Below the pieces are notes generated by a model. The model was given only the letters and a program-made list of their open reading frames with translations. It did not search any database and was not told the DNA's origin. Position numbers and translations under genes: made by a program. 64,000 bases of DNA from Ashinkailepas kermadecensis. Lineage: Eukaryota; Arthropoda; Thecostraca; Neolepadidae. Location: contig JAOTOM010001642.1 of the NCBI GenBank assembly GCA_034440615.1, positions 1 through 64,000 of the forward strand, in the 5' to 3' direction. Shown here piece after piece: positions 1-64,000 of this stretch (position 1 is the stretch's first letter; each line of letters starts with the position of its first letter).

Positions 1-564
1 TATGTACGGCAGGTGGAGAGTCTGTACAGCCAGCTGTATGCCCGTGTCTATGTATGGCAGGTGGAGAGTCTGTACAGCCAGCTGTATGCCCGTGTCTATG
101 TATGGCAGGTGGAGAGTCTGTACAGCCAGCTGTATGCCCGTGTCTATGTATGGCAGGTGAAGAGTCTGTACAGCCAGCTGTATGTCCGTGTCTATGTATG
201 GCAGGTGGAGAGTCTGTACAGCCAGCTGTATGCCCGTGTCTATGTATGGCAGGTGGAGAGTCTGTACAGCCAGCTGTATGCCCGTGTCTATGTATGGCAG
301 GTGGAGAGTCTGTACAGCCAGCTGTATGCCCGTGTCTATGTATGGCAGGTGGAGAGTCTCCACAGCCAGCTGTATGCCCGCGTCTATGTATGGCAGGTGG
401 AGAGTCTGTACAGCCAGCTGTATGCCCGTATCTATGTATGGCAGGTGGAGAGTCTCTACAGCCAGCTGAATGCCCGTGTCTATGTATGGCAGGTGGAGAG
501 TCTGTACAGCCAGCTGTATGCCCGTGTCTATGTATGGCAGGTGGAGAGTCTCTACAGCCAGCTG
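1..564 (+). repeat. 48-bp minisatellite spanning a BLTP2 splice acceptor (about 12 units)
   Basis: Head-to-tail 48-bp units run from the left edge to about 564, differing by only a few substitutions. Every unit contains TATGGCAG followed by GTGGAGAG, so an AG acceptor recurs exactly every 48 bases from 11-12 to 539-540. The last unit runs straight into unique BLTP2 coding sequence (CTGCGGCAGCGTGAC at about 562). The period is a multiple of three, so the array is open in more than one frame; the long frame over it is therefore not by itself evidence of coding. Whether the units upstream of 541 are intron or optional exon cannot be settled from sequence. Confidence 0.93.
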
Positions 565-1300
565 CGGCAGCGTGACGCCCAGCTGTTCGTGCAGCGCGCC
601 CAGAAGATGTACGAGGTGGCGCCGATGCGCAGCCGCCTGCTGCTGTGGAGCATGGAGTCGCTGGAGGTGACGCTGCTGACGGACCCCAGCCTGCACGGGC
701 GCGCCGCGTGCGTGGCCAATCTGCGCCGGCTGGACCCGCTGACGCCGTGGCCGGACGACGAGCCGCAGTTCAGCCGGCTGTGGTGCTGCGAGCTGGTGGC
801 CGGCTGCCACCGCTGGACGGTGGCGCTGCGCGACTACCCGCAGAGCGTGCTGGACGTGCGCCGGCTGCACGTGTGGGGCCGGCTGGTGGGCGCCGAGCAG
901 GCGGCCGGCCAGCGCAGCACGCGCCACGTGACCGTGCGCCTGCAGCCGCCGTTCGGCGAGCTGCCGGTGTCGCGCTCGCTGCACGGCCTCAAGCTCTACT
1001 ACGACCTGAGCGCCGACGCCGACCGGCTGGTGGCGGCGTACGGCCCCTGCTGGGAGCCGGCCATGGCGCTGCTCGGCCTGTGTATGGAGCGCGTGACGCC
1101 GCCGTCGCACGACCCCAGTCCGCCGCTCACCTGGTGGGACAAGGCGCGCCTGCGGCTGCACGGCCGACTCACGCTCAGCGTGCAGCAGATGACGCTGCTG
1201 CTGCACGCCTCGCTCGACCCGTACAACACCACCGAGGAGATGGAGCTCACGTTCGCCGACCTGGTGGTCGACTGGCCCGACGGGAAGCTCGTGTGCAAAG
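541..1300 (+). CDS. BLTP2: BLTP2 (KIAA0100/hobbit) internal exon, partial gene
   Basis: This exon encodes part of the bridge-like lipid transfer protein 2 family (human KIAA0100, Drosophila hobbit, yeast Fmp27), very large proteins at ER-plasma membrane contacts thought to carry phospholipids along a hydrophobic groove. The reading frame shows the family's hallmark around 1130-1160: WWDKARLRLHG, the Fmp27 'GFWDK' motif, then LDPYNTTEEMELT. The start at 541 is the last AG of the 48-bp array and is the point where family similarity begins; upstream units are in frame and could be included. The exon ends at 1300 before GTGAGC, one base into a glycine codon (phase 1). The gene's N-terminal half lies outside the window. 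The exon is very GC-rich compared with the neighbouring intron. Confidence 0.92.
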
Positions 1301-2235
1301 GTGAGCGCGTGACAGCCGGCGTGCAGATGACGCTCGCAGACAGGATTGGAAAAGCGTCCTTGTTCTGATTTGTGTCCGAAACGTAGCGTTCCCTGGAACA
1401 GCGCAGTCCATAGCTCATTCAGTGGCCGGTGTGCATTGTACATGATTACATTCGTACCAGTCTGGGAACAAACCTTCACACAGACTTATTCTGAAGTAGA
1501 TGTTGAAGTGATGAACCCAATATCGTCCCTGGATGACGATGGTGAAGTGATGGATCCACCATCGTCCCTGGATGACGATGGTGAAGTACTGGATGACTTG
1601 AGGGGGAGGGGTGGCAGAGGTGGCAGCGCCCCCTGCTTTGACGAATTTAGCATTGTCCCTATGGACGTTGAAGTATGAGAAGAATCGACATCAAGATGTC
1701 TCTTGCGACCAACTTTGGGACGATTTCTATGGTATTTCATACCAGTGATTAAAAGTGGCAGCGTCAGCTAAATTACCATCACAACGCATCTACCTTTAAT
1801 CTGTCGGGTATGCTTTCTTTATACGTATTGTGTAATCAACTTTCGTGCTAATATCTTCGTTTACATACATACATACATACATGAATGCATACATGAATCC
1901 ATACATGAATGCATATATGCATACATACGTACATACCTGTACCTGTATGTATTTTTGTATTTTACACAGACCTTATGTAGATATGCCGGCTGTGCCTATA
2001 TACCGTGGACCATATATACGCTTGGCGTCAGGTGTGTGTTGCTGTGATATATATCGACCATGTCCGTATACCGTGTCGACCATGTCCGTATACCGTGTCG
2101 ACCATGTCCGCCTGGCGTCAGGTGTGTGCTGCTGTGATACATATCGGCCATGTCCGTATACCGTGTCGACCATGTCCGCCTGGCGTCAGGTGTGTGTTGC
2201 GCTGGCGCTGACGCCGTGGACGCCCGCTGCCGCAG
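1301..2235 (+). other. BLTP2: BLTP2 intron with three simple arrays
   Basis: A GT-AG intron (GTGAGC at 1301, CCGCAG ending 2235) in phase 1; joining 1300 to 2236 rebuilds a glycine codon and gives the family sequence KGDCSVYVRTASKYDDC. It holds two copies of a 39-bp unit (about 1522-1598, ATCGTCCCTGGATGACGATG), a CATA/CATG-rich microsatellite (about 1864-1950), and a complex tandem repeat of CATGTCCG and GGCGTCAGGTGTGTG blocks (about 1990-2203) that stops only about 30 bases before the acceptor. Confidence 0.85.
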
Positions 2236-5200
2236 GCGACTGCAGCGTGTACGTCCGCACGGCCAGCAAGTACGACGACTGCCGCCTGCTGTTTGTGCCC
2301 AACGTCAAGCTGTCGGCGAAGATGGACTGGCTGTGCATGGGCGACCCGCGCGACCACCACGCGGTGGTGCCGTGCGCGCGCGACCAGCTGCCCGAGTACA
2401 GCAGCAACCAGGAGCACGACTCTTACCGCGCCTACCGCTCGCACGGGCTGGACCTGAGCCTGGCGGTGGAGACCCGGCCGGCGGCCGGCGCCGCGCCGCC
2501 GCCCACCATGCTGCTGTACGGCAGCACGCTGCGCTGGTTCGAGAACCTGCAGTTCATCCTGTCGGGTGTGACGCGGCCAACGCGGCGCGGCGCCGTGTTC
2601 GCCAACGTGCGGCCGCGCAAGCAGCAGCTGTCGCGCCACTACCGGCGCGTCCGGCTGGCGCTCAACGTGCACGCGTTCCAGGTGTGCTATTGGATGTCGT
2701 TCACGCGCCAGCACGGCGTGGACGTGCGCGGAGGCCGCGTGTCGCTCAGCTCCGAGCACCGGCTGTCGCTGCGCCCGGTGGCGGACGGCCTGCGCCACCG
2801 GCCGCGCGCCTGCTGGACGGTCGAGTACGTCAACTGCGAGCTGAACGACGCCGAGGTGTGGCTGCAGAGCTCGCTGGACGGCGCGGCCGGCTCGGCGGCA
2901 GCCGCGCCCGTCGAGAAGTGGTTCTTCCTGTCGGTGACGCGCATCTCGTACGGCCGCGCCGCCGTGGTGGCGGCCGTCGCGCGCGACGGCCCCACCCACC
3001 GGCTGGTGGTGCACAGCATGAAGGCCGCCTGGACCAAGGACAACCGCGACGCCGGCTTCGCGCTGGTCGACAGCTTCGCCAGCAACCAGCAGCTGAAGCG
3101 CAACCTCTCCACGGCGGCGCTGCGCGGCATCAACATCGACGCCGGCGGCGGGCGCACCCCGCTCAAGCGGCGCATGTCGGCCGACTCGCTGGAGCCGGCC
3201 GGTGGCGGCGTCACCTCGCCCGGCGGCGCGCTCAGCGCCTCGCTCACCAACACGCCGTCGCCCATGTCGCGGCTGCAGTCGGGCCAGGCGGCCACCATGC
3301 TGCAGAAGCTGATCGCCGAGAGCGGCTCGGCGCCGGTGGCGTTCAGCGAGGACGCCGGCGGCGAGCGGCACGAGCAGGCGCTGCGCGGCGTCGCCGCCTG
3401 CCACACGGCCGACGTGCTGCACAACAACTGGCTGGTCGAGCTGGTCAACTGCCAGGTGCTGCTCAAGGGCATCGAGACGCGTGGCTACGTCATCATCACG
3501 TCGACCAAGAGCCAGGTGCTGCAGCGCGCGCACCGTCCCGTCTGGCGCGGTCGCACGCTGGTCAGCAAGACCAGCTGGGCGGGTGGCCTCGAGGGCATGC
3601 AGTACTACGCGACGGTGGGCGCCGGCGAGCGCGACCCCGCCTCCGAGAACATCATGTGGCTGACGGTGGACAACATCGAGCGGCGCGCCGACGACGAGGT
3701 GCGCGACGTGCCCGACCTGGTGGGCTCGGGCCAGTCGGTGGGCGGCGTGGTGACCGAGACGGTGGGCGGCTGCGCCGGCGCCGAGCACCGCGGCGACACG
3801 CAGCTGCAGCGCGTCGTGTCGCGCTGCCGCTGCGAGTTCTTCTACGTCAGCTACGGCGAGATGTCGGTCGACCCGGACTCGGTAGACGCGATCCCGCCGC
3901 TGCCGCAGTCGCCGTCCGACATCTGGGCCGACGACGAGCAGCCGGTGGATGCGCTCACCGTCATCTACCACGACCTGAACGTCTGCACGAACAGCCTGCA
4001 GTACGCCATGGTGCTGGACATCGTAAACAACCTGCTGCTGTACGTGGCGCCGCGCAAGCGCCAAAGCTACGACCAGCTGCAGCGCATGCGCTTCCAGATG
4101 CAGCTGTCGAGCATCGAGGACCAGCGCAAGCCGATCCAGCAGCTGCAGAACCGCATCCGCTCGATGATGTCCGAGATCCGGCAGCTGGAGAAGGCGACCT
4201 ACCTGCTGCAGCGCCAGCGCGACGAGGCCGGCTCGGCTGAGCGACTGCACGCCGACATGGCCGAGCACGAGCGGCAGACGCTCGACAAGAAGGAGCTGCT
4301 GACCGCGTTCGCCGATGAGCTGGCCATGCGAATTCACATCTACAAGGAGATGCAGCTGTCCAAGTCCAGCCAGAAGCCGACGGCGCGCAAGGGCGACGGC
4401 GTGTCGACCAGCCAGCAGGTGCGCACCAACGAGGTGGTGATCGGACACGCGCAGTGGCGGCTGACCGAGTCGGACGGCCAGCTGGGCCTGGCCGACCTGG
4501 TCATCAGCGGCTTCCAGTACAACAAGTACACCAAGAACGACGACAGCGTCGAGCACTTGCTGGAGCTGGGCTACATCAGCATGTCGAACCTGCTGCCCAA
4601 CCAGACCTACCGAGACGTGCTGCAGCCGGCCGAAGTGCGGGCCAGCATGCCGGTGGACCGGCAGCGCTGTCTGCGCGTCTACTTCCGCGAGCGGCCGCCC
4701 GTGGGCGGCATCAGCGTCAAGGAGCACCTCGAGATCAACGTCACGCCCATCCACATCGGCATGACGTACCAGTTCTTCAAGATCATGCTCAAGTTCTGCT
4801 TCCCGGAGCGCGACACCGAGTACCTGGAAGAGGACGCGCTGCCCAAAGAGCGGCTCTCCAAAAAGGAGCGTCGCCGCCACAAGAAGGAGAGCAGCTTCTA
4901 CGTGGCCATCGAGAAGGATGACGTGGAGAAGATGAAAGAGCGCGCGCAGAACAACATGCTCTTCATCTACATCAAGGTGCCGGAGGTGACGGTGCGCGTC
5001 AGCTACAAGGGCGAGAAGGAGAAGAACCTGGAGGACGTGCACAACTTCCTGCTGACAGTGCCCACCCTCGAGTACCACAACGTGACGTGGACATGGCTCG
5101 ACCTGCTTCTCGCCATGAAGAACGACACCAAGCGGGTGCTGCTGTCGCAGGCCATTAAGCAGAAGCTGCAGATCGGCGGCCGGTCGGCCGGCGCCGAGGA

Positions 5201-5315
5201 GGCCGTCCGCGACGAGGAAGACAAGGCGCGCATCCTGTTCGGCTCGCTGCTGGCCCCCGGCAGCGAGAAGGGGCGACCCACCCGGAAGGGCCTCTTCCAC
5301 CTGCACCGCAGCTAG
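2236..5315 (+). CDS. BLTP2: BLTP2 (KIAA0100/hobbit) terminal exon
   Basis: A single 3,080-base exon encodes the C-terminal ~1,026 residues of BLTP2. Recognisable family blocks in order: VRTASKYDDC at the start; DSYRAYRS (about 2420); LLYGSTLRW (about 2510); MLQKLIAESG (about 3300); LVELVNCQVLLKG (about 3430); TSWAGGLEGMQYYAT (about 3570); QYAMVLDIVNNLLLYV (about 4000); a charged coiled coil (about 4080-4330); AQWRLTESDGQLGLADL (about 4450); RPPVGGISVKEHLEINV (about 4690); KMKERA and FIYIKVPEV (about 4930-4990); LEYHNVTWTWLDLL (about 5065). The TAG stop is at 5313-5315, so the gene is complete at its 3' end. Regions around 3100-3290 are low-complexity (Gly/Ala/Ser-rich) and probably disordered. 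Protein lipid transport is known for the family; nothing here contradicts a working gene. Confidence 0.96.
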
Positions 5316-5726
5316 TCTGTCGCGCGACTGTTGACGGCGGCGCAACCACGGTGCGGGCGGCCACGGTGATCTGCAACAGCGCACTCTGGAGCGTCCGAGT
5401 AGCCTGGATAGTGCGGGCCCCCCGAAGCACCCAGACTGGGTCATAATCAGTCGGAGCTGACAAGGAGACCCGGCACGGTGCTGGGAGCATCTGGAGCCAC
5501 CCGGAGCGCCCGGTGCTATCAGCGGTGTGTAGTATGGTTGCTTGCCTGTCGCCTCAGCCGATATGTTGCCTGGCGTGAGCTGCCGGGCTGTTTACGGTCA
5601 TTTGTCGCGATGTCCTGACCAGCATGCGACGGCGCTCGGCGGAGACGTCTACGTTCTGCAATTGGTTATCAACAACCGCGACCTCGTTGTGATCTTCCTC
5701 CCAGCCACGCTCCGCGTTCTCGCTGC
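5316..5726 (+). other. BLTP2 3' flank / probable 3' UTR
   Basis: GC-rich sequence after the BLTP2 stop. No canonical AATAAA was seen close by, so the transcript end could not be placed. No other gene recognised. Confidence 0.4.
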
Positions 5727-6033
5727 ATTACTGTTTCATCTGCTGATTGGCGAAAGCACTACTGTTGCATCTGCTGATTGGTGAGAGTATTACTGTTTCA
5801 TCAGCTGATTGGCGAAAGCACTACTGTTGCATCTGCTGATTGGTGAGAGTATTACTGTTTCATCTGCTGATTGGCGAAAGCACTACTGTTTCATCTGCTG
5901 ATTGGCGAAAGCGCTACTGTTGCATCTGCTGATTGGCGAAAACACTACTGTTGCGTCTGCCGATTGGTGAGAGCATTACTGTTGCATCTGCTGATTGGCG
6001 AAAGCAATACTGTTGCATCTGCTGATTGGCGAA
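5727..6033 (+). repeat. 31-bp minisatellite, about 10 units
   Basis: Units of about 31 bases built on CTGATTGGCGAAAGCACTAC with small variants (GGTGAGAGTATT). The period is not a multiple of three, so open frames across it are chance. Confidence 0.9.
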
Positions 6034-7391
6034 GGGGTCACGTGACACGACATCCTGAATCACCAGTCGGATCTGTCTTTCAGAGGGTTTGAGGCTTGAC
6101 CGAAAGTGTGCAAGGGCTCTCCATGCCTATTCTGTCTGTGCAATGATAGTTGTTGACGTTGACATGCTGTTTGTGGACGACGATGAGTCCTGCCCCTGGT
6201 CACCTGTTCGTGATTCGGGTCGGACCTGGTCCGGTGGCTGATGTGTTTCGGCGAGGGCGAGTGGATCGCGTCCCGCCCAGGCCGGTTCAGGCCGGGTTCG
6301 GCTGGCCAGTGTTGTGATGTGGGCCAGTCGGTGGGTTGGCTGGTGCGGCGTTATATGTCGCGCAGCAGGGCTGACTGTTGCACAGCGAGGCTAAATGTTG
6401 CGTGCACCGCACCGCCCTCGTGTCAACCTCACGTCACAGAATCTCACATGCTGACTGCTGGTGTTGACGCTGTCGTGACTATTCTGTGATGTTTACGGAA
6501 TGCACGTCGTTGGTTGTGTCGCTATGCTGCGGTATTTTCTCGATGAGTGCAATGCGAATTGTTAGTTGTTGGAAGCGTATTGTGCAGATGGTGTACCATA
6601 ATACAGCAGGTTTGGTTACGTTGCTGCTTTGTCTTCCACTGCTGAAGTTGAACTTTGAATGGCACTTACAGTTAAATTAGTGCACGGTGTTAGAAGCCTC
6701 GCTATGCCGATGTGGACAGTCCTGAGTGAATTGGAGCAGTAAGTGTTCAAAACTTGGGACCGAAACTGGCCCAAGATTGGTCTTGCTCCCGCCAATTTTA
6801 TAATTACCCTTCAGTGTTCCTCATGATCCATGCCTGCGCGGCCGGCTCCTTGGCGGTCTGAGTAGGGGAATGTTGACCTGTGGTGGCTTCCCGTCTGGAC
6901 TGTTAAGGCGAGGATCCAACGACAAACACAGACGTTATGCGTTGAAAATTGACAGCGCGCTGCCGCCGAGCAAACGTGGATGAAGGCTGGCGACGGATTC
7001 GGCCGACACCCAGGACCATTCGCGACTACGTCGACAGACCTCGATACATGTTCGATTACAGCTGCGCCGGAAAGCGACCACCTGGCTCGCTGTGGGTGTC
7101 GGGCTGAACTCGGGTTTTGGTCGGCGCTCCGCTTGGGCAGGTGTTTCAAACGCCAAGCACAGAGTGGGCCGAACGCCGGTTTGCACAATCCGGCAGCTCC
7201 GGTTAGCCGAAACTAATCCTGACCTGGGCCACGGCAGAATTGCTCTCTGGGATGATTGTCAGGCTAGACATTCTGAGTACGTAAACAACTACCTTGACTT
7301 CATGAGGTTACTCGAAATATTTTTGTATTTTTCTTTGGACAAATACTCGCACTTCGAAATCCAAAAAGTTTGGGTATCCTTGAAATCAAGG
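6034..7391. other. Intergenic, no feature recognised
   Basis: Mixed-composition sequence with several short chance frames on both strands (for example 6811-7188), none resembling a known protein family. No repeat structure seen. Confidence 0.5.
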
Positions 7392-7439
7392 TATGGTACG
7401 TTTCCAGGGGCTTTTGACAGCCCCTGGAAATGTACCATA
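7392..7439. repeat. Near-perfect 21-bp inverted repeat with 6-base loop
   Basis: Bases 7392-7412 pair with 7419-7439 around the loop TTTGAC; 20 Watson-Crick pairs and one G-T pair (7400/7431). The arm reads TATGGTACGTTTCCAGGGGC. It may be a relic of a small foldback transposon or a short hairpin RNA; the 6-base loop is small for a canonical animal miRNA precursor. Confidence 0.85.
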
Positions 7440-8101
7440 AAATTGCACTTCGAAGCGGATGACCTGACCTCGTCTAACTCGCAGATTTAGATCTCCCGAC
7501 AAAAAAACGACCCAAAAGATGCGCTATTCAATTGTCAGAAATTGAAGCGAAATTGAATTAAATTGTCACACTGCGCGTTCAGCGGTTGTTCAGACAGAAT
7601 ATGAGGATGAAAATGCCCCGCAGTCGGGGTGAAGCGCAAACACTAGGGTGGACACTTGGACAGGGTCTTCAGCTACGAGAGAATTAAGAAATTTGAATCA
7701 CCCCTCCCCTTTCCCAACTCCGCAGCGGGATGAAGAACACAAGGCTACGAACAACATGCATGACTGCATCGACATTCCGCAGCATGAAGCTCTCCCTCAT
7801 TGATCTTCCTTTATAAGGCTCTTCAAGCAGATACGCTCCGATGCCCACCCCGCCCGTTTGAGGACGACTGAATAGCACCAAATATATTATTTGTTCGTAC
7901 AAGACGCCCCTGGCAGTTGGGAGCGCACCGGGCGGCGCGACTCCCGCAGTTACCGTGTGTGTACACGTTTGTCAGAGTGCGACACGAGCCTGGCCACGCC
8001 CAGTTCGGCCGCCACAAACAATTTCCGAAGGCATCTGCGCTGGCTCAAAATCACGAAGTCTCACCGCTCCAGAAACAAATACACGCACACACAAACTAAC
8101 G
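7440..8101. other. Intergenic, no feature recognised
   Basis: No coding similarity, RNA gene or repeat recognised. Confidence 0.45.
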
Positions 8102-8218
8102 ACACGGACCGGCGGCCGGTCCGGTCTGGCGCCGTTGAAGGACCACAACTGTCCGGTGCAGTAACACGGGCCGGCGGCCGGCCCGGTCTCGCGCCGCTGG
8201 AGGACCACCATTGTCCGA
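8102..8218 (+). repeat. Two ~55-bp direct copies with palindromic GC cores
   Basis: ACGGACCGGCGGCCGGTCCG (8104) and ACGGGCCGGCGGCCGGCCCG (8166) begin two similar blocks, each followed by GGACCACNA and TTGTCCG or CTGTCCG. Each core is itself palindromic (GGACCGGC/GCCGGTCC). Function unknown. Confidence 0.8.
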
Positions 8219-8820
8219 TAGCCTCAGGTGGATACACTCTCGAACGCGGGACAATTGTCTGCACAAGGGTCAGATCTCATGACGAACATAATACTACACA
8301 GAGTACTTCCCATTGAACCGCAATGTCTCACAGAGTTCTTCCTATTGAACCGCAATGCCTACGAAAATACTGACATGATGATTGGAGGTGACAACTGACA
8401 GTGGCTTACGTGAAGAGCAGACAGTCAGTTTCAATAGTAACGCAACAACTAACCATTTTGCAGGAGACAATTCTCGCCAAGTACAAAAAACAGACGCCGC
8501 CCTTACAGCGTAAGACTTTGGCCCAGCTTTTGCACGGCTATATGCGTGCATTAAAGCTTGGTACGGAACAACCTGCGATTTCCACACGACAAACCGTTAA
8601 GCTCAGACCATTTCAGATCATACGATAATCGGAACAGTCAGCGGTGTTGATCAACAGCATGTATCTTCTCGGCAGGCCGAGGAACACACGCCTGTCTATG
8701 CGACCGAGGCAGGACCAGCACCGCTCTCCCAGGCCAGTAGACGCACATACTGCTGTACCTGACGCACACCAGCACCACGGCTCTGTTTGATCGGGCGAGA
8801 CTCGTCTATTCCACCATGAA
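8219..8820. other. Intergenic, no feature recognised
   Basis: Short chance frames only. CACAGAGT.CTTCC.ATTGAACCGCAATG occurs twice near 8300-8355, a small direct duplication. Confidence 0.45.
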
Positions 8821-9255
<435 letters not shown>

Positions 9256-9422
9256 ACTCTTTGAGAGAAAGAGGAGGGGAGGACGGTTTGCACACCACTC
9301 TGTCGAATCAGCATCAGTGCCACAAACCTGCAAACACCACTATCGTATCGAGCTAGTTGTGTGGTGTGGTGTACTGTCACCGCCTCTGGATCTGCGCCAG
9401 CTATCTACCATGGAGCATCCCA

Positions 9423-9765
9423 ACTATGTGAACACCGGAGCACCCGGACTGTGTTAACTATACAGCGCCCAGACCTGTGAACAATAGAGCACCCCCCAGA
9501 CTGTGTGAGTTGTAGTGCACCCAGACAGTGTGAGTTGTAGTGCACCCAGACTGTGTGAGTTGTAGTATCCCGAGACTGTGATGAGCTGCAGTACACCCAG
9601 ACTGTGCGAACACAACAGTACCTAGACTGTGTGAGTTGTAGTGGACCACGACTTTGTGAACAACGGAGCACACAGACTGTGTGAACTGTAGCGCACACAG
9701 GCTGTGAGCTATGGAACACACAGAATGCGTGAACAATGGAGCACCCAGGCTGTGTGAACAATGCA
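9423..9765 (+). repeat. 25-bp minisatellite
   Basis: About 14 degenerate units of 25 bases built on GAGTTGTAGTGCACCCAGACTG. No coding signal. Confidence 0.85.
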
Positions 9766-10109
9766 GCACCAAGGCTGCGTGGAACACAATGCGGAAGATC
9801 GGCGAGTGTCCACCGACAACACATGTCACCGAGTGACGCCGCACGCCCGAACACGCACTCCGTTCGCCAGGCAAGTAGCCGCGCATGGTGAACACCGCCA
9901 CCAGACCCCCAACCCCAGCTGGCTAACCGATGCCCGCCCTGTCGACTATCTACGCACCAAAATAATGTACCCAACACTACTCAGTACAGAGGACGTGCGC
10001 AGCTGAGGGAGGGTAATTGCGGCGATTTGGCAGCACCGACACCGACTGTCGAAGAGGGTAGAGGACGGGAGGCATCTCATGTGCCGCGCCGCGCGGAAAC
10101 CCGGCTCAG

Positions 10110-10475
10110 ACAAACTTCTGGCGGAGGAATCTGACTGAGACATCCCTGACACAGACTTCTGACGGAGCCAGCTCTGACACAGTGATCTCTGACGGAGACA
10201 GCCCTGACACAGACTTCTGACGGAGCCAGCTCTGACACAGTGATCTCTGACGGAGACAGCCCTGACACAGACTTCTGACGGAGACAGCTCTGACAGAGAT
10301 CTCTGACGGAGACAGCTCTGACAGATTCCTGACAGAGATCTCTGACGGAGACAACCCTGACCGAGCTCTCTGACGCAGACAGCTCCGACAGATATATCTG
10401 ATGGAGACAGCTCTGACAGAGATCTCTGACGGAGACAGCTCTGACAGATACCTCTAACGGAGACAAATTCTGACA
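10110..10475 (+). repeat. 28-bp minisatellite with higher-order units
   Basis: Units on CTCTGACGGAGACAGCTCTG; the left part (10130-10270) is organised in about 57-bp double units containing CTGACACAGACTTCTGACGG, the right part in simple 28-bp units. Confidence 0.87.
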
Positions 10476-10829
10476 GGGACTGTATTGCAGTAGGATTGGA
10501 TTTATGCTTTTGAATCCTGGATTTGGAGGGAAATTATGGGGAATTCCAGGTCGGAAAGCATCAGTTTCTTTCTGTTTCTGACATCAAACACTTGTTTGTA
10601 GTTCGTCAATTTCTGGCATGTTTATCCAACGAGTTGCGGCCATTTTCAAGCAACTCAATTTATATATTAGCAAAAACGAAGTGGAAAATGGAGTGTTATT
10701 GATTGCCTCATTGATTGACTTGTGTTATTCATCAGAGGAGTGATAATTGAGCGGATAATCCTGCATATGTTCTGGATGGCATCCATGGTAAGGACATCTT
10801 TCCAACTCAGCCTGTCGGTGAGTTATGGA

Positions 10830-11050
10830 CAGCTCTGGCGGAGCAACTCTGACAGGCACAGCTCTGACAGACAGTTCCGCCAGTGACAGCTCTGACAGAC
10901 AGTTCCACCGAGTGACAGCTCCGACGGACAGTTCCACCGAGTGACAGCTCTGACAGACAGTTCCGCCCAGTGACAGGTCTGACAGGCAGTCCCGCCAGAC
11001 AGCTGGCAGGCACAGCTCCGACAGACAGCTCCGCCAGTGACAGCTCAGAC
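10830..11050 (+). repeat. 27-28 bp minisatellite
   Basis: Repeats of GACAGCTCTGACAGACAGTT followed by CCGCCAGT or CCACCGAGT. The motif resembles the 10.1-10.5 kb array (shared GACAGCTCTGACAG), suggesting common origin. Confidence 0.85.
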
Positions 11051-12091
11051 AGAGACCTCTGGGCGGATACAAGTTGCACGAGGACGATTCCAACGAAGGC
11101 GACGCTGATGCTCTGGCTACGGACGTGAATCAAACCCGAAAACACACGCCCACGAACAGCATGTGTTGCATGGACATGCACAGAACTGCCGTCAGCGTGG
11201 CACAACCCCACCCGAACAGTGCTGCGACAGCTCCCGGCCCGTCCAGGCGACACCCAGTCAAGCCGAACAACTCCCCACTGACAAACACAAAACCAGCGCG
11301 CCGCGGCCACCTGACACCACGCCCACGGACCTACCGCGCTGACCTACCACCCAACGAGCGAAATCACACGACGAGACAGGAGTATCAACAAGAGGAAGAT
11401 CTTCAGATTGGGAGAGCGCGACGAGCCAGCCGTCGACTTGACACCACAGCCCCTGACAGCCGGTCATGAGACGCCCTCGGCCTGTGTCAGCGTGGCAGGA
11501 GATAACTCTCGGCCAGTGTCGCGAGATGATCATCGGCGCCCGACCCGCACCAGCCGCACAGAGCCGACGCCTTTCAGTCCGACCACGCCAGCCGCGCGCG
11601 TGACAGCCAACATGATACTCCTCTTCACACACACAGACACACGCACGTGAAGCGGCACCGGCCAGGGAGCCAGATGCCGCCAGCGGCGTACCCTGCTGAT
11701 CAACAACATGTGCAATCGAGCGATCCTACTGATTAACAGCATGTGCAGTCGAGACCAGCTGATTAACAACATGCGCGACCGAGAGCCTGCAGACCACCGA
11801 CGACATGCCGGCAGCATGTCGGGCGCCGCACACGCGGAGGCGGCGTGGAGATGGCGGCGATGGTCAATGTCCAGCCGACTCAGCTCTTCACTGGTCTACT
11901 CCGGCGCATCCATGGCTCATCCAGGAGTACCCCTGCGCTAGACTGTGTCGGCTGGCCGTGGCGGGGCGAAGACCCCACGCTGGTGCCGATCACCTTCCCC
12001 ACCGGGCCCGTACGAGCCGCACTGGCCGTGGTGGAGCCACAGCCGGCCGGCCGCCGCCCTCAACCGGTAAAGCACTAGCCGCCGTCGGCGC
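11051..12091 (-). other. Downstream flank / possible 3' UTR of DESI2
   Basis: GC-rich sequence downstream of the DESI2 stop on the minus strand. Includes CTGATTAACAACATG-type triplicated motifs (about 11696-11775). No gene recognised and no clear polyadenylation signal identified. Confidence 0.35.
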
Positions 12092-12277
12092 CTATGACGA
12101 GCTGACGGAGGAGGCCGAGTTGGCGGCCGCCTCTCCTGCTGCCTGCTCCTCCAGGCTGTGCTGGAGAGCCGCAGGGGTCAGCCACTCCTTCGGCAGACAC
12201 CGCTCCAGGAATGGCACCATCGCAGACATGGACGCTAGCCGGTTCACCCACGAGGGGATCTCCTTTCCAATCAGCAA
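12092..12277 (-). CDS. DESI2: DESI2 terminal exon
   Basis: The last exon of deSUMOylating isopeptidase 2, a small PPPDE-fold cysteine protease of the cytosol. The minus strand reads [15 protein letters not shown], then [18 protein letters not shown], the conserved C-terminal block of DESI2, followed by a variable Ala/Ser-rich tail and TAG at 12094-12092. The exon begins at 12277 directly after the acceptor CCACAG (minus strand), in phase 0, matching the upstream exon, which ends in phase 0. The first codon is TTG (Leu), not a start. Confidence 0.95.
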
Positions 12278-12330
12278 CTGTGGACAGGTCAGAACGGCCG
12301 ATCAGCTCAGCTACAGCTATGAGCAGGACA

Positions 12331-12665
12331 GTGGCCGGTCAGGTCAGCAGTTAGGGAGGCAGGACAGAGTGGCCAGTCAGGTCAGCAGTTAGGGAGACAG
12401 GACAGAGTGGCCAGTCAAGTCAGCAGTTAGGGAGGTGGGACAGAATGGCAAGTCAGGTCAGCAATTAGGGAGGTGGGACAGAAAGGCCAGTCAGGTCAGC
12501 AGTTAGGGAGGTGGGACAAAATGGCCAGTCAGGTCAGCAGTTAGGGAGGCAGGACAGAGTGGCCAGTCAGGTCAGCAATTAGGGAGATGGGACAGAATGG
12601 CAAGTCAGGTCAACAATTAGGGAGGCGAGACAGAATGACAAGTTATGTCAGCAGTTGGAAGCCTG
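12331..12665 (+). repeat. 38-bp minisatellite in the DESI2 intron
   Basis: About nine units based on GGCCAGTCAGGTCAGCAGTT then AGGGAGGCAGGACAGAGT. The array stops about 50 bases from the DESI2 acceptor and does not copy exon sequence. Confidence 0.9.
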
Positions 12666-12957
12666 GTCAGAGTGGCGGGACAGAGTGGCGGGAGACAGGC
12701 GTCTGGTCAGGTCAATAATAGCAGTGGCACAGGCAGGGCGGCAGTTTAGGGTTGTCAGCTGTGAGTTGGCCAGGTCAGCAGGATGCACGCTCAGTGGCCG
12801 GCACCAGGTCAAGTGAGTTACCGTCGGCACGGTGATGTCGACGGCTATAGATCTAATGAGGGCCCAAACTACTCACTAGATGATCATCAGCTTTGGATTG
12901 GAATTCGAGAACATGTCACCTGATGCACTTCACCCATTGGCGCAAACAATAACACCA

Positions 12958-13136
12958 GCTAGTCGACACAAACACACAGACACCCACCCACGCATACACA
13001 CAGACAATCAGACACATATACACAGACAGATGTATACACAGACGCATGTACACACAGACACAAACACACAGACATCCATACAAACACGCGCACACCACGC
13101 ACGCACTCACGCACGCACATGCACACACACTGATAC
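12958..13136 (+). repeat. CA-rich imperfect microsatellite
   Basis: Imperfect ACACAC/CAGACA/CACGCA tract inside the DESI2 intron. Confidence 0.9.
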
Positions 13137-13285
13137 CAGCTGATTGCAAGCACACCGACGTCAGCTGGTTCCACCCACACCAATGCCACCTGATGCACAC
13201 GCACCAATGCCAGCTGGTTCCACACATCGCCGCCAGCATCCTTAGAAATGCGACCGCGAACAACCCTGGCTGCGGTAGTGCCCAC

Positions 13286-13521
13286 CTGAGCAATGTTGGA
13301 GGTGAAGTGGTTGCAGTTTTTGTTGATGAGGTGGTAGCGGTCGCCACGGAAGTCCTTGCCGAGCTCCTCGACAATGCGGTCGAGGTCCTCGCGTGTGAAG
13401 TCGGTGTGGCCCAGGTGGATCGACTGCTTGAACTTGAACTGCTCGCCCAGGTCGTCGGCGTCGCGCGGCTGGATCGTGAACACGCCCGAGAACGGGAACG
13501 GGTGGCCACCGTAGGCGTACT
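13286..13521 (-). CDS. DESI2: DESI2 internal exon, catalytic domain
   Basis: The minus strand encodes [15 protein letters not shown], then [17 protein letters not shown], and [20 protein letters not shown], ending at NHFTSNIAQ. This is the PPPDE core of DESI2: the catalytic cysteine lies in the KNCNHF motif and the partner histidine lies in the missing upstream exon (the family's FHSG motif). The acceptor is CTGCCAG ending at 13522 and the exon starts in phase 1; the donor GTGGGC follows 13286. The 5' exon(s) with the start codon were searched for by eye on the minus strand to about 20 kb and not found, so that intron is long or the exon is divergent. Confidence 0.95.
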
Positions 13522-14383
13522 CTGGCAGCACAGCACACACGCAACGTCAGATTAGGTCAACAATGTGCCAGCTTGGCTCATCACAACAGTCATGGTCAGG
13601 CGAGGTCAGACCATCCTGAGGTCATACAAGAAGTCAATATCATATGCGGATAGTTGACATGCTGTCAAATCATCTAGGAGTTATTCACATATTCAAATGT
13701 GCACAAAGATGTGAAATTCAGATTGCAGAGCAAGTCAGAACAGGCAGAAGTTATCAGTAAAAGTGGGTTTAAGTGAGGCATAGGCCAAAGTTGCGGCCAG
13801 ACCAGTGGGTCCTGTTCACAATACACATCACTTCAGTCCATCCCAGCAATGGGCCACAACAGTATTTTAAGAAAGTGCATTAGATTGACCTAACCCAAGT
13901 CATGACCATGGACCAAGACTCCACTTGGCTCGAGAGAGCTGCTAGGTGATGTGGCATGGATGAAGTGCAGGATAGTTGGGGTTAGACCTCCCATCTAAGT
14001 TAAAGCACATGCATCCATACAATTTAATGTAGGGGTACGGTGGGAGAAGTTGTTTTTAACACAAACTGAGGCATGTTAACAGCTTAGATTAGTTTAGAGT
14101 TTCCCATCTTGCAGCATCTTAAAGTTTGCTACATTGATAAAGTGGGGAGGTACAATACTCCATGACAATCCAGGAACTCCTGGACACATAATCCAGGAAC
14201 CAAGAAGTCTCATGCTTAGGGCCATCCAACTATCTTGAATTGATCAAAATGGCTGTGCTGCAATTTGCAGTTATAATATTATATCACATCTATATGGTAT
14301 AGAGATACAACTGATACCTCAATGGCTAAATACCTGCCAGCTTTGGCCATGCAGTAGAAATAGAAAAAGGCAATATAATTGGC
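13522..14383. other. Probable DESI2 intron, no feature recognised
   Basis: Moderately AT-rich unique-looking sequence with no recognised coding or RNA feature. Confidence 0.4.
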
Positions 14384-14394
14384 ATAGCATCAGG

Positions 14395-14453
14395 TTGATT
14401 GGTTGATTATTTGGGGTTAAGGGCGCGCCGACTACACGGTCATTTGGCGCCCA
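14395..14453 (-). mobile_element. 59-bp hairpin-tail retroposon, copy 1
   Basis: Minus strand: GGGCGCCAAATGACC, then AGTCGGCGCGCCCT, then an A-rich CCCAAATAATCAACCAATCAA-like tail. It is flanked by perfect 11-bp target duplications ATAGCATCAGG (14384-14394 and 14454-14464), which defines both ends exactly. Confidence 0.85.
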
Positions 14454-14898
14454 ATAGCATCAGGAAGTATGATTATATCATGAAGGTACAGAAGAGAAAA
14501 CTCATGGGGATAAATGGGTTTAATGGAGATAAAATGTTGTTGAACATTACTTACCAACTCCATATATTTCAACTCCAGAGTGGAAGACACCAATGCCAAT
14601 GGATGTTGTATATTCATTCATCCAATACTGAAAGATGCATGAGACCATTTACATGTGTTATCTGGTCAAACACACAGAAACTGCACACTTGAATATGCTG
14701 GGAGATAAAGCACAATATTAACACAATTGCAATGTAAATTAGGAAGTAACAATAAACTATAATCGCATAAAATGATGAAAGGCTCCACATTTTCCAAAAT
14801 TCTAACACAGAGTAGAGCACATTTTAAAGAATTCATCCTGGCTGCCAAAACAAACAAAAAACATTGATATTAACGTTCGTGACAACGGTGTATCAATT

Positions 14899-15103
14899 GC
14901 GATCACGGTTAATTAAAGCGCGTAGTCAAAATTGGGTTTGAGGAAAACCGGTTGCGATCCCGTCTCGGGATCGCCCTCAGTTCATTTTATTTCAGTAAGG
15001 TTAAAAATGACATCACGTTCACAGTTGAATTATTTACACACAACGTGACCACCACGACAAAACACTTCCAGGGTACAATTAATATATACACGACTGATGA
15101 TGG
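14899..15103 (+). repeat. Left inverted terminal repeat of the Penelope-like element
   Basis: This stretch is the reverse complement, at roughly 85% by eye, of 17609-17817. Shared blocks include the complement of TTAACCGTGATCGC, ACCGGTTTTCCTCAA, TTTTATTTCAGTAAGGTTAA and GTTTTGTCCTGGTGG. Terminal repeats in such inverted arrangement are known for Penelope-like retroelements. Confidence 0.85.
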
Positions 15104-15179
15104 AACGATGCATGGTGGTGCTAGAAGGCAGCAGTCCAACAGATGACTTGGGCAGAAAGAAAGAGAGCGTACCTAACTT

Positions 15180-16954
15180 CTGACCTTCTCAAACTTCTGA
15201 AAAACATAAAGCAACAAGGCCATCTCACCGATCGATAATACCGTCATCTTCATCCTGGCACCAAATGAACTTCATATCTACCGAGATTCTATGGTCTTTC
15301 CAAGACTCACAAGACCAACGTCCCGCTGAGTTAGTTAGTTATTTGGGTTTAAGGGCGCACCGACTACGAGGTCATTTAGCTCCCATAACGTCCCCCTGAG
15401 ACCTATTGTCTCCAGCATAGGCTCTCCCACCTACAAAACAGCTCAGCACATCTGTAAACACTCACATTGCCGGTAGGGCGTTCACATCATCATGTTGTGA
15501 ACACAAAACAACTGGCACAAATTCTGCACCGCACCCAGCTACTGCCTGACTATGTGCTTGTTTCCTTTGACGTCACTGCCCTCTTTACTAGTGTACCTAT
15601 CGACGAGGTGATTCAGGTGACTACATCGTTGTTGGAGGAGGATATGACTCTAGAAGACCGTCCTTGCATGACACCAACAGAGATCAGTAGCCTACTAGAG
15701 CTCATATTACGCACAACTTTCTTCCACTTCCGGGGCAAACACGTCCAACAGCTGTTTGGCGCACCAATCACCGCTGGCCCCAGCTGTAGCCAATATCTTC
15801 ATGGAAAACCTAGAAAGGAGAGCCATGACCCTGGATCCGGCGCCATTCATATGGCACCGATATGTTGATGACATAGTAGCTGCGATGCGTCCTGATGATA
15901 TACAGCCATTCTTGATTAGTTTGAATACTCTGAGCCCGTCTATCAAGTTTACGGTAGAGGTTGAAGTGGACGGTAAACTACCATTCCTAGACATGCTCTT
16001 AGTTCGGACATCAAATGGACGAATACAAAGTAGTGTCTATTACAAACCCACAGCTAGCGGACAGTACCTAAACTATGGGAGTCACCACCGGCCGGCACAA
16101 AAACGCACCGTAATACAGGCGCACGTACAATGAGCACTGAATCTCTCGGTCGATATCAATGCAAGGGATTCAGAATGTCAACGCATCAGAGACATGCTGA
16201 AAGATAATGACTATCCCACTTCACTGGTAAATAAAGTAATTAGGGACACGACTGACATAAAGCGGACACCAATGATCAGGTCACAATTTCTCAGGACGAC
16301 AGGAACACGACAGTCAACAGAGACAGGACCAAGAGGACAGACACCAGAGACAGTACAGGTGGGCCGAACAGAAACGATACTGACACCACAGAACGACAGA
16401 GGATAATGATTTTGCCGTACGTAGACGGTATATCACAAGCTCTTCGACGAATTAACGCCAAATACAATATCAAAACCTACTTTAAGTCGCACAAAACAAT
16501 ACGAAACCTGCTCGTTCATCCCAAGGATAAAATCGACGGAATGAAACAACCAGGGCCGGTGTATAGAATGATTTGCAAGGATTGTACGAAAGTTTATGTA
16601 GGTGAAACTGGCAGAAACGTAGAAGAACGACGTAAAGAACACAAGCGACATATGACACAGCCACAAAACTACTGGACTACACAAATAGAGGCCACAGCTG
16701 AACATAGCTTTGATAGAAGACATACGATAGACTGGGATAACACCGATACACTTGCATTTGACACGAGACAAATACAGCGGAAAATCAAAGAAGCAATATT
16801 CATGCAAACAGAAACAAATCCCACGCTCAACATAAATATTGGCCGATGTACAGTTTCCTGGGTAGATACGCCTTTAAAAAGTGACAGACAGTTCCTGATG
16901 CAACATCACGGCCACATTTACAGTAAGACTCTATATATTTACAAATGTTATTAA
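15180..16954 (+). pseudogene. Penelope-like retroelement polymerase (RT + GIY-YIG), degraded
   Basis: Reverse transcriptase and endonuclease of a Penelope-like element. In order: FYGLSKTHKTNVP (about 15283); SFDVTALFTSVPI (about 15567), the RT A-motif; SPLAPAVANIFME (about 15768), motif B; YVDDI (about 15862), the catalytic motif; LPFLDMLLVR (about 15978); and a GIY-YIG nuclease with VYRMICKDCTKVYVGETGR (about 16560) and EERRKEHKRH (about 16625). The frame is broken: a 56-bp insertion at 15331, a shift near 15765, a TGA at 16131-16133 and another shift near 16400. The RT N-terminus is not recognisable, so the copy looks 5'-shortened as well as decayed. Confidence 0.92.
15331..15386 (-). mobile_element. 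56-bp hairpin-tail retroposon, copy 2 (inside Penelope RT)
   Basis: Inserted in the RT frame between AACGTCCCGCTGAG (15317-15330) and AACGTCCCCCTGAG (15387-15400), a 14-bp target duplication with one change. On the minus strand it reads TGGGAGCTAAATGACC, AGTCGGTGCGCCCTT, AAACCCAAATAACTAACTAA. It therefore post-dates the Penelope insertion. Confidence 0.88.
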
Positions 16955-17607
<653 letters not shown>

Positions 17608-17608
17608 C

Positions 17609-17817
17609 TCCATCATCGGTCCTGTATATATGAATTGTACCCTTTAAGTGTTTTGTCCTGGTGGTCACCTTGTGTGTAAATAATTCAAATATGAACGTGA
17701 TATCATTTTTTTAACCTTACTGAAATAAAATGAACTGATGACGATCCCGAAACAGGATCGAAACCGGTTTTCCTCAATCCCCATTTTGACTATGCGCTTC
17801 AATTAACCGTGATCGCC
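17609..17817 (+). repeat. Right inverted terminal repeat of the Penelope-like element
   Basis: Inverted partner of 14899-15103. The element therefore spans about 14899-17817. No convincing target duplication was seen immediately outside the repeats. Confidence 0.85.
17734..17774 (+). ncRNA. Hammerhead-ribozyme-like motif in the Penelope terminal repeat
   Basis: Within the right repeat, CTGATGA is followed by C, a 5-bp hairpin GATCC...GGATC, and GAAAC, the order of the hammerhead catalytic core (CUGANGA, stem II, GAAA). One extra base sits before stem II. The left repeat carries a decayed version (CTGAGGG, GATCCC...GGGATC, GCAAC). Hammerhead motifs in terminal repeats are established for Penelope-like elements; stems I and III and the cleavage site could not be confirmed by eye. 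Confidence 0.45.
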
Positions 17818-20352
17818 AAAAACAACATTACATTGAACAAGCTCTCACCATGTCATATACGTTGAGAATAACAGGCTCCCGTGACATGCCTGCAACTGAC
17901 ACAAAATCTTCCGAGAGATCCTGCTGGTAGCCGAGGCAGCTGGGGAAGGTCAGTCGACAGAGATCGCCCAGTCCGCTGGACATCTACTTCTGATGGGCCA
18001 TTACACAGATGTACACAACCTGTAGACACACAGACAGAGAGGATACAATGGTGTCCACAAATATGAAATGATCAATAGGAACTGATTTTAAGTTCCTGCC
18101 TGACCACACTACAAGAGCCCCAAAATGTCTGCACAATGCATGTTTTCATCCACATTTAATCCTTGCTTGCTGCTCCTCAGAAAGCTTAGTCCAGGGTTGT
18201 GCTTGCATTTGGGGATCCTGGACATGAAGAGGAAAATATTGAGGTCATCCTGTTTTTAGGGGATCATTTTATTTTCCATTGTAACATCAGAACTTCCCTT
18301 TTGTAAGTACTTCACTTGGAAATTTTCCCAATAAGCGATACCCTGGATGGATAACAAAAAGGAATCATTCCCTCCCTGGCAATTTTTGGGCTACATGTGG
18401 GGTAAAGGCTGATACAATGGGAACTGTGAGCATGTGCCCCCCCCCCCCATGGAAATTGGTGCCAAAAAATGACAAAAAAACAGTCAGACTTATTTTAGTC
18501 TGAGGATTAGGATTAGTCCTAGATTACGATTAATGTAGTCCTAGGAAATGTACCCTCCATGAGGTAAATCCATGACCCACACCTGAATTATACATTTCAT
18601 TTGGTTGTTTGGTCCAATGGGACACAATACTCATTCATGCCAAGGCTCTGTAGATAAATTATGACAGGACAGCTAGGTTCATTGATGATGTGGAGCCAAC
18701 AGGGTCAGCATAGGGTCAGCCAAACTCCAACCCTGGAAATATAGTGGTATTGCATAAGGAGTGATTCCAGGGGCTGTCCCCTTCCCCACAGGGATGAATG
18801 CGAGGTTTTCCCTGAAGACACCCCTTTAGAGACATCTTCAGTGGCACTCCATGGAGAAAATAATGACCCTTCAGATGAATAATGACCCCAATAATATTAC
18901 TGGATCCCCCTTCCCCCACTAGGAAATTTCCATTGGGGGAGAGGGGCTGTTCCACTTCCAAGCATTGCCTGAGTGGCAAGTGCATATAAAGCCATCATTC
19001 TGACCATTCAATCTGATCAGGTACACCTTGAATAAAAAAACCTAAAAATAAAATAAACACTATCAGTCATCTAATGCACTTTTTATATCTGCCCATGTCC
19101 ATCTCATATATAAATGTTCATAAATAAATGCTTCAAAGATTATGATCATATTTCATAGAAATCTAAAAATTATGTTTTTCATCATGAAATAAAACATTTC
19201 TGTAGAATACTTTTTTGATTCACTAAGATGCTTGGGAAGTAACACACATTTCAGAACAAAAAACACCACTCAGCCAATTCTGATCAGTGCATTCCATGAC
19301 TCTGGAGGACATCTCTTAAAACTGTCAAATTTTCCACTATATGGGTGGTACAAATGCAGGTTTTTGGGAGGCACAGTTCCAGTCAGAGAAACCAGAGATC
19401 ATTGTATTCAGTATGCAGGCACACCATCCTGCAAGCAGCGTTGGCACGTTGTCATCTGCATTTCCAGCAGTTCAGCTTGAGTGGAGTGTATGAAGCTGTG
19501 GTCTGGCTGCCACAAAAAGTGGTTAGTTTGAATGGCAATAGGAGGTGGAATGGCCAGTGCTTTCATGGGTGTCGTTCTGTGTTTTGTTTTTATTTATATC
19601 TTTGTTTCCACATTTGTGTGTGTGTCAGAGTACATGTGAAGCCCATCCTATCCAGTATGAACTCAGAGTGCAAAAATGTTTTCAATGTCAGCTTAGAGAT
19701 AAAGAAAGGATTTCAGATTTCAGAGTTCTTAAGAAGTGCCTTAATTTCCATCATGGTGGTTAGATCATTTACCGATCAGTAAAACATATGCTGGGGTCAA
19801 AAAAGCAAGAATTAAACAAAGCTATGAGAACCTAATTTTGAGGCTAATCAGAAGGCATATGGGATAGCAAGCAACAAAGCAAAAAGGGCCCCTGTGGCTC
19901 TTACTAAGCCTTAACACTGTATAACTTTACAACTTTCTCAGATTAGGTGCCTACCTAGGTACAGAGTTGTCACCAACATAACAACCATGTTCAGTCGCCA
20001 TTCTCCCTTCACTGACCCTTGGCACACAAATGAGTCTGAAATAGAGTTGACTCCTTCTCACTCCCAGGCTCTCAACGCTTTTTTCCTGGGTGCTTTGTGA
20101 AGCATTTACGCACGCCAAGTTTGTTGTGCAAAAAATATTGTTCAAGGGTGCTATCATACAACGGTGTTAAAATATATTTGGTAGCACTTATGAAGTGAAA
20201 TACCTACCTACAATACCTACGGGTACGTCAGCCATGCATCTACTTCCAACTTGAAAAAAAAAAAAATAATATAAGAAGCAAGCAGATAGCAGGAATTCAT
20301 CCGGCCCTTTTGACCGGGAAAGGCGCCAAGGGAAGGCTGGGGACCTCCTCCC
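17818..20352. other. Intergenic or DESI2 intron, no gene recognised
   Basis: AT-leaning sequence with short chance frames (for example 19345-19782). Poly-C at about 18439 and a small poly-A near 20254. No recognisable domain. Confidence 0.45.
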
Positions 20353-20451
20353 TCTTTGGTATTGCACTGTTCATGGCACTGGTCTGTTTTGTTTCAGGTA
20401 GAGAGTTAATACATTGACAGCAAATGACTGAAGTCTATTCAACTCTTCTGG
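20353..20451 (+). repeat. 5' LTR of Gypsy copy 1, left part
   Basis: TTGGTATTGCAC to TCTTCTGG matches the start of the 5' LTR of copy 2 and the 3' LTR at 26589. The remainder of the LTR resumes at 21437 after the nested transposon. Confidence 0.82.
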
Positions 20452-21436
20452 CATTGACCTCTATATATATATCCTGAGCGCACGGATGTTGATTTCTGAA
20501 AATTATTCTGGCGGGGGGGGGGGGGAATACATGAAGGCAATGTGCAGGCCCAAATTGATCGGGGTGGCACACTCCATAGTGTTCCATGTTAATGCTAGCA
20601 ATTACTGGCGGGGGGAGACCAACATTGATGGGGCACTTGCCCCCTCGAAAGTGTATAGAGCAGCGCCCCTGCCTGAACGTCAACCCGTGCCCTGCAGGAT
20701 GATCGTGCGGATTCAGGGATGGTCGGCGGATTCAGGGACATGTCCCCATGTAATTTGGAACCCGCGCCCTTCCGGGAAGGCTTGAGTGCTCCCACTCATA
20801 TTTCCAGCCAGAAGCATCCCTTCGGTGTGCTCAAGTGCACACCGAAGGGACGGATTCAGCCCCCTCCCCCGCTGAACGGATTTTCTGCCGAAGGCGCCCT
20901 TCAGGTATTTTCGCAGGGTGTTCCTCCTAAAAAATGGCGCCCCCCAGACAAATACCCCTCCCCCATGACAATTTCTGGATACGCCCCTGATTAGATATAG
21001 GATGCACACACAGTACACATATACTGTCAACTACAAACATTCCCAGCGTTACTTCGCTTGCGTTTATCGGGTATCCGGGGTCTGAATTATATGGGGTACA
21101 AGTGACAAATACCACACAAAGTTGGAAAAACGATGATGCAAGTTAGACCTCCAAATAAAAATTGCAATATTTCATGAGGCGTTTCTCCATTTCAATCTGC
21201 TCATGATGAACACCGCATCATTTTGCACTAATTTTTATCAAAATCTATCAACAACGTTTAATTTTACAACATTTCATTCTGCAGCCAAAATGCATGGAAG
21301 CGGGCCTGCGCCCCCGATCTTTTGCCCATATACCGCCGCTTTGCCGCCTCCAGCCGGCAACGGCCGGAATAGGGCGCGGAGCGTGTGGCTGGCGGCGAGT
21401 CGGCCGTCTAGGACTAGGTATATATAAAGGTCAATG
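20452..21436. mobile_element. 985-bp non-autonomous DNA transposon inside the 5' LTR
   Basis: Ends are inverted: CATTGACCTCTATATATA at the left and the complement of CATTGACCTTTATATATA at the right (one mismatch in 18). It is flanked by an exact 8-bp target duplication TCTTCTGG (20444-20451 and 21437-21444). An 8-bp duplication fits hAT, P or related superfamilies; no transposase frame is present. The interior holds poly-G (20511-20525) and other TE ends such as TGGATACGCCCCTG (about 20980). Confidence 0.88.
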
Positions 21437-21456
21437 TCTTCTGGAGACACACAATA
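21437..21456 (+). repeat. 5' LTR of Gypsy copy 1, right end
   Basis: TCTTCTGGAGACACACAATA completes the LTR and is directly followed by A and the primer site. The first eight bases are the transposon's target duplication. Confidence 0.85.
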
Positions 21457-22683
21457 ATGGCGCAGCTTACAGGATTGAAACTGAAGTGCACTTTGGAAGG
21501 CTGTGTATATCAATCCCCAGAACTATTGGAGACAGGAGCAATCCGTATTCTAGAGATGCATCAGCTGAATATACACTCACTTGCTAGCACTCCTGCCACA
21601 GCACAGGCCATTACTCAGGACCCTAAGCCTCCCAAACCATCACGGCCAGAACTTACTACTGGTCTGTCAGAAGAGGACTGGGCATACTTTGACGACCGAT
21701 GGACACACTACAAGACCAGCATGTATCTGACTGGCAGCAACATATCAGCACAACTCCTGGAATGTTGTGAGGAGTCCCTCCGCAGAAGCTTGCATCGCAA
21801 CCTTGGGAGTGGGCTCTCCGCATTGGCTGAGTGTGATCTTATGAAAGAGATCCGGCGTCTCAGTGTCAGGGAGACTACATGCATGGTCCACAGGGTCCAG
21901 TTGGGTCATCTCGTCCAAGACGATGAGTCTGTCCGTCACTTCGCTGCACGTGTCAAGGGCCATGCCTCCATATGCGGTTACACCGTGCGATGCCCAAGGC
22001 CAGGATACCAGATAGAAGACAGCTATGCTGATGAAGTCTTCCGCGACCAAGTGACGAGGGGGCTGTTCAATGGAGATATTCGGCAAGATCTCCTCAGTCG
22101 TCCTGACAACAAGACTATGGAACTGGAGGCTGTATTGTCTTTTGTGGAACCAATGAATCTGGCATACGGTCACATGGCCTGCTCTTGGATACTGGATCAG
22201 GACTCCATCCCCAGATGTCGGCGTTCCAGCGCCAAAAACGTCTTGGGACAGCAGCCATTGACCCAAAGCCGTGCACCTACTGCGGGAAGACCGGCCACGG
22301 AGCGCGAGCGAAAGCCGCTATCCGTGCTGGCAAGTGTCCGGCCTGGAGAAAGAAATGCGATACGTGTGGAAAGCTCGGTCACCTCAAATTCGCCTGTCGT
22401 TCTGACCCTCATGGCATTCAGCGTTCACATGCTACCAAGGAGGTCAACGTTGGCATGGCAACGTTTGACTATGGAGAGCACTCGGAATTCATGTCCATGT
22501 TCGCTATTGAGATCGAGAAGCGATCGGACCACAGAGGTCTCGTCGTCGATCACCGCCTGTGGCATGATGCTATGGGATGGATCCGTCGGCGTGCCCCTGC
22601 CCAGTCATGGGTTTCGCTCAGCGTCTCAGTGTCCAAGGACGCCTATGTCGATTTGCGCCTCCTGCCCCGACGGCGACCCCTGA
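21457..22683 (+). CDS. Gypsy copy 1 gag (capsid), frame broken at its end
   Basis: Capsid precursor of the retrotransposon. It starts with an ATG overlapping the primer site. The N-terminus has a C2H2-like pattern, LKCTLEGCVYQ...MHQLNIHS, common in invertebrate Gypsy gag. The capsid follows, with EEDWAYFDDRW, LLECCEESLRR and VRHFAARVKGHASICGY. Near 22150 similarity passes to another frame (22185-22808), so the last part of this frame is probably not the natural product. Copy 2 has the same break. Confidence 0.82.
   Translation: MAQLTGLKLKCTLEGCVYQSPELLETGAIRILEMHQLNIHSLASTPATAQAITQDPKPPKPSRPELTTGLSEEDWAYFDDRWTHYKTSMYLTGSNISAQLLECCEESLRRSLHRNLGSGLSALAECDLMKEIRRLSVRETTCMVHRVQLGHLVQDDESVRHFAARVKGHASICGYTVRCPRPGYQIEDSYADEVFRDQVTRGLFNGDIRQDLLSRPDNKTMELEAVLSFVEPMNLAYGHMACSWILDQDSIPRCRRSSAKNVLGQQPLTQSRAPTAGRPATERERKPLSVLASVRPGERNAIRVESSVTSNSPVVLTLMAFSVHMLPRRSTLAWQRLTMESTRNSCPCSLLRSRSDRTTEVSSSITACGMMLWDGSVGVPLPSHGFRSASQCPRTPMSICASCPDGDP
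21458..21480 (+). other. Primer-binding site, tRNA-Ser type
   Basis: TGGCGCAG begins two bases after the LTR. In copy 2 the site reads TGGCGCAGCCGGCAGGATT, close to the complement of an animal tRNA-Ser 3' end; copy 1 has extra changes. The gag ATG (21457-21459) overlaps it. Confidence 0.75.
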
Positions 22684-22808
22684 AGTCAGCAATGGAGGTC
22701 AGATCGTGCCCAGACACTGGAGCTCAAACTAACGTCTCTGGTCCGTTCCTGTTATCGCTCCTAGGTCTGCAGGAGGGTTTTGTCGATGATTGCCGGGCCT
22801 CTACCTAA
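22185..22808 (+). CDS. Gypsy copy 1 nucleocapsid zinc knuckles and protease
   Basis: In the pol frame: MSAFQRQKRLG, then two knuckles (CTYCGKTGHGA about 22279 and CDTCGKLGHLKFAC about 22356), then the aspartic protease active site CPDTGAQTNVSG (about 22708). RNA packaging and polyprotein cleavage are the known roles. The frame stops at 22806-22808, leaving a further shift before RT. Confidence 0.85.
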   Translation: MDTGSGLHPQMSAFQRQKRLGTAAIDPKPCTYCGKTGHGARAKAAIRAGKCPAWRKKCDTCGKLGHLKFACRSDPHGIQRSHATKEVNVGMATFDYGEHSEFMSMFAIEIEKRSDHRGLVVDHRLWHDAMGWIRRRAPAQSWVSLSVSVSKDAYVDLRLLPRRRPLKSAMEVRSCPDTGAQTNVSGPFLLSLLGLQEGFVDDCRAST

Positions 22809-23689
22809 GCCGCCAGACGTGTTCCCAACTGGGAATCATCTCTCCTGACTTCCCGAACGTCGGAGAGTTCTCGAAGAACGAAGAAAACGTGGGTAGTGCT
22901 GCACCTGTGCATTCGACCCACGTCGACCAACCGAAATACCCGGGCGTCTGTAACAATCGGTGTGAATGTCCCAAACGTGTGGAACCACCTCCGGTGCCCT
23001 CTACACTCCAATTCGAGCCGATGCCGGACAACCTCGCCAAACTTCAGCAGTGGATCCTAAACAGGTATGCCTCCAGCGCGTTCAATGTCTGCGAGCACCA
23101 GCAGCTGCCCCTCATACACGGAGAACCGTTGGAAATATTCCTGAATCCCAACGCCAAGCCAGTTGCGGTGTATACCCCAATACCAGTCCCCATCCACTGG
23201 CAAGATGATTTAAAACGTGGGCTGGATCGGGACGTCCGGCTCAAAGTCCTCGAAGAAGTGCCCCCGGGTACCCCCACATCGTGCCACCAGATGGTCGTCG
23301 TGGGCAAGAAGGATGGCATACCGTGCCGGACGGTCGACCTCCAGGCCCTGAACCAAGAATCCGTCCGGCAGACACACCATACACCACCGCCGTTCCACCA
23401 GGCATCTTCCGTACCAACCAACACGAAGAATACCGTCTTGGATGCATGGAATGGATACCACAGCGTTGCGCTGCACGAAAACAGTTAAGAATGCACCACC
23501 TTCATAACACTGCGGGGACGGTACCGTTATGCGACTACACCCCAGGGTTATGTGGCGGCGGGAAATGGATACACCCATCGCTTTGATCTCATCACGCGTG
23601 ACATCCCGTACAAAGTGAAGTGTGTCGACGACACCCTGCTCTGGGCAGACACGATCGAGCAGTGCTTCTTTAGAACATGCCACTACCTC
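22790..23689 (+). pseudogene. Gypsy copy 1 reverse transcriptase, interrupted
   Basis: Ty3/Gypsy RT: HQMVVVGKKDGIPCRTVDLQ (about 23284), LDAWNGYHSVALHE, stop TAA at 23486-23488, then YATTPQGYVAAGNGY (about 23527) and the catalytic CVDDTLLWAD (about 23620). Similarity ends at the insertion at 23690; thumb and RNase H are absent, whereas copy 2 has them. Confidence 0.9.
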
Positions 23690-24326
23690 CACTAGCGGAT
23701 CCAGGGAGGGGCCATTCCGGCCATGCTCCCCCCCCGAAGCGCTTAAAAGGGGGGGGCATAGTGTCTTTTGGCCCCCCACCCGAAACCAACAGAAGTAAAC
23801 TAAATTAAAATGCAGTAACCTTTGCCGAGGTTAAAAAATAGCGTCTGAATGAAAGAATCTGCAATTTTAAAGGATTAAAAAAAATATTGTTTGGAAGCCA
23901 ATATGGTAGCAGAGTAGATTCTGACACACATCAAGGGTTCCATGCTGCTCAAGTTCTGCTTACAGCAAGAGTTGACAAAATCGGATCCACCAGTATGTAC
24001 ACGTGCACGAACGTTGACGTGATACATGACGTTGAATGTGAACGTTTTGGTAAACAAGAACAAAAATCCGGTAACTGTGGCCCCTACACCAGAAATTATG
24101 TTGTCATTAATTATTATTTTAAGAAATGGGCCCCTGGCCAAAGAGTGGTCGAAATTCGGTGCTCTTAACAAAAAATAATGGGAGAATGGGCACCCTCCAA
24201 ATCCGTTCGACCCCTCCCCTGATGCAATTCCTAGGTACGCCACTGGGGGAGGGGGAAGGGAGGGGCTGACGCCGAAAACCGAAAGTTGCCCCCCCCAAAA
24301 AAAACGGTGGGCTAGATCCGCCAGTG
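23690..24326. mobile_element. 637-bp element with CACT-type inverted ends inside pol
   Basis: Left end CACTAGCGGATCCAG; right end is the complement of CACTGGCGGATCTAG (two mismatches). Interior has poly-G/poly-C patches and no transposase. There is no matching target duplication, and the pol sequences on either side are not adjacent in copy 2 (about 0.85 kb missing). It probably marks recombination between two elements rather than one clean insertion. CACTA-like by its ends, superfamily uncertain. Confidence 0.8.
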
Positions 24327-24993
24327 CGTGGGAGCCATCCTGGCCGCTGCGGCGAACGTTATTAGGCCGGTGACACTGGCACGTATTCGTGACGCAGTAC
24401 CAAAGGATCCCAAGATGCGACAATTGGTCGACAGGATCACCAAGGGATTCCACGAAACCAAAGAACTGTTGGAACTGGAGCTGAGGGAGTTCTTCCGCTT
24501 CAGAACCGGCCTGTCCGTGCATGATGGACTTCCTATCTTCGAGGGTAGGATTCTGGTACCACAGGTCCTGCGAGGTGAAGTGCTGGACGCTCTCCGCTCT
24601 GCCCACCAAGGCACAGATGGCATGCATGCAAGAGCCTGGTCCAGTGTCTGGTGGCCTGGCATCACGGGTGCCATCCAACAGAAGCGGGCCGGCTGCACCA
24701 CCTGCAATCAAGTGGCGCCCTCTCATCCAGCAGCACCACCGACTGGAACACCTGCGCCTGCGTATCCCTTTCAGCAGATCTGTGCAGATTACTTCAGGTT
24801 GAACGGATCCAGCTACTTGGTTGTTGTTGATCGGTATAGCGGATGGCTATCTATCTTCCACTGTGGCGTCAGTGGCGCGACGTCCAGGGTCCTCGTCAAA
24901 CATCTCCGTTCCCTGTTCCACACCTTCGGAGTTCCCGACGAGCTGTCGTCGGACAGCAGACCCCAATTTGCGGCGTTCGAGACTACGCAGTTC

Positions 24994-25197
24994 CTGAAGG
25001 ATTACGGTGGCCATCATCGGATCACGTCCGTCGTCTTCCCGCACTCCAACCTGCGAGCGGCCTGAAGGATTACGGTGGCCATCATCGGATCACGTCCGTC
25101 GTCTTCCCGCACTCCAACCTGCGAGCGGCCTGAAGGATTACGGTGGCCATCATCGGATCACGTCCGTCGTCTTCCCGCACTCCAACCTGCGAGCGGC
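24994..25197 (+). repeat. 68-bp triplication in integrase
   Basis: Three essentially identical 68-bp copies beginning CTGAAGGATTACGGTGGCCA at 24994, 25062 and 25130. Copy 2 has the segment once, so this is a local duplication in copy 1. Confidence 0.97.
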
Positions 25198-25220
25198 CGT
25201 CGAGACCAGTCTCGGGGCAG

Positions 25221-25487
25221 GTTGAAGGACAGTTGCCTAAAACAGGCAAGCCTCCTGGATGCCTGAGGGATCGGGCTCCTAAAAGTCGTGACGGGTTTCC
25301 CGTACGCTATACGGGACTGTCCAAATTATACGATAGGCCTGTTCTGGTTTTTCTATGGGATTCTGTCTATTTCAATGGGATTTTGTTTTCCTCATGGGGC
25401 AATCCAGGTTTTCCTCCATGGGACATATGGGAACCCATATGTCCTATGGGGAATAAATGCCAATCTCATGCATTTTTCTTTTCACTT
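25221..25487. mobile_element. 267-bp insertion with a 16-bp hairpin
   Basis: Sequence absent from copy 2, bracketed by GGGGCAG (25214-25220 and 25488-25494). It contains a hairpin, CCATGGGACATATGGG (25416-25431), a two-base loop, then its complement with one mismatch (25434-25449). No coding capacity; class unknown. Confidence 0.65.
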
Positions 25488-25880
25488 GGGGCAGCTCGCG
25501 GTCGAATTCGGAAAACGACTCATTCAGGACAATGCAGATGCGAATGGGCGACTAGACAACGAGCAGCTCTGCCGGGCGCTGTTGCAGCACCGCAACACAC
25601 CTGACCATGATCTGGGGCTATCACCAGCTCAGATCATCTTCGGAAGGCAAATCAGAGACCTCCTTCCGGTCACTTGTGACAAATTCACCCCACGAGAAAA
25701 ATGGCGAACTACCGCAACTGAGCGAGAATTGGCACTAAGGGTCCGTCTTGTTAAAGCCGCCGAGCGATGGTCAGAACACACTAAAATCCTTCCTCGTCCA
25801 GCCATTGGGGACATAGTTCAGGTCCAAAACCAGGAGGGTAACCGGCCAAATCGATGGGATAAGACCGGCGTCATTATCTA

Positions 25881-26588
25881 GACCTTACACCATGATCAGT
25901 ATCGAGTGAAAATGCATGGATCCAGCCGCGCAACTCTTAGAAACAGGCGCTTCCTCTTTCGGATCCAGCCCTTCCTAGCTGACGACCCCTCATCTTAGTC
26001 ATGGTCGCCGCCACTACTACCGACATCCATTCCTGACACTCCAGCGCCGGGAGTCAACACTCCCGCCACACCGACGTCACTACGGACACTCCCGCTGCCG
26101 CCTTCCGTCCAACGTGCACACGTGCCGGCGCAACCGGTGCAGAAGCCGTCGGCGGCCTCCCCAGCGGAATCTCAGTTGGTGCCGGTCCCGTCAGCGACGC
26201 CTCCAGCGATGCCTGCCACTCCATCACCCCGGTCGCCCCACCAGTGGTCCAGCCAGCCGCGCGCGCACGGGATGGACCCGTACGGTTTCGGAGAGCCCCG
26301 AGGCGGCTCAGTCCCTCCATGAGTGGGAAGTCTCATGGTTACGCGGACCGTTGAGGCCGAGTAGTGGCGCGTGCGAAAGTCTCCAGTGGGGTAGTTTCGA
26401 ACTTATTTTTGTTTGTTTGTGTGCCAAGTCGAGCCGACGCTGTAACGAACCTACACTTGGCTGGTGTCTGCCGTCATACTTTACCGTACCGCGGTCTGAT
26501 CGTGTGTTTTTGCGCTCCCCGTGTCCATCGAAGTGCCGCCGCTGCGGCGGTGTCCGCTGATGTGTCGGCCGGCCTCGATGAGGGGGCA
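25881..26588 (+). other. Gypsy copy 1 C-terminal region, 3' non-coding and purine tract
   Basis: Continues similarity to copy 2: YRVKMHGSSRATLRNRRFL after the stop, then a Pro/Ala-rich stretch to about 26322, then non-coding sequence. The purine tract GATGAGGGGGCA (about 26577-26588) precedes the 3' LTR. Confidence 0.75.
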
Positions 26589-26697
26589 TCATTGGTAATG
26601 CACTGTTTATTGCACTGGTCTCTTTTGCTTCAGGTAGAGAGTTAGTACATTGATAGCAAGTGACTGAAGTCTATTAAACTCTTCTGGAAACACATCT
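26589..26697 (+). repeat. 3' LTR of Gypsy copy 1
   Basis: TCATTGGTAATGCACTG to CTTCTGGAAACACATCT, matching the other LTRs through the diagnostic TCAGGTAGAGAGTTA and GACTGAAGTCTATTAAACTC. The exact end is uncertain because the last bases diverge and no target duplication is visible. Confidence 0.85.
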
Positions 26698-28337
26698 TAA
26701 CTCCCCTACTCAACAAATTTGCAAACGAAGGCGCCTCTGCATGAGGGACTTTGTGCTCCTCATGGGAATTCCTTTATCCGCTCCTGATAATGGTGCTATA
26801 TCTCGTACTGCAACGTGCCTGGGCCAAACAAACATCATCTTCTGATGCTTTTCCTTAATATAAGTTACCGGTGCGTTGCCCGTAATCCGCTGCATATTGA
26901 TTTGCGGACGAAAAACCTTGGAAGAAGTGAATTTAAAAGTGTGCCAGACCATAATGGACATTAGAGCCGCCTTTGAAGCGAGTGGGTTTTGTAAGCAAGC
27001 CTAAGGCAAGTGTGCATTCCGTCGCGCTTGCGTTGATCCACTGTAGTGTCAGTGATGTCAACTACATGCAAAACGGCAACAGTCTTCGTCCTCCTACGAT
27101 CAGACTATTGTACCAAATGACTTCACACTGGACTGCGCATAAAACGTCACTTGACCTATATGTATCCCGTTGATTAGCGCTAACAGACTTGCACATCCTG
27201 TTGCATATAACAATGTGTGCCAAGATGTCAATATCCTACGAATTCAGACACGGTTGCGAAGCTTTTTTACGTTTCGGTTCAAGGTAATTAAACTTCGGTT
27301 CAAGGTTCAAGGTATTTGAACTCCGTGCACCCGCATTCATCGACGTGGATGGATGCCTGGAAATCAATTATCCCAAACAAAAATATCAGGGTCACCCAAT
27401 CATATGTATGACATTCATATTTTAGTGACGAGCCTTCCCTTGAGCATTACTAGTATTGACGTCATGAAATCATTGACGTAAGAAAAGTTGTCGATTCAAC
27501 GAAAAGGAAACTGAACATTTGTCACAGGTCGCTGCCTTGCCTTCTTGATCCCTGGTGCTCCCTGGTGCAGTGCGGGGGGCAGTCAAGTTGTTCCAGGCCT
27601 GTGACGTGTCCAAGGCGATACTCGGCAGCACCTTGCGTGCATGTCAAGCCAAAACGGCCAATATTTGCCACGGCTTTACGCACGCAATTTTCATTATATG
27701 TAGGCAAATTTGACATCATGCGAATGCCTGAAGAATTCTACATATAAATCCGGATCGTTTTTACTTGCATCGCCTCGAAAAAGAATGTTACCTTGCCGGT
27801 AAACGAGGACACTACACAAAACCGGCCGGCCGACTCCCGGAGGGCGGGGCCTAGAGTCGTTGCCATGACGACCAGCCAATATTTTCCCTGGCCCTCAAGT
27901 CGTGCGCCGAGCCTCGACAGAAAAGGAACCTGCTGTTAAATGAAATTGCCAGGAATCTGCTAGATTTGGAATATTCTACTATATAATTATATAATCTGCC
28001 AGATGTCCACCACATTCTAGTAGAATATCGCATATTCTAGCTGTGACGTCACCAATGCACAGTATATACTAGATCTGAGAATATATTAAACTTGGGTGTA
28101 CCCGTTCTTTAATATACTCTGGTGCAGTGTGCCTTGGTGCAGTGTTAGGTTTCGTGGTTGTAAGCGAATGCTCTGTGTGCATATTTCATTGTATTTGATC
28201 ACGATTTATTCTAACCTAAAGATATGCCCGGCAAAGGATTCTACGCATTTTGTGCTGCCAATGCAGCATCTCTGACTAACAGTTCCTCATTGCGTGTAAA
28301 GAAAATATACGACCTTCAATATACCAGGAGGTGCTGA
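26698..28337. other. Intergenic, no feature recognised
   Basis: AT-leaning sequence with a short GGTTCAAGGT duplication near 27277-27316. No gene recognised. Confidence 0.4.
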
Positions 28338-28410
28338 GGACATCAAAAGTAACATTAAGGATTATACTTTATTACTCAACGTTTCGGCCAGGGGCCATCG
28401 TCAGGAGTGA
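28338..28410 (-). ncRNA. Second hammerhead-like / Penelope terminal-repeat fragment
   Basis: On the minus strand CTGACGA, T, GGCC, CCT, GGCC, GAAAC, GTTGAGTAATAAA: again the hammerhead core order with one extra base before stem II. No polymerase is nearby. Likely a solo fragment of a different Penelope-like element. Confidence 0.4.
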
Positions 28411-29539
28411 TATAAAAATGTGAAGCTTAACACTTGAAAAAAAGCACCCGGGAAAAAAATAGTGCAGAAAAGCCTCCTCAGTGGTGCAGACACTTAAAGA
28501 AACTCCAAACCAGAAACAAACTATGTCAAGATAGAATCCTCTGAGGAAGCCCGAGCCGATGGTCCATATACATATCGATACTGTTCATTGGGTAGATTGA
28601 GATTTAATGGAAGTTAAATTTCATTCAAGGTCATACTTTCCATGGAAAGGATGGCTTACATCAAAATAAGCTCTGCAACCCTTACTTCTGGGGAGCCTGA
28701 TAGCCTATGTAGGCCCTAGTTCTATTGTTCAGGGTACATCATGATTGTGCCTATGATAAGATGAACTATAACGCTGGCCGTAACGATCGCACGATGGGTC
28801 CGTACTACCGAGCATAACGACAGCACGCACTGTGTACCAGGGTACGTAGCGAGCGTATGTATGAACAGCCTCTACCTACCGTTCAGCAGTGGAACGTGCA
28901 TACTTTCTGTACGTGCCGGCTGGGGTTGAGTGGAGGCCGATTGTGACCTCATTTCAGGGGTTTCAATTTTTAAATAACATTGGGGGGCCAAAGTGCCAAC
29001 ATACTAGACACCCCCCCCCCACAAACCAAAAACTCATTGGATTTTGTGCACTATATTTTCAGATCTCAGAAATTCTGAATTTGTATTCGACAATGTGTAT
29101 GTTTATGTTTATTCAGCATCCTCACCAACGGGGGAAAATTGTCCAATAACTTGTGAAGTCAAGTCATTAAAAGAGCATGTACAGTAGATGTCAACATAAC
29201 AACTCTCAGTAAAAGCATGCGACTGCAGTGTCATATAGTGGGCTCGGATCTATCGTCACTGCCACTGTCACCGTCACCGTTACCCTCCTCCTCACTCCAC
29301 ACACCAATAAACACACACAGGCTTAAATAAAAATACTTCAGTGATCAGATACAGGCTAAAACACACCAGCCTTGATGGAGCATCAGAGCACAGCAGACCT
29401 GAACTGTGATGATGGGTGAAAGTATTTCCTTGGTGCCTAACATTATGGAGGGAAATTTTTTCCCTTTGGTATGCCACTGTGGCTGCTCAGTGTTTTTTTT
29501 TTTCACGCAGGTTGCACGATCAAGAGTAGAAAGGCCCTT
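28411..29539. other. Intergenic, no feature recognised
   Basis: Contains a poly-C/poly-G remnant near 28983-29022 of the kind seen in the non-autonomous elements at 20.5 and 35.5 kb. No gene recognised. Confidence 0.4.
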
Positions 29540-30480
29540 CAGATAATGTTATTTGGGGTCCCATTCTGAATTTTCTGGTGCTCTGGTCAATTTGATGGAG
29601 TCTCCTTGTGGTTTTTGTGAAGTCTATTTTTGTAAGCCACCTGCAGGATATTTTTTGACCCCGGTATGATTCTTCAGGCTCTCAGTGTGTGTTTTTTCTG
29701 TGCTTCAACAGGTTTATTTTCTGGCATCTGACAACTTCTTATTTGGTGGATCCTTGACACAATTCTTGTGTCTGCAGGGTGACATTCCAGGTATATATTG
29801 GTTCTTGGGAAGCCAGCTGCAACTTGTGGGGCTCCGGTGTGACGTTTTGGCCCCAGTGCGATTTTCAAGAGAAGCAGGGTTAATTTTTTTTGTCTAAGTG
29901 TGATTTTTTTGTGGCCCCATGGTCACTTGTTGGGATCCCTTGCGGTGGCTATGACACGTTTCTGGGGGCCCAACAAGTTTTGTGGGCTTTTGGAGCCATT
30001 GTTGAGATCCCAGATTGATTTTCCATGTCCGGACTGTTTTTCATTTCCCCGGTTTCATTCCTTGGGTGATCTCAACAAGACCTTTAGAGCCCCGGTGGGA
30101 CCCATCATGCCTCTGGCGTGATTTTCATGGGCCTGGGTGATAATTCTTAGTACCCCCAGTCTCAGCGTGATTTTCAGGAGGCCCGGCCCAACCGTTTGTG
30201 GCCCCCGTCGTGATTTTCTTGAACTCCAGCACAACTTTTTTGCAGCCCCAGCATGATTTTCAGGGGCCCAGGTGCAAACTTTTGAGGCCCCAGCATCATT
30301 ATCAGGGGCCCATGCACTACCATTCGGGGCCACCAAATGTGATTTTTCTGAGCCCCAGTGAGATTCTTGGTGGACCGAGTGGGATTTTTAGGGAGCATGA
30401 CACATTTTTTTTCCTGAGCTTGGCAGATTCTTGGGGGCCCCCCAACCTGTCAGGAGGGGGGGGGGAGGAAACTGTCCACA
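29540..30480 (+). repeat. Highly degenerate tandem repeat (GGGCCCAGTGTGATTTTTnn type)
   Basis: Recurring blocks of GCCCC(A/G)GTGTGATTTTC with variable spacing of about 28-35 bases over nearly 1 kb; copies are strongly diverged, indicating an old array. Short frames over it are not coding. Confidence 0.7.
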
Positions 30481-31023
30481 ATGCCCCCCTCCCCATTTGG
30501 TATGTCACTGTGCCATGCAATGATGCCACATAAGAATCCAGGAATAGTTAATCTGCTTCATCACTCACATGTGATTTCAACTCCCCAGTTATCCAGACAG
30601 CTTGTGGAAAGTCAAACATCTGCTACATGGATCAGCAAGGATGGATTATAAGGCAACAGGGATACCATGGAATTCAGATCACAGTAGTTATGCTGCAATA
30701 CATGCCTTCTTCCACAGACTGCTTTGGAGATGGATGTGCTCCTGAAGTTTGGTCAGGGTTGGAGTTGGAGGCAGATGGAGCAACACTGTGAAGGACATAA
30801 CATATGGTTCAAGAGACTTCTGTTTACATTGACAATACAGGGGATGAAGTAACATTTTCATTCATTGACTTCTATGGTGTCCTGAGTAAGTAGGACAATC
30901 AAGATGGGTTTCTGTTACATGCATTGTGGAAGCAATGTTATGATGTAGCTTGTATACCCCAGTGGGAATGGTATGGATTCACTCATAAGTGAATTTGCAA
31001 ACATACTGATATATCAGTTAACA
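30481..31023. other. Intergenic, no feature recognised
   Basis: No repeat or coding signal recognised. Confidence 0.4.
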
Positions 31024-31036
31024 ACAATGCAGGGAG

Positions 31037-31084
31037 CTATATGATAACGTGGTCAATGTACCCTAAAGCCCAAATAACTAAGTA
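31037..31084 (+). mobile_element. 48-bp hairpin-tail retroposon, copy 3
   Basis: TGATAACGTGGTCAATGTAC then CCTAAAGCCCAAATAACTAAGT; flanked by AACAATGCAGGGA at 31024-31036 and 31085-31097 (13-bp perfect duplication). The body is more diverged than in other copies. Confidence 0.82.
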
Positions 31085-31689
31085 ACAATGCAGGGAATCT
31101 GCTGCATAACATTTTGCCCATAAGTTAGCCATGATATAATGCATCATACTTCCCATGCTATTTAGAATAGTGAGCTATATTTTGTGTACATTAAAAATGT
31201 TAATTAAGCGTTACACACATCAGTTCCTTACAAGTGTCAGCAATACATTTCCTTCATGCACTTAAAACATGATTTAAGAAAGCACTGTCATCGATTTTAA
31301 ACTTGCAAAAAGAGTGGGCCACCTGGTGTTTTGTATGCTATTTGAGTTAATTTGCTGTCTTGTTAGTGAACTGACCACTTATTGAGATATAAGTACTTTA
31401 ACTTTGCCTGCTTCTATCATGAAAATTTGTCATGTTCCAATACATCAGAAATCATCAGAATAACTTCTTGTCCACAAACTGGTGTATGAATTTCTATGAA
31501 TTTATCATATTTATTAACAAAAATGATGTAGATCTAATCTGCAAATTTATAACTCAGAACATGTTATCAGCACAGGATTCCATTCTTGAAAATATAGTAC
31601 TTTCAACATGTTATTGTTCTTTGTGAAGCAATGAGTGCAATGCTCTCATGCAGCATGCAGATGGAGGTTCATCAGGTGCACCAGGTAGC

Positions 31690-33520
31690 ACAAAAAGAGG
31701 TATTATTGCAGTGTAAGGTAACCACAAGACAGGTTTTACACCCATTTTACCTCCACGAATCATTCAAAGGTGCTAGGTTTGGCCTGGTTGTGTTAGGCTA
31801 GGCTTTTGTTGTAAGTTAGCAAATCAAAAAAAAAAAATCTTCAAAAACGGTTCAAGCTAGATTAGGTTAGGTCAGACTTTTTAAGTTGGAAATGTTTGGG
31901 AATAAAAAAAATTGTTCGGAAATTGGGCATTAAAAAAAAACATTTCTTGCATGGAAGGCTAGGTTAGGTTAGGTTACATTACATCTTTTTTAATCTGAAC
32001 ATTATTTTTGATCCTATATTACTCGAATCCAAGCCCCCTTTTGGGTGTTATTTTGCCTCACAATTGAAAAGTGTGAATCTGCAGAGGAAATGAGTGGTTA
32101 CATCATGTTCAGCACAGCATTAAAAAATAAATTCACAGAAGTCAGAGAGTACCATGAGCTGAATAATTACCAAAAAAGCCAGGTATTATCGCAGTTTAAG
32201 GTAACCGCAAGGCAAGTTTTACACACATTTTACCTCCATGAATCATACAAAGGGGTTAGGTTGGTCAGGTTAGGTTAGGCTTTTGTTGTAAGATAGAAAA
32301 AAATCATTTGTTGGGAAATAATGTTTTTTAATGATTTTTCTACAAACAAACAGTTCAGGCTAGCTTAGGTTAGGTTTTTTAAGTTGAAAATATTTGAGAA
32401 AAAAGCCTCTAAAATTTCAATTAAAAACAATTCATTTCTTGTATGGGACTATGTTAGGTAAGGTTATCTTACATCTGGAACATTTTTTGTATGCTATCTT
32501 TCCTAACTGCACACCATTTTTTTGGGTGTTATTTTTACTCCCAATTGAAAAGCATGCATTTGCGCAGGAAAGGACACTAAATTTGTGCTTTTAGGTGTTT
32601 TATTAATATTTTTTAATTTAAATTTCCAATGCAATGTTTATGAATGTCACTAAGCAGATGGCACCACTTATATCTGTGCAATTGCTTACTTTCCAGGTTG
32701 TGAGCAAAATAACATTACAAAATGGGCTGTGAGTTAGGTAACATAGCAATTAAAAGAAATACATTAAAAATGCAACATAACTTAGCCTAACCTAGCCTAT
32801 CCTGACTTTGGAGAAAACAATTATAAAAAGAAAACTGGAAAAATATCAAGCAATTTATCTTCCTGAAATTTTACAAATGAAAAAACCTAACCGAACCTAA
32901 CCTAACCATAATTATTGTGCTTTAAGGTGGTAACAAGACAAGTTCTTACACATTTGCCTCCATAAAGCAAACAAATGGGCTAGGTTTGGTTATGTTAGAT
33001 TAGTTTAGGTGTTTTAAGTTGGAGATTTTTTCCAAAAATTGTTCCAAAATTTAACAGAAATGGAGCTTTTCTCTTAAAAAGCAGCTTATGTTACATTAGG
33101 TTAGGTTCGGTTACATTTTTATTTAAAAAAAATATATTGCTTGAAATTTTAAAACTTGATGTGTTGGTTTTGTTTTTCTCCAAAAGGAGGTTAGGTTAGG
33201 TTACATGTTGCATTTCTTTTTATTAAACAAAATTTGTTTTTCCCTGTCACCCAATTCAAAGTTTTTTTGGTATTATTTTGCTCAAAATCTGAAATGTAGG
33301 CATTTGTATCGAAAATGAGTGCTCCCATCATCTGAGTTACATTCATAAACATTGCATTGAAATGATACATTCCACGAATTCATACAACACCTTAAAACAC
33401 AAATTTACAAAAATGAGTGGTCACATCATGTTCATCACATTTCTAAACATTGCATTAAACAAATTCAAGAAATCAGAAATTACCTTAAGCTGTAAATTTA
33501 CCAAAAAGTGTGCCAACCCC
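31690..33520. repeat. Dispersed AT-rich repeat family with (TTAGG)n tracts
   Basis: The block AAGGTAACCACAAGACAGGT, then TTTTACCTCCA.GAATCAT.CAAA recurs at about 31715, 32200 and 32935, with a further copy near 37535; another block (ATGAGTGGTTACATCATGTT) recurs at about 32090 and 33410. Each is followed by short (TTAGG)n tracts such as GGTTAGGTTAGGTT (31963, 33186) or the opposite strand (CCTAACCTAACC, 32895). No coding capacity found. Confidence 0.75.
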
Positions 33521-34385
33521 TGGACGGAAATGCAACACTAGGTGCCCCAATCTTGGGCAGAAAAAGCACTAAGAGCAGTGGAATGAAAATATTAATGAAA
33601 GTAAACTAAAAACAGCTCTTCTTGAAGACAAACATGGTAGTTATGTGGTATTAACATAGAGACCCTGAGCACAAATCAGAAAAAGGCATGGACTGGACTT
33701 GTTCAAACTTACCTGCCAACTTCTACAACTACTGTTCCTGTGGGAATTAAATATCAGCAAGCTATTTATTCACTATTCAAAATCACACCAATCTGCAGAT
33801 ACATCAGAAGGTGCGAAGTACACAAAAACGAATCAGTACGACGTCACATGAGATCGGCCTTCGGATTAAATACTGCGCAATTGCACCACAAATGTCTCAC
33901 CTCCATCACATTTGTCGGCCGCAAGCGCAAATTTAGACATCAGGTGCTGGGACTCCTGTAACTAGAATTTTTTTTATTTGGATGCAACTATTTTGGATGT
34001 TCTGAGGAACGCCCATCACGATTTGTGGCATTTCATGCGCGTTAGTGTCTATCAAGTATCTCCAGACACATTTGGTGATGGGCTTTGACCTTGTATAACT
34101 TACAAGCTGGTGGTTGTCACTGCAGCCGCCATATTATTTCATATTTCTGAGCTGTGACGTCACGAGTGCGATTGCCAGGCTACGCCGAATTTCTCCACCG
34201 AGTTTGGAATATGCCCGATTTCTGCTCGGGTGCGTCAGTAAAGAAGCCTTGGTAAAGCGATGATAAACTATGTACCGCGTTGCCAAGGATTAAGGTTGCA
34301 GTTAGCGTGTTCAATATGTGTGATGGCATACAGTAATGTTCCTACCTAATTTAAAAATGCAAAATAGTGCGGTTGAAAGAGAAAG
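33521..34385. other. Intergenic, no feature recognised
   Basis: Several short frames (for example 33740-33961) but no recognisable family. Confidence 0.4.
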
Positions 34386-34462
34386 GTTCTTGGAGAGATT
34401 CGAACTCGCCAACTCTGGATCTGAAGTTTGAGTTCACACCTCTGCGCTACACAGCTGGGCGT
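34386..34462 (-). tRNA. tRNA-like sequence (pseudogene or SINE head)
   Basis: On the minus strand an A-box-like TGTAGCGCAGAGGTG and a B box GAGTTCGAATCTC lie at tRNA-like spacing. The acceptor stem does not pair convincingly and the T stem has a mismatch, so a working tRNA is unlikely. Confidence 0.5.
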
Positions 34463-35509
34463 AACTGCCCCTGAAGTTTGGGATGCGGGTTGGGCAGTGT
34501 GCAAGAAAACTTTGACGCTATACACCGCGATAGTTTCGATTGCTAGAGCAAAAGTGGTAGATGGATTGGTGAAAGAAAGCGAAGCGATCCCTCTTTCGGT
34601 GCCAGAATCATGCGAAATGGCACAATATAATCCGATATATGGTTTTTCTGAAATCGCAGCAGCTCCCTGTACTGGATAGGAATCGGGCTACATCGAACTG
34701 GTGACGTCACGATCAATCAGTCCGAAGCGTTCAAATCATCTAGTGACTGTACCTGATTATATGGCCTTGCTACAAGGTTCGTTTAGAAAGTCTTGTAAAG
34801 CTACGGCTTAGTACCTACCTATTGCTTTCTTCAAGAATAGCAATTATAATACAGTGTGCATGCAGCTTCTTGCTGACCTTTTTTCTTTCATGGTATCATA
34901 AGCTGGCAGATGTTTGGCTCACTTTTGGCTCTTGGTGCAGGTCGAGACTGGGGTGCTGCATATCAATATTGAATATATGCACATTGTCATTGGGATATAG
35001 GTGGGTACTTAGGTAAATATCAAGCTTATAGTATGATGGGTTCACTGCTGAAGATATATATAGTTTGTATATCCACAATCTCAATGCAAACTGATTGTTG
35101 TTGACTGGACTGGATTGTGTGCAAGTTTGACAATGACTGGAAATTGAGTGGAATTAATCCAGTTCAAGCTCCATATGCAGGTGCTTTTGCCATTGGTCAT
35201 GTGTGCAGGCATCATTATGACAATGCAATTCTTGTCTAGTGACTTTGCAGATTTTACAAACAATCTGGTTTAAAATGCATCAGCAGCAGCTAATCTCAAC
35301 ATTTTATGATGTAAGTCGTGCTTGCAATGTAGAAGGAAATCCAACTCCTTTGTTTTTTTCCACAAAATTGTCAATTTTGCAACAAAAGGTGGAGAGTCAA
35401 TCCACTATCCAATCCAAATCTGTTTCTTTTCAGTACAAAATGTGCTGGTTGGCATCAACTAAGTTTTGTAAGTAGCATGGTGGTTTTCATTTTTTTCCTT
35501 TAACTTTCT
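34463..35509. other. Intergenic, no feature recognised
   Basis: No gene or repeat recognised. Confidence 0.4.
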
Positions 35510-35640
35510 TCTCAGCATAAAAATAGCATAGGTTATTGGGGGGCCCAAATCAACATTGAGGGGGGCCAAGATCAACATTGGTGGGGCCATGGCCCCCACA
35601 AAAGGATACAAATCGATGCCCCCGCCTCATTTGACCCTGA
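35510..35640. mobile_element. Non-autonomous element fragment with poly-G ends
   Basis: GGGGGGCCCAAATCAACATT, ATCAACATTGGTGGGGCCAT, and GATGCCCCCGCC resemble 20500-20690 (CAACATTGATGGGGCAC, GCAGCGCCCCTGCC), so both belong to one family. A related end, CAGGGGCGGATAC, occurs near 36074. Confidence 0.5.
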
Positions 35641-36396
35641 AGACGTTGACCTCGGGTCATGAAATGTATTCTGCAGCGAGTTCACTACAGCCATAATTCC
35701 TCCAAATTGTGTGCTTCTAGTTTCAGATCTTAGGTGGCCGACCCCCCCCCCGGTGAACGTTATGTGAGAGGCATGTTGACCGGGAATCTTATGCACTACC
35801 TTCGGTAGTGTTGCTTGCACTAGAAATGTAACGGAATGGGATGCATACGGAACTGGGCTGTTGAAATAAACAACTTGAACTGGATATGGATGCAATGGTT
35901 CATGGGGTCACAAACCCTCGCTGTGAGGTAGGTGTATTACCACTTTGGTTCGAAGATACCCAAAGTTGAATTCCTGCAAAAAGTTAGAGGTCTTACCGCA
36001 AGGCAGCGTCAAGCTATCATGGAACCATCTCAGTGGCTCCAGTTCATCAGAATCCCTTTCAATTGTTTCTGGGACAGGGGCGGATACAAGGGGCATGTGT
36101 CCCCTGTGTCCCCTCAGGTTTTCTGCCAGAGTTGCGCATTGAAAGAAGTCTGACCTTCAGTGTGCCCGAATGACTCCTAAAATGTTTCAGCCAGAAGCAC
36201 CCTTCCAGAGACAAAGTTCCACAATGACAATTCCAGATCGTCCAATTGGACATTCATTGCATGGGTAGGCTTTAATTCAGTATTTCCCCTCCTTACTTTC
36301 ATGGACAAATATTATTACATCAAGCAATTCATATGATAGTGTAAAGTAACCTAAAGTGCAGCATTAACCAACGACCCTGACTGTTACCGACTGTGA

Positions 36397-36482
36397 TCGG
36401 GTTAAAAGTGTTGCGGCGCCGAGATTCGAGCCAACCACCATCCGTACGGAAGGTGGACGCCCTAACCAACTGCGCCAACCGT
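36397..36482 (-). tRNA. tRNA-derived SINE head, degenerate
   Basis: Minus strand GGCGCAGTTGGTTAGGGCG (A box) and GGCTCGAATCTCGG (B box) with a Pro/Thr-like layout; the acceptor ends pair only partly. It is followed by unique sequence rather than a clean tRNA end, so it is read as a SINE head. Confidence 0.55.
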
Positions 36483-36561
36483 CGACGTAACGCGGGCGGA
36501 ACACGCGATGTAGGGCATGCCAACTGAGATGTTTATTTCCTCGACGATCTCTGACGAAGTG

Positions 36562-36614
36562 GTGGGCGCCAAATGACCGAGTAGTCGGCGCGCCCTTAAG
36601 CCCAAATAATCAAT
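36562..36614 (+). mobile_element. 53-bp hairpin-tail retroposon, copy 4
   Basis: TGGGCGCCAAATGACC, AGTAGTCGGCGCGCCCTT, AAGCCCAAATAATCAA. Flanked by TCTGACGAAGTGG at 36549-36561 and 36615-36627 (13-bp perfect). This copy shows the hairpin arms most clearly: GGGCGCC and GGCGCGCCC. Confidence 0.88.
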
Positions 36615-36894
36615 ATCTGACGAAGTGGGGTATGTTTTTTTTACACACCACCTAACTATAATAGCATACAAATCAGACTGAGGTATAGTTTTGCTTTGTT
36701 TTTCATTTCACCAAATTCACATTAGAAATCTTGTGTAGCATATGTAGGTATATTAGCAGATGTAACGGCTACTCCAAGTATATAAAATATACTTAAGATA
36801 CACTTTCCAGGTCCTATTATTTGCCCTGTCAATCTGATAGCCATATTTTACTCTAATATAGGGAACTTGTATACCTGCTGATACAGGCATCTCT

Positions 36895-37205
36895 TGATCA
36901 GCCACAGAACTCATCTTTGGTTGATGTGAGACTTGAGAATTTGGGGATCCAACCAGGTGGGAGAACCATGTGAGACCACTGATTTCATCTACAAATGCAT
37001 ACTTTTCAGTTGGGAGGCAAGATAACACAAAACTGGGGCTTGGAGTTCAGCAACAGAACTCATCTTTGGGTGATGTGAGACTTGAGAATTTAGGGAGCCA
37101 ACCAGCTGAGAATTTAGGGAGCCAACCATGTGAGACCACTGATTCATCTACAAATGCATACTTTTCAGTTGGGAGGCAAAATAACACAAAACTGGGGCTT
37201 GGAGT
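36895..37205 (+). repeat. Two-copy ~170-bp tandem duplication
   Basis: CAACAGAACTCATCTTTGG, GATGTGAGACTTGAGAATTT, and GCATACTTTTCAGTTGGGAG each recur with about 165-175 bp spacing; a shorter inner duplicate (AGGGAGCCAACCA) lies in the second copy. Confidence 0.85.
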
Positions 37206-37903
37206 TAGGTAATATAGGTAGCGTACAGAATAATGTTCAGAAGAGCAAAAATGTAACCATACTTAACTTAGCATAGCCTAACCTTCCATGTAAGAAATGA
37301 CATTCTTTAATATTTTTTTTTAAAAGACTCAACATTTTCTAATTGAAAACATACCATAACCTAACCTAGCCTGTTCTGTTTAAAAAAAGAAGAAAACATC
37401 AATAATTTGTGTGACACGTTTTACAACACACATTTTAGAAAACTTTGCCAATGTAAAAGAAAAGCCTAACCTAACCAAACCTAACCTTATTGCTTGCTTC
37501 ATAGCTTATTGACTAGCTATGGGTATTAGTGTGCTTTAAGGTATTCACAAGACAGTTTTGCACACTTTTTACCTCCATGGAGTGACAGCATTAAAATAAT
37601 GGTTCGTTAGGTGTGAGATGTCAAAACTAGTACAGTATGATGTAGAAACCTGCCATGGAAGCATGTCAATTAAAATATTGTTTCAGTTCATCAAGCTCCA
37701 TTTGAGCCAATAGTGTACATGTCAGCACATGCTTTTTAGTCTAATTTTGGAGATACCTAATATACGGATACCTATGGTAACAATGACGATTGTAATGCCA
37801 TGTTATTAGCAGAGCACATTGTTTAACACATCACGTCATGGATAATCTCTGTATCTGGAATTGTGTCACAAGATGCTTGTGTAATCAATCCTTCATGGCG
37901 AGC
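37206..37903. other. Intergenic AT-rich, TTAGG-type tracts
   Basis: Contains CCTAACCTAACCAAACCTAA (about 37466) and the dispersed repeat block near 37535. No gene. Confidence 0.45.
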
Positions 37904-37909
37904 ATAAGT

Positions 37910-38008
37910 TATTGTGTGTCTCCAGAAGAGTTTAATAGACTTCAGTCATTTGCTATCAATGTATTAACTCTATACCTGAAATAAAAGAGATCCGTGCAAT
38001 GCTAATGA
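37910..38008 (-). repeat. 3' LTR of Gypsy copy 2
   Basis: 99 bases, minus strand TCATTAGCATTGCAC to GGAGACACACAATA. A purine tract GAGGGGGGGG lies immediately upstream (38012-38021). About 30 bases shorter than the 5' LTR because of an internal deletion. Confidence 0.88.
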
Positions 38009-38249
38009 TGCCCCCCCCTCAACGAGGCCGGCCGACACATCAGCGGTCACCACCGCAGCGGCGGCGCCTCGATGGACACCGGGAGGATGAAAGTACACAA
38101 CCAGATACGGTAAAGGACGACTACAGACACCAGCTAATTGTAGGTTCGTACAGCGTAGACTCGACTTCGCACACAAACAAACAAAAACAAGACAAAACTA
38201 CACAACTTCGCTTCGCACGCGCCACTGCTCGGACTCAACGGTGCGTGTA

Positions 38250-38718
38250 ACCATGAGTCTTCCCACTCATGGAGGGACTAAGCCGCCTCGGGGCTCTCCG
38301 AGGCCGTACGGGTCCATCCCGTGCGCGCGCGACTGGCTGGACCACTGGCGGAGTGACCGGGGGTGAAGGAGTGGCAGGCGCCACCGGAGGCATCGCTGAC
38401 GGGATCGGCACCATCTGGGATTCCGCTGAGGAGGCCGCCGACGACTTCTGCCCCGGTAGCGCCGCTGTAGGTGCAGGCGATGCATGCTCCGCTGGCACAG
38501 GTGCACGTTGGACGGAAGGCGGCTGCGGGAGTGTCCGTAGTGGCGTCGATGTGGCGTGAGTGTTGACTCCTGGCGCAGGAGTGTCAGGAATGGATGTCGG
38601 TGGTAGTGGCGGCGACCACGGAGATGAGGGGCTGTCGGCTAGGAGGGGCTGAATCCGACGGAGGAAGCGCCGATTTCTGAGAGTTACGCGGCCGGATCCA
38701 TGCATCTTCACCCCATAC
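38250..38718 (-). CDS. Gypsy copy 2 pol C-terminal region
   Basis: Minus strand GVKMHGSGRVTLRNRRFLRR, then a Pro/Ala/Ser-rich stretch, ending TAA near 38250. The counterpart is at 25905-26322 in copy 1. Likely an integrase tail or linker of unknown role. Confidence 0.7.
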
Positions 38719-38877
38719 TGGGGGACGAGTTGTCCATGGGTAAGATGCTCGTCTCACAATCGAAAGGTTGTGGGTTCGAGTCTCACCTATCGCTACTCTT
38801 CGCCCGCGACCAATCGTCGTGAGAGATTGGCAACGCTACATGACTTAACGGTCGACGTGTCGTAAAAAAAACAAAAC
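38719..38877 (+). mobile_element. tRNA-derived SINE, copy inside Gypsy 2
   Basis: GGGGACGAGTTGTCCATGGG (A-box region), GGGTTCGAGTCTCACC (B box), then the family body CGCGACCAATCGTCGTGAGA, CGGTCGACGTGTCGTAAAA. No target duplication is visible, and about 100 bp of pol present in copy 1 is missing at the site. Confidence 0.88.
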
Positions 38878-40058
38878 GCTAGACGAGGAAGGGTTTTAAT
38901 GTGTTCTGACCATCGCTCGGCGCCTTTAACATGACTGACCCTCAATGCCCATTCTCGCTCAGCTGCGGTCGTTCGCCATTCTTCTCGTGGGGTGAATTTG
39001 TCCCGAGTGACCGGAAGGAAGTCTGATTTGCCTTCCGAAGATGATCTGAGCTGGTGACGGTCATGTGTGTTGCGGTGCCGCAACAACGCCCGGTAGAACT
39101 GCTCGTTGTCTAGTCGTCCATTCGCATCTGCATTGTCCCGAATTAGTCGTTTTTCGGATTTGACTGCGAGCTCCGCTCGGAGGTTTGAGTGCGGGAAAGC
39201 GGCGGAAGAGATCCGATGGTGTACACCATAATCCTTCAGGAGCTGCGTAGCCTCGAACGCCGCAAATTGGGGTCCACCGTCAGGTGACAGCTCGTCTGGA
39301 ACTCCGAAGGTGTGGAACAGGGAACGGAGATGCTTGGCGAGGGCCCTGGACGTCGCGCCACTGACGCCACAGTGGAAGATATATAGCCATCCGCTATACC
39401 GATCAACAACAACCAAGTAGCTGGATCCGTTCAAGCTGAAGTAATATGCGCAGATCTGGTGAAAGGGATACGCAGGCGGATGTGTCCCAGTCGGTGGTGC
39501 TGCTGGGTGGGAGGGCGCCACTTGGCTACAGGTGCTGCAGCCAGCCCGCTTCTGTTGGATGGCGCCCGTGATGCCAGGCCACCAGACACTGGATCGGGCT
39601 CTTGCATGCATGCCATCTGTGCCTTGGTGGACAGAGTGGGGAGCGTCCAGTATTTCACCTCGCAGGACCTGTGGTACCAGAATCCTACCCTCGAAGATAG
39701 GAAGTCCATCATGCACGGACAGGCCGGTTCTGAAGCGGAAGAACTCCCTCAGCTCCAGTTCCAACAGTTCTTTGGACTCGTGGAATCCCTTGGTGATCCT
39801 GTCGACCAATTGTTGAATCTTGGGATCCTTTGCTACTGCGTCGCGGATACGTGTCAGTGTCACCGTCCTAACAACGTTCGCCGTAGCGGCCACAATCGCT
39901 CCCACGTGCTGTTCCAGATGCAGGGACCGGTCACGTTCCTCGTCAGATACCAGACAGTGCAGACCCGCTAGTGTGCTGATAGCTGGTGTCCTGGACATGG
40001 CATCAGGACCCGCATGTAGTCTTCCAGGAACGTGCATGATTTTGAACCTATAGGGCAA
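38878..40058 (-). pseudogene. Gypsy copy 2 integrase
   Basis: Minus-strand frame with the end of RNase H (MHVPGRLHAGPDAMSRTPA), the HHCC domain (HSVHQGTDGMHARAR...CSTCS), the rve core (ICAYYFSLNGSSYL, where copy 1 keeps the catalytic Asp as CADYF and this copy has Tyr), and SPDGGPQFAAFEATQ with the second Asp. The missing first catalytic residue and the SINE at its 3' end show that it is inactive. Confidence 0.9.
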
Positions 40059-40585
40059 GGTTTTCTCTCAGCTTCAGCAGTCTTTGGTTTGGAATATCTT
40101 CCAGACGCCTGTCACCGAGGATCTTAACCAGAGGTTTGTGGTCAGTCGCAATGATCAGGTTGTCACAGCCCTGGATGAAGTAGCGAGTCTTATGTAGAGC
40201 ATCCGCCACGGCCATGGCTTCTCCCTTAATAGGGGCGTAGCGGGACTCTGCCGGGGAACTAAACCGACTGCCCGCCAGTACGAGCTGCCAGCAATCCGGC
40301 AGCAGTAAGGGGAGTCTGACGTACAAACACAATGTTTTTGCGTCAGGCAGAACCTAATTCCGGTCTTGGGAAAAGTCTGTCGCTAGACATGTAGGACGTC
40401 CGGCTTGGAACGTTCGCATACCCTTCTCCACCGCACGCAGGATCATAGCTTTCGATTCGCAGAACAATCGATCCAGTTGTTCGTCCCAATAGAAGGTGAC
40501 TCGTGGTTTCAGAAGCTCGCGGAAGGGCTCCATCACAGGTCGTACGGCATAAGCGTAGCTGACCTGCTGGACGAGACCGAACCAA
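40048..40585 (-). pseudogene. Gypsy copy 2 RNase H region, two frames
   Basis: ESKAMILRAVEKGMRTF and RPTCLATDFSQD (40536-40354) begin the RNase H domain; YAPIKGEAMAVADALHKTRY and LIIATDHKPLVKILGDRRL (about 40240-40110) continue it in another frame. This region is absent from copy 1. Confidence 0.88.
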
Positions 40586-40674
40586 GAACGGATCCCGGTG
40601 ATGTCGGTCGGTGTTGGAAAGTTTCGGATGCTTTAAAGCAGACGTTGGCTGGGTCTGACTGATGCTGGTGTTAC

Positions 40675-41457
40675 CTAGAGCCCAGCGAACTCCACTGTGT
40701 CTTGTACGAACTTGAACTTGGCCGGGTTGAAGATGTTCCCTTTAGCGCTGCAAAGGCTGATGTAATGGAATGTTCGAATAAAGCACTGCTCGATCGTGTC
40801 TGCCCAGAGCAGGGTACCGTCGACACACTTCACCTTGTACGGGATGTCACGAGTGATGAGATCAAAGCGATGGATGTATCCATCTCCTGCCGCCAGATAA
40901 CCCTGGGGTGTAGTCGTATAACGGTAACGTCCCCACGGTGTTATGAAGGTGGTGCATTCCTGGCTATCTTCGTGCAGCGCAACGCTGTGGTATCCATTCC
41001 ATGCATCCAAGACGGTTTTCTTCGTGCTGGTTTGTACGGAATATGCCTGGTGGAACGGCGGTGGTGTATGGTGTGTCTGCCGGACGGATTCTTGGTTCAG
41101 GGCCTGGAGGTCGACCGTCCGGCACGGTATGCCATCCTTCTTGCCCACGACGACCATCCGGTGACACCAAGTTGTGGGGGTACCCGGTGGCACTTCTTCG
41201 AGGACTTTGAGCCGCACGTCTCGATCCAGCCCACGTTTCACTTCATCTTGCCAGTGGATGGGGACTGGTATTGGGGTGTGCACTGCAACTGGCTTGGCGT
41301 TGGGATTCAGGAATATTTCCAGTGGTTCTCCGTGCATGAGGGGCAGCTGCTGGTGCTCGCAGACATTGAACGCGCTGGAGGCATACCTGTCTAGGATCCA
41401 CTGCTGAAGTTTGGTGACGTTGTCCGGCACCGGCTTAAATGGGAGTGTAGAGGGCAC
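40675..41457 (-). CDS. Gypsy copy 2 reverse transcriptase
   Basis: Minus-strand RT core: HRMVVVGKKDGIPCRTVDLQ, LDAWNGYHSVALHEDSQEC, FITPWGRYRYTTTPQGYLAA and the catalytic region KCVDGTLLWAD. The second Asp of the usual V/Y-x-D-D is Gly here (copy 1 has CVDD), so the catalytic centre is damaged. Frame open for 260 codons. Confidence 0.9.
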   Translation of the reverse strand: MPSTLPFKPVPDNVTKLQQWILDRYASSAFNVCEHQQLPLMHGEPLEIFLNPNAKPVAVHTPIPVPIHWQDEVKRGLDRDVRLKVLEEVPPGTPTTWCHRMVVVGKKDGIPCRTVDLQALNQESVRQTHHTPPPFHQAYSVQTSTKKTVLDAWNGYHSVALHEDSQECTTFITPWGRYRYTTTPQGYLAAGDGYIHRFDLITRDIPYKVKCVDGTLLWADTIEQCFIRTFHYISLCSAKGNIFNPAKFKFVQDTVEFAGL

Positions 41458-41853
41458 CGGAGGTGATTACGCACGTTTGGGACACTCACACCGATCGTCA
41501 CCGACGTTCGGGCATTTCGGTTGGTCGACGTGGGGCGAATGTACAGGTGCAGCACTATTCACGTTTTCTTCGCTCCTCGAGAACTCTCCGACGTTCGGGA
41601 AGTCAGGAAAGATGATTCCCAGTTGGGAACACGCCTGGCGGCTTAGGAACCCGGACAGTCCTCGGCGATGTAGCACAGCTGCTTGGTTGAACGCCTATGG
41701 CCCGCTTCGTCATGCCCGGCGATCTCGATGAACACCCCTCCCAGAAGGTTCATATCGCTGCTCTCAGCCGTGCTGATGGTCTGGCTAACTGGAAGCAGAT
41801 CACTCTGCTGCAGACCTAGGAGCGACAACAGGAATTGAGTCAGAGACGGTAGT

Positions 41854-42135
41854 CTAAATTCCAGTGTCTGGGCACGGTCTGACCTCCATTGCCGACTTCA
41901 GGCGACGTCGTCGGAGCGGGAGGCGCAAATCGACGTAGGCGTCCTCGGACACTGAGACGCTGAGCGACACCCATGGCTGGGCAGGGGAACGCCGACGGGT
42001 CCATCCCACAGCATCATGCCACAGGCGGTGATCGACGACGAGACCTCTGCGGCCCGATCGCTTCCCGCAGTAGGTGCACGGCTTAGGGTCAATGGCTGTT
42101 GTCCCAAGACGTTTTCGGCGCTGGAACGCCGACAT
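41854..42135 (-). pseudogene. Gypsy copy 2 nucleocapsid/protease remnant
   Basis: MSAFQRRKRLGTTAIDPKPC then CTYCGK, after which copy 1's remaining knuckle region is deleted and the frame resumes at GLVVDHRLWHDAVGW and RPCPDTG (protease active site). Confidence 0.82.
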
Positions 42136-42896
42136 CTGGGGATGGAGTCCTGATCCAGTATCCGAGAGCAGGCCATGTGACCGTATGCCAGATTCATTGG
42201 TTCCACAAAAGACAATACAGCCTCCAGGTCCATGGTCTTGTTTTCAGGACAACTGAGGAGATCTCGCCGAATATCTCCATTGAACAACCCCCTCGTCACT
42301 TGGTCGCGGACAACTTCACCAGCATAGCTGACTTCTATCTGGCATCCTGGCCTTGCACATCGCACGGTGTAACCACATATGGAGGCATGGCCCTTGACAC
42401 GTGCAGCGAAGTGACTGACATACTCACCATCATCTTGGACGAGATGACCGAACTGGACCCTGTGGACCATGCATGTGGTCTCCCTAATACTGAGACGTCG
42501 GATCTCTTTCATAAGATCGCACTCAGTCAATGCAAAGAGCCCACCCCCAAGGTTGCGCTGCAGGTCTCTGCGGAGGGACTCCTCACAACATTCCAGGAGT
42601 TGTGCTGATATGTTGTTTCCAGTCAGATACAAGTTGGTCTTGTAGGATGTCCCTCGGTCCTCAAAGTATGCCCAGTCCTCTTCTGACAGCCCAGTAGTAA
42701 GTTCTGGCCGTGATGGTTTGGGAGGTTTGGGGTCCTGACTCATGGCCTGTGCTGTTGCAGGAGTGTTACTAAGTGAGTGCATATTCAGCTGATGCATCTC
42801 CAGAATACGGATTGCGCCTGTCATAGATAGTTCTGGGGTTTGGTATGCACAGCCTTCCAAAGTGCACTGCAGCTTCAATCCTGCCGGCTGCGCCAT
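41898..42896 (-). CDS. Gypsy copy 2 gag (capsid)
   Basis: Minus strand from the ATG overlapping the primer site (42896): LKLQCTLEGCAYQTPEL, EEDWAYFEDRG, LLECCEESLRRDLQRN, and VSHFAARVKGHASICGY. The C2H2-like N-terminus is conserved between the two copies, supporting this start. The same frame break as in copy 1 occurs near FVEPMNLAYGHMAC. Confidence 0.82.
   Translation of the reverse strand: MAQPAGLKLQCTLEGCAYQTPELSMTGAIRILEMHQLNMHSLSNTPATAQAMSQDPKPPKPSRPELTTGLSEEDWAYFEDRGTSYKTNLYLTGNNISAQLLECCEESLRRDLQRNLGGGLFALTECDLMKEIRRLSIRETTCMVHRVQFGHLVQDDGEYVSHFAARVKGHASICGYTVRCARPGCQIEVSYAGEVVRDQVTRGLFNGDIRRDLLSCPENKTMDLEAVLSFVEPMNLAYGHMACSRILDQDSIPRCRRSSAENVLGQQPLTLSRAPTAGSDRAAEVSSSITACGMMLWDGPVGVPLPSHGCRSASQCPRTPTSICASRSDDVA
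42873..42895 (-). other. Primer-binding site of Gypsy copy 2, tRNA-Ser type
   Basis: TGGCGCAGCCGGCAGGATT on the minus strand, one base after the LTR end. It is close to the complement of an animal tRNA-Ser 3' end, from general knowledge of Ser-primed elements such as 17.6/297. Confidence 0.75.
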
Positions 42897-43028
42897 TATT
42901 GTGTGTCTCCAGAAGAGTTTAATAGACTTCAATCATTTGCTATCAATATATTAACTCTATACCTGAAACAAAAGAGATCAGTGACAATGACAGGAGATAA
43001 CAAACAATGAACTGTGCAATACCAATGA
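42897..43028 (-). repeat. 5' LTR of Gypsy copy 2
   Basis: 132 bases, minus strand TCATTGGTATTGCACAG to GGAGACACACAATA. Very short for a Gypsy LTR. The outer boundary is fixed by the target duplication. Confidence 0.88.
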
Positions 43029-43065
43029 ATAAGTATGCTATTTTTATGCAAAATAATCTTAGGAA

Positions 43066-43226
43066 TGGGGACGAGTGGTCTAGGGGTAAGGTGCTCGTCT
43101 CACAATCGAAAGGTTGTTGGTTCGAGTCTCACCTGTCGCTACTCTTCGTCCGCGACCAATCGGCGTGATAGATTGGCGACGCTACATGACTCAACGGTCG
43201 ACGTGTCGTAAAACCAATAACCAACC
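43066..43226 (+). mobile_element. tRNA-derived SINE with target duplication
   Basis: 161-bp SINE: GGGGACGAGTGGTCTAGGGG, GGTTCGAGTCTCACC, CGCGACCAATCGGCGTGA, CGGTCGACGTGTCGTAAAAC and the tail CAATAACCAACC. Flanked by AATCTTAGGAA (43055-43065 and 43227-43237). Confidence 0.93.
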
Positions 43227-43237
43227 AATCTTAGGAA

Positions 43238-44211
43238 CATGTAAAGGGGACTTCATAGGCACACATCGTGCTTGCTTCATAGGCACACATCAACAAGCAC
43301 GATGCTGATACATCCTTGGAAAGTATGTCTTTTTAGTGCTCAGAAAGTGGTATATTCCACCCTACTTCACAAATAATGTATCACTGTGGAATGAGCAGGT
43401 GCATTATATTTCGTTAGGTTCGGCTTTACTAGATAAGGTCTGGCTTTTTTATTTGAAAAGTTTTGAGGAAAAAGATGTGATTTTTGAAGAAATTTTTTTT
43501 GTCATTTCTAAAATTTCATAGGGGGGTGGATTGGAATAGCTTTAGGTGGGTATGGAGTGCATTTTCAAACATTTATGACATGCAATTAATGGTTTGGCTA
43601 TGTTCCAGACCTGATTCCATGCTATTCACTGTTTGATTTTATTTGTTCCTTGCTATTCCAGTCTGGTTAATGGTTATGGCTTCAAAGAGGCTCCCAGGCA
43701 CCCTGTTCCTATTGCCATGGTGTTAATATGCTTATTTTGTTTCGGGAATGTGCCCCCATTCCCATTGATATGTGGTCTGCCTGTGACTAGAAAATGATGC
43801 CTTTCTGAGGATTCTCTAGCACACCCCTCACACTTCAATTTTTTGCCATCCGAATGTGATCCCTTGAGTGAAAAAGCCCCTGTGCATGCAAATGGTGCCC
43901 CTGCAGAATGTTTGAGTGTGCCCTCACCTTGAAAATTTTCCTTGCAAAATGAATGGCTCCCCTCCATAAAAAGCACCCTCCAGACAAGTACATTCATCAC
44001 AGTTCCTGCAACCATTGACCATTTGAGCTCATGGTGGATGAGATTTAAGGCATTGCATACTATGCATTGAGACAAATTGGTCACACTGGCTGAAATCAGT
44101 TTTACGTTATCAGAATGCCCCACAGCCGAAATAACTAACAAACCCACCATTGTTCTCTATGTTGAAAACCAACTTTGTTTCTGGTATTGACATTTCTGTT
44201 TTTTTTTCCAG
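43238..44211. other. Intergenic, upstream of the ENTPD gene
   Basis: GCACGATG/CATCGTGC inverted motif near 43267-43303. A CAGCCGAAATAACTAAC stretch near 44122 resembles the tail of the hairpin-tail retroposons but lacks a clear target duplication. Confidence 0.4.
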
Positions 44212-44252
44212 AGAAAGTGAGCATGTTCATGAGGCAACCATCATTGTGAAAT

Positions 44253-44282
44253 ATGGCTAACACACATGTGCGGAAGAGAAGG
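44253..44282 (+). CDS. ENTPD5/6: ENTPD exon 1 (start codon)
   Basis: ATG at 44253 with A at -3; MANTHVRKRR, then donor GTAAGT at 44283 in phase 0. A possible 5' UTR acceptor (TTTTTTTCCAG) ends at 44211-44212. An 8-codon upstream frame (44223-44249) precedes it. Short and basic, as expected for the cytosolic end of a type II protein; less certain than the other exons. Confidence 0.7.
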
Positions 44283-44459
44283 GTAAGTGTTGGTATTGTT
44301 TATCTTCAGAGATGTGCTGAATGTATGTGCCATCAGATGTATTGGTTTTCTTGCAGAATGCATTTTCAACTCATTGGTGCCCTGTCTATCAAGTCAGTTA
44401 TTGATAGTGGCCACAGCACAAAATGTTGCACTAGTTATTTTGTGTGACATACTATTATT

Positions 44460-44511
<52 letters not shown>

Positions 44512-47500
44512 TAAGTAAGGTTTAGCACTAGCTTCCCATGTTTTTCTTAAGTTTTTTCCCATAGAAAATTATGTAGTTTTGTTCATGTTGTTTTATTCCT
44601 ACAGTAGCCTGTGATTAGCCATATTGCTGACAGATCGGATGATGCGCAATAGACAAGTAACTAAATATAGTCATGTGGCATTGCTGCTTTTTCAGAATGG
44701 AATGCCATCATCACACAACCGAGCAACAGCTTCACACCCACCCTCTTCTGTACTGAAGACATTGAAAACAGTCGGCTTCATTCTCCTGGCAGTGGTGTTT
44801 TTCACGATGGTGTCATGTAAGTCCTGGAACTCTGCTCACGTCACAGGAAATATTTCCTCCTGAAAAAAAAACGGTGATAGCAATGAATATCCATTAAAAT
44901 AGCAATGCTTATTCACACACTCTTGGCTTTTTGTGACATAGTGTAAAGCTCTGAATAATTTAAAGTCCATTTTCTTAGATAACAGAGGAAAATCAAATTA
45001 CCACAACTTGCTGTTTACAAAATATTCACAAGTTTCCTTAAATTGCATAGAGCAGGAAGTGTTAAGATTAACCATTTTTCTCCAAATGCCACATGGCATT
45101 TATCATGCATGGCAGCACATGCAACAACCAAGTGCTTGCAATGCTGCTGATGTGTCTTTTGGTATATCAAACACAAGGTGTATGTGAATGTTCAACATTT
45201 TGTGAACCATATAAAGTTGTTTTTCACAAATACAGCCAGCTGTCGTTTTGTTGAAAGACTACAGAGTGAACAGCTTCGTTGGTTTAACCTTGATTGTCTT
45301 GGGGGATGGGATGGGCAAGATTGGTTGATTATATTGGCCTACTAGCATTTTCACCACACAGTAAGCTTCCTCAGTAGCAATATTATACTACAAAACGCAC
45401 ACCTGGCGGATAGCATACAACCCACTTCATTGACCGCAGTGTCGTACAACAACACGTTGCCGTGGACGATGAGCCATGGCACCAACATGTTGGACCAGCT
45501 GGCGGCTCGGCTGGGGGTGCAGCAGGAGGTGCACGCCGTGGTGGTGGATGCTGGCAGTACCGGCACACGTGTGCTCGCCTTCACCTTCCATAGGAGCATC
45601 ATAGGTGAGCCGCGAGCGGTCCTCTAATGCCACCATGCTAGTGTCATTGGTGAGCTGTGGGTGGTCCTCAAATGCCACCATACTAGCGTCAGAGGTGAGC
45701 AGCGGGAGGTCCTCAAATGCCATCATAGGAGCGTCGTGGGTGAGCCGTGGGTGGTCATCAAATGCCACCATAGGAGCGTCTTAGGTCAGCCGTGGGTGGT
45801 CTTCAAATGCCAGTCAGCACCAGCGGTGAAAGTGATCATTGTGTGAAACATTCTGATCAGACCTTTTTGCTTAAACGCTAAGCCAGCCAACCTAATGGAT
45901 ATTATCTAATTTCATGCAAACGTTCATCATAACATCAGTGATACTAAATTCAGCCAGATGGCATGGCCTTTGACATTCAGCAAGACAGCACAGCCTTTGA
46001 TATTCAGCTACATTGCGCAGCCTTTGGAGTTCAGACAGATGACATGGCCTTTGACATTCAGTCACATGGCACAGCCTTTGTAGTTCAGCCAGATGACATG
46101 GCCTTTGACATTCAGCCACACAGCATGACCTTGGGCATTCAGTTACATGGCACAGCCTCTGGAGTTCAGCCAGATGGCATGGCCTTCGACATTCATCCAG
46201 ATTGTATGGCTTTCGACATTCAGCTACAGCATTTCGGCGTGATGGCCTTTCAATTGCGCTCTTTCAAGCTATGGGCTATAAGCCGACCTGTGGGCAGTTG
46301 CATACAACCGTTAAACTGTGCGTTTGTGTGTTGAAAAGTTCATTTGTGTGTTTAAAGGTTCGTCCTGATTTTCCAGATGGCAGCCTTAAGCTCAACAAGG
46401 AGCTCTTCAAGGAGGTGAAACCGGGGCTGTCATCTTACGTGAAGGATCCAACGGCGGTGAGTGTTACGAAAGGCTCACGCTCCGTTTACACTGTACACTG
46501 CTACGGTGCGTCGGCGACGCTGATGTTGTGAACTTTAACTCATGCGCCATTGGGGTGGACAGCCTAACGCACCCCACGGGCGGGGGCAGACACTGCCCCC
46601 TGCTTAGCTTGAAAAGTTGCAGGCCCATGTGGGCTGTATTTGATTGGCTGTAATAGCGCAAGTCTATTGTGGATGGCCTGAATATACGTCTTTGATGTCG
46701 GTGCTTTTGGCCGCATGTGATATGGGTCAACACGATGAGCACAGATAAGCCAAGTATATTGGCCTAAGTGTTGCATGTGACGTCATAGGTCAGTACACAG
46801 CTTAGAGGTTGACCTACTTGGCGAAGCTTCGATTTTAGTCAGCAGCACAGAGACCGAATTTGAGTGCCATCATGCGACATGCATCCTAAGATAGCCAAGA
46901 AAGGCATCTATGAGTAAAAATAAGATCGCGGTAATGATGGGTCACATGGTATTCTGAGATCAAATCTTGAATCTGCTCCTATACCAATGCGCACTGTGCA
47001 TGTTTCTTCACCAAATGTTGCCAGGAATCCAACAGACGCAGTACAACACCTGTCCGAGCACATTGTGGGTATATGCCCCCTTATTGTTCGGAAAATTTTG
47101 AGAATGCAAAACAAAATTGTAAAGGGCTGCGATGTTTCAAATAACGTCAAAGGCAAGTGCCGCGGACGCTGGCTCCATACTGACCGGAGACCGTGCGGCG
47201 GCGACGAGCGACACTCAATATCTTGCAATGCTTAAGCAGACCAACACTGGGAATTTGGCATGCCATATCTCAGCCATGTTGAAAAGATATCACTTGCAAT
47301 TTTCTATGGATATTCACAATCTGAGACAGAATCACATATATTCAGGTTTTGAAAGAAGTCAAAATAATTCATCAGCAAATTCAGAACAGGATATGTTTTA
47401 GCTTTGCCCATTTTGACCACCACGTTAAACAAGAAACATTAGGAGATGGAGGTGGCAGCATAATAGTCCATAGAATACACCCCGTAAAATTAACTGTCGA

Positions 47501-50500
47501 TTGGCGAAAGCTGATTGTTGATATCTTTGTTCCTCGAATGTTTGCGTTTTTCCGTACACACTTCCATTTCGTTCAAAAGTCTCTGGAGGTGACGTCACCA
47601 TAACGTTCCTAACGCACGACCCATGGTGAATTACAATTTAGTTTTTGGCTACAAGCTGTGGAATTGATGTGCGAACAAGTACTGAAAGCTCCAACTTGTG
47701 CCGCTCGTTGTCGAGTTACTAAAAAAGTTTCCATGAGCGGCAGATCCTGCCCCCCCCCTCCCCCAGTGGACCCGGTTTACTAGGAGTTGGTGTTACTTGC
47801 TGTGTTCTTATGTCTTGTGTATGCTTTATTCGTGTTGTGATACAGTACCCGATATATGTTGAGTAAAGGTCATCGCAGTATTTGTTTGTTTGTTTGTTTG
47901 TTTGTTGTTGCCACCGTGCCACGTCAGACTCCAGCACGCGAAGCACGCTGGTAGAGATTGGGCAGGCGCAGACGAAGGTCAGGAAAGCGCTGGCGAAGTT
48001 TGACGACGAAGGTCGGGCGGACGCAGGAGAAGCATGACAACCAATGTCGGACCGACACAGGAGAACCACGGATATTAATGTCGGGCCTTTACAAGTGAAG
48101 CACGACAACCAATGTCGGACCGACACAGGAGAACACGGAGATGAATGTCGGGCCTTTACAAGTGAAGCATGACAACGAATGTCGGACCTTTGCAAGTGAA
48201 GCATGGCAACGAATATCGGGCCTTTACAAGTGAAGCACGGCGGCGAACGTCGGGCCGGCACGGGATAAGCTCGGCGGCCGATGTCGGTGCAGTGCTGCTG
48301 CCAACATCAACAGTCGGTACGGCCTTGTCGCAGCGCGGCTGGTCGCGATGCGCGTGTGTCTCATTTCTCGGCAGCTCGGTACCCAACAGCGGTGATGAGC
48401 ACCGTATGGTGGTCGTATCACTAGGGCTTTGAATCACTTGCATTTTTCACTGTGAACGGAATTATCTTCCGTTTTGTTCCGTTTAAATGGCCGATCGCTG
48501 GGGATATGGCAGTCAGCTGCTGATTTGAAGTAAAGAAGGTATCGGTACGTTGGTGCTGTTTGTGTACGTAAGCCATTTCACTTCGTGTGAAATTATTCTC
48601 AATGGGAAGTCCGAAATATGCATGCTTGAAGATAAGAGTTATGCTCTTCTAAGTTGCAAATACTGAACTTGTTTTCCTTCCAGCTTTGGTCCACAGTGAA
48701 GAAATTCAGCTTTGTCCACCACTGACGGAAGTAGTTATAAGCGACTTATTGTCAGCGAAGGCCAGGTCCGTGCCGTGCCTCCTTGCCACTTCTACTTTCC
48801 CCAGCGAGTCTACCCTCCCCGCGAGGCACACCTTTACGTGGTGGCAGGATGTTGTGCACCGAGGATCAGCGGACGGTGAGGGCTGCTTATAAAGCACCGT
48901 TGCCGACCAAAAAGGAGGAGCCACACTAAGCGTTCCTTTTCCATTGGTCTCTTCCCATTCTAGTATCCACCCCATGCTAGCGTCCCTTTGTATGTCTTTC
49001 ATTGACTCCTGCAATACCAACCCTTTCTAGAATGATCAGGTAGGCCAGCTTCCTCTTCATCTTCGTTTCCTCTGGGTAGTCGCGCCCCTTCGGCCCGTCC
49101 ACCGAAGTTGACGAAGTCCTAGATGTTGAGATCCACTGTCGCACAGTGTCAGTTGCCATTGGGATGGGGTGGGTGGGGGTGGGAGGTGATCAACACGTCT
49201 CTTTGGTCCCGATATCCCGAAGGCACTGGCACGGCCCCATACGGGTTAGGTAGTGGTCGCGTCAGGTCATGTCTCTGGACTCTGGCCTGGTATCTGCTGG
49301 GCATCAGGCCATGCCTCTGGCCTCTGGTCTGGTGTCTGGTGTCTGCTGGGCATCAGGCCACGCCTCTGGGATCTGGCCTGGTGTCTGCTGGGCATCAGGC
49401 CATGCCTCTGGCTTCTGGCCTGGTGTCTGCTGGGCATCAGGCCATGCCTCTGGCCTCTGGCCTGGTGTCTGCTGGGAATCAGGCCATGCCTCTGACCTCT
49501 GGCCTGGTGTCTGCTGGGCATCAGGCCGTGCCTCTGGACTCTGACCTGGTGTCTGCTGGGCATCAGGCCGTGCCTCTGGCCTCTGGCCTGGTGTCTGCTG
49601 GGCATCAGGCCATGCCTCTGGCCTCTGACCTGGTGTCTGCTGGGCATCAGGCCGTGCCTCTGGACTCTGGCCTGGTGTCTGCTGGGCATCAGGCCATGCC
49701 TCTGGCCTCTGGCCTGGTGTCTGCTGGGCATCAGGCCATGCCTCTGGCCTCTGGCCTGGTGTCTGCTGGGCATCAGGCCGTGCCTCTGGACTCTGGCCTG
49801 GTGTCTGCTTGGCATCAGGCCGTGCCTCTGGACTCTGGCCTGGTGTCTGCTGGGCATCAGGCCATGCCTCTGGACTCTAGCCTGGTGTCTGCTGGACATC
49901 TGGCCATGCCTCTGGGCTCTGACATGGTGTCTGCTGGGCATCAGGCCATGCCTCTGGCCTCTGGCCTGGTGTCTGCTGGGCATCAGGCCGTGTCTCTGGA
50001 CTCTGGCCTGGTGTCTGCTGGGCATCAGGCCATGCCTCTGGCCTCTGACCTGGTGTCTGCTGGGCATCAGGCCATGCCTCTGGACTCTAGCCTGGTGTCT
50101 GCTGGGCATCTGGCCATGCCTCTGGGCTCTGACATGGTGTCTGCTGGGCATCAGGCCATGCCTCTGGCCTCTGGCCTGGTGTCTGCTGGGCATCAGGCCG
50201 TGCCTCTGGACTCTGACCTGGTGTCTGCTGGGCATCAGACCATGCCTCTGGCCTCTGGCCTGGTGTCTGCTGGGCATCTGGCCATGCCTCTGGGCTCTAA
50301 CCTGATGTCTGCCGGCCCGTGCCGCCGGGGTCAAGAGGTGGCCGACGGCGCAGTTTGGTTGGGGTGGTGAGCAGCTCTCTCCCCACCTGACCGTGGGAAA
50401 GCGCCCTGTCCCCATAGCTGTTCGGGTGCCTGACGTCTTCCCGGCGGCAGGATGCAGACGTCCCCCAGTAAGGCCCCAGCGTGGTGGGGTGTCACGAGGA

Positions 50501-53500
50501 GCCGAATATAAAAACAGCCACATGGTACCCCTCTCCCCACAAGCAAAGAATCTGATCCCTCTTGTAGGGATCAGATGTCGGACGGGCCGACCTCTTTAAG
50601 TGACTGGGCACTCAGCCAGTGGACCAGCGGTGGACCAGCGGCGCAACAACCGGTGGAGCAGCGGCGATGTACATACTCATGCTCCCCGACTTCTTGTTTG
50701 CAGAGGCTCACGGGGACAGAGGCAGCCTGCGAGCATGTCACCCTTCCAACGTCTGGATGACGGAAACCGATTTGGTACGGTTCTGATATGTGAACGGCTA
50801 AAAGTCGGTGTGTTTGAGGTTGAATCACACAAGGAGCCGGGCCAGCGAGTCCACCCGCGACCAATCGGCCTGAGAGGTTGGTGACGCTCCATGGCCTCGC
50901 AGTCGAATGTGTTGTAAAATAATCCCAATATTTTATTATTAGTGGTAGTGGGTGGTCATGACACCCACCTCCGTACTATGAGGGGTAGGCGGTGCTGTCA
51001 CAGTGCGAGCGGTAAGCAAGTCGGCTGTCGAGATGGTGTGCCGGGAACTGGACTCACAGCTGCAACCCAGTTACTGGTATGGCACCATACAGCCGTGATG
51101 TTATATCACAACGGTGTGATCGCATATCATGCCGGTCGGATATACAGGCGTGGTTTGGAGGGACGTAGGGAACCCTCCTTAAATGTCTGAATTGTCTGAG
51201 AAAATATGTTATTTTGGCACAAGTGGCCGCAAATGACAAAAAGTACACTGAATATACTCCTCGTAATCTGAGCTCTGGACCCCAGCCTGAGAGTTGGATC
51301 AGGACCGTAGCTGATCATTGGGCGCAAAATGACCACAGCAGTCGACGCGCCCTAAAGCCGAAATAACTAACTAAGTAGCTAATCATGGTGTCAGACCAGG
51401 ACCGTAGCTGATCGTGACATCAGATCAGGACCGTGGTTGATCATGGCATTACCGGATCAAGGCAATATCGAATCGGCCGCAATAGCGTTTGCATGCATGC
51501 TGATGGCGCTGGCAGATGTTTTTGTTTTGCACGAGCGCAGCTTCTCAGAAATCTGGTCAAGAATTATTGATCACGCAAGATAGTTATAGGCCGTTTCATT
51601 GCCAGAAACACCTTATAATTAATGTTTGAACGCATGTAAGTGTCGGAGGTCATCTATAAATTTCCGAGGGTCATGAAGACATCCGAAGATACAGCAAGCT
51701 ACAGCTACAACAATGGTCTACAGACGGGCTGTCGTACTCGGTACCAGAAGTCCTTTCACTTCATCTCATCTGGTACTGACTGGTCAGTCGGACGCACTCG
51801 GAAAACGGAGCGAAGCTGTGGAGTGTAATATTTAGACGAATCCTCCTCACCGTTTAGCACGTTTAAAAAGAAATACTTCTGCTGCCTATCGGAATGACTC
51901 GAGCTCTCTAACCAGCTAATCACATTGAAATTACGAGTGTCGGCGACCTTGTGTTTTTGTTTTGCGGCCCGCGACCTTTGGCATGGATCTGTATTGTGAT
52001 GCCTGTCTTGTCACGGGTGATTTGCACCTCCGCTGCGCGCCATATGCCACATCTCCTTTGTGGCCTGTACTGCTTTGTGGCCTGTACTGCTTTGTGGCCT
52101 GTACTGCTTTGTGGCCTGTACTGCTTTGTGGCCTGTACTGCTTTGTGGCCTGTACTGCTTTGTGGGCTGTGCCTAAATGCGCCTTGCACCTCTCCCGTAT
52201 GATCTGTACTGTGATGTGACTGTACCTCCGCTGTGCACCCTGTATCCCATCATCTGTGTCCTTTACTGTGCTGTGACCTGTCTGGCCCGTGTGACCTGTA
52301 CCTCTTCAGGTCACCTGCACTGTGTTGTGACCTGTATGTGGCCAGTGTGACCTGTACCTTTCCATATCACCTGTAATGCGTTGTGACCGGCACGTCTCCA
52401 TACCACCTGCACTGTGTTGTGACCTATGCATCTCCATATCACCTGTAATGTGTTGTGACCTGCACCTTTCCATATCACTTGCACTGTGCTGTGACCTGTA
52501 TCTGGCCAGTGTGACCTGTACCGTGCTATGACCTGTATCTGGTCCAGTGTGACCTGTACCGTGCTATGACCTGTGTGTGGCCAGTGTGACCTGTACCGTG
52601 CTATGACCTGTGTGTGGCCAGTGTGACCTGTACCGTGCTGTGACCTGTATCTGGCCAGTGTGACCTGTACCGTGCTATGACCTGTGTGTGGCCAGTGTGA
52701 CTTGTACTGTGCTATGACCTGTATCTGGCCAGTGTGACCTGTACCGTGCTATGACCTGTATCTGGTCCAGTGTGACCTGTACCGTGCTATGACCTGTGTG
52801 TGGCCAGTGTGACCGGCCGCTCGCCGTTCCGGCAGGCGGCGGCTCCTCTGCGCCAGCTGCTGGACGCCGCGCTGACGTTTGTGCCGGCGGCGGACGTGGC
52901 GCGCACGCCTCTGATCCTGCGCGCCACGGCCGGACTGCGCCTGCTGCCCGAGCCGCGGGCGCAGGCTCTGCTGGACACGGCGCGGGCCGTGGCCGAGGCC
53001 AGCGGCTTCCACGTGCGGCCCGACTCGGTGGCCATCATGTCCGGCACCGACGAGGGCCTCTTCTCCTGGTTCACCGTCAACTTCCTGCTAGGCACGTGCG
53101 GCGCCGCCGGCCGGTGCTGTCCGCTGTGCCGGTCGGGTGTCACGCAGAGTGCGTGCCGTGCCGATTCGCCTCGTGCATAAGCGGACAGGAAGCCGGGGAT
53201 TGTCGGCGAGCTGTTTGTACAGCTGCAGGAGCTCGTATTAGAGAGTTTCACAGGTTTCATTAGGCTGTTGTTGCCGCAGTCATTTTGTTTGAATGTCTTT
53301 GTTGAGTAGCGTGGTTTGTATGAAATCAATATTTTGGTTGGTTATTGGTTTTACGACACGTCGACCGTTGAGTCATGTAGCGTCGCCAATCTCTCACGCC
53401 GATTGGTCGCAGGCGAAGAGTAGCGACAGGTGAGACTCGAACCCACAACCTTTCGATTGTGAGACGAGCATCTTACCCCTAGACCACTCGTCCCCGAAAT

Positions 53501-56500
53501 CAATATTTTAACAAACACTGTCTTATGCAGGGAATCCAATGACAGAACCATAGGTACTTGTCGGGTTTGTGCAGCAGTATTTTTCAGTTCCTGCGCCTTC
53601 CGCGAATATAGCATTGACGCCAATGTGCTTGAAAACCCACCAGGCGATCATGCCTCGGTTATTGGACCTGTAGCTCACCGCGCTCCGTCAATCAGTTCCC
53701 GTGCTCCGGAACTCAGTTCGCGCGCTCCGCGACTCAGTTCCCGCGTTCCGTCATTGAGTTTCCGAGGTCGGGCTGGATTTGTTGCCGGAGCGGCACAGAC
53801 TGACCTGTGCCGTGGCTTCAGCTCGCCGCCGGCGAATGCTGACCGGTCGGGCGCCCGGTGCCGCACCACGCCGGTGTCGCCGGCACTTGGCTGTCGCAGT
53901 GGCACGCGTCGCTGCGACAGCCGTCCGCTGGTGGTGCGTTGTGCTGATGCGGACCGTTTGCGTTGCCGTGAGATGGTGACGTCGTGTGCCGCGCCTCCGC
54001 TGCTGGACACGCAGTGCTGCCGGGGGCGGGGCTGAGGCATCGCGTGCTTGCTCTGACGCCGTCCGTGCCCCGCAGACCGTCTGGGTGGTGACCCGGCGCA
54101 CTCGGTGGCCGTGTTTGACCTGGGCGGCGGCTCGACCCAGGTCACGTTCGCGCCGTCCCAGGCAGACACCGTGTACCGGGCGCCGGCCGGCTCCATAGTC
54201 GACGTGTCCGTCATGAAGGCCGACGTCGGCGTCTACACACAGAGGTCAGCCACGGGTCACTGGCCGCCCGGAGGTCAGTCCAAGGCCGCTGGTGGCCAGA
54301 GGTCAGTCCAAAGCCACCAATGGCAGTGGATCAGTCCAAGACCACCGGTGGTCAGGGGTAAGTCCAAGACCACCGGTGGTCAGGGGTAAGTCCAAGACCA
54401 CCGGTGGTCAGGGGTAAGTCCAAGGCCACCGGTGGTCAGGGGTAAGTCCAAGACCACCGGTAGTCAGGGGTAAGTCCGAGGCCACCTGTGGCCAGGGGTC
54501 AGTCCAAGGCCACTGGTGGCGAGGGTAAGTCCAAGACCACCGGTGGCCTGGGGTAAGTCAAAGGCCACCGGTGGCCAATGGTCAGTCCAAGGCCACCGGT
54601 GGCGAGGGTCAGTACAAGGCCACCGGTGGCGAGGCCACCGGTGACCGGGTCGTCCAAGGCCACCGGTGGCGAGGGGTCAGGCCACCTGACCGGGTCAGTC
54701 CAAGCCACCGGTGGCCAGGGTCAGTCCAAGGCCACCGGTGGCCAGGGTCAGTCCAAGGCCACCGGTGGCGAGGGTCAGTCCAAGGCCACCGGTGGCCAGG
54801 GGTCAGTCCAAGGCCACCGGTGGCCAGGGTCAGTCCAAGGCCACCGGTGGCCAGGGGTCAGTCCAAGGCCCCCGGTGGCCAGGGGTCAGTCCAATGCCAC
54901 CGGTGGCCAGGGTCAGTCCAAGGCCACCGGTGGCCAGGGGTCAGTCCAAGGCCACCGGTGGCCAGGGTCAGTCCAAGGCCCCCGGTGGCCAGGGGGTCAG
55001 TCCAAGGCCCCCGGTGGCCAGGGGTCAGTCCTGAGCCACGCGTCAGCCAGGTCAGTCTGAGGTCGCGGACCAGTCAGATACAAGTAAATCAGTAGAGAAA
55101 GGTCAGTCTAAGGTCATCGTCCACCTAGAGTTCGCAGTTACCACGTTGCCAGCAGCCAAAGGTGACCTGCGATAGTTTGGAAGGTGAGTGTGACTGTGAG
55201 CACGGGTCACTGAGCCGATCGATCTCCCCCTCACCCCCTAACCGCCTGCCCTACTCACCATCTCGCCTCACCACGCGCTCTGTGTGTTGTGTGAAGTGGC
55301 TGCTGGGCACTAGCTCGTGTGACTATCGGGGCTGCAGAGCACCTGGCACCAGCCTGCTGGTGGTGATTCGCCCCGCAACTAACACTGGCCCGCCGGCCTG
55401 CAGTCAACTTCTGTCTCTGCTGCTGCTTGGCGTCGGATGGACTGCCCGCTGAACACAGCCGGTCGTACCAATGGAAACGGGCCAACGGCCGTTGTGTGAC
55501 TGACTCTCCTCTGTCCCTCTTTTAGTAATCCGACTGACCAGAGACTCGTCTACAGTCAAAGGTAAACACACACACACGCCCACACGTCCACACGTGCATT
55601 GTCTTGCCTGTAGAGTGGTGCGATGCGGAGACGCTTGTGGCGAACAGCACGTGTGCAGTCGGCGCTGATCGGTGGGGCCATCCGGTGCTTGCTCCGCTCT
55701 CCTCGTGCCGGCCCTGCCATGCAGTCCTGTCGTTGTACACCCGGGCCGAGCCTTGTCGGCCTGTTGCTGGCACCGGAGCGAGCTTGCCGACAGGTGCTGG
55801 CTGCGGACCGACCGGCACCGAACACTATCGATCGGCAGATTGTTGTCCGTGCACTCTGGCCATTCCACAAAGTCATTGCACCTCTGGCCATTCCACCAAG
55901 TCATTCCACCAAGCGGGGCTGTAACGTCCGGACCGCCCGCGGAACCCGCCCATTCGGAGTGCAACCATTCCCAGGACCAATCACTGAACGTCCTGAGCCG
56001 GCCTTTGTCCAGCTATCAGTGTCGCAGCGTCACCCCTGGCTTCTGTAGTGTCTCAGCGTGACCACTGGCTTCTTCTGCATTATGCTGGTAGTGTCAGCGT
56101 GACCCCTGGCTTCTGTAGTGTGCTGGTAGTGTCTCAGTGTGACCCCTGGCTTCTGTAGTGTGCTGGTAGTGTCTCAGCGTGACCCATGGCTTCTGTAGAG
56201 TGCTGGTAGTGTCTCGGCGTGACCCCGGGCTTATGTAGTGTGCTGGTAGTGTCTCAGCGTGACCCCTGATTTCTGTAGTGTACTGGTTGTGTCGCAGCGA
56301 GCGGTGGGGCCGTGGTATACGCCGGTGTACGCCACCTCCTCGGCCGACCACCGTCTCCGTACTGGTTGTGTCGCAGCGAGCGGTGGGGCCGTGGTATACG
56401 CCGGTGTACGCCACCTCCTCGGCCGACCACCGTCTTCGTGAGGACGGTGAAGAAAACGAAGAATATGCAGGGAATGTGTGTGGTCCGTTGATCACACATA

Positions 56501-59500
56501 TAACCAGTTGAATTTGTCAAATGTTCACACTGCGCGCGATAGTTGGGTTGTGGGTTCCTGCGCTGGTGAAGGAGAGTTAATGTTGTGTTACGCTACATGC
56601 CTGCAGGTGATAGTAGGGGTGTCGGTACCTGCGCTGGTGTAGGAGAGTTAATGTTGTGTTACGCTACATGCCTGCAGGTGATAGTAGGGGTGTCGGTACC
56701 TGCGCTGGTGTAGGAGAGTTAATGTTGTGTTACGCTACATGCCTGCAGGTGATAGTTGAGGTGTCGGTACCTGCGCTGGTGTAGGAGAGTTAATGTTGTG
56801 TTACGCTACATGCCTGCAGGTGATAGTAGGGGTGTCGGTACCTGCGCTGGTGTAGGAGAGTTAATGTTGTGTTACGCTACATACCTGCAGGTGATAGTAG
56901 GGGTGTCGGTACCTGCGCTGGTGTAGGAGAGTTAATGTTGTGTTACGCTACATACCTGCAGGTGATAGTAGGGGTGTCGGTACCTGCGCTGGTGTAGGAG
57001 AGTTAGTGTTGTGTTACGCTACATACCTGCGGGTGGTAGTTGGGTGTGGGTACCTGCGCTGGTGAAGGAGAGTTAATGTTGTGTTACGCTACATACCTGC
57101 GGGTGGTAGTTGGGTGTGGGTACCTGCGCTGGTGAAGGAGAGTTAATGTTGTGTTACGCTACATACCTGCAGGTGATAGTTGGGGTGTGGGCTTGTGTGC
57201 TTGCGGAGGGAGCTAATGTTGTGTTGCGCTACATTCCTGCGGGTGGTAGTTGGGTGTGGGTTTCTCCTGTGGTGTATGGAGGGGTTAATGTTGTGTTGTG
57301 CTACATTCCTGTAGGTGGTAGTTGGGTGTGGGGTTCTGCTGTGGTGTATGGAGGGGGTAATGTTGTGTTGTGCTACATTCTTGCGGATGGTAGTTGGGTG
57401 TGGGTTTCTGCTGTAGTGTATGGAGGGGCTAATGTTGTGTTGCGCCACATGCGTTGTTCTCGAGTTCTGTACTCTCGTCATTATGTAGTACACATGGCAA
57501 TCCTCGTGACGGTATGCCGAGTGCACATGACCGTGTCAGTGTCAGTGTCATGACCGTGTCGGTGTCAGTGTCATGACCGTGTCGGTGTCAGTGTCATGCC
57601 CGTGTCAGTGTCAGTGGCATGACCGTGTCTGTGTCAGTGTCATGACCGTGTCAGTGTCAGTGTCATGACTGTGTCGGTGTCAGTGTCATGACCGTGTCAG
57701 TGTCAGTGTCATGACTGTGTCGGTGTCAGTGTCATGACCGTGTCGGTGTGCTCGGGTAGATATGTGGACCCTTGTGTTTATATTCTGAGATGCACATGTT
57801 GAGCCCCGTTTTGGAATGCCGCGGTACACTTGGATACTCGCGTGTCGATATGCCGGGGTGCACATGCCGAGCCCCGTTTTGGAATGCCGCGGTACACTTG
57901 GATACTCGCGGGTCGATATGCCGGGATGCACATGTTGAGCCCCGTTTTGGAATGCCGCGGTACACTTGGATACTCGCGTGTCGATATGCCGGGGTGCACA
58001 TGCCGAGCCCCGTGTCGTCATGCCGGGGTGCACATGCCGAGCCCCATGTCGTCATGCCGGGGTGCACATGCCGAGCCCCGTGTCGTCATGCCGGGGTGCA
58101 CATGCCGAGCCCCATGTCGTCATGCCGAGACACACGCGTGGGTGTGGTCCCAGCCAGGTGCAGTGTGGGCTGGTGGCCCGCCCTTATCGGCAGTCGACAA
58201 GGCACAGGCCTAGCAGCTGTGCTGGCGCATAATCCATCACTTCTGGCAGAGCGACAGACAGTTCAGGTCATGGGAGGGCGGGGCCTGGGAGCTCCGTTCA
58301 TGGTCAGGACACCTCACGACGCCAGGGTGCACGAGCTGACCGTGAGGACAGTGAGCACGATGCTGGTCACACGCCGGAGTGAGTGAGTCCTAGCGGCTGT
58401 AGTGACTGGATACAGCCGGCACTGGACGGCCAGCGGAGCTGAGGAAGCACGGCGAGCGGCGTGTGCCCGCGCACCGTTCAGGCCGGGCGGCCATCGGCAC
58501 CGACACTCACTGTTGTCGCTCAACGGCTCACCCTCCCGGCTTGGCCCGATACACTGCAGGGCTGAGCTTCTTTTGTGGAGTTCTGTGTTTGAAGAGGACA
58601 ATCTTTGGGCCGTGAAATTCGGGGAGGATCATTTTCATTTTGTTTCGATTTTGTTTGTTTTTTCTTCATCAGGAATTCCCTTTGGTACTTTCATTGATTG
58701 GGATATATAATTTCGATTTATGATTTCAAATGATGGGATGAAGAATAATAATTCGATCGAAACAAATCTAACAATGTGAGACATAGCCATATTTGTCCTG
58801 TTTGGGGATTGGAACGAACGTCCGACCATTTAGGCTTGGGCAGCTTTTTCACAGAAAAAAAATTAGTTTTTACTACTTCGGTGTCAAGCAGCCAGATGGA
58901 ACCTCCGCGCGAGGATGAGGCGCGGGCGATTTTCTGGCGGTTGCAGGACATGGCAGCTCTTGCAGTCGTGGTCCCACAGTGAAGACAGGGGCGGCGGTCA
59001 CTACGGCGGTCCGTGACCGAATTATGACGTCACCCCACGGTCGCTGTGGGAGCGGCCGGCCAATTGCCGTTGCGTTGCCGACTGGCTGGTCAACTGGGGC
59101 TGGACGGTAACCGGCCTGTCGTTGTGCAGCCACGGCCTGAACATCCACACTTTGAATTTCGTCTGGCGCGGCTCTAAGCTGCATGTGAATCCCAGCGATT
59201 ATTCCATGAGGATGCTGAAATTGGTATGTTAGTTGTGGATATCATTCACAGCCACCAGAAACCGACTGGCGCAAACATCTAGATGGCATAAATTCCATCG
59301 GAGCCCCGCATGAGCAAGCCATCGTCACACTGATCTCGGCCCGGGTCGGTCACGTTACCCACGCGTTACCTGCTTGTGTCCGACAACCACCTCCAGGCCC
59401 GGGTCGGTCACGTTACCCACGCGTTGCCTGCTTGTGTCCGACAATCACCTCTATAGCTAGCTAGTTCGCTGTGCTTTGCGCTTTGACGCCTGCCTTCCGC

Positions 59501-62500
59501 TACGCTACGATACGAAGCTTGCATTGCAAGGTACAACTTGTTGGTTCAAACTCGTCGCATCTCCCCTATTTGGTCATGCATCTTGAATGCTACTGTTGTT
59601 AACATTTGCGTTACTTGCTTTGCATGTAGTTTTCGCTTAATTGTCATCTCTAACCCTTGGCTGTTATAGTGTTTCCGTTAGCCCGCTGTATAAGGACGGT
59701 ACTCGTGGTGGTAGCGTCAATAGCATCTACTAATCAATCACCAAATGAGACTGCCCTCGTGGTGCATTGGCGCGGGCGCGAGCACCCATTGCAACGTGCA
59801 TTTATTGGGTGATCGTTAACACTAACATCAATTCGTTTCTAACAAAGTTAATGACTCGTCCTTGCTACTTCTTCAGTCAAATTGGCTAACTTACTAACAA
59901 ATGGGGAAGAGACACAACAATTAATTAACTGAACGCCGGTTGACACATGCAGGCAGTATACTGGAACATCTAAAGTCCGGGAAGCACGCTGTTCTGGTGA
60001 GACAAAGACAGCCAAAGTATTATTATCCGAAACCGAGGCTGTATGACGTGTTTACGTTAGTGTGATGGTTGATGGTTGTGTGACTAATGCGGCTACCGCT
60101 GACATGTTTTTGTGGCTTGTTTGTGTTTGTGCACACATTTACTAATTTCTGGGACGTGATGGGTGTTGTTTGTTGCGTCTTGGCGGCTGTGCGATGTGTG
60201 ACGTGTTGGCTGGTACGATGTTGACAGCTACCTGGGAGTGGGCCTGATGGCGGCCCGTCACAGTCTGCTGACGTGTTGGTCGGTGCGGTGTTGACAGTTA
60301 CCTGGGAGTGGGTCTGATGGCGGCCCGTCACAGTCAGCTGACGTGTTGGTCGGTGCGGTGTTGACAGCTACCTGGGAGTGGGTCTGATGGCGGCCCGTCA
60401 CAGTCTGCTGACGTGTTGGTCGGTGCGGTGTTGACAGCTACCTGGGAGTAGGCCTGATGGCGGCCCGTCACAGTCTGTTGACTGCCGGACTGCCCAAGGA
60501 CCAGCTGTCCGTCGTCAGCGATTGCGTCAACCCCATCGTCACCACCTCGTGGAGCTACGCCGGCAAGACGTACAACATCAGGTAGGCCGCCCGGTGACGC
60601 CGTGCTGACGTCACGCGTGACGTCAGCACGGCGTCGGCGCTGTGTCGGTCGGTTCGTGTCGTGTGGCTGCCGGCGGGTGTCGCCCGGCAGTGATACATTA
60701 TTCATGAAATAGGGTGGAGTGTACCACCTTCTGAACGGTGAATGGTCATCCTTCCCAATTTTGACACCCTACTGTAGACATTTTGACATCTCACACCTTA
60801 CGAAAAACTCATTATTTTATCACTGTCACTGGGTTGGAGTTGGCGGAGCGTACGACAGCCGGGAGAGTACACGCCCAGATGGGTGTGACGGCCGATTGGC
60901 ACGGGTCCGTCTGATGATGTCACCCGACGTCTGGTCGTGGTGTGTTGGCGGCTATTTCGACGGCTGTGAAGCGTCACGCGCCGGTGGGTGTGACGGCCGA
61001 TTGGCACGGGTCCGTCTGATGATGTCACCTGACGTCTGGTCGTGGTATGTTGGCGGCTATTTCGACGGCTGTGAAGCGTCACGCACCGGTGGCGCCATGA
61101 CGGTGGACGTCGCTGTGCCGGCCGGTGGCCATAACTACGGCCGCCGGTCTCTGGGGACCTCACAGTGTCACCAGACTTCAGGGTCTTCCCAGGGATCTTA
61201 CGGTGGCACTACAGAATCACAGTGTTACCGTACCGTACCTCATGGTCTCTGGGGATCCCACAGTGTCACTGATTAATTGTTCTATCATGATGTCAATGTG
61301 TATGTTTCGGCGCGTGCTGCAGTGCGTGTGTGTCGGAGACGCACACAGTACACCTGTCGACTCCCCCCCGCCCTCCAGCTGGGGCAGCCAGACAGCCTGT
61401 CTGGTTGCACATGTCGGGCACACCAGCTGTCGCTGGCTGCGGGCCGTGCCGCCGACTCTCCGGCTGGAGGGGGGGGGGGGGGGGCGCGTCTGACCGTGTC
61501 ACCACAGTCTGAGCTGTGGACGGAGGGGGAGCATCTGGCCGTGTCGCCACAGTCTGATGAGCCGTGTCACCACAGTCTGAGGAGCCGTGTCACCACAGTC
61601 TGAGGAGCCGTGCCACCAGTCTGAGGAGCCGTGTCGTCAGTCTGAGGAGCCGTGTCGTCAGTCTGAGGAGTCGTGTCACCACAGTCTAGGAGCGTGTGTC
61701 AGTCTGAGGAGCCGTCGTAGTCACCACGTCTGGGAGCCGGTCTCAGTCTGAGGAGCCGTGTCGTCAGAGTCGGTACCACAGTCTGAGGAGCGCAAGCTCA
61801 CAGACAGACACACGCAGGCGCAATCACACGTTGACCATGTCAAACTCACACTGACTGGGCCGGTCTTACACTAACGGAGGACAACTCACACTGACTGAGC
61901 CGGTCTCTCACTATTGGAGGACAACTCACGCTGACTGAGCCAAGCTCACACTGATTGAGGACAACCGAAGGTCACTTACGGTAAAATGTCCCTAGTCGAA
62001 AACCATACGAGAAGTTATGGACTTGTCAGAAAAGTGGCTAGCGCTGGGGAACGTTCATTCTTTTTTGTTTGTTATTTGTTTATTGGGTGGTTTACGACGC
62101 ACTTTATGCACAATCACGGCTAATGGCGCCGCTCCCACTTTTCGCCGATGGCCCGAGCTGTACGAGTGTTGAACCCGGGACCTTCGTATTCAGGTCTCAA
62201 CACCTTAACCACTCGGCCATCCCCGCACTTTTCGGTCTTTTCTGCTGCGCTGATATGCCCAACCAACAAGGAAAACTGAGCCTCAGTCCTGTGTATGTAT
62301 TCAGCTCAGCTATACTTGTATTCAGCTATACTTATTTGCCACCGTTTGGATGCACGGATAACCCTCCTAATACAGTTCGTTTGGTCAAGCGACATGGCCG
62401 GCATTGTTCTCTACCGTGACGGAACACTGCCGTCACACTGGTCCGGCAGTACAGGACTGGTCACAGCTGATATGGCGTCATACGCTTCTTCTGATGTCAC

Positions 62501-62669
62501 CCGGTTCGGCAGCGGACTGGACACCGATAAGAACTACAAGTTCATCAAGGGCAAGGGCGGCCTCATCGACAAGACGGAGCCTATTGTCGACTTCGTGCAG
62601 TGTTACCAGTCGGCGGTGCGCTTCCTCAGCGGGCAGGTGCACGCGCCGGAGGAGCTGCACACCCGGAAG
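44253..62669 (+). CDS. ENTPD5/6: ENTPD5/6-type nucleoside diphosphatase, exons 1-8 (3' end outside window)
   Basis: A GDA1/CD39-family enzyme of the ENTPD5/6 branch (Drosophila NTPase), which hydrolyses nucleoside diphosphates, chiefly in the ER/Golgi lumen. Predicted exons: 44253-44282, 44696-44816, 45440-45604, 46377-46456, 52836-53091, 54076-54244, 60438-60581, 62513-62669; the intron phases agree at every join (0,1,1,0,1,2,2, and a phase-0 end). Short basic N-terminus, one membrane segment (signal anchor), then apyrase regions 1 (DAGSTGTR), 2 (ATAGLR), 3 (SGTDEG) and 4 (DLGGGSTQ). Apyrase region 5 (the Tyr-rich block) is not in the window. The choice between ENTPD5 and ENTPD6 is not possible for an invertebrate single-copy gene. 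Confidence 0.93.
44458..44513 (+). repeat. (GTAA)n microsatellite in ENTPD intron 1
   Basis: About 13 tandem AGTA/GTAA tetranucleotides; each contains GTAAGT, an ideal donor core. Confidence 0.95.
44696..44816 (+). CDS. ENTPD5/6: ENTPD exon 2, membrane anchor
   Basis: Acceptor TGCTTTTTCAG, exon NGMPSSHNRATAS...VLKTLKTVGF then the hydrophobic ILLAVVFFTMVS; donor GTAAGT in phase 1. The basic KTLK before the hydrophobic run fits a type II signal anchor. Confidence 0.85.
45440..45604 (+). CDS. ENTPD5/6: ENTPD exon 3, apyrase region 1
   Basis: Begins after GACCGCAG; ends VVVDAGSTGTRVLAFTFHRS followed by donor GTGAGC at 45605, phase 1. DAGSTGTR is the phosphate-binding loop of the family. Confidence 0.94.
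45588..45812 (+). repeat. 45-bp minisatellite spanning the exon 3 donor
   Basis: Five donor-like sites exactly 45 bases apart (45605, 45650, 45695, 45740, 45785). Each unit contains a copy of the last ~17 exon bases (CCATAGGAGCATCATAG or close variants) joined to GTGAGC or GTCAGC and CGTGGGTGGTCCTCAAATGC. Confidence 0.93.
45950..46240 (+). repeat. 27-28 bp minisatellite in ENTPD intron 3
   Basis: About ten units on GATGGCATGGCCTTTGACAT with alternating TTCAGCCA variants. Ends about 135 bases before the exon 4 acceptor. Confidence 0.88.
46377..46456 (+). CDS. ENTPD5/6: ENTPD exon 4
   Basis: Acceptor GATTTTCCAG; encodes DGSLKLNKELFKEVKPGLSS (first D spans the join), YVKDPTA; donor GTGAGT at 46457, phase 0. 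The F..VKPGLS.Y block is characteristic of ENTPD5/6. Confidence 0.93.
46457..47944 (+). other. ENTPD intron 4, left part, no feature recognised
   Basis: Part of a 6.4-kb intron. A (GTTT)n stretch lies at about 47882-47905. No RNA gene or coding feature recognised. Confidence 0.5.
47945..48290 (+). repeat. ~38-50 bp minisatellite in ENTPD intron 4
   Basis: Variants of CGGGCCTTTACAAGTGAAGC followed by ACGACAACCAATGTCGG recur about eight times; units alternate between two lengths. Confidence 0.85.
48291..49259 (+). other. ENTPD intron 4, no feature recognised
   Basis: No repeat or coding similarity recognised. Confidence 0.4.
49260..50315 (+). repeat. 42-bp minisatellite, about 25 units
   Basis: Units GGCCTGGTGTCTGCTGGGCA + TCAGGCCATGCCTCTGGCCTCT. 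The 42-bp period is a multiple of three, so over 400 codons stay open on both strands (49123-50370 and 49267-50523); these frames are repeat artefacts inside an intron. Confidence 0.96.
50843..50935 (+). mobile_element. 5'-truncated SINE fragment
   Basis: CGCGACCAATCGGCCTGAGA, GACGCTCCATGGCCTCGCAG, then TGTTGTAAAATAATCCC: the 3' half of the SINE family seen at 43066 and 53336, more diverged. Confidence 0.75.
51319..51374 (+). mobile_element. 56-bp hairpin-tail retroposon, copy 5
   Basis: TGGGCGCAAAATGACC, AGTCGACGCGCCCTAAAGCC, GAAATAACTAACTAAG. Flanked by GTAGCTGATCAT (51307-51318) and GTAGCTAATCAT (51375-51386). Confidence 0.86.
52040..52170 (+). repeat. 18-bp minisatellite
   Basis: About seven near-identical units TGTGGCCTGTACTGCTTT. 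Confidence 0.97.
52200..52816 (+). repeat. 37-bp minisatellite ending at the exon 5 acceptor
   Basis: Units on GTGACCTGTACCGTGCTATG + ACCTGTGTGTGGCCA, more degenerate at the left. The last unit ends about 20 bases before the exon 5 acceptor at 52834-52835, and its variants supply repeated GGCCAG sequences. Confidence 0.92.
52836..53091 (+). CDS. ENTPD5/6: ENTPD exon 5, apyrase regions 2 and 3
   Basis: Acceptor CGTTCCGGCAG, phase 0. Encodes PLRQLLDAALTFVP, PLILRATAGLRLLPE (apyrase region 2), VAIMSGTDEGLFSWFTVNFL (apyrase region 3). The only end that keeps the frame into exon 6 is 53091, giving GCACGT as the donor, a GC-AG intron. An earlier acceptor at 52807 would shift the frame and was not used. 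Confidence 0.93.
53336..53495 (-). mobile_element. tRNA-derived SINE with 14-bp target duplication
   Basis: Reverse-oriented SINE of the 43066 family: B box GGGTTCGAGTCTCACC and tail ACCAATAACCAACC on the minus strand. Flanked by GAAATCAATATTTT (53322-53335 and 53496-53509). Confidence 0.94.
53675..53765 (+). repeat. Short ~25-bp tandem repeat
   Basis: Four imperfect units of CGCTCCG..ACTCAGTTCCCG. Confidence 0.7.
54076..54244 (+). CDS. ENTPD5/6: ENTPD exon 6, apyrase region 4
   Basis: Acceptor GTGCCCCGCAG. Encodes RLGGDPAHSVAVFDLGGGST (apyrase region 4), QVTFAPSQADTVYRAP, VSVMKADVGVYTQ. Donor GTCAGC at 54245, phase 2. Joined to exon 7 it gives the family's SYLG.GLM.AR block. Confidence 0.94.
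54241..55045 (+). repeat. 28-bp minisatellite starting at the exon 6 donor
   Basis: About 28 units of GTCCAAGGCCACCGGTGGCC + AGGGGTCA. It begins with the exon end itself (CAGAG|GTCAGCC is echoed by CCAGAG|GTCAGTCC). The left third carries GGGGTAAGTCC with perfect donor cores at 54358, 54386, 54414, 54442 and 54470. Confidence 0.93.
55046..56039 (+). other. ENTPD intron 6, no feature recognised
   Basis: Short CA tract at about 55564-55595 and a small duplication TGGCCATTCCAC (55857-55905). No gene. Confidence 0.4.
56040..56280 (+). repeat. 40-bp minisatellite
   Basis: About six units GTGTGCTGGTAGTGTCTCAG + CGTGACCCCTGGCTTCTGTA. Confidence 0.92.
56280..56438 (+). repeat. Perfect-looking 79-bp tandem duplication
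   Basis: GTACTGGTTGTGTCGCAGCG at 56280 recurs at 56359, with the intervening sequence almost identical to the following copy. Confidence 0.93.
56540..57455 (+). repeat. 71-bp minisatellite, about 12 units
   Basis: Units CCTGCAGGTGATAGTAGGGG + TGTCGGTACCTGCGCTGGTG + TAGGAGAGTTAATGTTGTGT + TACGCTACATG; right-hand units more diverged. Confidence 0.95.
57530..57755 (+). repeat. 23-bp minisatellite
   Basis: About ten units CATGACCGTGTCGGTGTCAG TGT with C/T and A/G variants. Confidence 0.92.
57788..58130 (+). repeat. 68-bp and 34-bp minisatellites
   Basis: Left: three 68-bp units with GCCGCGGTACACTTGGATAC. Right: four 34-bp units CATGCCGGGGTGCACATGCC + GAGCCCCGTGTCGT. They share GCCGGGGTGCACATG, so one derives from part of the other. 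Confidence 0.92.
58131..59334 (+). other. ENTPD intron 6, no feature recognised
   Basis: No gene or repeat recognised. Confidence 0.4.
59335..59455 (+). repeat. Two-copy 61-bp duplication
   Basis: GGCCCGGGTCGGTCACGTTA + CCCACGCGTTACCTGCTTGT + GTCCGACAACCACCTC occurs twice in tandem. Confidence 0.92.
59456..60199 (+). other. ENTPD intron 6, no feature recognised
   Basis: No gene or repeat recognised. Confidence 0.4.
60200..60483 (+). repeat. 70-bp four-copy array spanning the exon 7 acceptor
   Basis: Four copies with AG acceptors at 60226-60227, 60296-60297, 60366-60367 and 60436-60437. Each unit has about 25 intron bases (CGTGTTGGTCGGTGCGGTGT, TGACAG) and about 45 exon bases (CTACCTGGGAGTGGGTCTGA + TGGCGGCCCGTCACAGTCTG). 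Only the last copy runs on into the rest of exon 7. Confidence 0.94.
60438..60581 (+). CDS. ENTPD5/6: ENTPD exon 7
   Basis: Starts at the last acceptor of the 70-bp array; with exon 6 it reads SYLGVGLMAARHSLLTAGLP, then VSDCVNPIVTTSWSYAGKTY. Donor GTAGGC at 60582 in phase 2. Acceptors of earlier copies would shift the frame and meet a stop within about 25 codons. Confidence 0.93.
60582..62059 (+). other. ENTPD intron 7, repeat-rich
   Basis: Holds the inverted motif CGTGCTGACGTCACG around 60600-60630, a two-copy 105-bp duplication (GGGTGTGACGGCCGATTGGC at 60881 and 60986), a poly-G run (61470-61484) and the array below. No gene. Confidence 0.6.
61550..61795 (+). repeat. ~23-bp degenerate minisatellite
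   Basis: Units of AGTCTGAGGAGCCGTGTC(ACC)AC, with progressive decay to the right. Confidence 0.85.
62060..62230 (-). mobile_element. tRNA-derived SINE, second family
   Basis: Minus strand GGGGATGGCCGAGTGGTTAA (Ser/Leu-type A box), GGTCCCGGGTTCAACAC (B box), then CCATTAGCCGTGATTGTGCA and a tail CCCAATAAACAAATAACAAA. Different head and body from the 43066 family. Confidence 0.88.
62513..62669 (+). CDS. ENTPD5/6: ENTPD exon 8
   Basis: Acceptor GGTTCGGCAG; the first base completes a serine codon with exon 7. Encodes GLDTDKNYKFIKGKGGL and IVDFVQCYQSAVRFLSGQVH, then APEELHTRK; donor GTACGT at 62670, phase 0. The CY..V...SG.VH.PEEL pattern precedes apyrase region 5 in relatives; that exon is past the right edge. 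Confidence 0.92.
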
Positions 62670-62965
62670 GTACGTCCCAGTCCAAAGGAGCTGCACACCT
62701 GGAAGGTACGTCACGCTCCAGAGGAGCTGCACACCCGGGAGGTACGTCACGCTCCAGAGGAGCTGCACACCCCGGAGGTACGTCACGCTCCAGAGGAGCT
62801 GCACACCCGGGAGGTACGTCACGCTCCACAGGAGCTGCACACCCGGGAGGTACGTCACGCTCCACAGGAGCTGCACACCCGGGAGGTACGTTACGCTCCA
62901 CAGGAGCTGCACACCCGGGAGGTACGTCACGCTCCAGAGGAGCTGCACACCCGGGAGGTACACGA
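62646..62965 (+). repeat. 36-bp minisatellite spanning the exon 8 donor
   Basis: Nine donors exactly 36 bases apart (62670, 62706, 62742, 62778, 62814, 62850, 62886, 62922, 62958). Each unit has about 24 exon bases (CCAGAGGAGCTGCACACCCG + GGAG) and GTACGTCACGCT. The frame stays open to TGA at 62997-62999. Confidence 0.95.
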
Positions 62966-63153
62966 TCCCGGGCTGCCGACGGCCAGTGTGTCGAACTGAC
63001 ATGGGTGTGGTGAGTGGTGGCGGTGGGCAGAACACGGCTGGCCAGACAAGCCGCAGCTGTCGGTGACGAGGCAGTAACTACGGCAGCTGCGACCTACCGG
63101 CCATGACATCACCATTGCTGGCTGCGGCTGTACGCTGTCGGAGTCATTCTGCC

Positions 63154-63199
63154 AATGCAGTCGATGCACCCTAAACCCTAAATAACTAACTGACTAAGG
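63154..63199 (+). mobile_element. 46-bp hairpin-tail retroposon, copy 6
   Basis: AATGCAGTCGATGCACCCTA + AACCCTAAATAACTAACTGA, flanked by GTCATTCTGCC (63143-63153) and GTCATTCCGCC (63200-63210). The left hairpin arm is missing. Confidence 0.82.
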
Positions 63200-63530
63200 G
63201 TCATTCCGCCGCCTTCTGCGAGGCGTTTTGCCAGCTAGTATATTTTGCCGTAGCCCGTTGTACGGCACAGACAGGAAAGCCAGAAATTGTTCAAGGGATT
63301 TTCAAGGGCGATTGGACTATTCCAACGGTTTTTCAAGACCCGGAATGTCGTCCATTTTCTTCGAGAAGGGCTCGTGTTTTCTTCCAAAAACAAACTGGTA
63401 AAATCCTCATCGGTTGCCCTCCCTCTTCAAATTGTAAGCAAGCATGAATGCTATAAACTAGGAATATAAACCGCCTAAACATTCATATAGATGTAGGGTG
63501 TAAAACTTCATTTAACAGAGCGTCGATGCA

Positions 63531-63587
63531 GTGGGCGCTGTATAACCTACGCAGTTGATGCGCCCCTAAACCCCAATAACAACAACA
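63531..63587 (+). mobile_element. 57-bp hairpin-tail retroposon, copy 7
   Basis: GTGGGCGCTGTATAACC, GCAGTTGATGCGCCCCTAAA, CCCCAATAACAACAACA. Flanked by TCGATGCA (63523-63530 and 63588-63595). The tail is CAA-type, so this is a subfamily or sister family. Confidence 0.78.
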
Positions 63588-63609
63588 TCGATGCAATATT
63601 CAGTAAGGG

Positions 63610-64000
63610 GTAAGTAAACGCGTGTAACGGTTCAAAGACGCTAAAGGCCCGCGTGCATCCGTAAGTGCCGTACACGTTCGTAAGGGCTCGTAGATGCTCG
63701 CAAGGAACCGTAAGCATCTGCATAGGTCTGTAAACTTCCGCAATGGCACGTGGGCGTCCGTGATGGCCCGTAGGCGTTCGTAAGGACCCGTAGATGTTCG
63801 CAAGGGACCTTAGAAGTTCGCAAGAGCCTGTGGACATTCCTATAGGTCCGTGAACGTTCGTAAGGACCCGTGGACCTTCATAAGTATCCATGCAAGCTCT
63901 TAAGGGCTCGTAAGCTTTCGTGACGGCTCGTAGAGGTTCGCAAGGATCAGTAAACGTGCGTAAGGGCCCGTAGACGTTCCCAAGGGCCCGCATATGTTCG
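63610..64000 (+). repeat. 20-bp degenerate minisatellite at the right edge
   Basis: About 19 units near TCGTAAGGACCCGTAGACGT, diverged but keeping the 20-bp spacing. Confidence 0.88.

What the first reader, a model, noticed from the sequence alone, without database searches (positions are those of the whole stretch)
45588..62965. Minisatellites seeded on exon-intron boundaries across one gene (and again in BLTP2)
In the ENTPD gene the arrays at exon 3 donor (45 bp), exon 6 donor (28 bp), exon 7 acceptor (70 bp) and exon 8 donor (36 bp) contain or start on the splice junction, and the 37-bp array stops about 20 bases from the exon 5 acceptor. BLTP2 shows the same at 1-564 (48 bp) and, adjacent, at 1990-2203. 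Tandem repeats normally avoid exon edges; five junction-containing arrays in 64 kb suggests a process that duplicates DNA at junctions, or selection for splice-site copies. The sequence shows the arrays; mechanism is inference.
Basis: partly seen in the sequence, partly recalled or inferred. Interest (0 to 1): 0.75.

Follow-up and report, generated by a model that had tools for sequence, protein, structure and literature searches.

The report
Tandem repeats copying barnacle splice sites
In a stalked barnacle, short tandem repeats fill much of the introns and in places have copied exon edges with their splice sites many times over; such structures were known from amphioxus, and here they look like a by-product of repeat growth rather than of a process aimed at splice sites.

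Summary
The arrays are real, and the window comes from a stalked barnacle (COX1 98% identical to Leucolepas longa). Four junctions lie inside arrays: ENTPD5 exon 3 donor, exon 7 acceptor, exon 8 donor, and one BLTP2 acceptor; two more arrays stop 21 and about 35 nt short of an acceptor. The exon 6 donor array starts 16-29 nt downstream, so "five containing" is strictly four. Orthologs place the used junction in the exon-side copy; 66 of 69 counted further copies, across 16 junctions, keep GT or AG. This is the "mirage" structure described in amphioxus. In 150 predicted junctions of 75 myosin exons from the same genome, 12 (8%) have a copy in the adjacent intron (2 of 48 best-supported ones), against 22.5% of deep-intron positions: junctions are depleted, not targeted. 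Yet array ends facing exons are 4.0 times denser (95% 2.4-6.1) at -20..+30 nt than inside introns, mostly in arrays without exon copies. Best reading: a minisatellite-laden genome whose arrays run up to exons and sometimes include the edge, tolerated because the exon-side copy is kept. A new lineage for a known kind; no RNA evidence.

The parts
45469..45604 (+).
   Evidence: spliced frame; ortholog alignment
45588..45812 (+). 45-bp array, 5 copies, contains exon 3 donor; the four further units hold GGTGAG or GGTCAG
   Evidence: TRF; copies and donor scores
46377..46456 (+). ENTPD5 exon 4
52486..52814 (+). 37-bp array ending 21 nt before exon 5 acceptor; no junction copy found
52836..53091 (+). 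ENTPD5 exon 5, ends with a GC donor (CTAG|gcacgt)
54076..54244 (+). ENTPD5 exon 6, donor AGAG|gtcagc
54260..55031 (+). 28-bp array just downstream of exon 6 donor; donor-like GAGGTCAG in its first units, similarity borderline
60199..60482 (+). 70-bp array, 4.1 copies, each with gttgacag|YTACCTGGGAGT; the last copy is the real exon 7 start
60438..60581 (+). ENTPD5 exon 7
62513..62669 (+). ENTPD5 exon 8, donor GGAAG|gtacgt in the first copy of the array
62640..62961 (+). 36-bp array, 8.9 copies; seven further units with RAG|gtacgt and a last one with gtacac; open and in frame with exon 8 throughout
1..564 (+). 48-bp array, 11.8 copies, cut by the contig start; units hold ggcag|GTGRAGAGTCT; the last copy holds the BLTP2 acceptor 540|541
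541..1300 (+). BLTP2 (KIAA0100/hobbit) exon VESLYSQLRQRD...
1999..2200 (+). 90-bp tandem repeat (about 2.2 copies, containing a 22-bp array) ending about 35 nt before BLTP2 acceptor 2236

Best explanation
These are 'mirages': minisatellites founded by tandem duplication of a segment that happens to span a splice junction, in a barnacle whose sampled introns are about one fifth minisatellite. Duplication does not aim at junctions. A junction-spanning duplication leaves one intact junction beside the exon body and places the other copies, with splice sites that look intact, inside the intron, so it does little harm as long as the spliceosome uses the exon-side copy. Since copies often have splice sites as good as the used one, position must help to decide; exon definition (short exons, introns of 0.8-6.4 kb) is the likely rule. 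Arrays otherwise run up to the minimal splice signals and stop there, because growth into the exon body is removed by selection. Shown: copies, intact GT/AG, ortholog-supported choice of the exon-side copy, depletion at junctions, pile-up of array ends. Inferred: founding mechanism, exon definition, selection.
For: Junction 24-mers copied in the flanking intron 12 of 150, deep intron 633 of 2815, exon-internal 16 of 600; raw HMM edges 11 of 150, best-supported junctions 2 of 48. Array coverage 8% at the junction, 14.5% at +16..30, 18.4% at +31..60, 20-23% beyond 100 nt. Ends facing exons: 7 against 2.4 expected at -20..0, 17 against 3.5 at +1..30, 2 against 3.5 at +31..60, similar with other TRF settings and with raw HMM edges; 4.0-fold at -20..+30, gene bootstrap 2.4-6.1, 14 of 17 contigs. 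Only 1 of 17 abutting arrays in the sample clearly carries a junction copy. Copies differ from the used junction at 7.5% of exon-side and 14.2% of intron-side positions, near the 1:2 expected if only the used exon is constrained. Ortholog colinearity. In both donor arrays scored, at least one further copy scores as high as or higher than the used donor.
Against: Static blind birth alone does not give the 4-fold pile-up of ends, and tandem expansion does not by itself eat into flanks, so the 'wall' needs edge duplication or another process. Spanning ends at -20..0 are themselves 2.9-fold over expectation (7 against 2.4, P 0.012; over -60..0 it is 11 against 7.0, P 0.10), which leaves room for some junction preference. 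In the 48 best-supported junctions the pile-up is weaker (5 against 1.9 at -20..+30). With stricter settings (4 or more copies) coverage is lower out to 100 nt (10.5% at +31..60 against 17.5% further in), so the 'runs up to the exon' picture is clearest for short arrays. The window has 4 of 15 junctions duplicated against 12 of 150 in the sample (Fisher P 0.04), though it was picked for this. GT/AG differ less than the rest of the exon side (3 of 138 against 62 of 828 positions), not expected if copies are neutral. No RNA from this species.
Confidence: 0.68

Rival explanations
1. A mutational process targets exon-intron junctions (replication, R-loop or repair at the junction) and founds arrays there.
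For: Array ends are 4-fold concentrated at -20..+30; spanning ends at -20..0 are 2.9-fold over expectation; the window shows four duplicated junctions of 15.
Against: Junction windows are duplicated 2.8 times less often than intron windows; no coverage peak at the edge; 16 of 17 arrays abutting at +1..30 show no clear junction copy.
Confidence: 0.14
2. Introns here grew from short ancestral introns by tandem duplication, so arrays start near exons simply because the ancestral intron was short.
For: Abutting ends occur at donors (8) and acceptors (9) alike, and coverage is nearly flat further in; the transposon-rich stretch 14-45 kb holds few arrays (1.25%).
Against: Ancestral intron lengths are not known here; no second barnacle genome could be read. 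With stricter TRF settings coverage is not flat near exons.
Confidence: 0.25
3. Splice-site copies are kept by selection, for redundancy or for alternative exon lengths.
For: 66 of 69 copies keep GT/AG and these positions diverge less than their flanks; the exon 8 array is open and in frame for all copies; Amphibalanus and a JGI sequence have 12 extra residues exactly at the exon 6/7 junction.
Against: Copies within an array are not independent; copies were counted only if at most 5 of 24 positions differ; junction duplication is rarer than intron background.
Confidence: 0.06
4. The arrays are coding repeats in extended exons.
For: The 36-bp and 48-bp units are multiples of three; the 36-bp array is open in frame, and the 48-bp array lies upstream of the exon without a stop in its frame (sequence).
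Against: Orthologs examined have no such repeats; the 7 BLTP2 orthologs checked continue upstream with another sequence, and ENTPD5 fits the barnacle orthologs' length at exon 8/9 only if the first 36-bp copy is used. The 70-bp and 28-bp units break frame.
Confidence: 0.03
5. Assembly artefact.
For: Tandem arrays are hard to assemble.
Against: Copies differ from each other (TRF match 81-96% in the junction arrays), arrays of the kind recur on many contigs, and an amphioxus case was upheld by re-sequencing (PMC3902484, passage).
Confidence: 0.03

Closest known systems
'Mirages' of amphioxus (Adh3, globins BflGb6/BflGb9, troponin C, PGBD5)
   Same: Minisatellite-like tandem duplications spanning 5' or 3' exon-intron boundaries, many copies keeping AG/GT (passages of PMC3087553, and PMC3902484).
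   Different: Other phylum (barnacle); a rate per junction and an intron background were measured here; RNA and haplotype data exist for amphioxus only.
Variable internal tandem repeats at exon-intron boundaries of human genes in segmental duplications (PMC2812944)
   Same: Minisatellite-sized units at exon-intron boundaries that can supply splice sites; 27 intron modifications reported (passages).
   Different: Variable repeats of recent primate paralogs that form novel introns and alternative transcripts; here conserved single genes keep the ancestral junction beside the exon.
Intron gain by tandem genomic duplication of AGGT
   Same: Tandem duplication supplies copies of splice signals (passages of PMC3443670).
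   Different: There an exonic duplication creates a new intron; here existing junctions are copied into existing introns, and no new intron was shown.
Ordinary intronic minisatellites
   Same: Unit size, copy number and divergence; most arrays here are of this kind (22% of sampled intron).
   Different: In the junction arrays the unit includes an exon edge and its splice site.

Membership tests
mirage minisatellites | tandem repeat unit spans an exon-intron boundary | tested here: met
   4 of 15 window junctions, 12 of 150 sampled
mirage minisatellites | both 5' and 3' boundaries affected | tested here: met
   donors and acceptors
mirage minisatellites | many copies keep AG/GT splice signals | tested here: met
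   66 of 69 copies
mirage minisatellites | mature mRNA is normal, exon-side copy used | not testable with these tools
   no RNA of this species; ortholog colinearity agrees
mirage minisatellites | length polymorphism between haplotypes or somatic | not testable with these tools
   no second haplotype seen; the other PF01150 locus aligns to this one only in dispersed repeats and is taken as a paralog
intron gain by AGGT tandem duplication | a new intron bounded by duplicated AGGT inside a formerly continuous exon | not tested
   no intron presence/absence comparison was possible
junction-targeted duplication | junctions duplicated more often than other intron DNA | tested here: not met
   12 of 150 against 633 of 2815

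The most novel reading that the evidence does not exclude
Tandem duplication is the main way introns of this barnacle have grown, outwards from short ancestral introns, which leaves arrays flush with exons and turns some 4-8% of splice junctions into rows of similar splice sites. Such rows would be a standing source of exon-edge change: in Amphibalanus use of a downstream copy may have lengthened ENTPD5 exon 6 by 12 residues.
Probability: 0.22. Interest if true: 0.75.

Novelty: new member of a known kind. Interest (0 to 1): 0.48.

Why it matters
In the library searched, mirages by name appear only for amphioxus, and a related case for human duplicated genes. Finding junction-copying arrays at 4-8% of sampled junctions in a crustacean shows that they are not a cephalochordate peculiarity, and gives a natural test of splice-site choice: rows of similar donors (in one myosin gene a 39-bp array of 27.6 units, of whose copies 17 within 700 bp were examined and 16 keep GT), where homology points to one end being used. 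It also offers a system in which to watch exon edges and intron length change.

Tried and rejected
Rejected: the chance argument on raw overlap alone (arrays cover 38.6% of the ENTPD5 stretch), because it ignores exon constraint; replaced by junction-against-intron tests. Rejected: abutting arrays as decayed mirages (1 clear case of 17 in the sample; exon 6 of ENTPD5 borderline, one of 18 foreign arrays scoring higher). Rejected: C4175 as the other haplotype of ENTPD5; in the blastn table only dispersed repeats align. Led nowhere: COX1 translated on the wrong strand; wrong coordinates; L014-L017 were fetched and not used. Junctions in the sample were predicted with splice-site weights recalled from general knowledge; raw HMM edges gave similar results. 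Of 78 myosin matches I left out C3826 (lone match, not fetched), C4137:200867 (not fetched) and C2400 (single exon), leaving 75. In some searches the C2400 exon (1.9 kb) was counted as intron background, which slightly lowers that background; it was masked. The 138 kinase places were not used. BLTP2 acceptor b was tested at 2235; its first exon base is 2236. On checking I found that one search had listed a human case (PMC2812944), now read in passages; because of it I lowered interest from 0.52 to 0.48.

Full report
What the window is. It is the first 64 kb of contig C1145 (75,124 bases) of a 907.7-Mb eukaryote assembly in 4689 contigs. The mitochondrial COX1 on contig C223 is 98% identical to Leucolepas longa, 91% to a Balanomorpha cluster and 89% to Lepas and Scalpellum, so the animal is a stalked barnacle near Leucolepas, a vent genus by recall. 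A search for papers on vent barnacle genomes listed mitochondrial and phylogeographic work and two other barnacle genomes, no nuclear genome of this group (listing only).

The gene models. The ENTPD gene is ENTPD5-like. Six exons join without a stop and the seventh is open in the fitting frame. The protein aligns over its whole length with Pollicipes pollicipes ENTPD5 (85%), an unnamed JGI sequence (79%) and Amphibalanus amphitrite (75%), with no gap at any junction against Pollicipes. In the JGI and Amphibalanus sequences there are 12 extra residues exactly at the exon 6/7 junction (VYSQ-SQPSDSQLVYSR-SYLG and VYSQ-SRRSNDRVVYAR-SYLG). The near-repeat of VYSQ as VYSR or VYAR suggests that a tandem copy of the exon end became exonic; this is inference. 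The JGI sequence sits on a 1894-base contig too short for introns of this kind, so it is probably a transcript, and that it is a barnacle is inferred from its similarity. The BLTP2 exon starts at 541: the 7 arthropod orthologs checked read K followed by VESLY, VEELY or IDELY at that place, with a different sequence before it, so the array upstream is intronic even though it is open in frame.

The arrays. Copies of the junction-centred 24-mer lie in the adjacent intron at exon 3 donor, exon 7 acceptor and exon 8 donor of ENTPD5 (3 of 12 junctions) and at one BLTP2 acceptor (1 of 3 tested). By simple recalled weights some copies are as good as the used donor: exon 3 used 4.9, copies 2.9, 5.7, 2.6, 1.2; exon 8 used 5.5, further copies one at 5.5, six at 4.6, one at -0.2; exon 7 and BLTP2 acceptors are nearly identical in all copies. 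So strength alone can hardly select the used copy; by homology the used copy is the one next to the exon body. Exon 6: the array starts 16-29 nt after the donor and similarity is borderline. Exon 5: the array stops 21 nt short and no junction copy was found. BLTP2 second exon: a 90-bp repeat stops about 35 nt short.

Is it more than chance? One first-order shuffle has essentially no arrays (1 row in the 146-kb sample, none in the window), so the arrays are not chance. Their position is another matter: arrays of period 10 or more cover 15.7% of the window and 38.6% of 45588-62965, and 374 of 1382 deep-intron windows of ENTPD5 (27%) have a copy nearby, against 3 of 12 junctions. To get a rate for the genome I used myosin-head matches (78), fetched 75 exons on 17 contigs, predicted 150 junctions and ran TRF. 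Introns are 22.3% array, exons 2.6%, junction bases 8%; coverage rises to 18.4% by +31..60 and 20-23% beyond 100 nt. The direct test without TRF agrees: 12 of 150 junction windows have a copy within 500 bp of the intron, in 12 of 17 contigs; 633 of 2815 deep-intron windows do (22.5%); 16 of 600 exon-internal windows do. With raw HMM edges it is 11 of 150; for the 48 junctions best supported by an adjoining exon, 2 of 48. Junction against intron: odds ratio 0.30, P 6e-6, treating windows as independent, which they are not within arrays. So junctions are protected, not targeted. The window (4 of 15) is richer than the sample (12 of 150), Fisher P 0.04, but it was chosen for this feature.

The result against my reading. 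Array ends facing the exon are not spread evenly. They number 7 against 2.4 expected at -20..0, 17 against 3.5 at +1..30, then 2 against 3.5 at +31..60 and 5 against 4.6 at +61..100. The excess at -20..+30 is 4.0-fold (gene bootstrap 2.4-6.1; 14 of 17 contigs) and is similar with other TRF settings and raw HMM edges; in the 48 best-supported junctions it is 5 against 1.9. A static model in which arrays are founded evenly and merely forbidden from exons does not give this. I tested whether the abutting arrays are decayed junction copies: 1 of 17 clearly is. I therefore favour arrays filling introns up to the splice signals over arrays born on the junction. With stricter settings (4 or more copies) coverage is still low at +31..60 (10.5% against 17.5%), so larger arrays keep more distance. 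How arrays come to end at exons (duplication creeping at array edges, or introns that were short when the arrays began) is open.

Copies. Across 16 junctions with copies there are 69 copies (within 700 bp, at most 5 of 24 mismatches); 66 keep the GT or AG. They differ from the used junction at 62 of 828 exon-side positions (7.5%) and 98 of 690 intron-side positions (14.2%), about the 1:2 expected if both copies drift on the intron side and only the spare one on the exon side. GT/AG differ at 3 of 138 positions; this is lower than the exon side, and I cannot exclude weak selection for it, but copies in one array share ancestry.

What is known. Tandem repeats spanning exon-intron boundaries are called mirages in amphioxus: Adh3, globins, troponin C and PGBD5 (passages of PMC3087553 and PMC3902484). 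Those passages report undisturbed splicing, length instability, and a model of intron gain from mirages. In human genes of segmental duplications, variable tandem repeats at exon-intron boundaries gave 27 intron modifications (passages of PMC2812944). Searches for minisatellites at exon-intron boundaries, mirages, crustaceans and barnacles listed no crustacean or barnacle case that I could recognise from titles and abstracts; subscription papers are not held. PMC3443670 (passages) reviews intron gain by tandem duplication of AGGT, a related but different event. For the barnacle Capitulum mitella repeats of only 3.53% are reported (passages of PMC8416341), by other methods; for Sacculina 58% (passage of PMC9582164).

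Limits.

Noticed in passing
window 53091-53092: ENTPD5 intron 5 has a GC donor (CTAG|gcacgt), which frame and orthologs fit.
   Followed up: partly
window 14000-45000: Transposon-rich stretch with only 1.25% minisatellite coverage against 38.6% in the ENTPD5 gene beside it; arrays seem to avoid, or predate, the transposons.
   Followed up: partly
window about 21400-26500 and 38200-42900: Two similar retroelement-like stretches in opposite orientation with broken frames (seen in the ORF list only).
   Followed up: no
window about 15450-16900: Reading frames that look like a Penelope-type element (reverse transcriptase and GIY-YIG-like motifs, by recall).
   Followed up: no
window 12959-13546, minus strand: Frame resembling a PPPDE/DESI-type peptidase next to a CA-rich repeat (by recall, no search).
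   Followed up: no
G000:C1145:71656-73410, minus strand (outside the window): Three protein-kinase matches in one 1152-aa open frame just downstream of ENTPD5.
   Followed up: no
P0122 and P0123 against window exon 6/7 (54244, 60438): Twelve extra residues exactly at this junction in Amphibalanus and in a JGI sequence, ending in a near-repeat of the exon end.
   Followed up: partly
L028, L033, L080 (contig C4219): In one myosin gene three predicted acceptors each have a long array ending 7 nt upstream of the exon.
   Followed up: no
G000:C223 (39,202 bases) and C1390 (L013): Mitochondrial contig with a second partial cox1 stretch, and a cox1 fragment in GC-rich DNA that looks nuclear.
   Followed up: no
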